DNA from: a virus | Virus record (IMG/VR): IMGVR_UViG_3300021378_000068 | Location: 1 to 38,516 of that record | Reading direction: 5' to 3' (one strand) | Length of the DNA stretch: 38,516 nt | In this document: positions 1 to 38,516 of the stretch, one piece after another | How positions within the stretch are numbered: the first letter of the stretch is position 1 | Layout: every line of letters starts with the position of its first letter | Notes under the pieces: model-generated | Told to the model about the DNA's origin: nothing | What the model saw: only the letters and a program-made list of their open reading frames with translations | The model's database searches: none | Translations under genes and position numbers: made by a program

Positions 1-3000
1 TGGGGCAATCAGTGGAACAAAGTAGAAGATAAAGTTAGTATAGAGTTTAAAGTAGAAGGAGCAACTGAGTATCAGTTTATGCCAGAAACAACTGTGCGTA
101 TGCCTTCTCCAATTAATTGGACTGTACCAGATAACATTCAAAAGTATTCGTTTGACTTCAGTTGGGAACCTAATCCTAACGAGCCTGCAATGATACATGA
201 GTTTGCTACTCAACATCAGAAGACAGGTGGACCAATCTATACTGTGCCCGGCGCAACTGAAACAAAATACGAAAACATATTCTATGCAATAGCATTGCCG
301 ACAGAAGATAAATGGGAAATACCTGACAATATAAACAAAGATTTATTTGACTTCTCATGGCATCCTGATTCTACAGAACCTGTGCCGTATATCTATCACT
401 TCCCAACTCAGTGGGCAATGTCAGGTGGACCTATCTATCGTTGTGATGATGCAGAAGAAGTTAAGTATGTTGATGCACAACAAGCAACAGCATATCATCA
501 AATGTGTAACTGGGAGTTTGATCCTAAAGTTATTGATGAATCTACATTTGATTTTTCATGGCATCCATATGCAGAAGATGAGCCATACATTTATCAATTT
601 GGTACTCAATGGCAAAAGACAGGTGGTCCAAAGTATATAACTCCTGGCGTGCATGAAGGTAGTGCTGTAAAATATATAGACACAAGAATTTTAAAAGCAA
701 CTCGTTTAGCAAATGCAAACAATTTTAAAGTATTAAATGATTATTGTATCAAAGGGTTTGATTTCTCATGGCATCCAGACGATACATCAGATCCTTTTAT
801 CTATCAATTCGGTAATCAGTATTACTCTGCTGAACAAATGCCTACATTAGAGTATAGAGTTATTGGAGCAGATGAAGTTAGTTATGTTAACGACTTAATT
901 GCAACACTAGGACATGATAAAACAAACTGGGAGATACCAACAGATATAGATGTAAGTGAGTTTGATTTTAGTTGGAAGCCTAATCCAAATGAACCAGCAA
1001 TGATACATGAGTTCGGCACACAATGGCAGAAGACAGGTGGTCCAAGATATTATGTAGAAGGGGCAACTGAAGTTAAGTACGAAGAACAGTTTAAAGCAGT
1101 AGCATTATCTAAAAAAGATAACTGGACTATCCCAAATAATATCGATGAAAAGACTTTTGACTTCTCATGGCATCCGGATGCAACAAGTCCACCATACATT
1201 TATAGATTTCCAACTCAGTGGGCATTAAGTGGTGGACCTATATACACAGTTGAAGATGCAGAAGAAGTTAAGTACGTAGAAGATCAAGTATCAAAAGCAT
1301 TACCCTGCAAAGACAATTGGGAAGTTGATTCTAAACTCATTGATGAAGATGATTTCGATTATAGTTGGCATCCATATGCAGAAGACGAACCGTTTATCTA
1401 TCAATTCGGTACTCAATGGCAGAAGACTGGTGGACACAAATACATTACACCAGGCGCACATGAGGGTAGTGGAATCAAATACATTGATACACGTATTATT
1501 AAATCAAAAAGATTACCTGATCCTAACAACAGACATTGGGGAACATTAGGTAACTATCAAATTAAAGACTTTGATTACAGTTGGCACCATGATGAGACAG
1601 ATGAACCATTTGTTTATCAATTTGGTAACAAGTATTATTCAGCAGAAGAAATGCCTACGATTGAATACAGAGTTGTAGGCGCAGAGACAGTCAAATATGT
1701 ACACGATGTAGTAGCAACACTAGAAGAAAGTGTTGACGGTTGGGAAATATCAGATGATTTAGATACTACAGGATTTGACTTTGGTTGGAGACCGTCTCCA
1801 CTAGAAGATCAACCATACATCTATCAATTTGGAACGCAATGGCAGAAGACAGGTGGACCTAAATACATAGTTGAAGGTGCACTTGAAGTAAAATATGTTG
1901 AAGGTAACATTGCACACAAACTACCTAATCAACCATGCAAGTGGACTATACCAGAAGGCATTGATATTGATGGCTTTGACTTCTCATGGCATCCAGATGA
2001 TTTAGACGAACCATTCATTTATCAGTTCGGTACACAGTGGGCATTAACCGGTGGACCGACATACACAGTTGACGGAGCAACTAAAATCAAGTATATCGAG
2101 CAACCAGTTGCAACCTCGTTAGATAGTGGTGACAGAACAAACTGGAAAGTCCCACAAGATATCGAAGACTTTGATTTTAGTTGGCACCCATATGCAGAAG
2201 ATGATCCATTTATCTATCAATTTGGTACACAGCATCAGAAGACAGGTGGTCCAACATATACAGTAGACGGTGCAACAGACATTAAGTATGTTGACACAAG
2301 AATCATTAAAGCACGTAAGTTAGCAAACAGCAAACGTATGCATTGGGTAGTACCCGGTGATTTAGACGTAAGTAAGTTTGACTTTAGTTGGCATCCAGAT
2401 GAAACAGCAGATCCAGCAATCTATCAGTTTGGTAGTGTTGTTGGTAAAGACGACGGTCCTAAGTATGTTCAGCCTGGTAATGACGGTAAAGTTTTATTCT
2501 TACAATCTATCGAAGCAGACAATGTTATACCTGATGAAATAGATGTTTACTTTATAGAAACAACATTAGAAGATTTAGTAGCAAATCATCCAGACGAAGT
2601 GTTTTGGGCATTGAACATGGACTTAGTCTATACAGACTTTGACTTTAGTTGGAGACCTGATGTTTATCAGTCTAACTATATTCATGCATTTGGTTCTAAA
2701 GACAATATCAATACACAAACATATTTTGTGAACTCAGCAATCTTTAAAGATGCAACAATTAACTATGTTGAGACGGATACGATAGGAGAGATTCAAGCCA
2801 ACTTAGATATGTTCTATGTAGATAGAGGAAACAAAGAATCAAAAGAACGTTTTGCTAAACTGCAAGAAAGATATCCTAACATACAAAAGACAAGATACTT
2901 AAACTCTTGGGTAGAAACTGCTCGTAGATGTATTAACAGATCAACTACTAGTCTACTATGGATATTAAATTCAGAATTAGATTATGAAGAATTTGATTTT

Positions 3001-4539
3001 GATTATTATCCTAACCCTTGGCAGATGAAGATGGTTCATGTGTTCGGTACGCAATGGTCACATTGGGGTACAACATACCTAATTGCTAGAGAAACATTTA
3101 ATGATGACACCAAATACATTAACGTTATCGAACACTTAGACAATCTTAACTTTGTTAAAGACATCAGAGCAAGAGCAACTGAATGTGTTTACGATGTTGT
3201 AGTTGTCGATCATGGCAATAAACATACAGAAGCAGTTGTTAAACAATTACAAGAGAAAGCACCAAGACAACGTGTAAGCACGGTTGAACATGACACTGAT
3301 TACGTGACAACATTAAAGAATATTGTAGATAAACTACCAACACGGAAAGAGCATTACGTATGGATCGCATCATCTATTTGTGATTACGGCGACTTTGACT
3401 TGTCCTACATATGCGATCCTTTTGCACGTGATCAGTTACATGTTTTCCCAAGCAACAAACAAAAGTTTGGAGATACATTCTTTATAGACGTTAATAAAAC
3501 ACGTGAATTGATTGATGATATGGAATCATTAGAAGATTACGAGAAGATAAACTACAATCAAACACTGCGTACACAACGTCTGAGAGCGCCTGTAATCGTT
3601 TCTAAGAGTGATACGCATACTAAGTCGTTAAAAGATATCGATGAATTTCCTTATGTTACATTAGTATCAAAAACTGATGAAGACATACAAGTAGTAGATG
3701 AAGAACCTATGTCATTGTGGACAGCAGAGTCTAAAAACATTATAGTACAATCAACTGGAGCAACAAGAATTATAGTTCCACGTGAAGTTAAAGATCATGT
3801 AAAGAGAGAACTATATGAATACCCTTACATTAAGAATGCAAATCGTCTTGCACTATCGAAGCCGATGGATATTGTTTTCTTGTCGAACGGAGAGACTGGC
3901 GCAGAGGAAAATTGGGAGCATCTGCAACGCATTACAAAGAACATACCAAACAGAGTAGTAAGAGTAGATGGTGTTGATGGTCGTGTACAAGCATATCACG
4001 CATCAGCAGAAGCAAGTGAAACACCTTGGGCGTTTACTGTATTTGCTAAACTGAAAGTCTCTCCTAAGTTTGACTTTAACTGGCAACCAGATAGAATGCA
4101 ACAACCCAAGCACTATATTTTTGAAGCAAAGAATCCAGTCAATGGCTTAGTCTATGGACATCAGGCTATGATTGCATACAATAAAGAACTAACACTTGCA
4201 AACTATGGTTATGGCTTAGACTTTACATTAGATGACGAACATGCTAGTGTGCCCTTACTATCAGGCATAGCACAGTATAACACAGATGAGTTCTCTACAT
4301 GGCGTACAGCATTCAGAGAAGTGATTAAGTTATTAGTTGATGATACAGAGATTAGTAAGAAACGTTTAGAAGCATGGTTGAATGAAGCAGATCCAGATCA
4401 GCCTTTCTTCCAAGAATCTATCAAAGGTGCAATCTGTGGAGAAGAGTACTTTGAAGAAGTAGATGGAGACTTTGAGAAGTTACGTTTAAGTTATGAATGG
4501 AAGTGGCTTAAAGAACGTTACGAAGAAGTTTCATATTAA
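1..4539 (+). CDS. Giant FDFSW-repeat protein, 5'-truncated by the window edge
   Basis: The reading frame is open from base 1 and already reads repeat-like sequence before the first ATG at 79, so the true start lies upstream and the visible 1512 codons are a partial gene. Sixteen copies of a motif resembling W-x-[IL]-P-x-x-[IL]-D-x4-FDFSWHPD-x5-IYQFGTQWQKTGGP-x-Y-x-V-x-GA-x-EVKY are visible. The first twelve are spaced about 67 residues apart. Later copies are more degenerate and separated by longer inserts, such as FYVDRGN followed about 40 residues on by LLWILNS, and VVVVDHGN followed later by YVWIASS. These inserts look like the Rossmann and metal-binding parts of a GT-A glycosyltransferase, so the short repeats may be pared-down glycosyltransferase half-domains (inference). 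The last part (from about codon 1295 of the visible frame, MDIVFLSNG) is again glycosyltransferase-like. No signal peptide or membrane segment is visible. Its function is not recognised. It converges on the next gene, and the two stop codons overlap. Confidence 0.85.
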   Translation, partial: WGNQWNKVEDKVSIEFKVEGATEYQFMPETTVRMPSPINWTVPDNIQKYSFDFSWEPNPNEPAMIHEFATQHQKTGGPIYTVPGATETKYENIFYAIALPTEDKWEIPDNINKDLFDFSWHPDSTEPVPYIYHFPTQWAMSGGPIYRCDDAEEVKYVDAQQATAYHQMCNWEFDPKVIDESTFDFSWHPYAEDEPYIYQFGTQWQKTGGPKYITPGVHEGSAVKYIDTRILKATRLANANNFKVLNDYCIKGFDFSWHPDDTSDPFIYQFGNQYYSAEQMPTLEYRVIGADEVSYVNDLIATLGHDKTNWEIPTDIDVSEFDFSWKPNPNEPAMIHEFGTQWQKTGGPRYYVEGATEVKYEEQFKAVALSKKDNWTIPNNIDEKTFDFSWHPDATSPPYIYRFPTQWALSGGPIYTVEDAEEVKYVEDQVSKALPCKDNWEVDSKLIDEDDFDYSWHPYAEDEPFIYQFGTQWQKTGGHKYITPGAHEGSGIKYIDTRIIKSKRLPDPNNRHWGTLGNYQIKDFDYSWHHDETDEPFVYQFGNKYYSAEEMPTIEYRVVGAETVKYVHDVVATLEESVDGWEISDDLDTTGFDFGWRPSPLEDQPYIYQFGTQWQKTGGPKYIVEGALEVKYVEGNIAHKLPNQPCKWTIPEGIDIDGFDFSWHPDDLDEPFIYQFGTQWALTGGPTYTVDGATKIKYIEQPVATSLDSGDRTNWKVPQDIEDFDFSWHPYAEDDPFIYQFGTQHQKTGGPTYTVDGATDIKYVDTRIIKARKLANSKRMHWVVPGDLDVSKFDFSWHPDETADPAIYQFGSVVGKDDGPKYVQPGNDGKVLFLQSIEADNVIPDEIDVYFIETTLEDLVANHPDEVFWALNMDLVYTDFDFSWRPDVYQSNYIHAFGSKDNINTQTYFVNSAIFKDATINYVETDTIGEIQANLDMFYVDRGNKESKERFAKLQERYPNIQKTRYLNSWVETARRCINRSTTSLLWILNSELDYEEFDFDYYPNPWQMKMVHVFGTQWSHWGTTYLIARETFNDDTKYINVIEHLDNLNFVKDIRARATECVYDVVVVDHGNKHTEAVVKQLQEKAPRQRVSTVEHDTDYVTTLKNIVDKLPTRKEHYVWIASSICDYGDFDLSYICDPFARDQLHVFPSNKQKFGDTFFIDVNKTRELIDDMESLEDYEKINYNQTLRTQRLRAPVIVSKSDTHTKSLKDIDEFPYVTLVSKTDEDIQVVDEEPMSLWTAESKNIIVQSTGATRIIVPREVKDHVKRELYEYPYIKNANRLALSKPMDIVFLSNGETGAEENWEHLQRITKNIPNRVVRVDGVDGRVQAYHASAEASETPWAFTVFAKLKVSPKFDFNWQPDRMQQPKHYIFEAKNPVNGLVYGHQAMIAYNKELTLANYGYGLDFTLDDEHASVPLLSGIAQYNTDEFSTWRTAFREVIKLLVDDTEISKKRLEAWLNEADPDQPFFQESIKGAICGEEYFEEVDGDFEKLRLSYEWKWLKERYEEVSY
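151..2450 (+). repeat. Tandem FDFSW repeats in a four-unit higher-order array
   Basis: FDFSW-type cores begin near 151, 349, 547, 760, 961, 1156, 1357, 1570, 1774, 1975, 2170 and 2377, a period of about 200 bases. Units also recur by type every fourth copy. Copies 1 and 5 carry PNPNEPAMIHEF. Copies 2, 6 and 10 carry QWA[ML][ST]GGP. Copies 3, 7 and 11 carry HPYAED. Copies 4 and 8 carry YYSAE[QE]MPT. The higher-order period is therefore about 810 bases (270 residues), repeated three times, which points to block duplication of a four-unit cassette. The copies have diverged at synonymous and amino-acid level, so the duplication is not recent. Confidence 0.85.
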
Positions 4540-5582
4540 TCATCTTTGACTTGACTAGCAAGATGTAGACCATTATAATCCCACCATTTTCGACAAAGAA
4601 CATCCATAGCCTTTTGAAACTTTGGACTATCCCACATTTGTTTAAAGTTAGGATTGTCATCATATAAAGTACTAAAGTCTACTGGCTCATCTGTAGGGTC
4701 TGCAATGTCTTCCCAAGTCCAAAATAATGCTCCAGTGTCATCAGGCTCAACATCCATAGCCGCTTGAATTTTATTGACAACTCTTTCGCCATCTGGATCT
4801 TCATGTTCTCCACCGTCATCGTCTATTCGCCAGCCATCGTATGTTCTTATTTTCTCTTTCATATTAATAATTATGAGAGGCCCGTCTTTATTATATCGAT
4901 CAAAGTAATTTGTAGACCTAGTTGCGGCTGTACACCATTGTGTTCCTTGTCCTAAGTAACATGATCCTTCTTCATCTTTAGCCCAATAGATTGTTGCATA
5001 TTTGCTATCATAGATAACTTCAGTATCACCAGGATCTAATTTTTCTTGTTTACCATATTGTGATTGAAGGGCTTGTACACTATTCATAAAGTCTGATGCA
5101 GAACTATATTGGCCAATGTCTCTGTATCTTTCTGGAATTCGTTCTCTTAATTTGTAATACATTATTAATGATTCTTTAAGAGTTGATCTTGCATCTTCTA
5201 AGTTTGGAAATGCATATGATCCTATCTCACCAGAGTTAACATACCAATTAAGAAGATAAGGCATGTATTGTTTGTTTGCAGTAGGATCAAAGTCTTCAAA
5301 TTGTGCAATTAGTTTTTCTACAATTTCATTCTTATGTTTATCAAATAGTTCTTGGTCAACACTTTCCCAAGGAGAAACTGGGCTAGATGTTCGTCCTCCA
5401 ATACCCATAATATGAAGTGCAAGTTGTTGATAATCAGTCGGCTTACTCATAGGTCTACCTGCTTCAATATCGGGCTTAAGATCAATAATATCTTGTATTT
5501 GTAGTTTGTCTAGGATTTTATCGCCGAACCTACCCTTAGTAATTTCGGTTTTGTACTCGACTATGAATTCATAATAACGCAT
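4536..5582 (-). CDS. Unknown protein with internal-protein-like N-terminus and WCTA motif
   Basis: This 348-residue protein is not assigned to a named family. The start is fixed by an adjacent late-promoter octamer, with only five bases between the octamer and ATG, so the mRNA is probably leaderless. The N-terminus MRYYEFIVEY resembles the capsid-targeting sequence of T4 internal proteins (MKTYQEFIAEA), which the prohead protease removes after a Glu. That suggests packaging into the head, by analogy only. In the middle a conserved-looking stretch reads CYLGQGTQWCTAATRSTNYF and then GPLIIINMK, a Trp-Cys-Thr-Ala core of the kind seen in phage proteins of unknown function. The rest is acidic and helical, without membrane segments. 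It is the only minus-strand gene in the left third of the window. Confidence 0.8.
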   Translation of the reverse strand: MRYYEFIVEYKTEITKGRFGDKILDKLQIQDIIDLKPDIEAGRPMSKPTDYQQLALHIMGIGGRTSSPVSPWESVDQELFDKHKNEIVEKLIAQFEDFDPTANKQYMPYLLNWYVNSGEIGSYAFPNLEDARSTLKESLIMYYKLRERIPERYRDIGQYSSASDFMNSVQALQSQYGKQEKLDPGDTEVIYDSKYATIYWAKDEEGSCYLGQGTQWCTAATRSTNYFDRYNKDGPLIIINMKEKIRTYDGWRIDDDGGEHEDPDGERVVNKIQAAMDVEPDDTGALFWTWEDIADPTDEPVDFSTLYDDNPNFKQMWDSPKFQKAMDVLCRKWWDYNGLHLASQVKDD

Positions 5583-5587
5583 GTATG

Positions 5588-5595
5588 TATTTAGT
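5588..5595 (-). promoter_or_regulatory. T4-type late promoter (ACTAAATA)
   Basis: On the minus strand the sequence reads ACTAAATA, then CATAC, then ATG of the 4536-5582 gene. It matches the T4 late core TATAAATA at six of eight positions. With T4-like geometry, transcription would start at or next to the AUG. Confidence 0.7.
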
Positions 5596-5643
5596 TAAAA
5601 ATCATTTACCCAAAAGTATATGCCTAGAGTTTATTTGTGTTAT

Positions 5644-5651
5644 AATAAATA
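5644..5651 (+). promoter_or_regulatory. T4-type late promoter (AATAAATA)
   Basis: AATAAATA lies 23 bases upstream of the ATG at 5675, leaving room for a leader with a Shine-Dalgarno AAAGGA. It is divergent from the late promoter at 5588-5595. It probably also drives the tmRNA gene, for which I see no separate promoter. Confidence 0.6.
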
Positions 5652-5674
5652 CATTCTCACAAAAGGATATGGGT

Positions 5675-6037
5675 ATGAAGATAACAGGAACAAAGTTAGG
5701 TACTACATTAATTATAGCATTTTTTGCAATAATGATTGCTTGCCCGGTAAGTGCAGAGAAATCTGATGAACGACTTATACGTGAGAGTTCTAAAGCATAT
5801 ACAGGGGCAACTCGTATTATTGATGGCAAGATTGTAAAATATCCTCGTCATTATAGTTTACATACACATAAGAAACGTGGTAATTCTATGGTGCACATGG
5901 GTAGTAATGCAATACCTTACTACACTGGGTATGCTAGACATACGTATCATACTGAAGTTAAATACATTAAAGACGATGTAAATGACGCATTAGATACCGC
6001 AATTAAAATTCTAGTAATCAAAGAATTACTAGATTAA
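5675..6037 (+). CDS. Small exported protein, unknown function
   Basis: The start is set at the second of two close ATGs, because AAAGGA lies seven bases before it. An upstream in-frame ATG at 5585 lies inside the divergent promoter region and is rejected. The 120-residue product has a signal peptide: MKITGTK, then a hydrophobic core LIIAFFAIMIA, with a likely cleavage after PVSA. The mature part of about 90 residues is rich in His, Tyr and Lys, with no recognisable domain. It probably goes to the periplasm of the infected cell. The stop codon is almost directly followed by the tmRNA acceptor piece, so the two are probably co-transcribed from the late promoter at 5644. Confidence 0.7.
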   Translation: MKITGTKLGTTLIIAFFAIMIACPVSAEKSDERLIRESSKAYTGATRIIDGKIVKYPRHYSLHTHKKRGNSMVHMGSNAIPYYTGYARHTYHTEVKYIKDDVNDALDTAIKILVIKELLD

Positions 6038-6039
6038 AT

Positions 6040-6283
6040 TATTGTTGTATGAAGTGAAGTAAAAGGCACTTTGGACGCCGGTTCGACTCCGGCCACCTCC
6101 ACCAATAAACAGCAGAGGGGGTGTAAGGGATTCGACAGGGTGATTAGTAACGGAGCAGACAACACAGTAGGCGATGACTGTAAATCAAGCAAACACTATA
6201 ATTGACAACAATTATGAAATGGAAGATTACGCCCTAGCGGCCTAATCCCCCGAGGTCTAAGGTACCTCGTCACCGAACACCCA
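6040..6283 (+). ncRNA. ssrA: Permuted two-piece tmRNA (ssrA) gene
   Basis: The tRNA-like 3' part comes first and the mRNA-like part second, as in alphaproteobacterial permuted tmRNA genes. The acceptor piece (about 6040-6104) ends with a T arm, GCCGG-TTCGACT-CCGGC, then CACCTCC and an encoded ACCA. After a 12-base spacer the coding piece begins with GGGGGTG (6117-6123), which pairs with CACCTCC. This puts a G-U wobble at the third pair, the alanine identity element. GGGATTCGACAGG is the D-arm-like motif of tmRNAs. TGTTGT (6043-6048) can pair with ACAACA (6159-6164) as the joining helix. The tag frame starts at GCA 6189 and ends at TAA 6243-6245, giving ANTIIDNNYEMEDYALAA, with the YALAA degradation signal of proteobacterial tags. 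A stem-loop CGAGGT/ACCTCG follows. The exact ends of the two pieces and the resume codon are inferred. Confidence 0.93.
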
Positions 6284-6305
6284 GAGGGGCATTTATTTGC
6301 CCCTC
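6284..6305 (+). terminator. Hairpin terminator or processing stem after tmRNA
   Basis: GAGGGGCA and TGCCCCTC form a perfect 8-bp stem around a six-base loop TTTATT. The following sequence is not a clean U-run (GCCTATTTCG), so it may act as a 3'-end stabilising stem as much as an intrinsic terminator. Confidence 0.7.
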
Positions 6306-6314
6306 GCCTATTTC

Positions 6315-6322
6315 GATAAATA
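6315..6322 (+). promoter_or_regulatory. T4-type late promoter (GATAAATA)
   Basis: GATAAATA is followed by GATAT and then the ATG at 6328. The five-base gap predicts a leaderless mRNA for the nucleotidyltransferase gene. No Shine-Dalgarno sequence is present in between. Confidence 0.7.
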
Positions 6323-6327
6323 GATAT

Positions 6328-7713
6328 ATGAACATATCTGAACTAGAAAAATTCAAAATCGAAGATGCGATCAACTTCCACGATGAGTTGAATCCTTTGC
6401 TGTTTGATGAAAACAATAAATTGAAGCCAAACATCAAAAAACAATTAGAGATTATTACTGATGACTTTATTGAGTACATGGGTATACCTGATCTTGCAGT
6501 AGAAGATGTAATCATTACTGGTAGTAATGTTGCATTTACTTACACACCTCATTCGGATATTGATCTGCATCTACTTGTAGACTTTGCAGAACTACCAGAG
6601 TCAGATGTTTATAAAGAACTATTCAATGCTAAGAAGTCTTTGTATAATGACACATATGAAATTACTATCAGAGATATTCCTGTTGAAGTTTATGTACAAG
6701 ATACAGCACAATCACATACTAGTTTAGGCGAGTACAGTCTTATGCAAGATAAGTTTACTCGTTTCCCTAGCAAACAAAGAGCAAACTTAGATGAAATATC
6801 AGCAGAACATAAGTTTGAAAGATTAGAACAACTAGCAATCGAAGGATTAAAAGCAAAAGACATTGAAAAAGTAAACAATGTACTATCTATTATTAAAAGA
6901 TACAGACAAGCAGGTTTAGATAATAAAGGAGAGTTTGGTCCTGAAAACTTAGCATTTAAGGCTATCAGATCAAAAGGATACTTTCAAGCATTGTTTGATT
7001 TACGCAACAAGTTAAGAGCCCAACAACTATCTATTGAAGAAGAATTATTAAGAAGAACGTTTGAAGAATCTATTGGTGTCTATAATAGTAAAGTTAATTT
7101 AGCAGAAGATACAGTTGATGCGTTGGCACAAGAACATCATATTTCTTCTAAAGAAGCCGCAAGATATTTAGATAATGCTATCAAAGTAGAAATCTTTATG
7201 AATAAAAAAATAGACGATAGAGAAAAAGCAAAAGAAATTGTAATACCTAATCTTGCAAAAGACATTGAGTATTATGAAAAGATGATAACATTTTTACAAG
7301 CAGTTGAAAGAATAAATCAAGGTGCTATTAATGAAGAATATCAATATGCTTTATATGTTGATGGCAAACCCAATGTTAGAAGTCCAAATGAAGATGAAAT
7401 CAAACAGTATATTAAACATTTAAAATCTCAAGGTCACAAAGGCCCGTTTGATATTAAATACCAAGACTATGGTCCTAAAAGAACATCAACAACGATCGGT
7501 GAAGCATCAGGATACATTCCAAGTGAAGCAGAAAGAAATGATCCAAGATTTTCTAGGGCATTATCTGTAGACGTACACCCAGACACAATGAAGAAAGGTG
7601 CAAAAGCAATGGGACTTGGTGACATTGCACGTGACGGTCGTCCACCACTACTTAGACCGGGCAAAAAGAAAACTAAGAATTCTAAAACTGAATTTGGCAA
7701 AGGCATATATTGA
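6328..7713 (+). CDS. Polymerase-beta-type nucleotidyltransferase with conserved marine-phage C-terminal module
   Basis: The 461-residue protein has a nucleotidyltransferase core near residues 64-116. GSNVAFTYTPHSDIDLHLLV gives the GS motif and the paired carboxylates (DID), and DIPVEVY supplies the third acidic residue. These are the residues that bind Mg-NTP in the pol-beta superfamily, so the enzyme probably transfers a nucleotide to a protein, RNA or small molecule; the target cannot be read. The middle is helical. The C-terminus (about residues 385-450) reads EASGYIPSEAERNDPRF, then VDVHPDTMKKGAKAMGLG and GRPPLLRPGKKK, a module I recognise as recurring in T4-type marine phage proteins of unknown role. 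The start is fixed by the adjoining late promoter. It overlaps the next gene by four bases. Confidence 0.8.
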   Translation: MNISELEKFKIEDAINFHDELNPLLFDENNKLKPNIKKQLEIITDDFIEYMGIPDLAVEDVIITGSNVAFTYTPHSDIDLHLLVDFAELPESDVYKELFNAKKSLYNDTYEITIRDIPVEVYVQDTAQSHTSLGEYSLMQDKFTRFPSKQRANLDEISAEHKFERLEQLAIEGLKAKDIEKVNNVLSIIKRYRQAGLDNKGEFGPENLAFKAIRSKGYFQALFDLRNKLRAQQLSIEEELLRRTFEESIGVYNSKVNLAEDTVDALAQEHHISSKEAARYLDNAIKVEIFMNKKIDDREKAKEIVIPNLAKDIEYYEKMITFLQAVERINQGAINEEYQYALYVDGKPNVRSPNEDEIKQYIKHLKSQGHKGPFDIKYQDYGPKRTSTTIGEASGYIPSEAERNDPRFSRALSVDVHPDTMKKGAKAMGLGDIARDGRPPLLRPGKKKTKNSKTEFGKGIY

Positions 7714-8294
7714 ACACTGAATATTTTTTTATTGATGAATTTTTAGATTCTGATACATTACAAAAAATAACAGCAGATAAACCTTTAGTTGAGACATCTG
7801 GGTATTTAATTACTCCAGATGGCAGTTTAAAAGAAGATGAAACAAACCCTACTCTTTGTAATCGATACGATGACAACTCTATAGTCAAAAGTTTACTTCC
7901 TAAATCTAATGGAAAACTTATCGATTTAATTGAATCTCAATTAAAATCTTATTTGACACGCCCAGTTATCTACAATTATAGAACATTAATAAACAATGAA
8001 GTAGATCCAATGCATACTAGTGGACGTTGGCACAAAGATTACAATCCTATAGAAAACTTTGATGATACTACTAAACAATGGATTACATTTTTTACTTTAA
8101 GTAGTGATAATGTTAACTCTGAATTTCAAGTATCATATGCAGATGAATGGCCAGATATTTGGAAGAGAGGAGTCAAAGAAACTCTGTCTAACAATAGACT
8201 GTTTGCTCATAACATGAATCTAGGGCATCAATACTATCAAAACGACAACAATGATGTAACTATGATATACATACGTTGGTACGATAAAGGTTGA
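7710..8294 (+). CDS. Putative Fe(II)/2-oxoglutarate-dependent oxygenase
   Basis: This 194-residue protein starts at TTG within the previous stop (TTGA overlap), with AAAGG seven bases upstream. Residues around 100-115 read MHTSGRWHKDYNP, an HxD motif in a suitable hydrophobic context. A later stretch LGHQYYQ and, after it, VTMIYIRWY could supply the distal His and the Arg that binds 2-oxoglutarate. The size fits small phage prolyl-hydroxylase-like oxygenases. The substrate is unknown; a protein or nucleic acid hydroxylation is possible. The motif assignment is by eye and could be wrong. Its stop codon TGA lies inside the -35 box of the next promoter. Confidence 0.5.
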   Translation: MNTEYFFIDEFLDSDTLQKITADKPLVETSGYLITPDGSLKEDETNPTLCNRYDDNSIVKSLLPKSNGKLIDLIESQLKSYLTRPVIYNYRTLINNEVDPMHTSGRWHKDYNPIENFDDTTKQWITFFTLSSDNVNSEFQVSYADEWPDIWKRGVKETLSNNRLFAHNMNLGHQYYQNDNNDVTMIYIRWYDKG

Positions 8295-8319
8295 CATTGG
8301 TACCCAAAAGTCGTATAAT
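8291..8319 (+). promoter_or_regulatory. Early-type promoter with CCCAAA spacer element (copy 1)
   Basis: TTGACA at 8291-8296 and TATAAT at 8314-8319 are separated by 17 bases. The spacer carries CCCAAA at positions 7-12. Six bases separate TATAAT from the ATG at 8326, so the start point should fall on the AUG. Confidence 0.85.
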
Positions 8320-8325
8320 AAGGGT

Positions 8326-8598
8326 ATGAATGAGAAATTCTCTAACGCAATAGAAGCCCGCAAGTATTTGGATTCACTTCAAAAACAAATTCGATCTCTA
8401 TCATTTAATCCTGATATGAGAAAACTTTGGGCTAACATTGTACCCATGGTAGATGAACTGTCTACTATAGAAGTCAGATGCAGACAACGTAACAATTGGC
8501 AAGCCGCTGACGATTATAGAGCAAAAATGCAAGAAAGTTGCGACATGATAGAGAAATATATCTTATTATTAACACTTATGGAACCAGAAGGAAACTAA
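8326..8598 (+). CDS. Small helical protein, unknown
   Basis: The 90-residue product has no recognised domain. It is predicted mostly helical, with many charged residues, and includes RCRQRNNWQAADDYRAK, a pattern common in helical hairpins. It has its own strong promoter whose start point should coincide with the ATG, so it is probably an early, leaderless transcript. An AAGGG sits right before the ATG but would be missing from, or at the very end of, the mRNA. It precedes the MoxR-type ATPase gene, which carries the same promoter class, so a role in that module is possible but unproven. Confidence 0.7.
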   Translation: MNEKFSNAIEARKYLDSLQKQIRSLSFNPDMRKLWANIVPMVDELSTIEVRCRQRNNWQAADDYRAKMQESCDMIEKYILLLTLMEPEGN

Positions 8599-8647
8599 GT
8601 TGTTGAATCATATAGGAAAATTAATTTCAATTATTTTCAAAAAAGAC

Positions 8648-8676
8648 TTGACATCACTACCCAAAGGCTCTATAAT
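8648..8676 (+). promoter_or_regulatory. Early-type promoter with CCCAAA spacer element (copy 2)
   Basis: TTGACA at 8648-8653, a 17-base spacer with CCCAAA at positions 7-12, and TATAAT at 8671-8676. It drives the MoxR-type ATPase gene through a leader of about 30 bases that ends in ACGGAGTTAAAA before ATG. Confidence 0.88.
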
Positions 8677-8713
8677 ATATACATATTCAACAATAAAGTA
8701 ACGGAGTTAAAAA

Positions 8714-9814
8714 ATGTCTCAATTAACTGAAAATCTGACTGTAACAAGTCAACAAGCAAAACCCGCAATTAAAGCCGCAATGTTAGCAGGGCGTCCTTCA
8801 TTCTTATGGGGACCTCCCGGCGTAGGCAAATCTGAACTTGTCGAAGAAATTGCAACTGAAATGGGTAACTGTCTAGTTATCGATTTGCGTATGGCACAGA
8901 TGGAGCCTACTGATATCAGAGGTATCCCTTTCTTCAACAAAGACTTAGGAGTTATGGACTGGGCACCCCCAATCGAACTTCCTTCTGAAGAACTTGCCGC
9001 TCAGTATGACAAAATCATATTGTTCTTAGATGAAATGAATTCGGCTCCCCCAGCAGTTCAGGCTGCAGGTTATCAACTTGTTCTTAATGGACGTGTTGGC
9101 AAGTACATTCTTCCTAAGAACGTACATATTGTAGCCGCAGGTAACAGGGACTCTGACAAAGGTGTCACATATCGTATGCCGATGCCCCTTGCTAATCGTT
9201 TCATTCACTTAGAAATGCGTCCTGACTTTACATCTTGGCAGAACTGGGCTATCGTAAACGAAGTACATGAAGATGTAGTTGGTTACTTGTCATTTGCTAA
9301 ACAAGACTTGTATGATTTTGATGCTAAGTCTTCTAGCAGAGCATTTGCTACTCCTCGTACATGGACTTTTGTTAGTCAATTGTTACAACAGGAAGATATC
9401 GACTCTGATACTCTCTACAATCTCGTAGCAGGTACTGTCGGTGAAGGTCTTGCTACTAAGTTTGTAGCACATCGTAAGATTGCTAGTAAAATGCCTAACC
9501 CATCTGATATCTTATCAGGTAAAGTTAAGGACCTTAATGTTAAGGAAATCTCTGCAATGTATTCTTTGACTATCTCAATGTGCTACGAACTTAAGAATGC
9601 ACTTGAGACTGATAAAGTTGATAATAAGAAGTTCCATGAAATGTGCGATAACTTCTTTGGCTACATCATGGCTAACTTTGAAACAGAGTTAGTGGTCATG
9701 GGTGCAAAAGTTGCACTGAAAACTTACAAACTTCCGATCGAACCTTCTCAGTTGAAAAACTTTGATGACTTTCACAAACGATATGGTGGTTACATTGTTG
9801 AGGCGGGCAACTAG
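8714..9814 (+). CDS. MoxR-type AAA+ ATPase
   Basis: The 366-residue protein has a full AAA+ core: Walker A GPPGVGKSE (residues 33-41), Walker B IILFLDEMN (101-109), a sensor-1 AAGN (141-144) and an arginine-finger-like ANRF. The EMN after Walker B and the DIRGIPFF segment fit the MoxR branch. MoxR proteins act as chaperone-like ATPases that remodel or activate a partner carrying a VWA domain; such a partner is the next gene. The start is supported by a GGAG Shine-Dalgarno sequence. A strong hairpin terminator follows, so it is probably its own transcription unit from the 8648 promoter. The target of the phage pair is unknown. Confidence 0.88.
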   Translation: MSQLTENLTVTSQQAKPAIKAAMLAGRPSFLWGPPGVGKSELVEEIATEMGNCLVIDLRMAQMEPTDIRGIPFFNKDLGVMDWAPPIELPSEELAAQYDKIILFLDEMNSAPPAVQAAGYQLVLNGRVGKYILPKNVHIVAAGNRDSDKGVTYRMPMPLANRFIHLEMRPDFTSWQNWAIVNEVHEDVVGYLSFAKQDLYDFDAKSSSRAFATPRTWTFVSQLLQQEDIDSDTLYNLVAGTVGEGLATKFVAHRKIASKMPNPSDILSGKVKDLNVKEISAMYSLTISMCYELKNALETDKVDNKKFHEMCDNFFGYIMANFETELVVMGAKVALKTYKLPIEPSQLKNFDDFHKRYGGYIVEAGN

Positions 9815-9825
9815 ATTGCTGGCCT

Positions 9826-9873
9826 GGAAGAGTGTAAGTTACGAGACATTCCTTGCACTCTTCCAAACTTTTT
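9826..9873 (+). terminator. Rho-independent terminator after moxR-like gene
   Basis: GGAAGAGTGTAAG (9826-9838) pairs with CTTGCACTCTTCC (9852-9864), a 13-bp stem with one G-U pair, followed by AAACTTTTTA. It separates the ATPase transcript from the next promoter a few bases downstream. Confidence 0.9.
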
Positions 9874-9875
9874 AC

Positions 9876-9904
9876 TTGACTTGTCTCCCCAAAGGTAGTA
9901 TAAT
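9876..9904 (+). promoter_or_regulatory. Early-type promoter with CCCAAA spacer element (copy 3)
   Basis: TTGACT at 9876-9881, a 17-base spacer with CCCAAA at positions 7-12, and TATAAT at 9899-9904. It drives the metallopeptidase/VWA gene through a leader of about 27 bases containing CGGAACTGACACA. Confidence 0.87.
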
Positions 9905-9937
9905 AGATACATACTTTAGACAAACGGAACTGACACA

Positions 9938-11230
9938 ATGACTAAAAATACTAAAACAACTAACAACGACAAAGAGAGCAAACTGGCTCACTTAGTTGGT
10001 CCTACAGACCCTCAAGTAGATGCACAAGCACGTGATCGTTTAATCACTGCCCGTATCGCACTCTTACTCAGACATTCATTCTTTGGCAATCTTGCTACTC
10101 GTTTGACTCTTATTAATGCTGACGAATGGTGCCCGACTGCGGCAACTGATGGTAAGCATTTCTACTACAACTCACGTTTCATTATGATGCTAAAGAAGAA
10201 AGAAGTAGAATTTCTTGTAGCACATGAGGTTCTTCATGTAGTTTATGATCATATGGATCGTAGAGGTGACAGAGATCCTCAACTATGGAACATTGCTGAT
10301 GATTATTGTGTCAATGCAGATTTGAAAAATCACAATGTCGGTGAGTTCATTACGACTGTCCCTTGCTTGTATGACTACAAGTATGACAGAATGTCCGCAG
10401 AGCAAGTATATGACATTCTATATGAGAATGCAGAAGTTATTGACATTGACCAATTGTTAGATCAATTGCTTGATGAACACATGGATGGTGATGCAGGCGC
10501 AGGTGCTGATGGTGATGAAGATGGTGACAAGCCCGGCCCAGTTAAAATGTCTAAAGAAGAAAAAGATTCACTTAAGCAGGAGATGAAAGAAGCAATCATC
10601 AATGCGGCGTCAGGTGCTGAAGCAGGTTCATTACCCAAAGGTGTTGAACGTATGATTAAAGATTTGACTGCACCCGTCATGCCCTGGGACGATATCATTC
10701 AATCTAATCTGACTAGCACAATGAACAATGACTATTCATTCATTAGACCTTCTCGTAGGGGTTGGCATCAGGATGCAATCATGCCAGGTATGACTCCAGG
10801 TGAAATGATTGATGTTGATATCTTTTTAGATATGTCAGGATCGATTGGATCTGAGCAAGGAACCTTTTTCCTTTCAGAGATTCAGGGTATAATGGAAGTA
10901 TTTACTAACTATAAGATTCACGTTCATTGTTTTGATACGTCAGTCTACAATCCCCAGACATTCGACAGTGATAACTTAGATGATATTACTGACTACGAAA
11001 TCTATGGTGGCGGTGGTACTGACTTTGATTGTATCTTTGACTATCTTAAAGAAGAAGGTCGAGTGCCCAATCGTCTAATCGTATTCACAGATGGTTATCC
11101 TTTTGGTAGTTGGGGCGATGAAAACTATTGCGATACTACGTGGATCATTCATGGTGACCCTGAGCCGAATCCCCCTTTCGGTACTTGGGCAATCTATGAC
11201 GAGCATAAACAACATTCACAGGCCGCATGA
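9938..11230 (+). CDS. Metallopeptidase-like/VWA protein (DUF2201-type), MoxR partner
   Basis: The 430-residue protein has a zincin-like N-terminal half with HEVLH at residues 96-100 (HExxH; the Glu is the general base). NIADDYCVNADL follows about 18 residues later. A linker rich in Asp, Gly and Glu (about 170-210) leads to a C-terminal von Willebrand A domain. Its MIDAS motif DMSGS lies near residue 298, with GGGGTDFD and FTDGYPFGSW further on. This order matches the DUF2201 metallopeptidase-like plus VWA architecture that pairs with MoxR ATPases. Whether it still cleaves peptides cannot be judged; in cellular relatives the HExxH may be structural. It has its own promoter of the same class as the ATPase, which suggests matched early expression. 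It overlaps the next gene by ATGA. Confidence 0.87.
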   Translation: MTKNTKTTNNDKESKLAHLVGPTDPQVDAQARDRLITARIALLLRHSFFGNLATRLTLINADEWCPTAATDGKHFYYNSRFIMMLKKKEVEFLVAHEVLHVVYDHMDRRGDRDPQLWNIADDYCVNADLKNHNVGEFITTVPCLYDYKYDRMSAEQVYDILYENAEVIDIDQLLDQLLDEHMDGDAGAGADGDEDGDKPGPVKMSKEEKDSLKQEMKEAIINAASGAEAGSLPKGVERMIKDLTAPVMPWDDIIQSNLTSTMNNDYSFIRPSRRGWHQDAIMPGMTPGEMIDVDIFLDMSGSIGSEQGTFFLSEIQGIMEVFTNYKIHVHCFDTSVYNPQTFDSDNLDDITDYEIYGGGGTDFDCIFDYLKEEGRVPNRLIVFTDGYPFGSWGDENYCDTTWIIHGDPEPNPPFGTWAIYDEHKQHSQAA

Positions 11231-11529
11231 GTAAAGACAAGTTAGAACCTCACAGACCTGCTGATGCAGGTCCAAAGGATAAGTTCATATACGAATCACC
11301 AGACGGCGGCAACACAGTGTATGCAAGACCAATTGGAGTGCATGAACTAGCACAAAGAAAAAAAGTTTATGAGAACCCGGAGATGCTAAAAGAGAAAGCC
11401 TTCTTTGAACGTTGGCATATGTATAGAGATATACTTGAAGCATCAAAAGATAACCCTGCTCTCACTAAGTTATTAGAACAAGTAGAGATCATTTATAATT
11501 TAAGTAATGAAGAAAGAAGAAATAGTTGA
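11227..11529 (+). CDS. Hypothetical protein, 100 aa
   Basis: No family is recognised. It is hydrophilic with a helical C-terminal half (MLKEKAFFERWHMYRDILEA). The four-base ATGA overlap with the VWA gene implies translational coupling and the same transcript. No signal or membrane segment is present. Confidence 0.7.
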   Translation: MSKDKLEPHRPADAGPKDKFIYESPDGGNTVYARPIGVHELAQRKKVYENPEMLKEKAFFERWHMYRDILEASKDNPALTKLLEQVEIIYNLSNEERRNS

Positions 11530-11734
11530 ACTGATAACTAAATTAAAATCAGATGAAGATAAACATGGTAAGATTGAAGCCATTGTTTACGATGTTAACG
11601 GTGGTATGTTTACTACTGATTCAATCAGATTAGATATGGATGGAGGTAGATTGATAATCAGTCAAATAAACTCCCCTTCGTATGAACTTAACAAATTAAA
11701 CTGGCAACAAGAATTGGAGTTTGCACGTAAATGA
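11507..11734 (+). CDS. Hypothetical protein, 75 aa
   Basis: It overlaps the end of the previous gene by 23 bases; the ATG at 11507 is preceded by TTTAAGTA with no strong ribosome site. The sequence is mixed helix and strand (KIEAIVYDVNGGMF, GGRLIISQI) and looks like a small folded domain, but I cannot place it. It is coupled to the next gene through ATGA. Confidence 0.6.
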   Translation: MKKEEIVELITKLKSDEDKHGKIEAIVYDVNGGMFTTDSIRLDMDGGRLIISQINSPSYELNKLNWQQELEFARK

Positions 11735-11988
11735 ATATTGATAACATTAATTTAGATACATGGCATTACAATCGTTTTTTAAAAAACCAAGTGCCTAAAC
11801 ATTTTACGATAACTCGTACAAAACAAACATCAGAGAACTTCTCTTGGGTGCTTGAAAAGTTGCATGGACGTTTTACATTAGTATCAAATATTGACCCTGA
11901 CGAGTCAGATTTCATGTCTTATTATCAAAAAGTGTATGCTTTTGAAGATCCAAAAGAAGCAGTTCAATTTGAACTTACTTGGTCTTAA
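11731..11988 (+). CDS. Hypothetical protein, 85 aa
   Basis: The gene starts within the previous stop (ATGA). The product contains THYNRF-like and FSWVLEKLHGRFTLVSN segments, probably a small alpha/beta domain, without a recognised family. It is the last gene of the VWA transcript before the hairpin at 11997. Confidence 0.65.
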   Translation: MNIDNINLDTWHYNRFLKNQVPKHFTITRTKQTSENFSWVLEKLHGRFTLVSNIDPDESDFMSYYQKVYAFEDPKEAVQFELTWS

Positions 11989-11996
11989 TTTTCAAA

Positions 11997-12028
11997 ACGG
12001 GTAAATCAAACCCGTAAAAAAGTTTTAG
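11997..12028 (+). terminator. Candidate weak terminator
   Basis: ACGGGT (11997-12002) and ACCCGT (12010-12015) form a 6-bp stem with a seven-base loop, followed by AAAAAAGTTTTAG. The stem is GC-rich for this genome, but the U-run is short and delayed. It could end the VWA operon. On the minus strand it would be followed by TTTTGAAAA. Confidence 0.4.
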
Positions 12029-12095
12029 TCACCTTAAATCGTATTAAATATTAGTGTTAATGTAAAAACATGTAAACCCATAGGAGAATATTATA

Positions 12096-12779
12096 ATGAG
12101 TTTTTTAAGACACGTAGGAAAACACGGTGATCGTAAGGTCGCAGTAATTTTCCGTCAAGTACCAAATGAAGAACATATGTGTTTAGTCACATATACACAA
12201 TTGTTAAATCAAAATATCCACGATCCTTTGATGGCAACTATTGAAAGTGATATCGGTCAGAATAGTGAAGAACTTGCTGATGCGATAAACAGACAATATA
12301 CTAAATCAGGAGATCGTATCCTTCAAGTATTACACTCAGAAGGAATGCTTAAGAAGATTAGAACTGAAGATGTTGTAATGACACCTGGTCCTAATCAATC
12401 AATTCGTTTAAGTGAATTGAATAAAATCTTAGGTGAAATGGCAGCCGGTGCAGAAGCAACTAAGAAATTAGCAGAATCAGATGCATCATTAGGAATGCAA
12501 GATCCAGCAGATGTCAGACGTAGAAGGGAAGGCTTAATTGGAGATCAAGTAAGACCTGAACCTACTATGGGAACTAATGCTGATAATCCTAATTTGGCTA
12601 TGAACGATGATGTTTTAGCAAGAGACTTTATGGCTCAAGCAGAACGTATGGAATCAGAAGCCAAAGGATTGATTGCCGAGTCTAAAAGGTTGATAAAAGA
12701 AGCAAAAGCAATGATGCCGAAACCAGCAAAGAAGACAACAGTAAAAAAGACAACACGTAAGAAAACAGCGGCTAAATAA
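12096..12779 (+). CDS. Conserved T4-type marine phage protein with lysine-rich tail
   Basis: The 227-residue protein begins MSFLRHVGKHGDRKVAVIFR, a start I recognise from T4-type marine phages, where the family has no assigned function to my knowledge. The N-terminal 110 residues look folded and include RQVPNEEHMCLVTYTQLL and HSEGMLKKI. Residues 130-200 are polar and helical (AQAERMESEAKGLIAESKRL), probably coiled coil. The last 16 residues are KKTTVKKTTRKKTAAK-like, a histone-H1-type basic tail that suggests DNA or RNA binding. The Shine-Dalgarno TAGGAG is clear. An imperfect late-like ATTAAATA lies at 12043-12050, so a late promoter is possible but weak. Confidence 0.75.
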   Translation: MSFLRHVGKHGDRKVAVIFRQVPNEEHMCLVTYTQLLNQNIHDPLMATIESDIGQNSEELADAINRQYTKSGDRILQVLHSEGMLKKIRTEDVVMTPGPNQSIRLSELNKILGEMAAGAEATKKLAESDASLGMQDPADVRRRREGLIGDQVRPEPTMGTNADNPNLAMNDDVLARDFMAQAERMESEAKGLIAESKRLIKEAKAMMPKPAKKTTVKKTTRKKTAAK

Positions 12780-12793
12780 ATAGGAGGTCTCCG

Positions 12794-13096
12794 ATGGGAG
12801 ATAAATCTCGTTCAATACAGGATTGGGAGCGACTCCTAGAAGATGTGGAGAAGCACAAAATACCTGTAGAGTTTTTACAGAAACTAGTTCTCCGATTAAA
12901 AAATCGTAAACAAAAAACCATTAACATTGAAAAGTTCTTAAGACAAGGACTTGACTCTGAAACAGTAGAAATTATAGTTGGTAAACTGTTAGAGGAATAT
13001 GAAGAAGACATCTTATCAATAGATTTCATTCTTAATATAGAACGTATTGCAGAAGCAGTACAACCTGAAACAGACAAGTTACTAAGTGGTCTATAA
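12794..13096 (+). CDS. Hypothetical protein, 100 aa
   Basis: It starts at ATG 12794 after AGGAGGT, one of the strongest ribosome sites in the window. The protein is highly charged and helical (KLVLRLKNRKQKTINIEKFL, KLLEEYEEDILSIDFILN) without a recognised domain. It is likely co-transcribed with the preceding gene and ends before a UUCG-loop terminator. Confidence 0.7.
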   Translation: MGDKSRSIQDWERLLEDVEKHKIPVEFLQKLVLRLKNRKQKTINIEKFLRQGLDSETVEIIVGKLLEEYEEDILSIDFILNIERIAEAVQPETDKLLSGL

Positions 13097-13113
13097 AATC
13101 TCTGTAAACTATA

Positions 13114-13133
13114 GAAGGGACTTCGGTCCCTTC
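13114..13133 (+). terminator. UUCG-tetraloop terminator
   Basis: GAAGGGAC-TTCG-GTCCCTTC is a perfect 8-bp stem closed by a UUCG tetraloop, followed by GACCTTTAACA. UUCG hairpins between genes are typical of T4-type phages. It separates the 12096-13096 genes from thyX. Confidence 0.8.
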
Positions 13134-13157
13134 GACCTTTAACAATAAGGAATAATA

Positions 13158-13838
13158 TTGAAAGTCAAACTCATAAGTTATAGTCAATCACCAAATGCAT
13201 CGTTAGGCGATATAGAAAGTCCACTAGATTTAGTAGCCTATTGTGCTAGAGTCAGTAACCCATCAAATCAAAACAATACAGCAACAAACGAAAAACTTGT
13301 TAAGTATCTAATGAAACATAAACATTGGTCACCACTTGAAATGGTATCAGCATGTTTAGAGATTGAAACTACCCGTGACATTGCTAGACAGATTTTACGT
13401 CATAGATCATTCTCGTTCCAAGAGTTTAGTCAACGATATGCAGATCCAACTAAAGACTTAGACTTTGAAGTACGTGAAGCAAGACTACAAGACCCTAAGA
13501 ACAGACAGAACAGTATTAAACTTGATCCTGAAATGGATGGACATGCAGTACTTCAAGGTGAATGGAAAAACAAGCAACAACGAGTTATTGATGCTTCAGT
13601 AGAGGCATATAATTGGGCTGTAAGCAAAGGTATTGCTAAAGAACAAGCAAGAGCAGTATTACCAGAAGGAAACACTGTAAGTAGAATGTATGTAAACGGT
13701 ACCTTACGCAGTTGGGTTCATTATATCGAACTCAGAGCGGCAAACGGTACGCAGTTAGAACATATTGAAATTGCTAAAGAAGTAGCAAAAGTGATCGCAG
13801 AGATTTTCCCAATCAGTTTGCAAAATGAATCTGCATAA
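13158..13838 (+). CDS. thyX: Flavin-dependent thymidylate synthase ThyX
   Basis: ThyX methylates dUMP to dTMP using FAD, NADPH and methylene-tetrahydrofolate, feeding phage DNA synthesis. The signature RHR-x7-S is exact (R81-H-R and S91 in RHRSFSFQEFSQR). The length of 226 residues fits the family. The start is TTG at 13158 with AAGGA upstream. Other family features include the early HKHWSPLEM segment and ARAVLPEGN near residue 170. Marine T4-type phages commonly carry thyX in place of the T4 td gene. It is followed closely by a small unknown gene and the epimerase. Confidence 0.95.
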   Translation: MKVKLISYSQSPNASLGDIESPLDLVAYCARVSNPSNQNNTATNEKLVKYLMKHKHWSPLEMVSACLEIETTRDIARQILRHRSFSFQEFSQRYADPTKDLDFEVREARLQDPKNRQNSIKLDPEMDGHAVLQGEWKNKQQRVIDASVEAYNWAVSKGIAKEQARAVLPEGNTVSRMYVNGTLRSWVHYIELRAANGTQLEHIEIAKEVAKVIAEIFPISLQNESA

Positions 13839-13844
13839 CATATA

Positions 13845-14111
13845 ATGATAAAGATGAAAGAAGAACATGAAGCCAATGAAATAGATGTGCATGAAATACT
13901 TATGGGCGATGTAGAAGACCCTGATTTAATGATTGCCGCCCCTATATATGAATGGCAACAAACAGATGCAGGGAAATACATTATGGAACATAGTGATCCA
14001 ACTGCTAAGTGGGTAAGAAGTAATTCTCCTTCATACATGGGACATAAATACACGATTAAAGGGTATCTCACAGATAAGCAAGTGACATATTTTAAATTAA
14101 AATACGAGTAA
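13845..14111 (+). CDS. Hypothetical protein, 88 aa
   Basis: It starts at ATG 13845 (or 13854 in the same frame), six bases after thyX stops; neither start has a good ribosome site, so coupling to thyX is likely. It is acidic at the N-terminus (HEILMGDVEDPDLMIAAP) and carries YEWQQTDAGKYIMEHS, which hints at a small compact fold. No family is recognised. Confidence 0.65.
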   Translation: MIKMKEEHEANEIDVHEILMGDVEDPDLMIAAPIYEWQQTDAGKYIMEHSDPTAKWVRSNSPSYMGHKYTIKGYLTDKQVTYFKLKYE

Positions 14112-14114
14112 ACT

Positions 14115-15257
14115 ATGGCATCAAAGAAAAAACAAAAAGTTTTAGTTACCGGCGGTCTTGGATTCATCGGATCCCATGTTGTAGTTAAATTAATTAACGA
14201 AGGGCATGACGTTGCTGTTATCGATAACAAAACTAATTATGGTATTATAGATCAAACAGAACTTGATGCAGTTATGCAAGAAAGATTTTTTGGTATTGCA
14301 AACAGAATGACTGATGCGATTGATTTAAATATCTATACAATTGATGTTGCTAATCCTGAACTAAAAACTTTGTTTGAAAAAGAAAAGTTTGATAGTGTCA
14401 TTCATCTTGCAAGTTTCCCAAGACAGAAAGTAGTCAATGCTGATCCAACACAAGGTTCTAAAGTAATGAGTGAAGGCTTGTTAAACTTATTAGAACTAAG
14501 CAGACAAACAAAAGTAAAACGATTTACTTATATCAGTTCTTCTATGGTCTATGGAGACTTCACAGACAACGTAGAAGAATGGGAAGACTGTAACCCACAA
14601 GGTCAGTATGCAATTATGAAGTATGCTGGAGAGTTGTTAGTACAAGATTATACTAGACAATACGGATTAGAGCATACGATTATTCGTCCTAGTGCTGTTT
14701 ACGGACCCTTAGATGTTTGTGATAGAGTTATTTCTAAATTCTTTTACAATGCAATCAAAGGTGAAAAGTTAATCGTCAATGGTAAGATGGAGAAACTTGA
14801 TTTCACGTTTGTTAATGATCTTGCAGTTGGTATTGTACAAGCAAATCAATCTCTAAAAGCAATAAATGAGACATATAATCTTACAAGATCAAAGGGCGTA
14901 ACTCTTTATGATGCCGCACAATCAGTTAAAGATATTGTAGGTAAAGGTAACATTGAAGTTAAACAAAAAGATAAAGACTTTCCAAGTCGAGGTGCTTTGA
15001 GTATTCAGAAAGCACAAGATGATTTTGATTACAGTCCTGAAATGAATTTGAATGAAGGTCTAATGATTTACTATCATTGGTTTCTTAATTCTAAGTATTG
15101 GCAAGAACACTTTAATCCAAAACCTAAAGAAGTTAAAGTTGCCCCAGCAAAAGTTGCTAATGTTTCTAAAACAAAAGTAAAAACAAAAGCAAAACCTAAA
15201 GCAAAACCTAAAGCAAAACCTAGAGCAAAAGCAAAGCCAAAACCGAAGGCAAAATGA
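14115..15257 (+). CDS. NAD-dependent sugar epimerase/dehydratase with lysine-proline tail
   Basis: This is an extended short-chain dehydrogenase. The NAD-binding motif is GGLGFIGSH (13-21), the catalytic Tyr-Lys pair YAIMK is at 165-169, and SSSMVYGD precedes it. IIRPSAVYGP and a late DFTFVNDLA are family marks. It should act on a nucleotide sugar, epimerising or dehydrating it; the exact sugar cannot be read. Unusually, the last 45 residues form a low-complexity basic tail of KAKPKAKP units with no counterpart in normal epimerases. The gene overlaps the radical SAM gene by ATGA and heads a five-gene surface or sugar modification block. Confidence 0.85.
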   Translation: MASKKKQKVLVTGGLGFIGSHVVVKLINEGHDVAVIDNKTNYGIIDQTELDAVMQERFFGIANRMTDAIDLNIYTIDVANPELKTLFEKEKFDSVIHLASFPRQKVVNADPTQGSKVMSEGLLNLLELSRQTKVKRFTYISSSMVYGDFTDNVEEWEDCNPQGQYAIMKYAGELLVQDYTRQYGLEHTIIRPSAVYGPLDVCDRVISKFFYNAIKGEKLIVNGKMEKLDFTFVNDLAVGIVQANQSLKAINETYNLTRSKGVTLYDAAQSVKDIVGKGNIEVKQKDKDFPSRGALSIQKAQDDFDYSPEMNLNEGLMIYYHWFLNSKYWQEHFNPKPKEVKVAPAKVANVSKTKVKTKAKPKAKPKAKPRAKAKPKPKAK

Positions 15258-16468
15258 CCGAGTCGTTTTGTGTTTTACCTTGGGTAAATATCACAGTTGA
15301 TCCTGACGGGGCAATCAAGCCTTGTTGTATTTCACATGACTATATTAAAAAAGAAGATGGCACTAAGTTTAACTTAGGTTATGATTCTGTCGATGACATT
15401 TACAACAGTAAAGAATATGTCGAACTAAGACAAAAGATGTTAGATAATGAATACATACCTGGTTGCGATGTATGTTATCACAATGAAAAAACAGGACGTC
15501 AAAGTCGTAGACTTATTAATAATGAACAATACAAAGAAACTATTCCCACTAGTAGTGAAAGCAATTTAAAAATCAAATTCTTTGACTTACGTTTTGGTAA
15601 TCTATGTAATCTTAAATGTAGAATGTGTAGTCCTGCAAACAGCAATCAAATTGCAAAAGAAATCACAGAGATAAACAACAAAGAATATTCTAAGTTCTAT
15701 CCTGTATTTGATATCGATACTGATGAATGGTGGGAGACAGATACGTTTGATGATAATATCAAAAGTCAAGTAGATAATATAGACACAATTTATATGACTG
15801 GTGGAGAGCCTACTGTTATTGAAAAGAACTTTGAAATACTAAGGGACTTAATAGAATTAGATAAAAGTAAACACATTACATTAATTATTAATACAAATCT
15901 TACAAATACAAATCCAAGATTCTATCAATATCTACCTAACTTTAAATCAGTTATACTACAACTAAGTATCGATGGTTATGAGAAAGTACAAGAGTATCTA
16001 AGATATCCTAGCAAATTTAAACAGATCGATGAAAGCATACACAAACTTATAAAAATTCATAATGTTAAACTGTGGGCGACTCCTGTTATTCAGATAGGAA
16101 ATTTAAACACAATAGTTGATTTGTTTAAATACTTTGAAGACATTAACATTAAAGAAAACAAACCTTTAATTGATATTAGACCGATCTTATTGCAAGATCC
16201 ACAACACTTAAATATCGATTATTTACCTAAAGACTTTAAACAGAAAGCCTTTGCAAAAATCTTTATGTGGATGCTAAACGATTGTAAATGGCAATCACAG
16301 ATTTTTAAAGATACGATAAATGCATTGAAAGTAAAATGCCAAGAAGAAAGTAAAGACATAAACATGTTACAAGAATACATTAAGTTTAATAATATATTAG
16401 ATGAACACAGAGGACAAACATTAATAGATTGTAATGAAGAATTACATACACTATTAATGAACAATTAG
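15254..16468 (+). CDS. Radical SAM protein with auxiliary cysteine (twitch/SPASM-like) region
   Basis: The 404-residue enzyme has the radical SAM cluster CNLKCRMC (C118, C122, C125) and the SAM-binding TGGEPT motif about 55 residues later. A further cysteine set precedes the core: FCVLPW with C6, KPCC at 24-25 and CDVC at 71-74. This is a SPASM/twitch-like region that may hold an auxiliary iron-sulfur cluster, here at the N-terminus rather than the usual C-terminus. The reaction is unknown. Its position between a sugar epimerase and a methyltransferase/aminotransferase pair suggests modification of a sugar or peptide on the virion or host surface. Confidence 0.85.
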   Translation: MTESFCVLPWVNITVDPDGAIKPCCISHDYIKKEDGTKFNLGYDSVDDIYNSKEYVELRQKMLDNEYIPGCDVCYHNEKTGRQSRRLINNEQYKETIPTSSESNLKIKFFDLRFGNLCNLKCRMCSPANSNQIAKEITEINNKEYSKFYPVFDIDTDEWWETDTFDDNIKSQVDNIDTIYMTGGEPTVIEKNFEILRDLIELDKSKHITLIINTNLTNTNPRFYQYLPNFKSVILQLSIDGYEKVQEYLRYPSKFKQIDESIHKLIKIHNVKLWATPVIQIGNLNTIVDLFKYFEDINIKENKPLIDIRPILLQDPQHLNIDYLPKDFKQKAFAKIFMWMLNDCKWQSQIFKDTINALKVKCQEESKDINMLQEYIKFNNILDEHRGQTLIDCNEELHTLLMNN

Positions 16469-16470
16469 TT

Positions 16471-17145
16471 ATGACACAAAAACCATCATCGTTTGACCGT
16501 GTTAAATCAATATTGATGCAAGAAGTAAATTGGGCCCATATTGGTTTTAGTAAAAACAATAATAAAATATTAAAAGAATTGTATCAATTTTGGGCAGAAA
16601 GATACGATGAAGAAATGCCTACAATAGATTATAACTATACAGAGCCTATGAAGGAAGCATTTTTAAAATCTAATATTAAAACTGATTCCAAGATATTAGA
16701 TGCCGCATGTGGCACAGGGTACCCTACAATGGCATTATATGAAATGGGCTATAAGAATTTGCATGGTATAGATTTTTCTTCAGAGATGATACAAGAAGCA
16801 AAAAAGAAAAACATATACAAAAGTTTGACAGTAGCCGATTTAATTAATCCTATAGACTTTGCAACAGACACGTTTGATGTCATTATGTGTGTAGGGTTTT
16901 TAGCAAGTGGTCATATGGGAAGTGAACCACTAGATGAATTTATCAGAGTAATAAAACCAGGAGGACATTTGATTTGTTCTATAGGTGTAAACATATTTGA
17001 TACTGATGGGTTCGATAAAAAATTACAACAACTACAAGATGACAACATCATTCAGATAGATCATGTATCAGAACCTTTTGTAGTAGTACCCAAAGCAAAG
17101 TTTGGTAGTGCTAAATCTAAAATGTGGTCTCTTAAAATAACATGA
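16471..17145 (+). CDS. Class I SAM-dependent methyltransferase
   Basis: Motif I ILDAACGTGYP (about residues 70-80) binds S-adenosylmethionine, followed by NLHGIDFSSEMIQEA with the acidic ribose-binding residue and FDVIMCVGFL as the post-motif strand. At 224 residues it is close to the small-molecule methyltransferase norm. No target domain is visible. It sits two bases after the radical SAM gene and overlaps the aminotransferase by ATGA, so it works within the same modification operon. A sugar or lipid-linked substrate is likely, by context only. Confidence 0.85.
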   Translation: MTQKPSSFDRVKSILMQEVNWAHIGFSKNNNKILKELYQFWAERYDEEMPTIDYNYTEPMKEAFLKSNIKTDSKILDAACGTGYPTMALYEMGYKNLHGIDFSSEMIQEAKKKNIYKSLTVADLINPIDFATDTFDVIMCVGFLASGHMGSEPLDEFIRVIKPGGHLICSIGVNIFDTDGFDKKLQQLQDDNIIQIDHVSEPFVVVPKAKFGSAKSKMWSLKIT

Positions 17146-18251
17146 TTAAGTATTTTGGATTAGACAGACAATATATACAACTGAAAGATGAATTGCTTGA
17201 TGCAACTGATTCAGTATTATCCAGTGGTAGTCTTAATGACGGTGTATATGCACAGAAGTTTAAAGATTGGTTATCAATAAAAACTAAAGCACATTATGTA
17301 ATACTCTGTCATAGTGGAACACAAGCATTAGAAATCATTGCTCGTTATGAAAGAGATACATCTCCAGACCAAGACCCTTATGCAGAATGGGAATACGATA
17401 AAGAAACATATAGAACAATCAGAGTTCCTAATCTAACTTACCCTGCATCAATGAATGCATTTCTAAGTGCTGGACTTAATGTTGAACTAGCAGATACAGA
17501 TAGAAACGGTCTTTTGTTACCACAAGATGAAAATGAATTACAGAAGATTGAATGTCATGTAGGACTATTTGGAGCACCAACTGTAGCAGTAGAGAGTGAC
17601 AATGGTATTGCAGTATTAAACAATAACATTGCGATTGTAGACGGAGCACAACATTGGTTAATAGCAGACGGCAACATAGGCACTGCAATGGCAATTAGTT
17701 TTGATCCTACTAAAAATTTAAATGCTTCGGGTAATGGTGGAGCCATCGTTACAAACAATCAAGCACTATATGAATTTGCTAATCAATGGAGAGACAACGG
17801 TAAGCCTCATCATTTTTATTCTGGTACTAACAGTAAGATGAGTGAATTAGATTGTTCTCATTTATTAGTTAGAGCAAACTACATCGATGAATGGCAAGAA
17901 CGTAGAAAAGAAATTAGAAAATATTACATAGATCGATTTGATTATATTCGACCAATAAGATGTTTAAGTAAAGATTTTGAAACTCATGCTGATTCAAAGT
18001 TTGTAATCGATGTGGGGGCAGAACGTAATGAGTTAAAGCAATGGCTAGATAATAGAAATGTACAAACTAGAATACATTATGAACTACCATTAAGTGAATT
18101 ACCGATTGCGGATAATTTAACAAAACCTACGTTAATGTCTACTAGTAGTTTGGTAACAAGATCGTTTATAAGTCTCCCTTTGTATCCTGAAATGACTGAT
18201 GCAGAAATAGAAACAGTGGCAAACGAAGTTTGTCAATACTACGAGCCCTAA
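17142..18251 (+). CDS. DegT/DnrJ/EryC1/StrS-type PLP aminotransferase
   Basis: The 369-residue protein matches the sugar aminotransferase family. CHSGTQALEI is the phosphate-binding loop, DGAQHW contains the PLP-contacting Asp, and SFDPTKNLNASGNGG carries the PLP Lys (K191). The family transfers an amino group from glutamate to a keto-sugar nucleotide, so with the upstream epimerase/dehydratase it could make an amino sugar. The insert of about 25 residues near 66-90 (RDTSPDQDPYAEWEYDKETY) is unusual. Its stop codon overlaps the late promoter of the next gene. Confidence 0.87.
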   Translation: MIKYFGLDRQYIQLKDELLDATDSVLSSGSLNDGVYAQKFKDWLSIKTKAHYVILCHSGTQALEIIARYERDTSPDQDPYAEWEYDKETYRTIRVPNLTYPASMNAFLSAGLNVELADTDRNGLLLPQDENELQKIECHVGLFGAPTVAVESDNGIAVLNNNIAIVDGAQHWLIADGNIGTAMAISFDPTKNLNASGNGGAIVTNNQALYEFANQWRDNGKPHHFYSGTNSKMSELDCSHLLVRANYIDEWQERRKEIRKYYIDRFDYIRPIRCLSKDFETHADSKFVIDVGAERNELKQWLDNRNVQTRIHYELPLSELPIADNLTKPTLMSTSSLVTRSFISLPLYPEMTDAEIETVANEVCQYYEP

Positions 18252-18257
18252 TAAATA
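18250..18257 (+). promoter_or_regulatory. T4-type late promoter (AATAAATA)
   Basis: The octamer overlaps the TAA stop of the aminotransferase gene (18249-18251) and is followed by CTTC and then the ATG at 18262. The gap of four bases again leaves no room for a ribosome site. Confidence 0.65.
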
Positions 18258-18261
18258 CTTC

Positions 18262-19581
18262 ATGTCAAAAACGATTCCAATGGCCAGTGACCTTCAACAA
18301 GAAGGTATTGATATTTCAACTGATAACAAAGATGATTTGTGGATTTGGAATAAACTACACTGGTTCAATTTTCCAGACTTAGAAGAAAGACCTGCATCAC
18401 AAGATGAACAGTTAAAAGAACGTATCTTACCTAGTGTAGGTTACAATGGTTCTTATCCGACATACGTATATATGTACAACGGTCGCATGTCAGAACTAGA
18501 AAGCATCAATCATTCTTCAGAAACAGTCGAATATTTAAATGCTGTTGCTGTAACTTTCTATTTAAATGAACCTATGTGCATGTATGATAATTCAAAAGTG
18601 CCCGGGCATACATTGACATTCTATTCAGAGTTTAATGGCAAAGAAAAAACAGAAAATTTCCGTGCAGATGAACTAGATTGTATACGTGATTATGCTATTA
18701 GAAACAACTTAACAAATGTAAAAGTAAAAACATGTGACTATAATTGTGAAGAAATCTTTCCTTATTATAAAGAATGGATGACAGTAACATGCGAAGATAC
18801 TTTTATAAAAAATGCTGTCTTTGTCAATATCTATGATGATTCATACGAGAACTGGGACTTATTAGGCATAGCCGCTAATAACTTTTCAAAAAAGTTTATC
18901 AATCTAAATTGGAGATGGACACCTCATAGAAATCTGATAGCCGCATTTCTTGCAAACAGTGAAGCAGATGTGAGTTTTGTTTATAAAACTGATTTAATAA
19001 GATTACAAATCTTGCCTTGGTTTGATCTAAGAAAATGTCCTAAAAAATATAAGACACGTTTGTATGAAGGTATACAATCATTAGATAATGACGGACCTTA
19101 TAATATAGATGTACATTTTGAAGAATTACTTGATATAGAAAAGACTCCCTATCCAGTTAACACTACAGTAGATGATCACTTTGATCCTTCAGAAGATGAT
19201 TTTACTCCTATAGAAAAGTATTACAAAGACATCTTTTGTGATGTCGTTACAGAGTCTAGGTTCGCACAGCCCACACCAAACTATAGTGAAAAAGTACATC
19301 AACCAATGTGGTACAGAAAGCCTTTTATATTAATGGCTCCACCTGGCACACTAAAATATCTACATGAACATGGATATAAAACATTCAGTGACTTCTGGGA
19401 CGAGTCTTATGACTCATGCACTAACCATGAAGAACGTTTATATAAGATATTTGAAGTCATAAAATACATTGAAAGCAAGTCAATTGATGAATTAAGAGTC
19501 ATCTATAAAGCCATGGAACCTATACTTTCACATAATCGTAAGCAAGTTGAAAGCAATCTTTATCAATGGAGAGATAAATAG
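18262..19581 (+). CDS. Glycosyltransferase-like protein
   Basis: The 439-residue protein ends with a pattern seen in viral fucosyltransferase/exostosin-like enzymes: VTESRF, later SEKVHQPMWYRKPFILMAPPG, and YLHEHGYKTFSDFWDESYD. In those families this region binds the nucleotide sugar. The N-terminal half (YPTYVYMYNGRM, AVAVTFYLNEPM) is not recognised, but the mid-part WRWTPHRNLIAAFLAN also fits a glycosyltransferase. It follows the sugar-modification genes and has its own late promoter, so the sugar made upstream may be attached by this enzyme. No membrane segment is visible. Confidence 0.6.
   Translation: MSKTIPMASDLQQEGIDISTDNKDDLWIWNKLHWFNFPDLEERPASQDEQLKERILPSVGYNGSYPTYVYMYNGRMSELESINHSSETVEYLNAVAVTFYLNEPMCMYDNSKVPGHTLTFYSEFNGKEKTENFRADELDCIRDYAIRNNLTNVKVKTCDYNCEEIFPYYKEWMTVTCEDTFIKNAVFVNIYDDSYENWDLLGIAANNFSKKFINLNWRWTPHRNLIAAFLANSEADVSFVYKTDLIRLQILPWFDLRKCPKKYKTRLYEGIQSLDNDGPYNIDVHFEELLDIEKTPYPVNTTVDDHFDPSEDDFTPIEKYYKDIFCDVVTESRFAQPTPNYSEKVHQPMWYRKPFILMAPPGTLKYLHEHGYKTFSDFWDESYDSCTNHEERLYKIFEVIKYIESKSIDELRVIYKAMEPILSHNRKQVESNLYQWRDK
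19573..19580 (+). promoter_or_regulatory. T4-type late promoter (GATAAATA)
   Basis: The octamer encodes the last codons and part of the stop of the upstream gene. Transcripts would start near 19586, leaving a leader of about 20 bases with TAGGAGA before the holin ATG. Confidence 0.65.
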
Positions 19582-19605
19582 TAGTATATTATAGGAGATA
19601 GAAGA

Positions 19606-20028
19606 ATGGGATTAGCAATTGTAGATTCAGTAATAGGACTAGCGGCTCCCTTGCTCGACAAGTTTGTTGTAGATAAGGATAAGAAGGCTGAGTTTGAACA
19701 TGAACTCAAAATGGTCTTGCACAACGCAAACTTACAACAAAATCAAATTAACTTAGAACAAGCAAAACACCCAAGCATTTTTGTAGCAGGGGCAAGACCT
19801 GCAATCATGTGGATATGTGCATTTGGACTCGCATGGTCTTATGTACTAGCACCAGTTGCTAATTGGGCAGTAGTAGTAAGTGGAGCAGACGTAACACTAC
19901 CCGTCATACAAACAGAAGGTTTGATGACTCTTACATTATCTATGTTAGGTCTAGGTGGTATGCGTAGTTTTGAGAAGATGAATGGACTAGCCAGAGAAAA
20001 TATGAAGGCTACTCCTCCAAAAGAATAA
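19606..20028 (+). CDS. Holin, 3TM (gene-transfer-agent-type) family
   Basis: At 140 residues it fits the GTA-type 3TM holin family (PF11351). A short amphipathic N-terminus (LAIVDSVIGLAAPLLDKFV) leads to a charged coiled segment. Then RPAIMWICAFGLAWSYVLAP marks the conserved membrane pair, and LSMLGLGGMRSFEKMNG is the typical end. Holins permeabilise the inner membrane to time lysis. No endolysin lies next to it in this window. It is transcribed late from 19573 with a good Shine-Dalgarno sequence, AGGAGA. Confidence 0.82.
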   Translation: MGLAIVDSVIGLAAPLLDKFVVDKDKKAEFEHELKMVLHNANLQQNQINLEQAKHPSIFVAGARPAIMWICAFGLAWSYVLAPVANWAVVVSGADVTLPVIQTEGLMTLTLSMLGLGGMRSFEKMNGLARENMKATPPKE

Positions 20029-20049
20029 CATTAGTTACTTGCCCAATCG

Positions 20050-20057
20050 CATAAATA
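20050..20057 (+). promoter_or_regulatory. T4-type late promoter (CATAAATA)
   Basis: CATAAATA lies 23 bases before the ATG at 20081. The leader contains GGGATAAAC, a weak ribosome site. Confidence 0.65.
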
Positions 20058-20080
20058 CAATATAAGACTGGGATAAACAT

Positions 20081-20647
20081 ATGGCTGTAAATTACGAAAT
20101 TATTAATATCGGTGCATTACCGAACGATGGTTCTGGTGATCCGTTAAGAGTTGCCTTTGATAAGATAAACAATAACTTTGCTAATTTATCATCAACTGCC
20201 GTTATATCATCTAATACATACACGACAGGTAATACTGCAGGACAAGTTATTTGGGAATACCCAGCAAACGCATTTACATTAGGTTCATTCTTTATTAAAT
20301 CTAATGATCCTGGCACTATCGATCAACAAGATGTAAGATTAGATGCACAACTAAGTGCTAACTCAGCCAACATTAAATTTTCAGCATATTCATCTACACA
20401 ATGGGGAAATGTGTTGATACCAGGAAGCGGTTATGACATGGATGTCACTTCTGGTAATGTAAGAATTACTGTTGACCCTGATGTTGCAAATGTGACAGGC
20501 GCACAAACATTATTCCATTTTATTAATTCTTCAGTTATGTTCCAAGGCTCAGCGCCAGCTGGTTTACCAATAGCATTAGATGGTTATGTAGACTCTGAAC
20601 TAGCAACTGAAGTAGATGACACAATTACAACTGAAGAAACTCCATAA
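20081..20647 (+). CDS. Putative virion structural protein (neck/fibre type)
   Basis: The N-terminus EIINIGALPNDGSGDPLRVAF followed by KINNNFANL is a motif recurrent in phage structural proteins, especially fibres and neck proteins, where it is thought to form an assembly or trimer interface. The rest of the 188 residues is beta-rich, polar and acidic at the end. It precedes two short genes that overlap by single bases (TAATG junctions), so all three probably share one late mRNA. Confidence 0.65.
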   Translation: MAVNYEIINIGALPNDGSGDPLRVAFDKINNNFANLSSTAVISSNTYTTGNTAGQVIWEYPANAFTLGSFFIKSNDPGTIDQQDVRLDAQLSANSANIKFSAYSSTQWGNVLIPGSGYDMDVTSGNVRITVDPDVANVTGAQTLFHFINSSVMFQGSAPAGLPIALDGYVDSELATEVDDTITTEETP

Positions 20648-21030
20648 TGAGAGCAAGAGAATTTATAACTGAAGACAACGCACCAGGTAAATTAACTAAA
20701 AGACAACGTTACGGTTCAAGAGGAATGCATAAGTTCCAAGACGTAGACGGCAGAGATAGAGTCTATGAATTGAATCGTGTAATGATGGCATTAGCACAAG
20801 CAAACGGTGAGTCAGACCATGAAGCAATCGACTTAGATTCAGAGAGTTGGATTGGTACAAGTAACATGGCTGTACCTTATACTGAACTAGAATCTAATAT
20901 GTTAAAATCTGCATACAAAGCAGTCGGTAGTGAATGGGAAGATTTAAATGACGGTGACATTAGATCAGTTGAGTTACCTACAGTCAATACAGAAAGTCCA
21001 GTAGAAGGTTTTAAAGGATATCCAAGATAA
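20647..21030 (+). CDS. Candidate internal head protein (capsid-targeting-like N-terminus)
   Basis: The 127-residue protein begins MRAREFITED, matching the T4 internal protein capsid-targeting pattern MKTYQEFIAEA, with a possible prohead protease cut after Glu9. The remainder is hydrophilic and includes YGSRGMHKFQDVDGRDRVYE and is not recognised. Its start overlaps the previous stop by one base (TAATG), giving translational coupling to a structural gene. If packaged, it could enter the host with the DNA. Confidence 0.65.
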   Translation: MRAREFITEDNAPGKLTKRQRYGSRGMHKFQDVDGRDRVYELNRVMMALAQANGESDHEAIDLDSESWIGTSNMAVPYTELESNMLKSAYKAVGSEWEDLNDGDIRSVELPTVNTESPVEGFKGYPR

Positions 21031-21584
21031 TGGCAGCCGTTAATGTACCAGTCAAAGGCTTAACAGGATTAATCACAATCTTTGCATATGCCGATGATGC
21101 TGTAACTACAATAGCAGACGTACTTGCTTCAATCGTTGCCGCAGATGGTATAACTGCAGGGTATTACTACAATCTAGCATTAGTAAGAGATACTAGCAAA
21201 GATAATTTAACAGCACCCACAGCAACACTTGCATCATTAAACTTTGTAGGCGCAACAGGTACAGATCCTTTTACTGCAGGCGCTATCGTTAGTGAAACAT
21301 TTGATAACGGAACACAAACAACTATTCCAGCAACAGATATCTTTCTTACTACACCAGCATCTACTACGAATGCTCCTGCTAGTACGTTACAGTTTAGACA
21401 AGAGTTAAGAGTATCAGAAGTAGCAGAACTTAACAGAAAAGGCGGAGCCGGTGGCAACGTCAGTCTACCTGCATACAATGCATTAAACACTGCTGACCTT
21501 GACTTGCTTCCTGCTAAGTATGTTGGCAATACAGCAACTCCAACTGGTACAGTACCACTCGCAACTAGTCGTCCTTGGACATAG
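21030..21584 (+). CDS. Putative structural protein, 184 aa
   Basis: It is coupled to the previous gene through TAATG. The composition is rich in Ala, Thr and Val with beta-strand propensity (KGLTGLITIFAYADD, STLQFRQELRVSEV) and few charges, like decoration or fibre proteins. No family is recognised. It ends near TAGAAAAAAATTCTCGC with no clear terminator. Confidence 0.6.
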   Translation: MAAVNVPVKGLTGLITIFAYADDAVTTIADVLASIVAADGITAGYYYNLALVRDTSKDNLTAPTATLASLNFVGATGTDPFTAGAIVSETFDNGTQTTIPATDIFLTTPASTTNAPASTLQFRQELRVSEVAELNRKGGAGGNVSLPAYNALNTADLDLLPAKYVGNTATPTGTVPLATSRPWT

Positions 21585-21610
21585 AAAAAAATTCTCGCAG
21601 ATCAATAGCC

Positions 21611-21618
21611 ACTAAATA
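21611..21618 (+). promoter_or_regulatory. T4-type late promoter (ACTAAATA)
   Basis: ACTAAATA lies 37 bases before the ATG at 21656. The leader contains a clear AGGAG Shine-Dalgarno sequence at the proper distance. Confidence 0.65.
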
Positions 21619-21655
21619 ATATCATACATTTCATATACACGCACAGGAGCAATGA

Positions 21656-22363
21656 ATGGATATACCATATGATATTAACAACACCCTTGACTTAATCAAG
21701 TTAAAATTTTACAACGAGTGGTTATACACTGCACACATATATGACGAAGGTGATAGTCCATTTCATAAAGATTTGACAACTCAAATAGTCGAAACATATA
21801 TTGATCCATTAGAGTTACCTAAAGATTCAAAAATATTAGACTTAGGCTGTGGCCCAGGTTACTTCATGGATGAAATGAAAAAGAGAGAATACTCAGATGT
21901 TTTAGGCATTACATTATCTCCTGGTGACATTAAACTATGTGAAGAAAAAGGTCATAAGACTGCAGGATATGATTTGTCATTCTTGCCACAAAAAGATGGA
22001 TACCATGATGAAAGTATAGACTTTATTTTCTTACGTCATGCATTAGAACATTCACCTTATCCTATCTTTAGTTTAATGGAATACAATCGTATTCTTAAGC
22101 AAGGCTCAAGGATTTATATCGAAGTGCCGGCTCCAGACAATGATCGTAAACATGAATTTAATTTAAATCATTACAGTATATTTGGTTCAACTCAACTAGT
22201 TGCATTGTTGCAACGTACAGGGTTTCAAATCGAACAATTTAATAATTTAGAATTCGATCTACAGCAACAGAATCCTGAAGATCCAGAAGGAGATCCAATT
22301 GCAATGCGAGAACATTACTATTGTATTGTAGCAAAGAAGGCACAAGGACTTGATATTAAATAA
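21656..22363 (+). CDS. SAM-dependent methyltransferase (type 11-like)
   Basis: Motif I ILDLGCGPGYF lies near residues 62-72, followed by VLGITLSPGDI and FIFLRHALEHS, which carries the HALEH pattern of type-11 methyltransferases, and RILKQGSRIYIEVPAP. The 235-residue length is normal. The start at 21656 is chosen over the out-of-frame ATG at 21652, because AGGAG is seven bases before 21656. This is a second methyltransferase, separate from the one at 16471. It is not part of the sugar operon and is followed by a membrane protein and an SGNH hydrolase. Confidence 0.82.
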   Translation: MDIPYDINNTLDLIKLKFYNEWLYTAHIYDEGDSPFHKDLTTQIVETYIDPLELPKDSKILDLGCGPGYFMDEMKKREYSDVLGITLSPGDIKLCEEKGHKTAGYDLSFLPQKDGYHDESIDFIFLRHALEHSPYPIFSLMEYNRILKQGSRIYIEVPAPDNDRKHEFNLNHYSIFGSTQLVALLQRTGFQIEQFNNLEFDLQQQNPEDPEGDPIAMREHYYCIVAKKAQGLDIK

Positions 22364-22562
22364 ATTTATCTTTGTAAGATATACTTTATCATGGATCAGT
22401 CAGCAATTGGCTATTCCATTTTGGGCAGTTGGACATTTACATCTTAGTCTTAAAATGGATGTCTACCAAGACCTACATATGATCATAGCATCACTTGGAA
22501 TGAATGTGCTAGTTGCTATAGGATTCTTTTTAGACTACCAAGACTACAAAAAATCACATTAG
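22350..22562 (+). CDS. Small membrane protein, 70 aa
   Basis: It starts at TTG 22350, overlapping the methyltransferase end by 14 bases, with AAGAAGG ten bases upstream. Two hydrophobic stretches are visible, IPFWAVGHLHLSL and MIIASLGMNVLVAIGFFL, so it probably has one or two membrane spans, followed by a short charged tail. No function is known. A lysis role or an accessory holin is possible from its size but not shown. Confidence 0.55.
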   Translation: MILNKFIFVRYTLSWISQQLAIPFWAVGHLHLSLKMDVYQDLHMIIASLGMNVLVAIGFFLDYQDYKKSH

Positions 22563-22563
22563 C

Positions 22564-23265
22564 ATGAGATTAGTCACGTTCGGGTGCAGTATGACTCAAG
22601 GTATTGGCTTAGATGGTCTTACACACAAAGCCCATGAAGTCTATAGATCACCGCAAGATGCTATACTTAAAATTAAACCTGCAAGTAATCTAGCATGGCC
22701 GCAATTGTTAGCCGACAAGTTAAATTTAGAATGTGTAAATTTAGGTAGGGGAGGATCATCTCCTAAATTTGTATTTCAAATGATTAGAGAGTTTCAGTTT
22801 AATAATGATGATTTAGTAATAATACAATGGCCAGGTGCAGGACGACATACGATTTGGGCTGAAGAAGACGAGGAGATGGGAACTCCTTATAACCCAAAAC
22901 TGTATAAAGAAATGACACCTACTGAAAAAAACGAAAAACATTTTTATATGAATTATTATACTGATTTTGATAGTTACTATAACTTAGCCGTGCTTATTGA
23001 AAGTACACATAATTATTTAAAAGATAGATGTAATAAATTCTTTTCAGTGACGGATGATCCTGATATACTTAACAACAAATTGCTATGTAGATTGTTTCCT
23101 GTTCTATCTGACGTAAATCCCTTTTTCAGAGATAGTTGGAGTTTATCTATGCCTATAGAAGAATTACAATTAAATAAAAATAACTCATTCAAATGCCACG
23201 ATGGTCATCCGGGTACACAGTTTCATATAGACTTTGTAGATGATATGTTAAAGATAATAAAATAA
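22564..23265 (+). CDS. SGNH/GDSL-type hydrolase-like protein
   Basis: Block I is GCSMTQG (residues 8-14, Ser nucleophile), block II/III GRGGSS (about 60-65) and block V DGHPG (about 217-221, Asp-x-x-His pair replaced by D-G-H). The 233-residue length and the order of blocks fit the SGNH family, which hydrolyses or transfers acyl groups on esters or sugars. The substrate is unknown; removal or modification of acyl groups on host polysaccharides is one possibility. It starts right after the previous stop with no visible ribosome site, implying coupling. Confidence 0.75.
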   Translation: MRLVTFGCSMTQGIGLDGLTHKAHEVYRSPQDAILKIKPASNLAWPQLLADKLNLECVNLGRGGSSPKFVFQMIREFQFNNDDLVIIQWPGAGRHTIWAEEDEEMGTPYNPKLYKEMTPTEKNEKHFYMNYYTDFDSYYNLAVLIESTHNYLKDRCNKFFSVTDDPDILNNKLLCRLFPVLSDVNPFFRDSWSLSMPIEELQLNKNNSFKCHDGHPGTQFHIDFVDDMLKIIK

Positions 23266-23278
23266 GTGTCTAAACTCT

Positions 23279-23286
23279 ACTAAATA
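23279..23286 (+). promoter_or_regulatory. T4-type late promoter (ACTAAATA)
   Basis: ACTAAATA is followed by CTAGT and then the ATG at 23292 of the terminase gene. The five-base gap predicts a leaderless mRNA. Confidence 0.7.
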
Positions 23287-23291
23287 CTAGT

Positions 23292-24854
23292 ATGAGCAAC
23301 TTTAACACAAGTGGTACTGGCGAATTAGTCAAACCAGCATATAAGAAAACGCATTATAAAAATCAAAAAGAACTTGATGATTTTGTTAAGTGTTGTGATC
23401 CTGATACTGGTTACTTGTACTTCATGGATAATTTCTTTTATATACAGCATCCAACACAAGGTTCAATTCAATATCATCCTTATGAATACCAAGAACGTTT
23501 AATCAGTACATATCATAACTATAGATACTCTATTGCATTGATGCCTAGACAGTCAGGTAAGTCTACATCAGCCGCAGGTTATCTATTATGGTATGCAATG
23601 TTCGTATCTGATGCTACTATTCTAATTGCCGCACATAAGTACACAGGTTCACAAGAGATTATGCAACGTATTAGATATGCATATGAAAATTGTCCTAATC
23701 ATATTAAAGCAGGTGTCACTACCTATAACAAAGGCTCTTTAGATTTTGAGAATGGCTCTCGTATTGTGTCAGCAACGACTACAGAGAATACGGGTCGTGG
23801 TATGTCTATCACACTTCTATACTTAGATGAGTTTGCATTCGTAAGACCTACGATTGCAGAGCAGTTTTGGACTTCTATTACACCAACACTAGCAACAGGT
23901 GGTAAAGCAATCATCACATCTACTCCGAACTCTGACGAAGATCAGTTCGCATTGATTTGGAAAGGCGCAAACAAAAATATTGATGCACAAGGAGAAGAAA
24001 CAGAACTAGGTGTAAACGGATTTAAACCGTTTAGATCATATTGGAACGAACAACCAGGACGTGATGAAGCATGGGCAGAAGAAATTAAAGCCCAGTTAGG
24101 TGATGACAGATTTGCACGTGAGATTGGGTGTGAATTCTTAATTGCTGATGAAACATTAATCAATCCTAATACTCTTATCATGTTAGAATCAGTTGAACCT
24201 GTAAATAGAATGGGTCAAGTACGATGGTTTCAAACTCCTAAGAAAGGTATGGTCTATGTCTTGGGACTAGATCCGTCACTAGGTACTGGAGGAGATCCAG
24301 CCGCTATACAAATCTTTGAAGCAAACACTACTACTCAAATAGGAGAATGGAAAGATAATAAAACTGACATTCCTCAACAGATTAAGTTACTAGGACAGAT
24401 TACACAACATATAGCAGAACAAACAGGAGAACCAAACAGTATATATTACTCACTAGAAAACAATTCAATTGGAGAAGCCGCACTTATATCACTGTCAGAG
24501 TATGGAGAAGCAAACATTCAAGGTATCTTTTTAAGTGAAAAGGGTAAAAAACGTAGAGGATATAACACAACACAAAAAGTAAAACTTGCGGCCTGTGCTA
24601 AGATGAAAACATTGATGGAAAGCAAGAAAATGAATGTTAAAAGTAAAGCATTGATCAGTGAATTAAAAACATTTGTAGCATCTGGTGGCAGTTACGCCGC
24701 TAAGATTGGTGACAACGATGACTTAGTAATGGCTACATTACTTGTAGTACGTATATTACAAGACATTACAGACTTCCATAGTGATTTGACAGAGCATATG
24801 CGTGACCATGATGAAATGGTTGCACCCTTGCCGTTCTTTGCTGTGATTAGTTAA
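23292..24854 (+). CDS. 17: Large terminase subunit (gp17-type)
   Basis: The packaging motor ATPase-nuclease that pumps DNA into the prohead. The Walker A is MPRQSGKST (residues 84-92), Walker B is LLYLDE (175-180) and STPN is the coupling motif. The nuclease domain begins with GLDPSLGTGGD, which carries the first catalytic Asp, and ends with GDNDDLVMA. The length of 520 residues is shorter than T4 gp17 (610), mainly at the N-terminus. The late promoter directly abuts the ATG, and no ribosome site exists. No small terminase gene is adjacent. Confidence 0.95.
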   Translation: MSNFNTSGTGELVKPAYKKTHYKNQKELDDFVKCCDPDTGYLYFMDNFFYIQHPTQGSIQYHPYEYQERLISTYHNYRYSIALMPRQSGKSTSAAGYLLWYAMFVSDATILIAAHKYTGSQEIMQRIRYAYENCPNHIKAGVTTYNKGSLDFENGSRIVSATTTENTGRGMSITLLYLDEFAFVRPTIAEQFWTSITPTLATGGKAIITSTPNSDEDQFALIWKGANKNIDAQGEETELGVNGFKPFRSYWNEQPGRDEAWAEEIKAQLGDDRFAREIGCEFLIADETLINPNTLIMLESVEPVNRMGQVRWFQTPKKGMVYVLGLDPSLGTGGDPAAIQIFEANTTTQIGEWKDNKTDIPQQIKLLGQITQHIAEQTGEPNSIYYSLENNSIGEAALISLSEYGEANIQGIFLSEKGKKRRGYNTTQKVKLAACAKMKTLMESKKMNVKSKALISELKTFVASGGSYAAKIGDNDDLVMATLLVVRILQDITDFHSDLTEHMRDHDEMVAPLPFFAVIS

Positions 24855-24858
24855 AAGA

Positions 24859-24866
24859 GATAAATA
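24859..24866 (+). promoter_or_regulatory. T4-type late promoter (GATAAATA)
   Basis: GATAAATA is followed by ATAGT and then the ATG at 24872. The five-base gap again predicts a leaderless mRNA. It lies in the 17-base gap after the terminase stop. Confidence 0.7.
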
Positions 24867-24871
24867 ATAGT

Positions 24872-27800
24872 ATGGCAATCGATCAGGAATCATTCAATAA
24901 ACGACTCTACGATATCTTTAAGACTCGTGGATACAAACCAGCACCTAAAGACTCAAAAAACGAAAGAACAAATCCGCAAACAGCAGATGTTTTTGAGTTT
25001 CAGTTTATTAAAGATGGTGAGAACTATGGTAAAGCATGGGCTACTATTGATAAAACATCATCATTAAATATCTATTATGATGACAAACAAGCAGGTTCCC
25101 CTCCAGGGCAGACTAAAGGTGTTGATTATGATGATTCATGGTCTGGATTACTGAAACATTTAAAGCAATGGGCATTATCAAAACAACTAAACTTTGGATT
25201 ACATGACAGTGATCGTTTAGGAGACGATATGCGTCAAAGGGACTATTACAAAATGAAAGAAAAAATGAACGAAGGTTATCATGCTGTTAATAAAACAACA
25301 TCATATAACGATAACATACCTAATGTCAAAGTTGTGATTCAACATGATAAGCAAATCGGTGAAGGAGAACAACGTTGGAGAAACGTACATAAGATATTTG
25401 TAGAAAACACTGGCGGAGAACGTTTTGCAGTCCCAACTAGAATGCCTGGCATTGCACGTGTATATGGTAGACACGTAGCAGAAGGTGGAACTCCTTATGA
25501 TGAAAGAGGCAAGCACATTACTCAATTAGTAGAAGAATACACTAAGATGGCTGGCTTTGTTCGTGCTACACGTAGAGGTGAATTTAACGAATCAGTTGCA
25601 AAACTTATTGCTGAGGGTGTACAACATCACAAATCATTAAAAGAAACATTACAAAAGATGCAAAGTCATAGAGGATACAATCATTACTTTGAAGAATGGA
25701 CACCTGCTCTTATGGAAGATGATACAGATTCATCAAGCATTGCAGAAATGTTCGCACAAGAAACAATCGATCCAAGAATCGAAAGTGTTTTACCTATCTT
25801 AAACAAACTTAATAGTAACATCATTAATGAAATTGAAGAAGTCAATGAGTTAGATGGATGGGCAAAAGAAATTACAGAAATGGCTGACGAATCAGTTGAA
25901 GAAGGTATAGTAGATAAGGCTATAGGTTCAGCCGCAGAAAAGATTGCATCTAATCCAGAAGTACAAAAACAAATTAGTGGCATGGCAAGTAGTGCAGGTA
26001 AATCTGCAGGAGATGCCGCAGTCAGTCAAGTTAATAAAGCAATCCCAGGTGCTGTAAACACAGCAACAGATCAAGCAATCGATAATCTTAAAGGCCCCGC
26101 AATGAAAGCCGGAGCCGCTGTTGCCGGAGCAACAGGTTTAGCCGCATATGGTGGAACTAAAATAGCAAACAAACAAGATGCTGAAAAAGAAATGACTACT
26201 GAAGGTGTATTCAATAAGTTAGTCGTTGATGCTATGGAAATGTCTGAAAAAGAATTTGCTGAAAAACATCCTGAAATGGCACATAGATATGATGACATTC
26301 TTGCCGCATTTAGTGATGACGATTTAAAAGACAGATTAAACAAACCCAAACAAGGTGAATTAGATTTAACTACGCAACAAGAACTTGATTTAAATGAATC
26401 TTACATGAGAAGTGTAATACAAGAAATTTCTGTACAAACGAATTACCCCCCGGTTGGAGTAGACACAGGTGCATTAGAAAAAGAAATGGAGCAGTGGGTT
26501 GGGTCTAAAAGAGCAGAAGTTGATGGAGATTCAAAGCAATTAATAAGAGCAATCAAGGCTAAAATGATGGACTTGCAAAATGAACGACAACGATCATCTT
26601 ATGCTGATGAAGCAAAAGAATTAGATATGAAAAAGAGAATTTTGCAAAAATATTTACGTATAGATATGTCCCCGGCAACTTCAGCAATGGATGCCGCAGA
26701 CAAAGAAGCAAGAGATAAAACAAATCCAGCAAACAAAGATCGATTATCTCCAAACATGAAAGATAGAGTTACTATTGGTAGAGCATTATCAGGAATTATA
26801 CCTACATTGTTTAATGAAGAAAGAACAGATGAATTTATGAGTAAAGATTTTGACGATGATAAACCAAATAGACCCAAGAAAGGTAAACTTGTAACTAAAG
26901 ACGGACAAGAAGTTGTTTTACCTTTAAGAACACAAGACTTTAGAGGTGATGAAATGATTGTCACTGGATACAAAGCACCTCATAAATACGGTTCAACAGG
27001 AAGAATCTATACTGATGACGGTATGAGTTACTTCCCGGGTGTAGCAGATTTAAAAATTATAGACCACGACTTTAGTGATGACGTAGATGAAGCACTTACA
27101 GGCAATCTTGCAGGATCAGTTGCTGGATCTCTATTAGGTGCCCCAGGTGGCATACCCGGACAGTTAGCAGGCGGCATTATCGGTGGAGTTGTAGGAGACA
27201 AAGCACAAGATAAGATTGATGATTTTGGCAAAGATGATGAAGAACTAAACGAAATTAAAAAACTTGCTGATTTAGGATCTGAAGATGATGACTTAGCAGA
27301 TGAAGAATCAGGCAAGAACCACGATCCAAAAACAGGCAAAAGAACTAAACCTCATCCGTTTGATCCTGAAGATGATCATTTACAAGAAGAATTAATAGAT
27401 GAAACAGATTTTTCAGATAAAGAAATCAGAATGGCATATGGCATTTTAAATGATCCTCGATATAAAGGTGGTAACATGGCAGGTGCAATCAAAGCAATTG
27501 AAGGCATCGCAAGTGGTTTATCAGAGCATCCAGGTGTTCAGAAAGCAATTTACAAGACTCAAAACGAGCCAGACAATTTAGAAGAATCTATTAGAGTAGG
27601 TAAGAAAGGATTCTATGTAAACATTGATCCGCGTACAGGCGAAGAGTCACCAATGACATTTTCACAATTTCAAAGTACATGGTATGATGAATTTAAAGAC
27701 GATCCAGAAGCACGTAATGTTTCTGCAAATGACTTATCACTCAAGTATGGAGTGTATATGGATCAATTAGGTGAACCACTTGACGAAACTAAAGCAGGTG

Positions 27801-28150
27801 GATATGATTTTGCTGGAGACTATAAAACAGGCAAAGCAGGTCAATGGAGAAACACAGGGCCGACTAAAGGTAGACCTGCAAAAGTAGGTGATTTAGTTGG
27901 AGCAGAAAGTAAACATGCAGACGATGAAATGTCTATTAGTCAAATGTCAGATGAAGATTTAGCAGACTATGTTGGTTGCAGTACAGAATATGCTAAAGCA
28001 AATAGAGATGAATGTGAAGAAGTTGCAAACGACAAATCAGCAGATCACGCACCTGACAATATGTTAGAAGACATCTTACGTCTAAGTGGTTACGAAAAGT
28101 ACGAAGGGAAAAGCACTGGTAAAGGTGCTGGCACGAAGTACACAGTTTAA
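24872..28150 (+). CDS. Large conserved T4-type marine phage protein with glycine-zipper segments
   Basis: This 1092-residue protein begins with RLYDIFKTRGYKPAPKDS and continues with DVFEFQFIKDGENYGKAW, GIARVYGRHVAEGG, QLVEEYTKMAGFVRATR and HRGYNHYFEEWTPALME. I recognise this N-terminal domain (about 290 residues) from T4-type marine phages; its function is not established to my knowledge. Downstream are long acidic and helical linkers and two Gly/Ala-rich stretches: GPAMKAGAAVAGATGLAAYG (near 408-432) and SVAGSLLGAPGGIPGQLAGG (near 746-783). The second is followed by IIGGVVGDKAQDKID, a glycine-zipper pattern that can insert in membranes. It may be a virion protein released on entry. Late and probably leaderless expression. 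Confidence 0.8.
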   Translation: MAIDQESFNKRLYDIFKTRGYKPAPKDSKNERTNPQTADVFEFQFIKDGENYGKAWATIDKTSSLNIYYDDKQAGSPPGQTKGVDYDDSWSGLLKHLKQWALSKQLNFGLHDSDRLGDDMRQRDYYKMKEKMNEGYHAVNKTTSYNDNIPNVKVVIQHDKQIGEGEQRWRNVHKIFVENTGGERFAVPTRMPGIARVYGRHVAEGGTPYDERGKHITQLVEEYTKMAGFVRATRRGEFNESVAKLIAEGVQHHKSLKETLQKMQSHRGYNHYFEEWTPALMEDDTDSSSIAEMFAQETIDPRIESVLPILNKLNSNIINEIEEVNELDGWAKEITEMADESVEEGIVDKAIGSAAEKIASNPEVQKQISGMASSAGKSAGDAAVSQVNKAIPGAVNTATDQAIDNLKGPAMKAGAAVAGATGLAAYGGTKIANKQDAEKEMTTEGVFNKLVVDAMEMSEKEFAEKHPEMAHRYDDILAAFSDDDLKDRLNKPKQGELDLTTQQELDLNESYMRSVIQEISVQTNYPPVGVDTGALEKEMEQWVGSKRAEVDGDSKQLIRAIKAKMMDLQNERQRSSYADEAKELDMKKRILQKYLRIDMSPATSAMDAADKEARDKTNPANKDRLSPNMKDRVTIGRALSGIIPTLFNEERTDEFMSKDFDDDKPNRPKKGKLVTKDGQEVVLPLRTQDFRGDEMIVTGYKAPHKYGSTGRIYTDDGMSYFPGVADLKIIDHDFSDDVDEALTGNLAGSVAGSLLGAPGGIPGQLAGGIIGGVVGDKAQDKIDDFGKDDEELNEIKKLADLGSEDDDLADEESGKNHDPKTGKRTKPHPFDPEDDHLQEELIDETDFSDKEIRMAYGILNDPRYKGGNMAGAIKAIEGIASGLSEHPGVQKAIYKTQNEPDNLEESIRVGKKGFYVNIDPRTGEESPMTFSQFQSTWYDEFKDDPEARNVSANDLSLKYGVYMDQLGEPLDETKAGGYDFAGDYKTGKAGQWRNTGPTKGRPAKVGDLVGAESKHADDEMSISQMSDEDLADYVGCSTEYAKANRDECEEVANDKSADHAPDNMLEDILRLSGYEKYEGKSTGKGAGTKYTV

Positions 28151-28160
28151 GGAGACTACT

Positions 28161-28211
28161 ATGAATACTAAATGCGAATGTTGTTCATGTTGTAACTGCA
28201 CTTGTTGCTAA
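28161..28211 (+). CDS. 16-residue cysteine-rich micropeptide
   Basis: A 17-codon reading frame starts at ATG 28161, ten bases after the previous stop, with AAGGAGA ending five bases before ATG. The product is MNTKCECCSCCNCTCC: eight cysteines in sixteen residues, arranged as in metallothionein clusters, so it could bind Zn, Cu or Cd. The ribosome site is among the best in the window, which argues for translation. An alternative is a cysteine-codon leader that controls the bL33 gene seven bases downstream. It has no other neighbours of the same type. Confidence 0.7.
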   Translation: MNTKCECCSCCNCTCC

Positions 28212-28218
28212 GAGATAA

Positions 28219-28422
28219 ATGGCAGACAAGAAAAAGAAACAATCGAAAGTTTATATGATACCAGAGTGTGAGACTAGAAACTCTCACACTTATCATTACA
28301 CCGCAATCAAAACAAAAAACTTGACTGTTAGTAATACTAAATTAAGATTTAAGAAATATAATCCAGTTAAAAGAATACATGAGTGGTTTGTAGAAGCAAA
28401 ACTACCCCCTCACACTAAGTAA
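28219..28422 (+). CDS. rpmG: Ribosomal protein bL33
   Basis: The 67-residue protein ends with KLRFKKYNPVKRIHEWFVEAKL, which matches the bL33 C-terminus (KKYDPVxRxHVxFKExK in alphaproteobacteria). The N-terminus is short and Lys-rich (MADKKKKQSKV), with a TAIKTKN segment in the middle where family members read TxKNxRT. It lacks the zinc-binding Cys pairs of the C-plus form, as in many proteobacterial L33s. bL33 sits near the E site of the large subunit. Phage-encoded ribosomal proteins are known from marine and other phages (bS21 and bL12 most often), bL33 less often. The start is coupled to the micropeptide stop. Confidence 0.85.
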   Translation: MADKKKKQSKVYMIPECETRNSHTYHYTAIKTKNLTVSNTKLRFKKYNPVKRIHEWFVEAKLPPHTK

Positions 28423-28432
28423 GGTTTATACA

Positions 28433-29122
28433 ATGAGATTTAAAGAGTTCTTTGAAGCAGATGACCTAGTCAAAAAGCCTAAAATTCCCCCAATGGAGAT
28501 ACCCTCCAGAGACGTTCAATCTTCAGATGATACATCAGATGCTTTATCTAATGTAGATACAAGTGAGATACAGGGCATGGATGATCGTATGGCTCAACTT
28601 GCTCAAAACAAAGACTTAATCTATCAATACACTGACGATGAAATGACAGACCTTATTCCTGTTGATGATGAAGAAGATGAACCAGGAATGCCAGAAGAAG
28701 GCTTTGATGAACCAAATACATTGCCACAAGAAATTAGAAAAGATTTAAGAACTCATGGTGATGTTACTGCAAGATTTCATTCAGTACAAAACTTACCCGG
28801 ATACTTAGATGATGCTATTCGTATGATGGGTCAGAAAGTATTCGCATCTTTAACAGCAACACCAATTGAAGAAATCAATGTACTTGCTAATCTCGGTGAT
28901 CAAGGACCAAACGAGCAACGAGAACTAAATGCTGTTGCTGGTATGGTTGATACTTATGGAGAAAGAAGAGGAGACTATGAAATGAAATTCGATAGAATCC
29001 TCCCCGGATATGAAGCAGATATTCGTGTCTATGAGTACAAAGATCAGATATTCTGCTTAGTAAAAGATTTTGCAGGCTCTTACGTTTATAGTTGGCCAGC
29101 AGAGAATAAAAAACTTAATTAA
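28433..29122 (+). CDS. Candidate internal head protein, 229 aa
   Basis: It begins MRFKEFFEADDLVKK, similar to the capsid-targeting sequence of T4 internal proteins, with a possible cut after Glu8. Residues 25-110 are acidic and low complexity (VDDEEDEPGMPEEGFDEP). The C-terminal half, from LPQEIRKDLRTHGDVTARFH, looks folded: it includes MMGQKVFASLTATPIEEI, then GYEADIRVYEYKDQIFCLVK. No family is recognised. It converges on the minus-strand operon with no intergenic space: stops are at 29120-29122 and 29123-29125. Confidence 0.7.
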   Translation: MRFKEFFEADDLVKKPKIPPMEIPSRDVQSSDDTSDALSNVDTSEIQGMDDRMAQLAQNKDLIYQYTDDEMTDLIPVDDEEDEPGMPEEGFDEPNTLPQEIRKDLRTHGDVTARFHSVQNLPGYLDDAIRMMGQKVFASLTATPIEEINVLANLGDQGPNEQRELNAVAGMVDTYGERRGDYEMKFDRILPGYEADIRVYEYKDQIFCLVKDFAGSYVYSWPAENKKLN

Positions 29123-29554
29123 TTATTCTACGTCATTCAAAGGATTTTCTAAGATCGTTTGAATTCTTTCTTCTAATTCTTTTCTCATTTCACGCATTTC
29201 TTTGTCTTGCTCTTTGAAACGTTCTTGCATCTCACGTTCCATCTCATAAACATCATCACGTACTTCACGTTGAGTTTTAGCAGATGAACTTTCAACATCA
29301 CGTGCTAAACGAGATGCTTCTACAATATCCCCTTGCAGATTATCTTTGATAACTTCTGTAAGTTCAGTCAATCGCATAATCTCTTGTTCAATTACTTCTG
29401 GTTGCAGATTTTCTAATTTTTCTTCTGCATCAAGGAGTCTATTATAGAGTTCAAACCCTCCCCATAAACCACCTATTAATGTTCCTAATAAAGGTAAAAT
29501 AATAAGCAGTTTACTACCGCTCATTTTAATTCCTTCGTATTCTACTGTTGCCAT
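29123..29554 (-). CDS. Membrane-anchored coiled-coil protein
   Basis: The 143-residue protein has one membrane span near residues 14-35 (KLLIILPLLGTLIGGLWGGF) and a long coiled coil from about 40 to 130 (EMEREMQERFKEQDKEMREM). It is a one-pass anchor with a long stalk, compatible with a spanin-like or membrane-organising role, but no family is named. The ribosome site AGGAGC lies before the ATG. It is the last gene of the four-gene minus-strand late operon. Confidence 0.65.
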   Translation of the reverse strand: MATVEYEGIKMSGSKLLIILPLLGTLIGGLWGGFELYNRLLDAEEKLENLQPEVIEQEIMRLTELTEVIKDNLQGDIVEASRLARDVESSSAKTQREVRDDVYEMEREMQERFKEQDKEMREMRKELEERIQTILENPLNDVE

Positions 29555-29563
29555 GTTGTGCTC

Positions 29564-29968
29564 CTATTGTTTACTACTAAATGCTTTTCCTGCTTCAGCA
29601 ATACCAAAAGAACCTAGTGTTACAACAACAAACGATGTATAGATAAAGTCTGATATAACTAAATCTGTACCGTCTAATCCTGTCACTAAGTCTACAATAC
29701 CGAAAGCAACCATCATAAAGAACGATGCAAAACCAATAATTGCTTTTTCATTGATTTTATTGTCGTCCATAAATAGGCCACTAAAAGTAAACTTTTCTTT
29801 TGGTTTCACTTCATGGGAAACTTTTCTTAAGTCTTTGGTCAATGCTTCCATCTCTTTGATTTTGTCATTAGCCTCGTCTAATTTTAGAAGTAGATCAGTA
29901 TATTTGTCTAAATCTAAGTTTTGAACGACTCCGTCGCCGCCCTCGATTTTGATGTTTTCTTCACTCAT
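29564..29968 (-). CDS. Two-span membrane protein, 134 aa
   Basis: An acidic helical N-terminus (LDEANDKIKEMEALTKDLRK) precedes two hydrophobic segments, IIGFASFFMMVAFGIVDLV (about 77-95) and FIYTSFVVVTLGSFGIAEAG (about 107-126). It is probably an inner-membrane protein with both ends on one side. Its start overlaps the stop of the upstream gene by one base, so it is translationally coupled. GGAGC provides a ribosome site. Confidence 0.65.
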   Translation of the reverse strand: MSEENIKIEGGDGVVQNLDLDKYTDLLLKLDEANDKIKEMEALTKDLRKVSHEVKPKEKFTFSGLFMDDNKINEKAIIGFASFFMMVAFGIVDLVTGLDGTDLVISDFIYTSFVVVTLGSFGIAEAGKAFSSKQ

Positions 29969-32900
29969 TATTTTTGCTCCTGTGTTTCTTCATCTGGATT
30001 AATTCCATATTGCATAAGAACCATCTTATACAATTTTTCCTGTGTATTACCAGCCATTCGATAGAATCCCATTTTGTTATCATCTATCTTACCGTCTGGC
30101 ATTTGTTTAGTGTCAAAGAAGCCTGCATTTCCTTGACTATATACTTGCTCACCTGTGTAAGCACTAAACCCTGCTGTATAACCTATATAAGCAACAGCAA
30201 TAGTTTGATCTGCATAACCACCTTCTTCAGTTGGCTCACCGTCTTGTATGTTTTGCAGTTGTGCTTCTAAGTTTGCTTGTGCAACTTCAGCACCAACAGA
30301 GTCTGCTAAACTCTCAACTGCATCTGTTGTACGTTGTTCTTGCATACTATTTTGTACTTCAAACTTGCCATAGTCTGGTGTTTGTTGACTTAAGAATTCT
30401 GTTAAGCCTGTTCCTGATGCTAAAGCATCTGTCAAACTATCTTCAAACTGCATGTCTGTGCTACTAACACCACTCGAACCGTCATCAAAACTTTCTACAA
30501 ATAGTTGTTCTTCTTGCATTGATTCTTGTTGTTGTTCAGCAACTTCAAACGCAGAAGTAGAAACAACGTCTACAGATGTACTAGCAACGTCAATAGACGT
30601 ATCTACTTGACCTGTTACTTGTTCAAACTGTTGTTGGCTTGAACTGTCTGCAACTACACCAGTTGACTCACTACTTCCCCCACTACCAGCAGAACTTGCT
30701 CCAGCAGATGATCCTGATGATCCTCCACTAAAACTTCCACTACCATCTTGCCCTGCAAAACTTTGACTGCCTCCGTCAACACCATATGATATTGAACCTG
30801 CTGAACTAGAATCAGATATTACATCTTCAATAACATTCGCAGTTTGCGTATCATCAGAAATCTCAGAAACATATTGTGCTATAGCAACTGATTGATAAGA
30901 AGTTCTCTTTTTACTAGATGAACTTGATCCTGAACCAGAACTTTGAACAGCCTGCTCCGCTTCTTTCTCTACACGAACTTCTTCTAATGCAACTTCTTCA
31001 CGCACTTCTTCCTGTTCTTCTTCCTGTTCTTCTATTTCTTCTGCTATTACAAGTTGTTGTTCTTCAAATACTTCTTCTTCTCTAATTTCTTCAGGACTTT
31101 CTTCAGCAATTAATTCTTCTAATTCTTCTTCACTAATTAATTCTTCAAATGCTTCATCTTCTACGATAAGTTCAAACACTTCATCAGATTCGATAAAGAT
31201 TTCTTCTTCAGTATAGTCAGGCATTAATTCATTTTCTTCTACTATCCAAACTTCTTCTTCCGGTGCACCCGGAACAAATGTTTCCCAAATAATCATCTCA
31301 TTCTCATCAAACTCAATGTTTTCATGCCAACGATCAACTTCTTCTTGTCCATATGTTTCAACATCATGTTCATACCAGTCTTGGTCAGTAAATGTATAAA
31401 AATCCTCACCATATGTTTCTACCATGCCGTCTAATCGTTCAGTTTCTTCTTGTTGAAATTCATCAGTTGCCCAAACATCAGCAGTTAACATTACGATCTG
31501 ACCACTTGGATCCCATTCAAGTGCTTGTTCTAACATTGCTTCATCATGTAATTCAGTATCATAGTTTTCTAATCCACCTACAGTTTCTAATACATATTCA
31601 CCTGGTCTATGTCCGTTGAATTGTACTGCTAATGGATCTTCACCTAATGCGGCTATTTGTTCTTGTCCCATTGTTACAAACATAGCATCTTGTGGAGAGA
31701 GTCCTTGATCGACAAGCATTTGTTGTTCTGTGTTTAAGTCATCATATGAGATGTTAGGATCAAGTCGAGGATCATAGTTACCATCTACCATCCAGGGTTC
31801 ATCATAACCACCGTCATCACCATAATGATCATCAAATCTAGGACCACTGTTTTCGTCATACTCTACCCAACTGTTGTCATCAACTGGACCGCTAACTGAA
31901 TAAGTCAATCCTGTTGTTGGGTCAGTAACTAAACCTGTACTAGAGTCAAAGTTAGGATCAGTTGCAAAATCTATTGCTTGTTGATATCCAGGGCATGAAG
32001 GATCTGACATAGGATCAATTTCACATGCTAATCCTGCATCATCTTCTAGTGCCTGATAAAAAGTACATGACTCACTGCTTTGTGGGTCAATATCACATTG
32101 AGCCTCTTGAAATGCAATATCATATAATAAACAGTCAGTTGAGTATAAAGGATTACTTTGACACTGAACGGGCTCACCACTGGCTTCAGAATAGAATATT
32201 CCTCCACCGTCTTCTAAGTATCCATCATCCATTTCGTCAAATGTCATGTCAGCACTTCCATCACCATCATTGTCTACATTGTCATCATAGAATAGATATT
32301 GAGTGTAGTTTGTAGTATTTTTTTGTTCACCTATTAGAACATCATGGTTTTTAATATCTAATTCTCTATACAAAAATCCATAGTTGTCAGGTTTATTAAC
32401 GTTTGCTCTTTCTGCATCAGTACAACCATCATCGTCATTATCTCCACAAACTGTACGAGAGTCATTATAATCAAATAGATATAATTCAAAACTGTTACTA
32501 GAGGCTGTTGAGTTATTATGATATCCAAACTCTGCCATGTAATACCAACCAAAAATAACATAGTCATCAAATGCTTTAAACATCATTGCACTATCTTCTG
32601 TTCCTGTCTTTTCCATATCAGCATAGATTAAATCAGTATAGAAAGGAAAAAGTGTATTAGTTGCAGTTTTAGTATAACCATTTTGTCCACTACCTAATTG
32701 ATTAGGTGTGTAGTCACCACAGTAATCACTACTAGAAAAAGAACTTGATGTTAATAATTTAAGACAACCGTTTGTACTCATTAATCCATGAGTAAAGGAT
32801 TCGTTGTGCCACTCCCATGAGAATCCAAACTCACCAGTTACATTACAGCCAGTGTCATCTGCAAATTGACACTTAGTAACACCATTATTGGTATCATCAT

Positions 32901-33072
32901 CTGCAAAGTAAAGATCATACAGATTGTATAAATTACCGTAGTTGTCTGTTGTACTATAGATAGTATTAGTACCATCTGCATTAGATTGACCGTAGTTTGG
33001 TGCGGTCTGTGCTACAACTAAACTAGATGATACTAATAGTAATAATGCTGATATTATTTTGAATCGTGCCAT
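29968..33072 (-). CDS. Large exported, acidic, low-complexity protein
   Basis: This 1034-residue protein has a clear signal peptide (IISALLLLVSSSLVVA, cleavage before QTAPNY). An N-terminal domain (about 50-290) contains FGFSWEWHNESFTHGL and NTLFPFYTDLIYAD, which recalls nidogen-like extracellular domains, and DNVDNDGDGSAD and DNDDDGCTD, which look like calcium loops. Three Cys repeats (CQSNPLYSTDC, CDIDPQSSESC, CEIDPMSDPSC) follow. The middle is Glu-rich coiled coil (about 600-700), then Ser/Gly-rich (about 705-850). The C-terminus (QTIAVAYIGYTAGFSAYTGE onward) is folded. A signal peptide on a large phage protein suggests periplasmic or surface delivery. It overlaps the upstream gene by 19 bases. 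Confidence 0.75.
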   Translation of the reverse strand: MARFKIISALLLLVSSSLVVAQTAPNYGQSNADGTNTIYSTTDNYGNLYNLYDLYFADDDTNNGVTKCQFADDTGCNVTGEFGFSWEWHNESFTHGLMSTNGCLKLLTSSSFSSSDYCGDYTPNQLGSGQNGYTKTATNTLFPFYTDLIYADMEKTGTEDSAMMFKAFDDYVIFGWYYMAEFGYHNNSTASSNSFELYLFDYNDSRTVCGDNDDDGCTDAERANVNKPDNYGFLYRELDIKNHDVLIGEQKNTTNYTQYLFYDDNVDNDGDGSADMTFDEMDDGYLEDGGGIFYSEASGEPVQCQSNPLYSTDCLLYDIAFQEAQCDIDPQSSESCTFYQALEDDAGLACEIDPMSDPSCPGYQQAIDFATDPNFDSSTGLVTDPTTGLTYSVSGPVDDNSWVEYDENSGPRFDDHYGDDGGYDEPWMVDGNYDPRLDPNISYDDLNTEQQMLVDQGLSPQDAMFVTMGQEQIAALGEDPLAVQFNGHRPGEYVLETVGGLENYDTELHDEAMLEQALEWDPSGQIVMLTADVWATDEFQQEETERLDGMVETYGEDFYTFTDQDWYEHDVETYGQEEVDRWHENIEFDENEMIIWETFVPGAPEEEVWIVEENELMPDYTEEEIFIESDEVFELIVEDEAFEELISEEELEELIAEESPEEIREEEVFEEQQLVIAEEIEEQEEEQEEVREEVALEEVRVEKEAEQAVQSSGSGSSSSSKKRTSYQSVAIAQYVSEISDDTQTANVIEDVISDSSSAGSISYGVDGGSQSFAGQDGSGSFSGGSSGSSAGASSAGSGGSSESTGVVADSSSQQQFEQVTGQVDTSIDVASTSVDVVSTSAFEVAEQQQESMQEEQLFVESFDDGSSGVSSTDMQFEDSLTDALASGTGLTEFLSQQTPDYGKFEVQNSMQEQRTTDAVESLADSVGAEVAQANLEAQLQNIQDGEPTEEGGYADQTIAVAYIGYTAGFSAYTGEQVYSQGNAGFFDTKQMPDGKIDDNKMGFYRMAGNTQEKLYKMVLMQYGINPDEETQEQK

Positions 33073-34421
33073 TCTGCCTCACAACTCTTAGTAGATTTAC
33101 GTCTTCCTTTAAAGTCAGGTCTAGTACATTTTTCTATATAAGCGGCTTCATCAGCAGTTACGTTTGATATTTTATCAACTTCAATTTTGTTAGAACTAAA
33201 CACGCCTAAGACTTTACTCTTAACGCCTTTCTTTTGATCAGGACGTCTGTCTTCATTTTCTTCCCATTGATCAGAAGCGGCTGGTCCAATTGCACCCATG
33301 TACGGACAAGGTGTTCCTGCCATTTCCATTGCTTGAAATACTCTAGGATCCTGACACATTAATGATACTGCGGCTACTTTCATACCCATATCATATATTG
33401 TTTTGGATAACTTAATTCTTTCACAGTTCATATCTCTAACTGACTTACCACCTGATAAGCCGAATACTTGACCCTGAAACGCTCCTGACACACCTGTTGT
33501 ACATAAGTCTTGTGAATAACTAGACCCGATACTCGGTGCAATCGCACTTGCTGGTGGTGCCTTAGTTGTGATCTCTTGTTTAATAGTTTGATCAGTTTTG
33601 TTTATGTTGGTGTTATTATTGGTATTAGTGTTTTCGTTTTTGTTTTCTGACTTGTTATTAGTCGTTACATTAGAATCACTTGTACTGGTCGAAGTGTTAT
33701 TGTTGTTATTGGTATTGTTTGAGGTCGAATTGTTATTGTTGTTATTAGTATTGGTATTATTCGATGTAGAATTACTGTTACTGTTAACATTTTGGTCAAT
33801 TGTCGAATTGTTATTATTAGTATTTGTGTTATTGGAAGTACTGTTCACCGTACTATTGTTAGTATTGTTATTGGTGTTATTACTGGTTGTGTTATTGGTA
33901 TTATTGTTGGTGTTAGTATTGGTATTATTACTAGTATTATTATTAGTGTTGGTATTGTTGTTGGTATTGTTGTTGGTACCGCTATACGTTGTATTATTAG
34001 TATTGCTATTGGTATTGCTACTAGTATTATTACTGGTATTATTATTAGTATTCGTATTGGTACTGGTATTTGTATTATTGTTAGTGTTGGTATTAGTACT
34101 GGTGTTAGTATTGGTGTTAGTATTGGTGTTATTGTTGGTATTGTTATTAGTATTATTATTAGTATTGGTGTTAGTATTGGTATTATTATTGGTATTCGTA
34201 TTGGTACTAGTATTCGTATTAGTCGAAGTATTAGTATTGGTACTGGTATTGTTGTTCGTATTGTTGTTCGTATTTGTATTGGTAGTAGTGGTTGTGGACG
34301 TACTCGCCTCACAATTCTCTGTACCTGCTGTACAGGTGCCAGTAGCCTGAGCATAAATATTTTCGCTGGCAAATACCACACTAAATAATATTAGTGCGAT
34401 TCTCATATGTTTGAAATGCAT
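33054..34421 (-). CDS. Exported Asn/Thr-repeat protein
   Basis: The 455-residue protein has a signal peptide (MRIALILFSVVFASENIYA, cut before QATGTC). About 230 residues (41-274) are almost pure Asn and Thr (TNTNNNTN-type), with some Ser. The C-terminal domain (about 275-455) is conserved-looking with six or seven cysteines: DLCTTGVSGAFQGQVFGLSG, DMNCERIKLSKTIYDMGMK, LMCQDPRVFQAMEMAGTPCP. I recall this C-terminal domain from other marine phages with a similar repeat, but no function is known. The start is set at 34421, after AAGGAAA. It is first in the minus-strand operon from the late promoter at 34459. Confidence 0.75.
   Translation of the reverse strand: MHFKHMRIALILFSVVFASENIYAQATGTCTAGTENCEASTSTTTTTNTNTNNNTNNNTSTNTNTSTNTNTSTNTNTNNNTNTNTNTNNNTNNNTNNNTNTNTNTNTSTNTNTNNNTNTSTNTNTNNNTSNNTSSNTNSNTNNTTYSGTNNNTNNNTNTNNNTSNNTNTNTNNNTNNTTSNNTNNNTNNSTVNSTSNNTNTNNNNSTIDQNVNSNSNSTSNNTNTNNNNNNSTSNNTNNNNNTSTSTSDSNVTTNNKSENKNENTNTNNNTNINKTDQTIKQEITTKAPPASAIAPSIGSSYSQDLCTTGVSGAFQGQVFGLSGGKSVRDMNCERIKLSKTIYDMGMKVAAVSLMCQDPRVFQAMEMAGTPCPYMGAIGPAASDQWEENEDRRPDQKKGVKSKVLGVFSSNKIEVDKISNVTADEAAYIEKCTRPDFKGRRKSTKSCEAEWHDSK
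33600..34301 (-). repeat. Asn/Thr low-complexity coding repeat
   Basis: Minus-strand codons alternate AAT/AAC with ACT/ACC/ACA. The repeat has mixed synonymous codons rather than one perfect nucleotide unit, so protein composition is kept while the DNA drifts. It generates long antisense Val/Leu and Ile/Val frames that are artefacts. Confidence 0.9.
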
Positions 34422-34458
34422 ATTATCGTTTCCTTAATTGTAGGTTAGTTCGCACTAG

Positions 34459-34466
34459 TATTTATG
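34459..34466 (-). promoter_or_regulatory. T4-type late promoter (CATAAATA)
   Basis: On the minus strand CATAAATA is followed by CTAGTGCG and a leader of about 30 bases with AAGGAAA before ATG at 34421. It drives the four-gene minus-strand block (34421 to 29123). Confidence 0.65.
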
Positions 34467-34512
34467 ATTTTGGAAACGAAAAGACTACTTAACCCTTAGT
34501 CAGCATTCAACA

Positions 34513-34576
34513 AAAGAGATTGTTGTTACTCAGGTCCCTATATTGGGAATCGTACTCTTTAAGTTTTTATTCTTTT
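34513..34576 (+). other. Long dyad with U-rich flank in divergent control region
   Basis: AAAGAG (34513-34518) and CTCTTT (34555-34560) flank an inner TCCC/GGGA pair (34535-34538 and 34545-34548). The plus strand then reads AAGTTTTTATTCTTTT. It could be a terminator, a short RNA or a stem that insulates the divergent promoters. No gene upstream on this strand would need it. The rest of 34467-34600 shows nothing else beyond an inverted CCCAAAAG copy at 34572-34579 and a GATAAATA at 34589-34596. Confidence 0.3.
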
Positions 34577-34588
34577 GGGTACATTAGT

Positions 34589-34596
34589 GATAAATA
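34589..34596 (+). promoter_or_regulatory. Possible late promoter upstream of gp32 (GATAAATA)
   Basis: GATAAATA lies just upstream of a sigma70-like promoter for the gp32 gene and could give a second, late start near 34602. No gene starts directly beneath it, so it is weaker evidence than the other octamers. Confidence 0.45.
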
Positions 34597-34600
34597 CTTA

Positions 34601-34628
34601 TTGACATAGGAAGATATTAGTGTATAAT
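34601..34628 (+). promoter_or_regulatory. Sigma70-like promoter of the gp32 gene
   Basis: TTGACA (34601-34606), a 16-base spacer and TATAAT (34623-34628). It lacks the CCCAAA spacer element of the five other sigma70-like promoters. The start point would be near 34635, exactly at the first stem of the structured leader. Confidence 0.8.
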
Positions 34629-34634
34629 AGATTC

Positions 34635-34696
34635 ATGTGTTAGAGATTTATCTCTGAAAACTAAACTAGTGAGGCTTCGGTCTTGCGACAACACAT
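34635..34696 (+). promoter_or_regulatory. Structured 5' leader of gp32 (candidate operator)
   Basis: ATGTGTT (34635-34641) can pair with AACACAT (34690-34696). Inside it are AGAGA/TCTCT (34642-34655) and GAGGC-TTCG-GTCTT (34671-34684), giving a three-way junction at the predicted 5' end. T4 gp32 represses its own translation through a folded leader, so this may be the equivalent. An unpaired A-rich stretch, GAAAACTAAACTA, lies between the inner stems. Confidence 0.55.
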
Positions 34697-34735
34697 ATAG
34701 AACTATAATTAGGCATATTTAAAGGAGAAATCATT

Positions 34736-35737
34736 ATGGCCAGTCTAGCAGACATACGTGCCCGTCTCGCGGCACAAGAAAATAAATCATCTGGATCTAA
34801 GTATCCAACATCTGACGGAGCGATATTCCCTCATTGGAAAATGGACGAAGGAGCATCTTGCTCACTACGTTTCTTACCCGATGCGGATCCAAACAATTCG
34901 TTCTTTTGGATAGAGAGACAAGTTATTAAACTTCCGTTTAATGGCGTGAAAGGTGATCCAAATGTGAGACAAGTAACAGTTCAAGTACCGTGCGTAGAAA
35001 TGTTCGGTGAGAACTGTCCCGTACTTGCAGAAGTTCGTCCTTGGTACAAAGACGAAACTCTAAAAGAAATGGCGAACAAATATTGGAAGAAACGTTCATA
35101 CATCTTTCAAGGCTTTGTACGTCAAAACCCAATTGGGGAAGACAACACCCCTGCGAATCCTATTCGTAGATTTGTTATTTCGCCTCAAATCTTTCAAACT
35201 ATCAAAAGTTCATTGATGGATCCAGAGATCGAAGAATTGCCAACTGACTTAATGCGTGGTCTTGATTTTAATATCAGAAAAACTACGAAAGGTCAGTATG
35301 CTGATTATTCAACATCTTCATGGTCCAGAAAAGAATCTGCTCTAACTGATGTAGAACAAGCGGCTATTGAAGCAAATGGTCTATTCAACTTAGCAGACTT
35401 CTTACCTAAGAAGCCAAGTGAGTCAGAGTTACGTGTCATTAAAGAAATGTTCGAGGCATCAGTAGATGGTCGTCCATATGATGCTGACAAGTTCGGTGCT
35501 TACTATCGTCCATTCGGCGTAGATGCACCCGCGACTGCTGATACAAAAGTAGATGAATCAACTTCAAGTGCTTCGGCGCCCGCAGTTGAGACACCTGCCC
35601 CAGTTGCTACACCCGCAGTTGAAACAGCACCCGCTGTAGAAACTCCAGTAGCGGCTCCAGCAGAAACATCTGAACCATCTAGTGATAAAGCACAAGACAT
35701 TCTAGCAATGATTCGTGCAAGACAAAACAATTCGTAA
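34736..35737 (+). CDS. 32: ssDNA-binding protein gp32
   Basis: The protein coats single-stranded DNA in replication, recombination and repair. At 333 residues it is close to T4 gp32 (301). The N-terminus SLADIRARLAAQ is the basic segment used for cooperative binding. The core has SCSLRFLPDADPNNSFFWIE, VPCVEMFGENCPVL and YIFQGFVRQNPIGEDN, which fit the T4-type OB fold. Two of the usual metal-binding cysteines are visible. The tail (about 265-320) is a Pro/Ala/Glu/Thr linker ending DKAQDILAMIRARQNN, the likely partner-protein site. The ribosome site AAAGGAG is strong. It lies upstream of uvsX and uvsY. Confidence 0.9.
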   Translation: MASLADIRARLAAQENKSSGSKYPTSDGAIFPHWKMDEGASCSLRFLPDADPNNSFFWIERQVIKLPFNGVKGDPNVRQVTVQVPCVEMFGENCPVLAEVRPWYKDETLKEMANKYWKKRSYIFQGFVRQNPIGEDNTPANPIRRFVISPQIFQTIKSSLMDPEIEELPTDLMRGLDFNIRKTTKGQYADYSTSSWSRKESALTDVEQAAIEANGLFNLADFLPKKPSESELRVIKEMFEASVDGRPYDADKFGAYYRPFGVDAPATADTKVDESTSSASAPAVETPAPVATPAVETAPAVETPVAAPAETSEPSSDKAQDILAMIRARQNNS

Positions 35738-35750
35738 GAATTGCAAGTCT

Positions 35751-35768
35751 GGGGGAGGAAACTCCCCC
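35751..35768 (+). terminator. GNRA-loop hairpin after gp32
   Basis: GGGGGAG-GAAA-CTCCCCC is a perfect 7-bp stem with a GAAA tetraloop, followed by GTATTTGTAGG. The weak U-run suggests partial termination or 3'-end protection, which would let gp32 be made in excess over the recombination genes downstream. Confidence 0.75.
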
Positions 35769-35788
35769 GTATTTGTAGGAGAAAAACA

Positions 35789-36025
35789 ATGACACTACCA
35801 GACGAAAGATTTAGAGCCCTTAAACAAGGGAAGAAATTATTAGAAGAACTTTGCGATCCAGGCAAAACTCCACGTGTACCGAGTCTTATCAGAGATAGGG
35901 CAAGAGGCGCACTAAGGCATTTCCCTGCTGATTATGATTTTGATGACATGGCTGAAGCCTGCCCAGAAATCTTGCAAAAGCCTTCTAACTCTAGTAGAAT
36001 TAATAACAAACAATCTAATCAATAG
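35789..36025 (+). CDS. BPSL0761-like small protein
   Basis: The start is at 35789, after TAGGAG; an earlier in-frame ATG at 35741 lies inside the gp32 terminator and is rejected. The 78-residue protein reads TLPDERFRALKQGKKLLEEL and RVPSLIRDRARGALRHFPAD. This matches the pattern of the BPSL0761 family of small bacterial proteins (TPDERxRA, RxxARxLLRHYP). Their function is not known. Its place between gp32 and uvsX suggests a link to replication or recombination, by context only. Confidence 0.65.
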   Translation: MTLPDERFRALKQGKKLLEELCDPGKTPRVPSLIRDRARGALRHFPADYDFDDMAEACPEILQKPSNSSRINNKQSNQ

Positions 36026-36033
36026 GAGTAAAC

Positions 36034-37110
36034 GTGGCAAAACCATTTGACGTTTCCAAATTTAGGAAAGACATAACCAAATCTATCGACGGCTTGTCTA
36101 TAGGTTTCAACGATCCAACTGATTGGATCTCAACAGGTTCTTATGCATTGAACTATCTTATCTCAGGAGACTTTAATAAAGGTGTTCCTCTAGGTAAAGT
36201 AACAGTCTTTGCAGGAGAATCAGGCGCAGGTAAATCATACTTTGCCGCAGGCAACATTGTAAAAGCGGCACAAGATCAAGGTATCTTTGTAGTCTTAATT
36301 GACACAGAGAACGCACTTGATGAAGCATGGCTACAAGCATTACAAGTTGACACTTCAGAAGAAAAACTTCTTAAGTTAAGCATGAGTATGATTGACGATG
36401 TAGCAAAAACTATATCAACCTTTATGAAAGATTATAAAGACATGGCAGACGAAGAACGTCCTAAAGTGTTATTTGTAATTGACTCATTGGGTATGATGTT
36501 GACACCAACTGATGTTGATCAATTCGACAAAGGTGATATGAAAGGTGACATGGGTCGTAAGCCCAAGGCACTGACATCATTAGTCAGAAACTCTGTTAAC
36601 ATGTTCGGAAGTTATAACGTTGGACTTGTTGCAACTAATCATACATATGCATCACAAGATATGTTTGACCCAGATGATAAAATATCAGGCGGTCAAGGCT
36701 TTATCTATGCATCAAGTATTGTTGTAGCAATGAAGAAGATGAAACTGAAAGAAGATGCGGCAGGGAATAAAATCTCTGAAGTAAAAGGTATTCGTGCAGG
36801 CTGTAAAGTAATGAAGACTCGTTATGCAAAACCTTTCGAGGGTGTGCAAGTGAAGATTCCTTATGAAACAGGTATGAATCCTTATTCAGGTCTTGTTGAC
36901 TTGTTTGAGAAATCAGGCTTGTTAACTAAGCAAGGTAATCGTTTAAAATATATCTCACAATCTGGCGAAGAAGTTCTCAAGTTTAGAAAGCCTTGGGAAG
37001 CAAACGAAGATGGTTGTTTAGATAATCTTATGATAGAATACTCTGAAGTTAAAGATGCAATGGATAAAGTAAATACTGAGGACGATGCATTAGAGACAGT
37101 AGAGGAATAG
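36034..37110 (+). CDS. uvsX: UvsX recombinase
   Basis: RecA-type strand-exchange protein of T4-like phages. The start is GTG at 36034 after AGGAG. Walker A is GESGAGKSY (about 61-69), Walker B is VLFVIDSLGM (about 146-155), and the ISTGSYALNYLISGDF segment and NHTYASQDMFDPDD are typical of UvsX. At 358 residues it is close to T4 UvsX (391). The last 20 residues are acidic, as in RecA family tails. gp32 and UvsY, both present, are its partners in filament assembly. Confidence 0.95.
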   Translation: MAKPFDVSKFRKDITKSIDGLSIGFNDPTDWISTGSYALNYLISGDFNKGVPLGKVTVFAGESGAGKSYFAAGNIVKAAQDQGIFVVLIDTENALDEAWLQALQVDTSEEKLLKLSMSMIDDVAKTISTFMKDYKDMADEERPKVLFVIDSLGMMLTPTDVDQFDKGDMKGDMGRKPKALTSLVRNSVNMFGSYNVGLVATNHTYASQDMFDPDDKISGGQGFIYASSIVVAMKKMKLKEDAAGNKISEVKGIRAGCKVMKTRYAKPFEGVQVKIPYETGMNPYSGLVDLFEKSGLLTKQGNRLKYISQSGEEVLKFRKPWEANEDGCLDNLMIEYSEVKDAMDKVNTEDDALETVEE

Positions 37111-37113
37111 CAT

Positions 37114-37368
37114 ATGAATTTGAATGATTTGGCTAGAGTATGGGTAGTTATCAAACCTTCAATCGAAGATGGTGATATCCATGAAGCGGCAGATGTATTA
37201 GTTAATCACTTGATTGACGAAGGAATGTCTGCACAAGAAATTAAGAAAGCCTTTAAGGACGATAAGAAAATCAAAGAAGCCTTATCTTACTTTTCAGATG
37301 ACGAAGATGAAGTCTGGGAAGAGGATGAGGACGACTATGATGATTCTAATGATGATGATTGGGATTAG
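37114..37368 (+). CDS. Acidic small protein between uvsX and uvsY
   Basis: The 84-residue protein starts three bases after uvsX, with GAGGAAT upstream. The N-terminal 60 residues look helical (LVNHLIDEGMSAQEIKKAF); the last 25 are almost all Asp and Glu (DDEDEVWEEDEDDYDDSND). It may mimic DNA or bind a basic partner. The family is unknown. Its position inside the uvsX-uvsY pair suggests a helper role in recombination. Confidence 0.7.
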   Translation: MNLNDLARVWVVIKPSIEDGDIHEAADVLVNHLIDEGMSAQEIKKAFKDDKKIKEALSYFSDDEDEVWEEDEDDYDDSNDDDWD

Positions 37369-37377
37369 GAGTATTAC

Positions 37378-37836
37378 TTGAATTGGTATACACGTATTAG
37401 CCATGATCTGTCAGTAATACCTGACTTCATTGCACATTACGAAACTGAACTCATATCTAGTAAAAAGGATTGTATGGTATCTGGTTATGTTGAAAAACAT
37501 ATATCAGCACTGCCAGGCATAACAGAACATCGTTTCAATCAACTCCAAGAGATTGAAGCGGTGCTCAACCTTCTTAATATTAAACTGCGTAAAATACGTA
37601 GAACCCACTTTCAAAAATACTTAGAGAAGTATCAACGAGCATTGACCTCACGTGATGCTGAAAAATATGTGGATGGTGAGGATGAAGTCATAGACTTTGA
37701 GTATCTGATCAATGAAGTAGCCCTGCTTAGAAACAAGTATCTGGGCATTATGAAAGGATTAGATGCTAAACAGTGGCAAATGGGTCATATTGTACGACTC
37801 AGAACTGCTGGAATGGAAGATATCCAAGTAGATTAG
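37378..37836 (+). CDS. uvsY: UvsY recombination mediator
   Basis: UvsY helps UvsX displace gp32 from ssDNA. The 152-residue length is near T4 UvsY (137). The family core is recognised in LPGITEHRFNQLQEIEAVLN, LNIKLRKIRRTHFQKYLEKY, ALTSRDAEKYVDGEDEV and NKYLGIMKGLDAKQWQMGH. The start is TTG at 37378 after TAGGAG. Together with gp32 and UvsX this completes the phage recombination set. Confidence 0.92.
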   Translation: MNWYTRISHDLSVIPDFIAHYETELISSKKDCMVSGYVEKHISALPGITEHRFNQLQEIEAVLNLLNIKLRKIRRTHFQKYLEKYQRALTSRDAEKYVDGEDEVIDFEYLINEVALLRNKYLGIMKGLDAKQWQMGHIVRLRTAGMEDIQVD

Positions 37837-37868
37837 TCAAAATAATTGTAAATAATGGAGATTAGGGC

Positions 37869-37897
37869 TTGACATTTATGCCCAAAACCCGTATAAT
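37869..37897 (+). promoter_or_regulatory. Early-type promoter with CCCAAA spacer element (copy 4)
   Basis: TTGACA at 37869-37874, a 17-base spacer with CCCAAA at positions 7-12, and TATAAT at 37892-37897. The first of two tandem copies. An ATG follows seven bases after TATAAT. Confidence 0.87.
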
Positions 37898-37904
37898 AGA
37901 TAGT

Positions 37905-37979
37905 ATGAAAAGCAAAAAAAGTAACAAAATAAATCAAAAAAAAGTTACCCAAAGGCTTGACATTGCTACCCAAAGGTAG
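37905..37979 (+). CDS. Possible 24-residue basic micropeptide under tandem promoters
   Basis: The frame starts at the first possible transcribed ATG below promoter copy 4, beginning MKSKKSNKINQKK, and ends at TAG 37977-37979. Its last codons overlap promoter copy 5. Ten of the 24 residues are Lys or Arg. The position of the ATG at the predicted start point mirrors the 8326 gene, but the frame may be fortuitous. Confidence 0.3.
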   Translation: MKSKKSNKINQKKVTQRLDIATQR

Positions 37980-37985
37980 TATAAT
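37957..37985 (+). promoter_or_regulatory. Early-type promoter with CCCAAA spacer element (copy 5)
   Basis: TTGACA at 37957-37962, a 17-base spacer with CCCAAA at positions 7-12, and TATAAT at 37980-37985. It drives the AAA+ gene at 38023 through a leader with ACGGAGTTAAAT, nearly the same leader end as the MoxR-type gene. Confidence 0.88.
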
Positions 37986-38022
37986 TACATTATAACGACA
38001 AACTGACACAACGGAGTTAAAT

Positions 38023-38516
38023 ATGACACAGACTATCACAGTAAAGTACGGAGAGTACAGAAATCAACCAATCGTTAATCAACAATTTGAGTTGGTTAAA
38101 GGTTACGCAACAGGCAAACGAGGTGGGTTTGTTACTGTCAAAAATGACGGTAAGTTTCCCCAAGTTCAAATTGCTAATGTTAAAATCAAAGTTAATAACA
38201 TTAACGACATCACATGGGGAACTGAGAAACCTATCATGGCAGATGCTAACTTAGAACTTGCTCCAACAGTCACTGAGACTGATGAAGAAGCAATGGACAG
38301 AATCAAAACTAGATTCAACATACTTGACGATATGGCTAAGGCTACTATCGCAGGGGACATTAGAGCAATGATTGTTTCAGGTCCTCCAGGAGTAGGTAAA
38401 TCTTACGGTGTTGAGCAACAGATGGAGAAGGCTTCATTGTTCGATCAACTGACTAACAGCAGAACTAGATACGAAGTTGTTAAAGGTGCGATGACTGCAT
38501 TAGGACTTTACGCAGT
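38023..38516 (+). CDS. AAA+ ATPase, 3'-truncated by the window edge
   Basis: The first 164 codons are visible. The N-terminal part has GYATGKRGGFVTVKNDGKFP and QIANVKIKVNNI, which I recognise from T4-type marine phages in proteins annotated only as ATPases. Walker A VSGPPGVGKSYG is near residues 124-135; Walker B would lie beyond the window. The start is supported by the GGAG ribosome site and by a promoter of the same class as the MoxR-VWA genes. The protein differs from the MoxR-type ATPase by its N-terminal domain. Confidence 0.85.
   Translation, partial: MTQTITVKYGEYRNQPIVNQQFELVKGYATGKRGGFVTVKNDGKFPQVQIANVKIKVNNINDITWGTEKPIMADANLELAPTVTETDEEAMDRIKTRFNILDDMAKATIAGDIRAMIVSGPPGVGKSYGVEQQMEKASLFDQLTNSRTRYEVVKGAMTALGLYA

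Follow-up and report, generated by a model that had tools for sequence, protein, structure and literature searches.

A circularly permuted tmRNA gene of betaproteobacterial type in a contig very probably from a T4-superfamily jumbo phage

The rescue of stalled ribosomes is important to most bacteria, and the reason why some phages bring a tmRNA of their own is apparently not settled. The locus described here raises this question in a concrete form, namely whether the gene is intact, whether it belongs to the phage, and what it would do during infection. It lies in the IMG/VR virus record IMGVR_UViG_3300021378_000068, the whole 38,516 bases of which are called the window; all coordinates are those of the full window. 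An earlier note on this DNA had described a complete circularly permuted tmRNA with alanine identity features, and this description is upheld by covariance model scores, by ARAGORN and by the pairing of 12 aligned sequences.

Identity and anatomy of the tmRNA gene

Positions 6043-6308 on the plus strand are confirmed as a circularly permuted (two-piece) tmRNA gene. In searches with Infernal and Rfam, the general permuted model (RF04321, tmRNA_permuted) matched 6043-6245 (+) with 133.2 bits against a cut-off of 47 (E 4.2e-26), and beta_tmRNA (RF01850) matched 5968-6308 (+) with 117 bits against a cut-off of 84 (E 3.5e-35); ARAGORN likewise returned a permuted tmRNA, with the tag DNNYEMEDYALAA. 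The gene is thus of the betaproteobacterial type. The alpha_tmRNA model (RF01849), which had been put forward as the proper test, proved to be the wrong one, as its 43.4 bits fall short of the cut-off of 50, and the alpha family was ruled out. The cyanobacterial type (RF01851) was absent among the window matches at or above the gathering threshold once overlapping weaker matches of the same clan were set aside, and no Rfam family beyond tmRNA_permuted and beta_tmRNA, riboswitches included, matched the window at its own cut-off.

The sequence, ARAGORN and the Rfam alignments agree on the permuted order, in which the acceptor piece comes first and is followed by the CCA, a spacer and then the coding piece, with the joining helix present (Table 1). 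The acceptor-first order, encoded CCA, G3-U70 pair, T arm and joining helix listed in the earlier note are all found in the window sequence, and the ends it had named, 6104 and 6117, agree with the CCA end and the start of the coding piece as we read them. G3-U70, formed here by G6119 and U6098, is U-G in 12 of 12 aligned sequences and never varies; the alanine identity element is therefore present, and from established tmRNA biology it would direct charging with alanine. In the beta_tmRNA consensus the first ∼49 positions lack pairing and resemble a bacterial promoter; here they lie within the upstream ORF, and for this reason we take the window RNA to begin near 6043.

Table 1. Features of the tmRNA locus and of the genes used to place the contig (window coordinates)
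Feature	Position	Strand	Evidence and remarks
Upstream ORF	5585..6037	+	Maybe a small exported protein; true start may be further in
Acceptor piece (3' part of tRNA-like domain), CCA at 6102-6104	6043..6104	+	RF04321 and RF01850 alignments, ARAGORN; mature 5' end approximate
Joining helix UGUUG, acceptor-piece strand, with CAACA 6160-6164	6043..6047	+	4 of 5 pairs changed on both sides, 98.3% of cells paired
Helix CACUUUG with CAGGGUG 6136-6142	6067..6073	+	5 of 7 pairs changed on both sides, 98.8% of cells paired
T arm GCCGG-UUCGACU-CCGGC	6077..6093	+	Sequence; 100% of cells paired in 12 sequences, 2 pairs changed on both sides
Acceptor stem, 3' strand, partner 6117-6123	6094..6100	+	U-G at G3-U70 in 12/12; 2 other pairs change on both sides
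Spacer between pieces, 12 bases, predicted to be removed by processing	6105..6116	+	Sequence; length varies in relatives
Coding piece (5' part of tRNA-like domain, tag frame, 3' hairpin), from G6117	6117..6308	+	RF01850 match to 6308; 3' end approximate
Tag frame DNNYEMEDYALAA, resume codon GAC 6204, stop TAA 6243-6245	6204..6245	+	ARAGORN; codon comparison in 8 sequences
3' hairpin AGGGGCA-UUUAUU-UGCCCCU	6285..6304	+	94.7% of cells paired, 5 of 7 pairs changed on both sides
TAAATA, late-promoter-like motif at -11 of next gene	6317..6322	+	Enriched before gene starts
Putative polymerase-beta-type nucleotidyltransferase (GSN...SDIDLH)	6328..7713	+	Weak Pfam PF01909 match in 38 of 39 aligned members; outside the tmRNA
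Terminase large subunit (terL)	23292..24854	+	terL comparison, which places the contig very probably among jumbo phages
UvsX/RecA-like recombinase	36034..37110	+	Protein matches; preceded by gp32-like gene 34736-35737

Conservation of the structure was assessed by scoring seven helices, with 40 pairs written from the window, on 12 tmRNAs: the window, nine relatives of the same group, one tmRNA from a Stenotrophomonas phage and one from a Pandoraea plasmid, the latter being the only bacterial tmRNA compared. Left out of this alignment were L005 (cut by the contig end), L366 (alpha type), L368 (long spacer), the tmRNA of phage Phosso (L158) and L377. Across the 12 sequences 95.1% of the cells are paired, and 22 of the 40 pairs show changes on both sides. 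Neither value was reached in any of 500 shuffles, a comparison inflated by the relatedness of the sequences, and slid partners paired in only 45-54%, a control that retains relatedness but favors a structure taken from one sequence. The folding energy of the window tmRNA is unremarkable (z -1.80, with 9 of 200 shuffles folding at least equally well), and in one four-pair helix of RF04321 three of the window's pairs are non-standard, as are two or three in the relatives compared. Judged from its sequence, the window tmRNA is real and well preserved, and it is very probably functional.

The tag reading frame

The tag predicted by ARAGORN has 13 residues and ends in ALAA. The YALAA end that had been noticed before stands, but the length of 18 residues given with it does not, as L002 and L004 miss one base between the start of the 18-residue frame and the resume codon; because the longer frame needs this base, only the 13-residue reading holds across the relatives. 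The resume codon in L002 and L004 is GGC. In eight sequences compared codon by codon, all differences in the last eight tag codons (MEDYALAA) are synonymous and fall on four of them (GAT/GAC, GCC/GCA, CTA/TTA and GCG/GCT), and the differences in the codons before them change residues; the purely synonymous variation of the MEDYALAA codons suggests that the peptide itself matters. The frame thus closes on an ALAA end that is conserved in the relatives and would act as a proteolysis signal.

Among 154 distinct permuted tmRNAs analyzed with ARAGORN, the loci of which were collected through tmRNA patterns or through kinship with the window phage and so do not give unbiased frequencies, the tags start with A in 132 and with D or G in 10, the window's group included, and end in LAA in 119. 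The latter count and the synonymous changes bear on the idea that the RNA is chiefly a competitor, which would take SmpB, EF-Tu or AlaRS from the host tmRNA and so damp or redirect host trans-translation, like the RNA of mycobacteriophage DS6A. The DS6A RNA has little beyond a tRNA-like domain and no tag, and tmRNA is inhibited by a molecule of this sort, which may act by titrating SmpB (PMC4131195, PMC11915505); the want of an SmpB match in 13 phage records would also suit such a role. A competitor needs no reading frame, yet here both the frame and its ALAA end are conserved with synonymous changes, and LAA-ending tags prevail in the gathered loci, so that we regard it as improbable that competition is what the RNA is for.

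The scarcity of D or G starts speaks to a different idea, that the divergent tag, with its D/G resume codon and EDYALAA end, alters the fate of tagged proteins during infection, for example the speed of their degradation or the binding of an adaptor. The window subclade does retain the D/G start together with the conserved MEDYALAA end. On the other hand, related jumbo phages carry tags such as ANDSVYALAA at a similar place, tags that are also found in other IMG/VR contigs, and D resume codons occur in annotated Streptomyces phage tmRNAs as well (DNSNVAFALAA). A special fate for the tagged proteins therefore seems unlikely to us, if less so than competition. As a separate observation, long tags of 24-31 residues recur in IMG/VR tmRNA contigs, for example ANADTFDFSAMSFTGNTVRGAANESRFALAA, the commoner length being 10-14.

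The phage, its relatives and the gene neighborhood

The genes around the tmRNA indicate that the window is very probably a piece of a T4-superfamily jumbo phage. This assignment follows from the relatives of the terminase and of UvsX, from gene order and from a longer contig. The best named matches of the terminase are those of Sinorhizobium phage Phosso (49% identity), PA5oct-like Pseudomonas phages (48.5%) and GAP32 (42.5%), and UvsX is 67% identical to the UvsX of Phosso and to that of Vibrio phage 2.275.O. The window and the annotated GAP32, CBB and XbC2 have terL, a structural gene, a gp32-like gene and UvsX in this order, with a minus-strand gene block between the structural gene and gp32 in the window, and a terminase 80% identical to that of the window, whose own record is 38.5 kb, is encoded in a 335-kb IMG/VR contig. 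The label of T4-type phage given in the earlier note is thus loosely right (gp32, UvsX, T4-like terminase), with jumbo phages as the nearest named relatives. Elsewhere in the window, 13158-18251 holds matches to thymidylate synthase, nucleotide-sugar epimerase, radical SAM, methyltransferase and aminotransferase proteins, perhaps for sugar or nucleotide modification, and 8326-11230 holds an ATPase gene followed by a DUF2201 gene (putative metallopeptidase plus VWA-like).

Relatives of the locus were reached by two routes. The gene downstream of the tmRNA was found in six related viral contigs at 58-80% identity, and all six carry the tmRNA, five of them complete and one (L005) ended by the contig within it; beta_tmRNA scores in L002, L003, L004, L006 and L007 range from 106.9 to 130.4 bits. 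By the terL route, which took the best 80 of 399 terL relatives (78-98% identity) and examined 29 records, mostly the longer ones, a permuted tmRNA above cut-off was present in 10 of the 29, ∼14-22 kb upstream of terL in distances measured by hand. Where the examined record extends 22 kb or more upstream of terL, six of seven have the tmRNA; no permuted tmRNA was found upstream of terL in G018 (25 kb available) or G023 (18 kb). In the 335-kb contig the tmRNA lies ∼10 kb upstream of terL. Much of this jumbo-phage lineage therefore carries a two-piece tmRNA. The shared phage neighbors, in the six contigs and in the 10 terL-related records, also bear out that the tmRNA sits in phage DNA and that the window is no host chimera at this point. 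They weigh heavily against a non-functional passenger, be it carried host DNA, the remnant of a prophage attachment site or an artifact of assembly. Genomic islands often integrate in tmRNA genes (PMC11915505), yet this gene is complete, with pair changes on both sides and a conserved tag, separate contigs share its phage neighbors, and no integrase was matched among the 33 distinct window proteins searched, which leaves a passenger very improbable.

The type of the gene differs within the lineage. The beta model is above its cut-off in the window, L002-L004, L006, L007, L359, L360, L363 and L377, L367 and L368 are above cut-off for the general permuted model only, and the tmRNA of L366 is of the alpha type (78.2 bits against a cut-off of 50). 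As L366 has the usual distance to terL and so presents an alpha-type gene at the corresponding place, replacement between types is suggested. In L368 (record G027, 1074-1668) a 133-residue ORF at 1148-1549 fills most of a long permuted-tmRNA spacer. A gene within the spacer as a general feature was considered and dropped, since of the six homologues of this ORF outside L368, which belong to related phages, five loci were searched (L375 was left out) and none had a tmRNA match.

Among isolated phages, the DNA of the tmRNA region finds a match over 70 bases only. This nearest named match (80% identity) is Stenotrophomonas phage Marzo (MZ326868, Menderavirus), the record of which annotates a tmRNA. 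In a search of nine named phages, permuted tmRNAs were found in Marzo and Phosso; none was seen in the other seven under stricter filters, which lose weak matches, and the one-piece model gave below-cut-off matches only in the same nine. The Stenotrophomonas phages resemble the window in having a beta-type permuted tmRNA (94.6 bits for beta_tmRNA in Marzo), but Marzo is a ∼160-kb phage with its tmRNA amid tRNA genes and the tag VAANDDSYTVRIAA by ARAGORN. Phosso (PV764938), the jumbo relative, has a permuted tmRNA of 113.3 bits, which differs from that of the window in being of the alpha type (108 bits), in its spacer of ∼400 bases and in a T loop without UUCGA. It is on the strand opposite to terL and ∼45 kb away from it, and hence not at the window's place. 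The Phosso gene, at PV764938.1 349596-350198 (-) (L158 297-899 (-)), is unannotated, and ARAGORN finds none there.

IMG/VR scans with two tmRNA patterns gave at least 120 stretches each, and of 238 tmRNA-pattern loci among the matches listed, in contigs that may include host DNA, ARAGORN called 130 as permuted and 51 as one-piece tmRNAs. The rarity of phage tmRNAs asserted in the earlier note is not supported by these numbers, with at least 130 permuted IMG/VR loci by ARAGORN, nor by the report of two-piece tmRNAs in aquatic phages (PMC9004378). That source, by Buchholz et al., describes the two-piece tmRNA of Methylophilales phage Melnitz, reported in 2022, and its tally of 133 unique structures of phage tmRNA includes 53 in two pieces, of which 50 came from marine or aquatic samples (PMC9004378). 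Two-piece tmRNAs in aquatic phages were thus already known, and the window is a further example. Melnitz is alike in being an aquatic myophage with a permuted tmRNA, but it is pelagimyophage-related, and its gene is of the alphaproteobacterial type and accompanied by a glutamine riboswitch (PMC9004378), whereas the window has the beta type in a probable jumbo phage, no riboswitch matched, and a different tag. Among jumbo phages, a tmRNA is annotated in the Sinorhizobium phage AP-J-162 (PMC11242549), and tmRNAs are likewise in print for huge phages, there also with SmpB (PMC7162821), in contrast to the 13 records here. Earlier phage tmRNAs are listed in 'Ends of the line for tmRNA-SmpB' (PMC4131195), and the tmRNA database update, the source of RF04321, includes 79 bacteriophage sequences (PMC11915505). 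Within the partial coverage of our literature search there was no report of beta-type tmRNAs as a feature of a jumbo-phage lineage. Three points are new here: a two-piece tmRNA is largely retained across a jumbo-phage lineage, one relative has an alpha-type gene in the corresponding position, and the tag resumes on a D/G codon.

The gene downstream of the tmRNA encodes the putative nucleotidyltransferase. A permuted tmRNA called by ARAGORN precedes it on the same strand in 42 of 80 loci. For 37 of the other 38 records, a tmRNA lies up to ∼3.3 kb upstream in 9, far away in 5 and is lacking in 23; the remaining locus (L389) has a partial tmRNA at the contig end, on the contig of L005. With a profile built from 42 of the 80 sequences, we checked the 92 permuted-tmRNA pattern loci with at least 2 kb downstream and found the nucleotidyltransferase in one, of the same clade; in the 335-kb contig the two genes are >100 kb apart. 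On these two grounds a functional coupling of tmRNA and nucleotidyltransferase was rejected, and we read their adjacency as a gene order common to one phage lineage. The protein, encoded beside or close to the tmRNA across much of the lineage, has an invariant GS...SDxDLH and relatives in cyanophages, Lak phages and Maribacter phages; the alignment behind the Pfam count in Table 1 comprised the window and 38 loci. Its structure model (mean pLDDT 81.2) gave weak nucleotidyltransferase matches, the best with E 2.6e-4 and TM-scores of at most 0.3 in the first ten; a single-sequence model was poor (pLDDT 42.6), and a profile comparison with solved structures matched only DpnI (E 0.25).

Proposed function and expression

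We consider it probable that the window tmRNA is a functional, phage-owned, beta-type two-piece gene that works as an ordinary alanine-charged tmRNA with host factors. Relying on established tmRNA biology for transcription, processing, charging, tagging and timing, we infer the following course. A precursor would be transcribed from the plus strand and cut by host tRNA-processing RNases at the CCA (6104) and at G6117, leaving two pieces that would be held together by the acceptor stem, the helix 6067-6073/6136-6142 and the joining helix. Host AlaRS would charge the RNA through G3-U70, and host SmpB and EF-Tu would deliver it to stalled ribosomes, where translation would resume at GAC 6204 and add DNNYEMEDYALAA, the ALAA end of which would mark the product for ClpXP-type proteolysis. 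The phage would thereby gain extra rescue capacity in infection, while mRNAs are being broken.

Dependence on host SmpB is suggested by the 13 phage records, in which no SmpB match was found; 11 of them are IMG/VR contigs and maybe fragments, and Phosso and Marzo were deposited as complete. The beta type gives a weak hint of a betaproteobacterial host, weak because the Stenotrophomonas phages carry this type too and Stenotrophomonas is not a betaproteobacterium. Two scans of bacterial genome contigs, one with 31 exact bases of the acceptor piece and one for an encoded CCA with near-exact bases flanking the spacer, gave zero matches, a result that says little. A lineage that mostly retains the tmRNA at one place, with varied tags and at least one alpha version, offers natural variants for testing the match between phage and host tmRNA, and part of this question is testable with Phosso, an isolated relative with its own tmRNA and Sinorhizobium meliloti as host.

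The expression of the gene was approached through a short motif before gene starts. TAAATA occurs within 14 bases before the ATG in 5 of 32 window genes (those starting with ATG among 36 ORFs hand-picked from 55) against 4 of 1,687 other ATGs, and the corresponding figures for three sets of related loci are 8 of 41 against 3 of 2,451, 12 of 50 against 10 of 2,235, and 6 of 37 against 7 of 1,576. The motif resembles the T4-like late promoter sequence TATAAAT (PMC9004378). It stands at exactly -11 in 21 of the 26 TAAATA sites of the related-locus sets. The late promoter of T4-like phages is centered near -10, so that if TAAATA is such a promoter, transcription would start at or near the ATG and the late mRNAs would be leaderless. 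In the window the motif is found at 6317, 18252, 23281, 24861 and 5593 (-), 10-11 bases before ATGs that include that of terL, and it recurs in related loci.

Before the tmRNA itself, inspected in 12 members, the placement of the motif varies. TAAATA stands at -14 in L006, L007 and L363, at -11 in L366, at -21 in L359 and at -38 in L367, and TAAATT at -11 in L360 and at -8 in L004 and the window, which has no TAAATA directly before its tmRNA; in L002, L003 and L368 TAAAT is absent from the preceding 45 bases. In some members the late-promoter-like motif is so placed that transcription would start near the acceptor piece. Given this variation, some members may plausibly be transcribed late, and read-through from an upstream start is equally likely for the window, where sigma-70-like matches are no more frequent than by chance. 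For the Melnitz tmRNA, early expression was postulated by its authors (PMC9004378). It is possible rather than probable that the lineage as a whole keeps its tmRNA in the late program upstream of terL, swapping alpha and beta types with its hosts while the tag diverges (D/G start, EDYALAA end), and so runs a trans-translation of its own with host SmpB. A second sequence element, TTGAC...CCCAAA...TATAAT, precedes in similar form the ATPase gene, the DUF2201 gene and the ORF at 8326, and perhaps marks an early promoter class.

Follow-up and report, generated by a model that had tools for sequence, protein, structure and literature searches.

Known cysteine-rich peptides and phage accessory genes

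Metallothioneins (animal, fungal and the bacterial SmtA/MymT) combine a very high cysteine content with CxC, CxCC and CCxCC motifs (CCSCC occurs in the mammalian metallothionein alpha domain), polar linkers and the lack of a hydrophobic core, and reach a length of ~25 aa or more. The phage micropeptides analysed here have these features in common with them (Cys-rich, repeated CxC/CC, no hydrophobic core), and differ in being encoded by phage genes, in measuring 13-22 aa and in consisting of about half cysteine; furthermore, four members of 20-22 aa gave no match in Pfam, PHROGs, NCBIfam or PDB sequences. As no metallothionein profile was matched, we describe the peptides as probably working like metallothioneins, and not as belonging to them.

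Polycysteine short ORFs of mycobacteria have been reported to control a downstream gene (Canestrari et al. 2020, cited in PMC9094748), and the phage micropeptides resemble them in being short Cys-rich ORFs located upstream of genes. The mycobacterial ORFs lack a leader, act in cis and are bound to particular operons, whereas the phage micropeptides have strong Shine-Dalgarno sequences (SD), rigid Cys spacing and unrelated downstream genes, some being followed by a tmRNA, a terminator or a promoter. Phage-encoded bL33 has already been reported in aquatic phages (Mizuno et al. 2019, PMC6375957); the bL33 of the locus studied here belongs to this reported group, while the micropeptide stands outside it and is lacking in most bL33 loci. 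Genes for Fe-S assembly (A-type carrier, IscU) are also known from phages (PMC5332604), and several micropeptides lie directly beside such genes; on the other hand, most Fe-S loci are devoid of a micropeptide, and none was found in the text searched. No description of phage peptides of this kind was found in the literature searched.

The micropeptide locus

The window (i.e. the whole stretch of DNA that was analysed, 38,516 nt) is a 38.5-kb uncultivated virus contig with a T4-type terminase and gp32-like and RecA-like genes. Its features are as follows:

6012-6336, + strand: permuted tmRNA of the phage (Rfam tmRNA_permuted, E=5.7e-26; tag given by ARAGORN, DNNYEMEDYALAA)
24872..28150, + strand: 1092-aa phage protein ORF with no assigned function, following immediately after the T4-type terminase (23292-24854)
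28149..28154, + strand: Shine-Dalgarno AAGGAG of the micropeptide, read from the sequence; the same SD type stands before nearly all family members
28161..28211, + strand: micropeptide ORF MNTKCECCSCCNCTCC (ATG 28161, TAA 28209-28211), read from the sequence, with ~46 distinct phage relatives among the matches listed
28219..28422, + strand: divergent bL33 gene, 67 aa, one Cys (Pfam PF00471 E=5.6e-5; 63 viral relatives)

The original prediction had placed a Cys-rich 16-residue ORF, equipped with a strong ribosome site, seven bases ahead of a bL33 gene, and this was confirmed at the exact coordinates: MNTKCECCSCCNCTCC comprises 16 residues, eight of them Cys (pattern MxxxC-x-CC-x-CC-x-C-x-CC), its SD is situated 6 nt from the ATG and overlaps the upstream 1092-aa ORF at its stop codon (28148-28150), and 7 nt separate its own stop from the bL33-like ATG. 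The assignment of the 67-aa gene to bL33 is sound but weak, judging from profile scores below the cut-offs (PF00471: 23.8 bits, cut-off 25; TIGR01023: 19.3 against a cut-off of 23.95) and from the similarity to PDB bL33 chains (E=0.006). This bL33 was predicted to lack the zinc Cys pairs and does so (zero CxxC pairs), a condition that we regard as ordinary, since the aligned PDB bL33 chains are also without Cys in the aligned part.

Elsewhere in the window, a gene run on the + strand (14115-18251) appeared by eye to be sugar epimerase-, radical-SAM (CNLKCRMC)-, methyltransferase- and aminotransferase-like; a 455-aa protein on the - strand (33054-34421) has a signal-like start followed largely by Asn/Thr repeats; and a long protein of repeated units (1-4539, + strand; FDFSWHPD and YQFGTQW motifs) is cut by the window end. 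In some relatives, the micropeptide directly precedes a tmRNA.

A phage family of poly-cysteine micropeptides

By its Cys spacing, the window peptide falls within a family of tiny, half-cysteine phage peptides that had so far gone unnoticed. They follow the pattern M(x)0-5-CxCCxCCxCxCC(x)0-1 or a close variant of it, and each is preceded by an SD. The family comprises at least ~46 distinct peptides (49 less three alternative starts) of 13-22 aa, nearly all with 8-9 Cys (~40-60% of residues), carried at unrelated genome locations by uncultivated, mostly marine phage contigs. A first loose scan, in which the viral collection was searched for the Cys spacing with a stop after it, returned real peptides mixed with microsatellites and TGC/TGT-type repeats, which dropped out once an SD and a short frame were demanded; with SD and ATG required, at least 45 stretches showed the Cys spacing, 42 of them real. 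Relaxing the C-terminus yielded further types (an extra last residue, i.e. CxCCxCCxCxCCG/E/S/D; CxCCxCCxCxCxxCC; CKCCKCCTCTCPECN; CDCCNCCDCGCGC). The counts obtained from the viral-collection scans are lower bounds, and the family is larger. The reversed Cys spacing, searched in phages in the same way, gave a single match, which was out of frame, and none in frame. Moreover, a de novo scan covering phage loci with a total of 2.86 Mb (SD, ATG, 10-32 aa, at least 25% Cys) recovered 53 peptides, most of this family, against zero SD-preceded Cys-rich short frames in the same sequences reversed; as most of these loci had been retrieved with the peptide pattern itself, the 53 are not a background rate, and only the reversed control is informative.

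In the collections searched, the family is confined to phages: among 84,980 genomes of bacteria and archaea, the combination of SD and Cys pattern occurred once, in a microsatellite. Among cultured phages (50,697 records), blastn and tblastn with single or pooled peptide genes produced chance matches only, at the attainable sensitivity. Two of these were rejected as cultured carriers, one in HTVC104P (running antisense to gp55) and one in Enterococcus (no start codon in the short frame), and no micropeptide was present in HTVC008M and Melnitz, both scanned whole.

Selection on the encoded peptide

In loci that were fetched by bL33, NfuA or IscA (i.e. not by the peptide), the Cys columns accumulated at least 11 synonymous and 0 non-synonymous changes (P ~3e-9 at kappa 2), with the reservation that the columns were extracted by the Cys pattern, by which a copy with a lost Cys could be missed; no decayed copies were seen in the sequences upstream of bL33 and IscA, inspected in full. 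The four linker positions, in loci likewise fetched without the peptide pattern, vary in amino acid and remain polar, and in the distinct cores 128 of the 132 linker residues are K/T/N/E/S/D/Q/R, the rest being G, A and I. Upstream of IscA, one locus harbors a replacement:

L413 546-593, + strand: Cys-rich micropeptide of another type, MCTCQVCNCSPCRCG, occupying this slot ahead of IscA

In the close relatives L411, L412 and L414 this slot is empty. The replacement of the poly-Cys peptide by MCTCQVCNCSPCRCG is what would be expected if a Cys-rich peptide itself were the selected product, and it suggests that further families with other spacings exist. Given its SD and the purifying selection at the amino-acid level, we consider the 16-codon ORF to be a real protein-coding micro-gene, which is presumably translated.

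Independence from bL33

The micropeptide was found upstream of bL33 in six of the 63 phage bL33 loci (L001, L002, L006, L014, L015 and L019), at a distance of ~113 nt from bL33 in the last three. In four others (L003, L004, L009 and L010) the same upstream gene leads directly into bL33 and the entire cassette of SD, ORF and stop is missing, and the colinear loci L005 and L006 differ by the same clean absence/presence; the missing segment amounts to ~55-70 bp, and the 1092-aa upstream gene is present in colinear loci both with and without the micropeptide. A role as bL33 accessory was rejected on these grounds. The original prediction had considered a link of the peptide to bL33 and to zinc release from ribosomal proteins, which is at odds with its occurrence in 6/63 loci and with its more than 20 unrelated neighbour genes. 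It had also proposed that loss of the frame in relatives sharing the bL33 neighbourhood would speak against it: in this check, set beforehand, the frame proved not to be kept with bL33, but every copy that is present is intact and retains all eight Cys. Since the cassette is gained and lost independently of bL33, the prediction is in this respect partly contradicted, and on this evidence we regard the bL33 neighbour as not functionally tied to the micropeptide.

Gene neighbourhoods and alternative readings of the ORF

Among the matches listed, the micropeptides are flanked by 24 upstream and 23 downstream gene clusters, which include bL33, PhoH-like, exonuclease, cytidylyltransferase-like, small phage and Fe-S proteins (the PhoH-like and exonuclease assignments being based on sequence and on tblastn against annotated phage exonucleases). 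Two large phage contigs, unrelated to each other (L280/L494 and L234/L495), have a micropeptide that stops a few nt before the 5' end of a tmRNA, the one in L234 being also called by ARAGORN. A permuted tmRNA lying over the L280 peptide was rejected, as in the full region an ordinary tmRNA begins directly behind the stop of the peptide and is overlapped by a weaker permuted match. An 11/12 sigma-70-like promoter is located between the micropeptide and the next gene in L209 and L068 (the latter with a short terminator-like hairpin also 3' of the micropeptide), a terminator-like hairpin with a T-run follows the micropeptide in L284/L497, and in L196 a convergent gene faces it.

That the ORF is non-coding (i.e. 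a chance ORF or a conserved DNA/RNA element) might be argued from its extreme shortness and from the well conserved nucleotide sequence of its 3' end within the bL33 group; we hold this to be highly improbable in view of the SD at the right distance, the empty reversed-sequence and in-frame reversed-spacing controls, the exclusively synonymous change of the Cys codons and the codon-sized changes of the linkers, and an RNA element or attenuator was rejected for want of a fold signal and of an Rfam match at the site. A Cys-codon leader, in which ribosomes stalled at the eight Cys codons under scarce Cys-tRNA would control the downstream gene (bL33 in the window, as the original prediction also entertained), has the following in its favour: Cys codons are dense and conserved (a constraint that by itself would fit a Cys-responsive leader too), the micropeptide often lies close upstream of another gene, and one member (L284/L497) has a terminator-like hairpin behind it. 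We nevertheless judge it unlikely. The downstream clusters (~23) are unrelated and share no conserved controlled gene, and the tmRNAs, terminators, promoters or convergent gene found downstream of several members mean that a leader controlling the next gene cannot explain all of them. Furthermore, stalling needs neither fixed spacing nor polar linkers, the strong SD is not that of a leaderless start, the fold z-scores are ordinary (-0.50 to 0.10 in the three members folded, window included), and in the window the stop-to-start gap of only 7 nt leaves no room for an attenuator; a leader for bL33 is thereby disfavoured.

Proximity to Fe-S carrier genes

Pfam-confirmed neighbours of the peptides include IscA (L220, L234 and L245), IscU (L234 and L245) and NfuA (L230 and L291). 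A gene for an A-type Fe-S carrier (PF01521) is present in nine of 50 peptide-bearing records, and in six of the nine the gap to the peptide is 10-433 bp; placement within 450 bp (6/9) compares with 0.41 expected by random placement (P ~6e-8, or ~1e-6 after collapsing homologous contexts), the link having been noticed first and tested after. Among phage NfuA loci, 7/9 have an adjoining peptide (after NfuA in six, before it in L405). The adjacency to IscA, NfuA and IscU is thus above chance, in a post hoc comparison and in a minority of all contexts: the peptide is absent from 79/80 phage IscU loci and from ~60/64 IscA loci, the majority of family members have no Fe-S gene nearby, and the window record contains no PF01521 gene. 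This proximity suggests metal or Fe-S handling, and it may also arise if accessory genes merely share insertion spots.

A proposed metallothionein-like function

By computation, the family exists, is restricted to phages in the collections searched, shows constraint at its Cys codons, occurs independently of bL33 and is enriched beside Fe-S carriers. The reading that we find best, and to which we incline by a modest degree, is that of a stand-alone micro-gene cassette encoding a metallothionein-like thiolate micropeptide that would buffer or deliver metal; its translation, its metal binding, the identity of the metal and any role in Fe-S assembly are what we infer from these observations. The metal-binding peptide of the original prediction is consistent with the rigid Cys spacing, the polar linkers and the peptide-level constraint, and thus survives in this form, detached from ribosomal zinc and bL33. 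A self-contained cassette (SD, ATG, 13-22 codons and stop) would be gained and lost by phages at gene junctions, and its predicted soluble product would present eight Cys within 12 residues at the fixed CxCCxCCxCxCC spacing, with polar linkers and almost no hydrophobic residues. By analogy with established metallothionein chemistry, such a peptide most plausibly folds only around metal and, like a minimal metallothionein, would enclose one or a few thiophilic ions (Zn, Cu(I) or Fe) within its cluster of thiolates; it could then buffer or pass on metal during infection and, in a subset of phages, may serve the phage-encoded Fe-S carriers (IscA/NfuA/IscU).

A small effector with another thiol job (redox buffering, host-enzyme inhibition/zinc stripping or anti-defence), for which metal binding would be incidental or absent, would agree with the phage-only distribution, the very small size, the accessory-style gain and loss and the different neighbourhoods. 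We consider it rather doubtful, as a spacing that is fixed for all eight Cys across unrelated phages points to a defined thiolate geometry and not to generic thiols, and as Fe-S carriers are recurrent neighbours. Building on the metallothionein-like reading, we tentatively advance a broader proposal, to which we give less credence than to that reading itself: the peptides might form a phage-exclusive class of the smallest encoded metal-thiolate peptides, borne on ~60-bp cassettes and feeding or protecting Fe-S assembly, or stripping host metal, in marine bacteria.

As genes this short escape gene callers, the finding of the family by Cys spacing alone suggests that functional phage peptides exist well below the usual length limits. 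If they bind metal, these peptides would rank with the smallest metallothionein-like molecules that genes encode, and it would become testable whether phages manage the metal and Fe-S supply with peptides besides the IscA, NfuA and IscU proteins.
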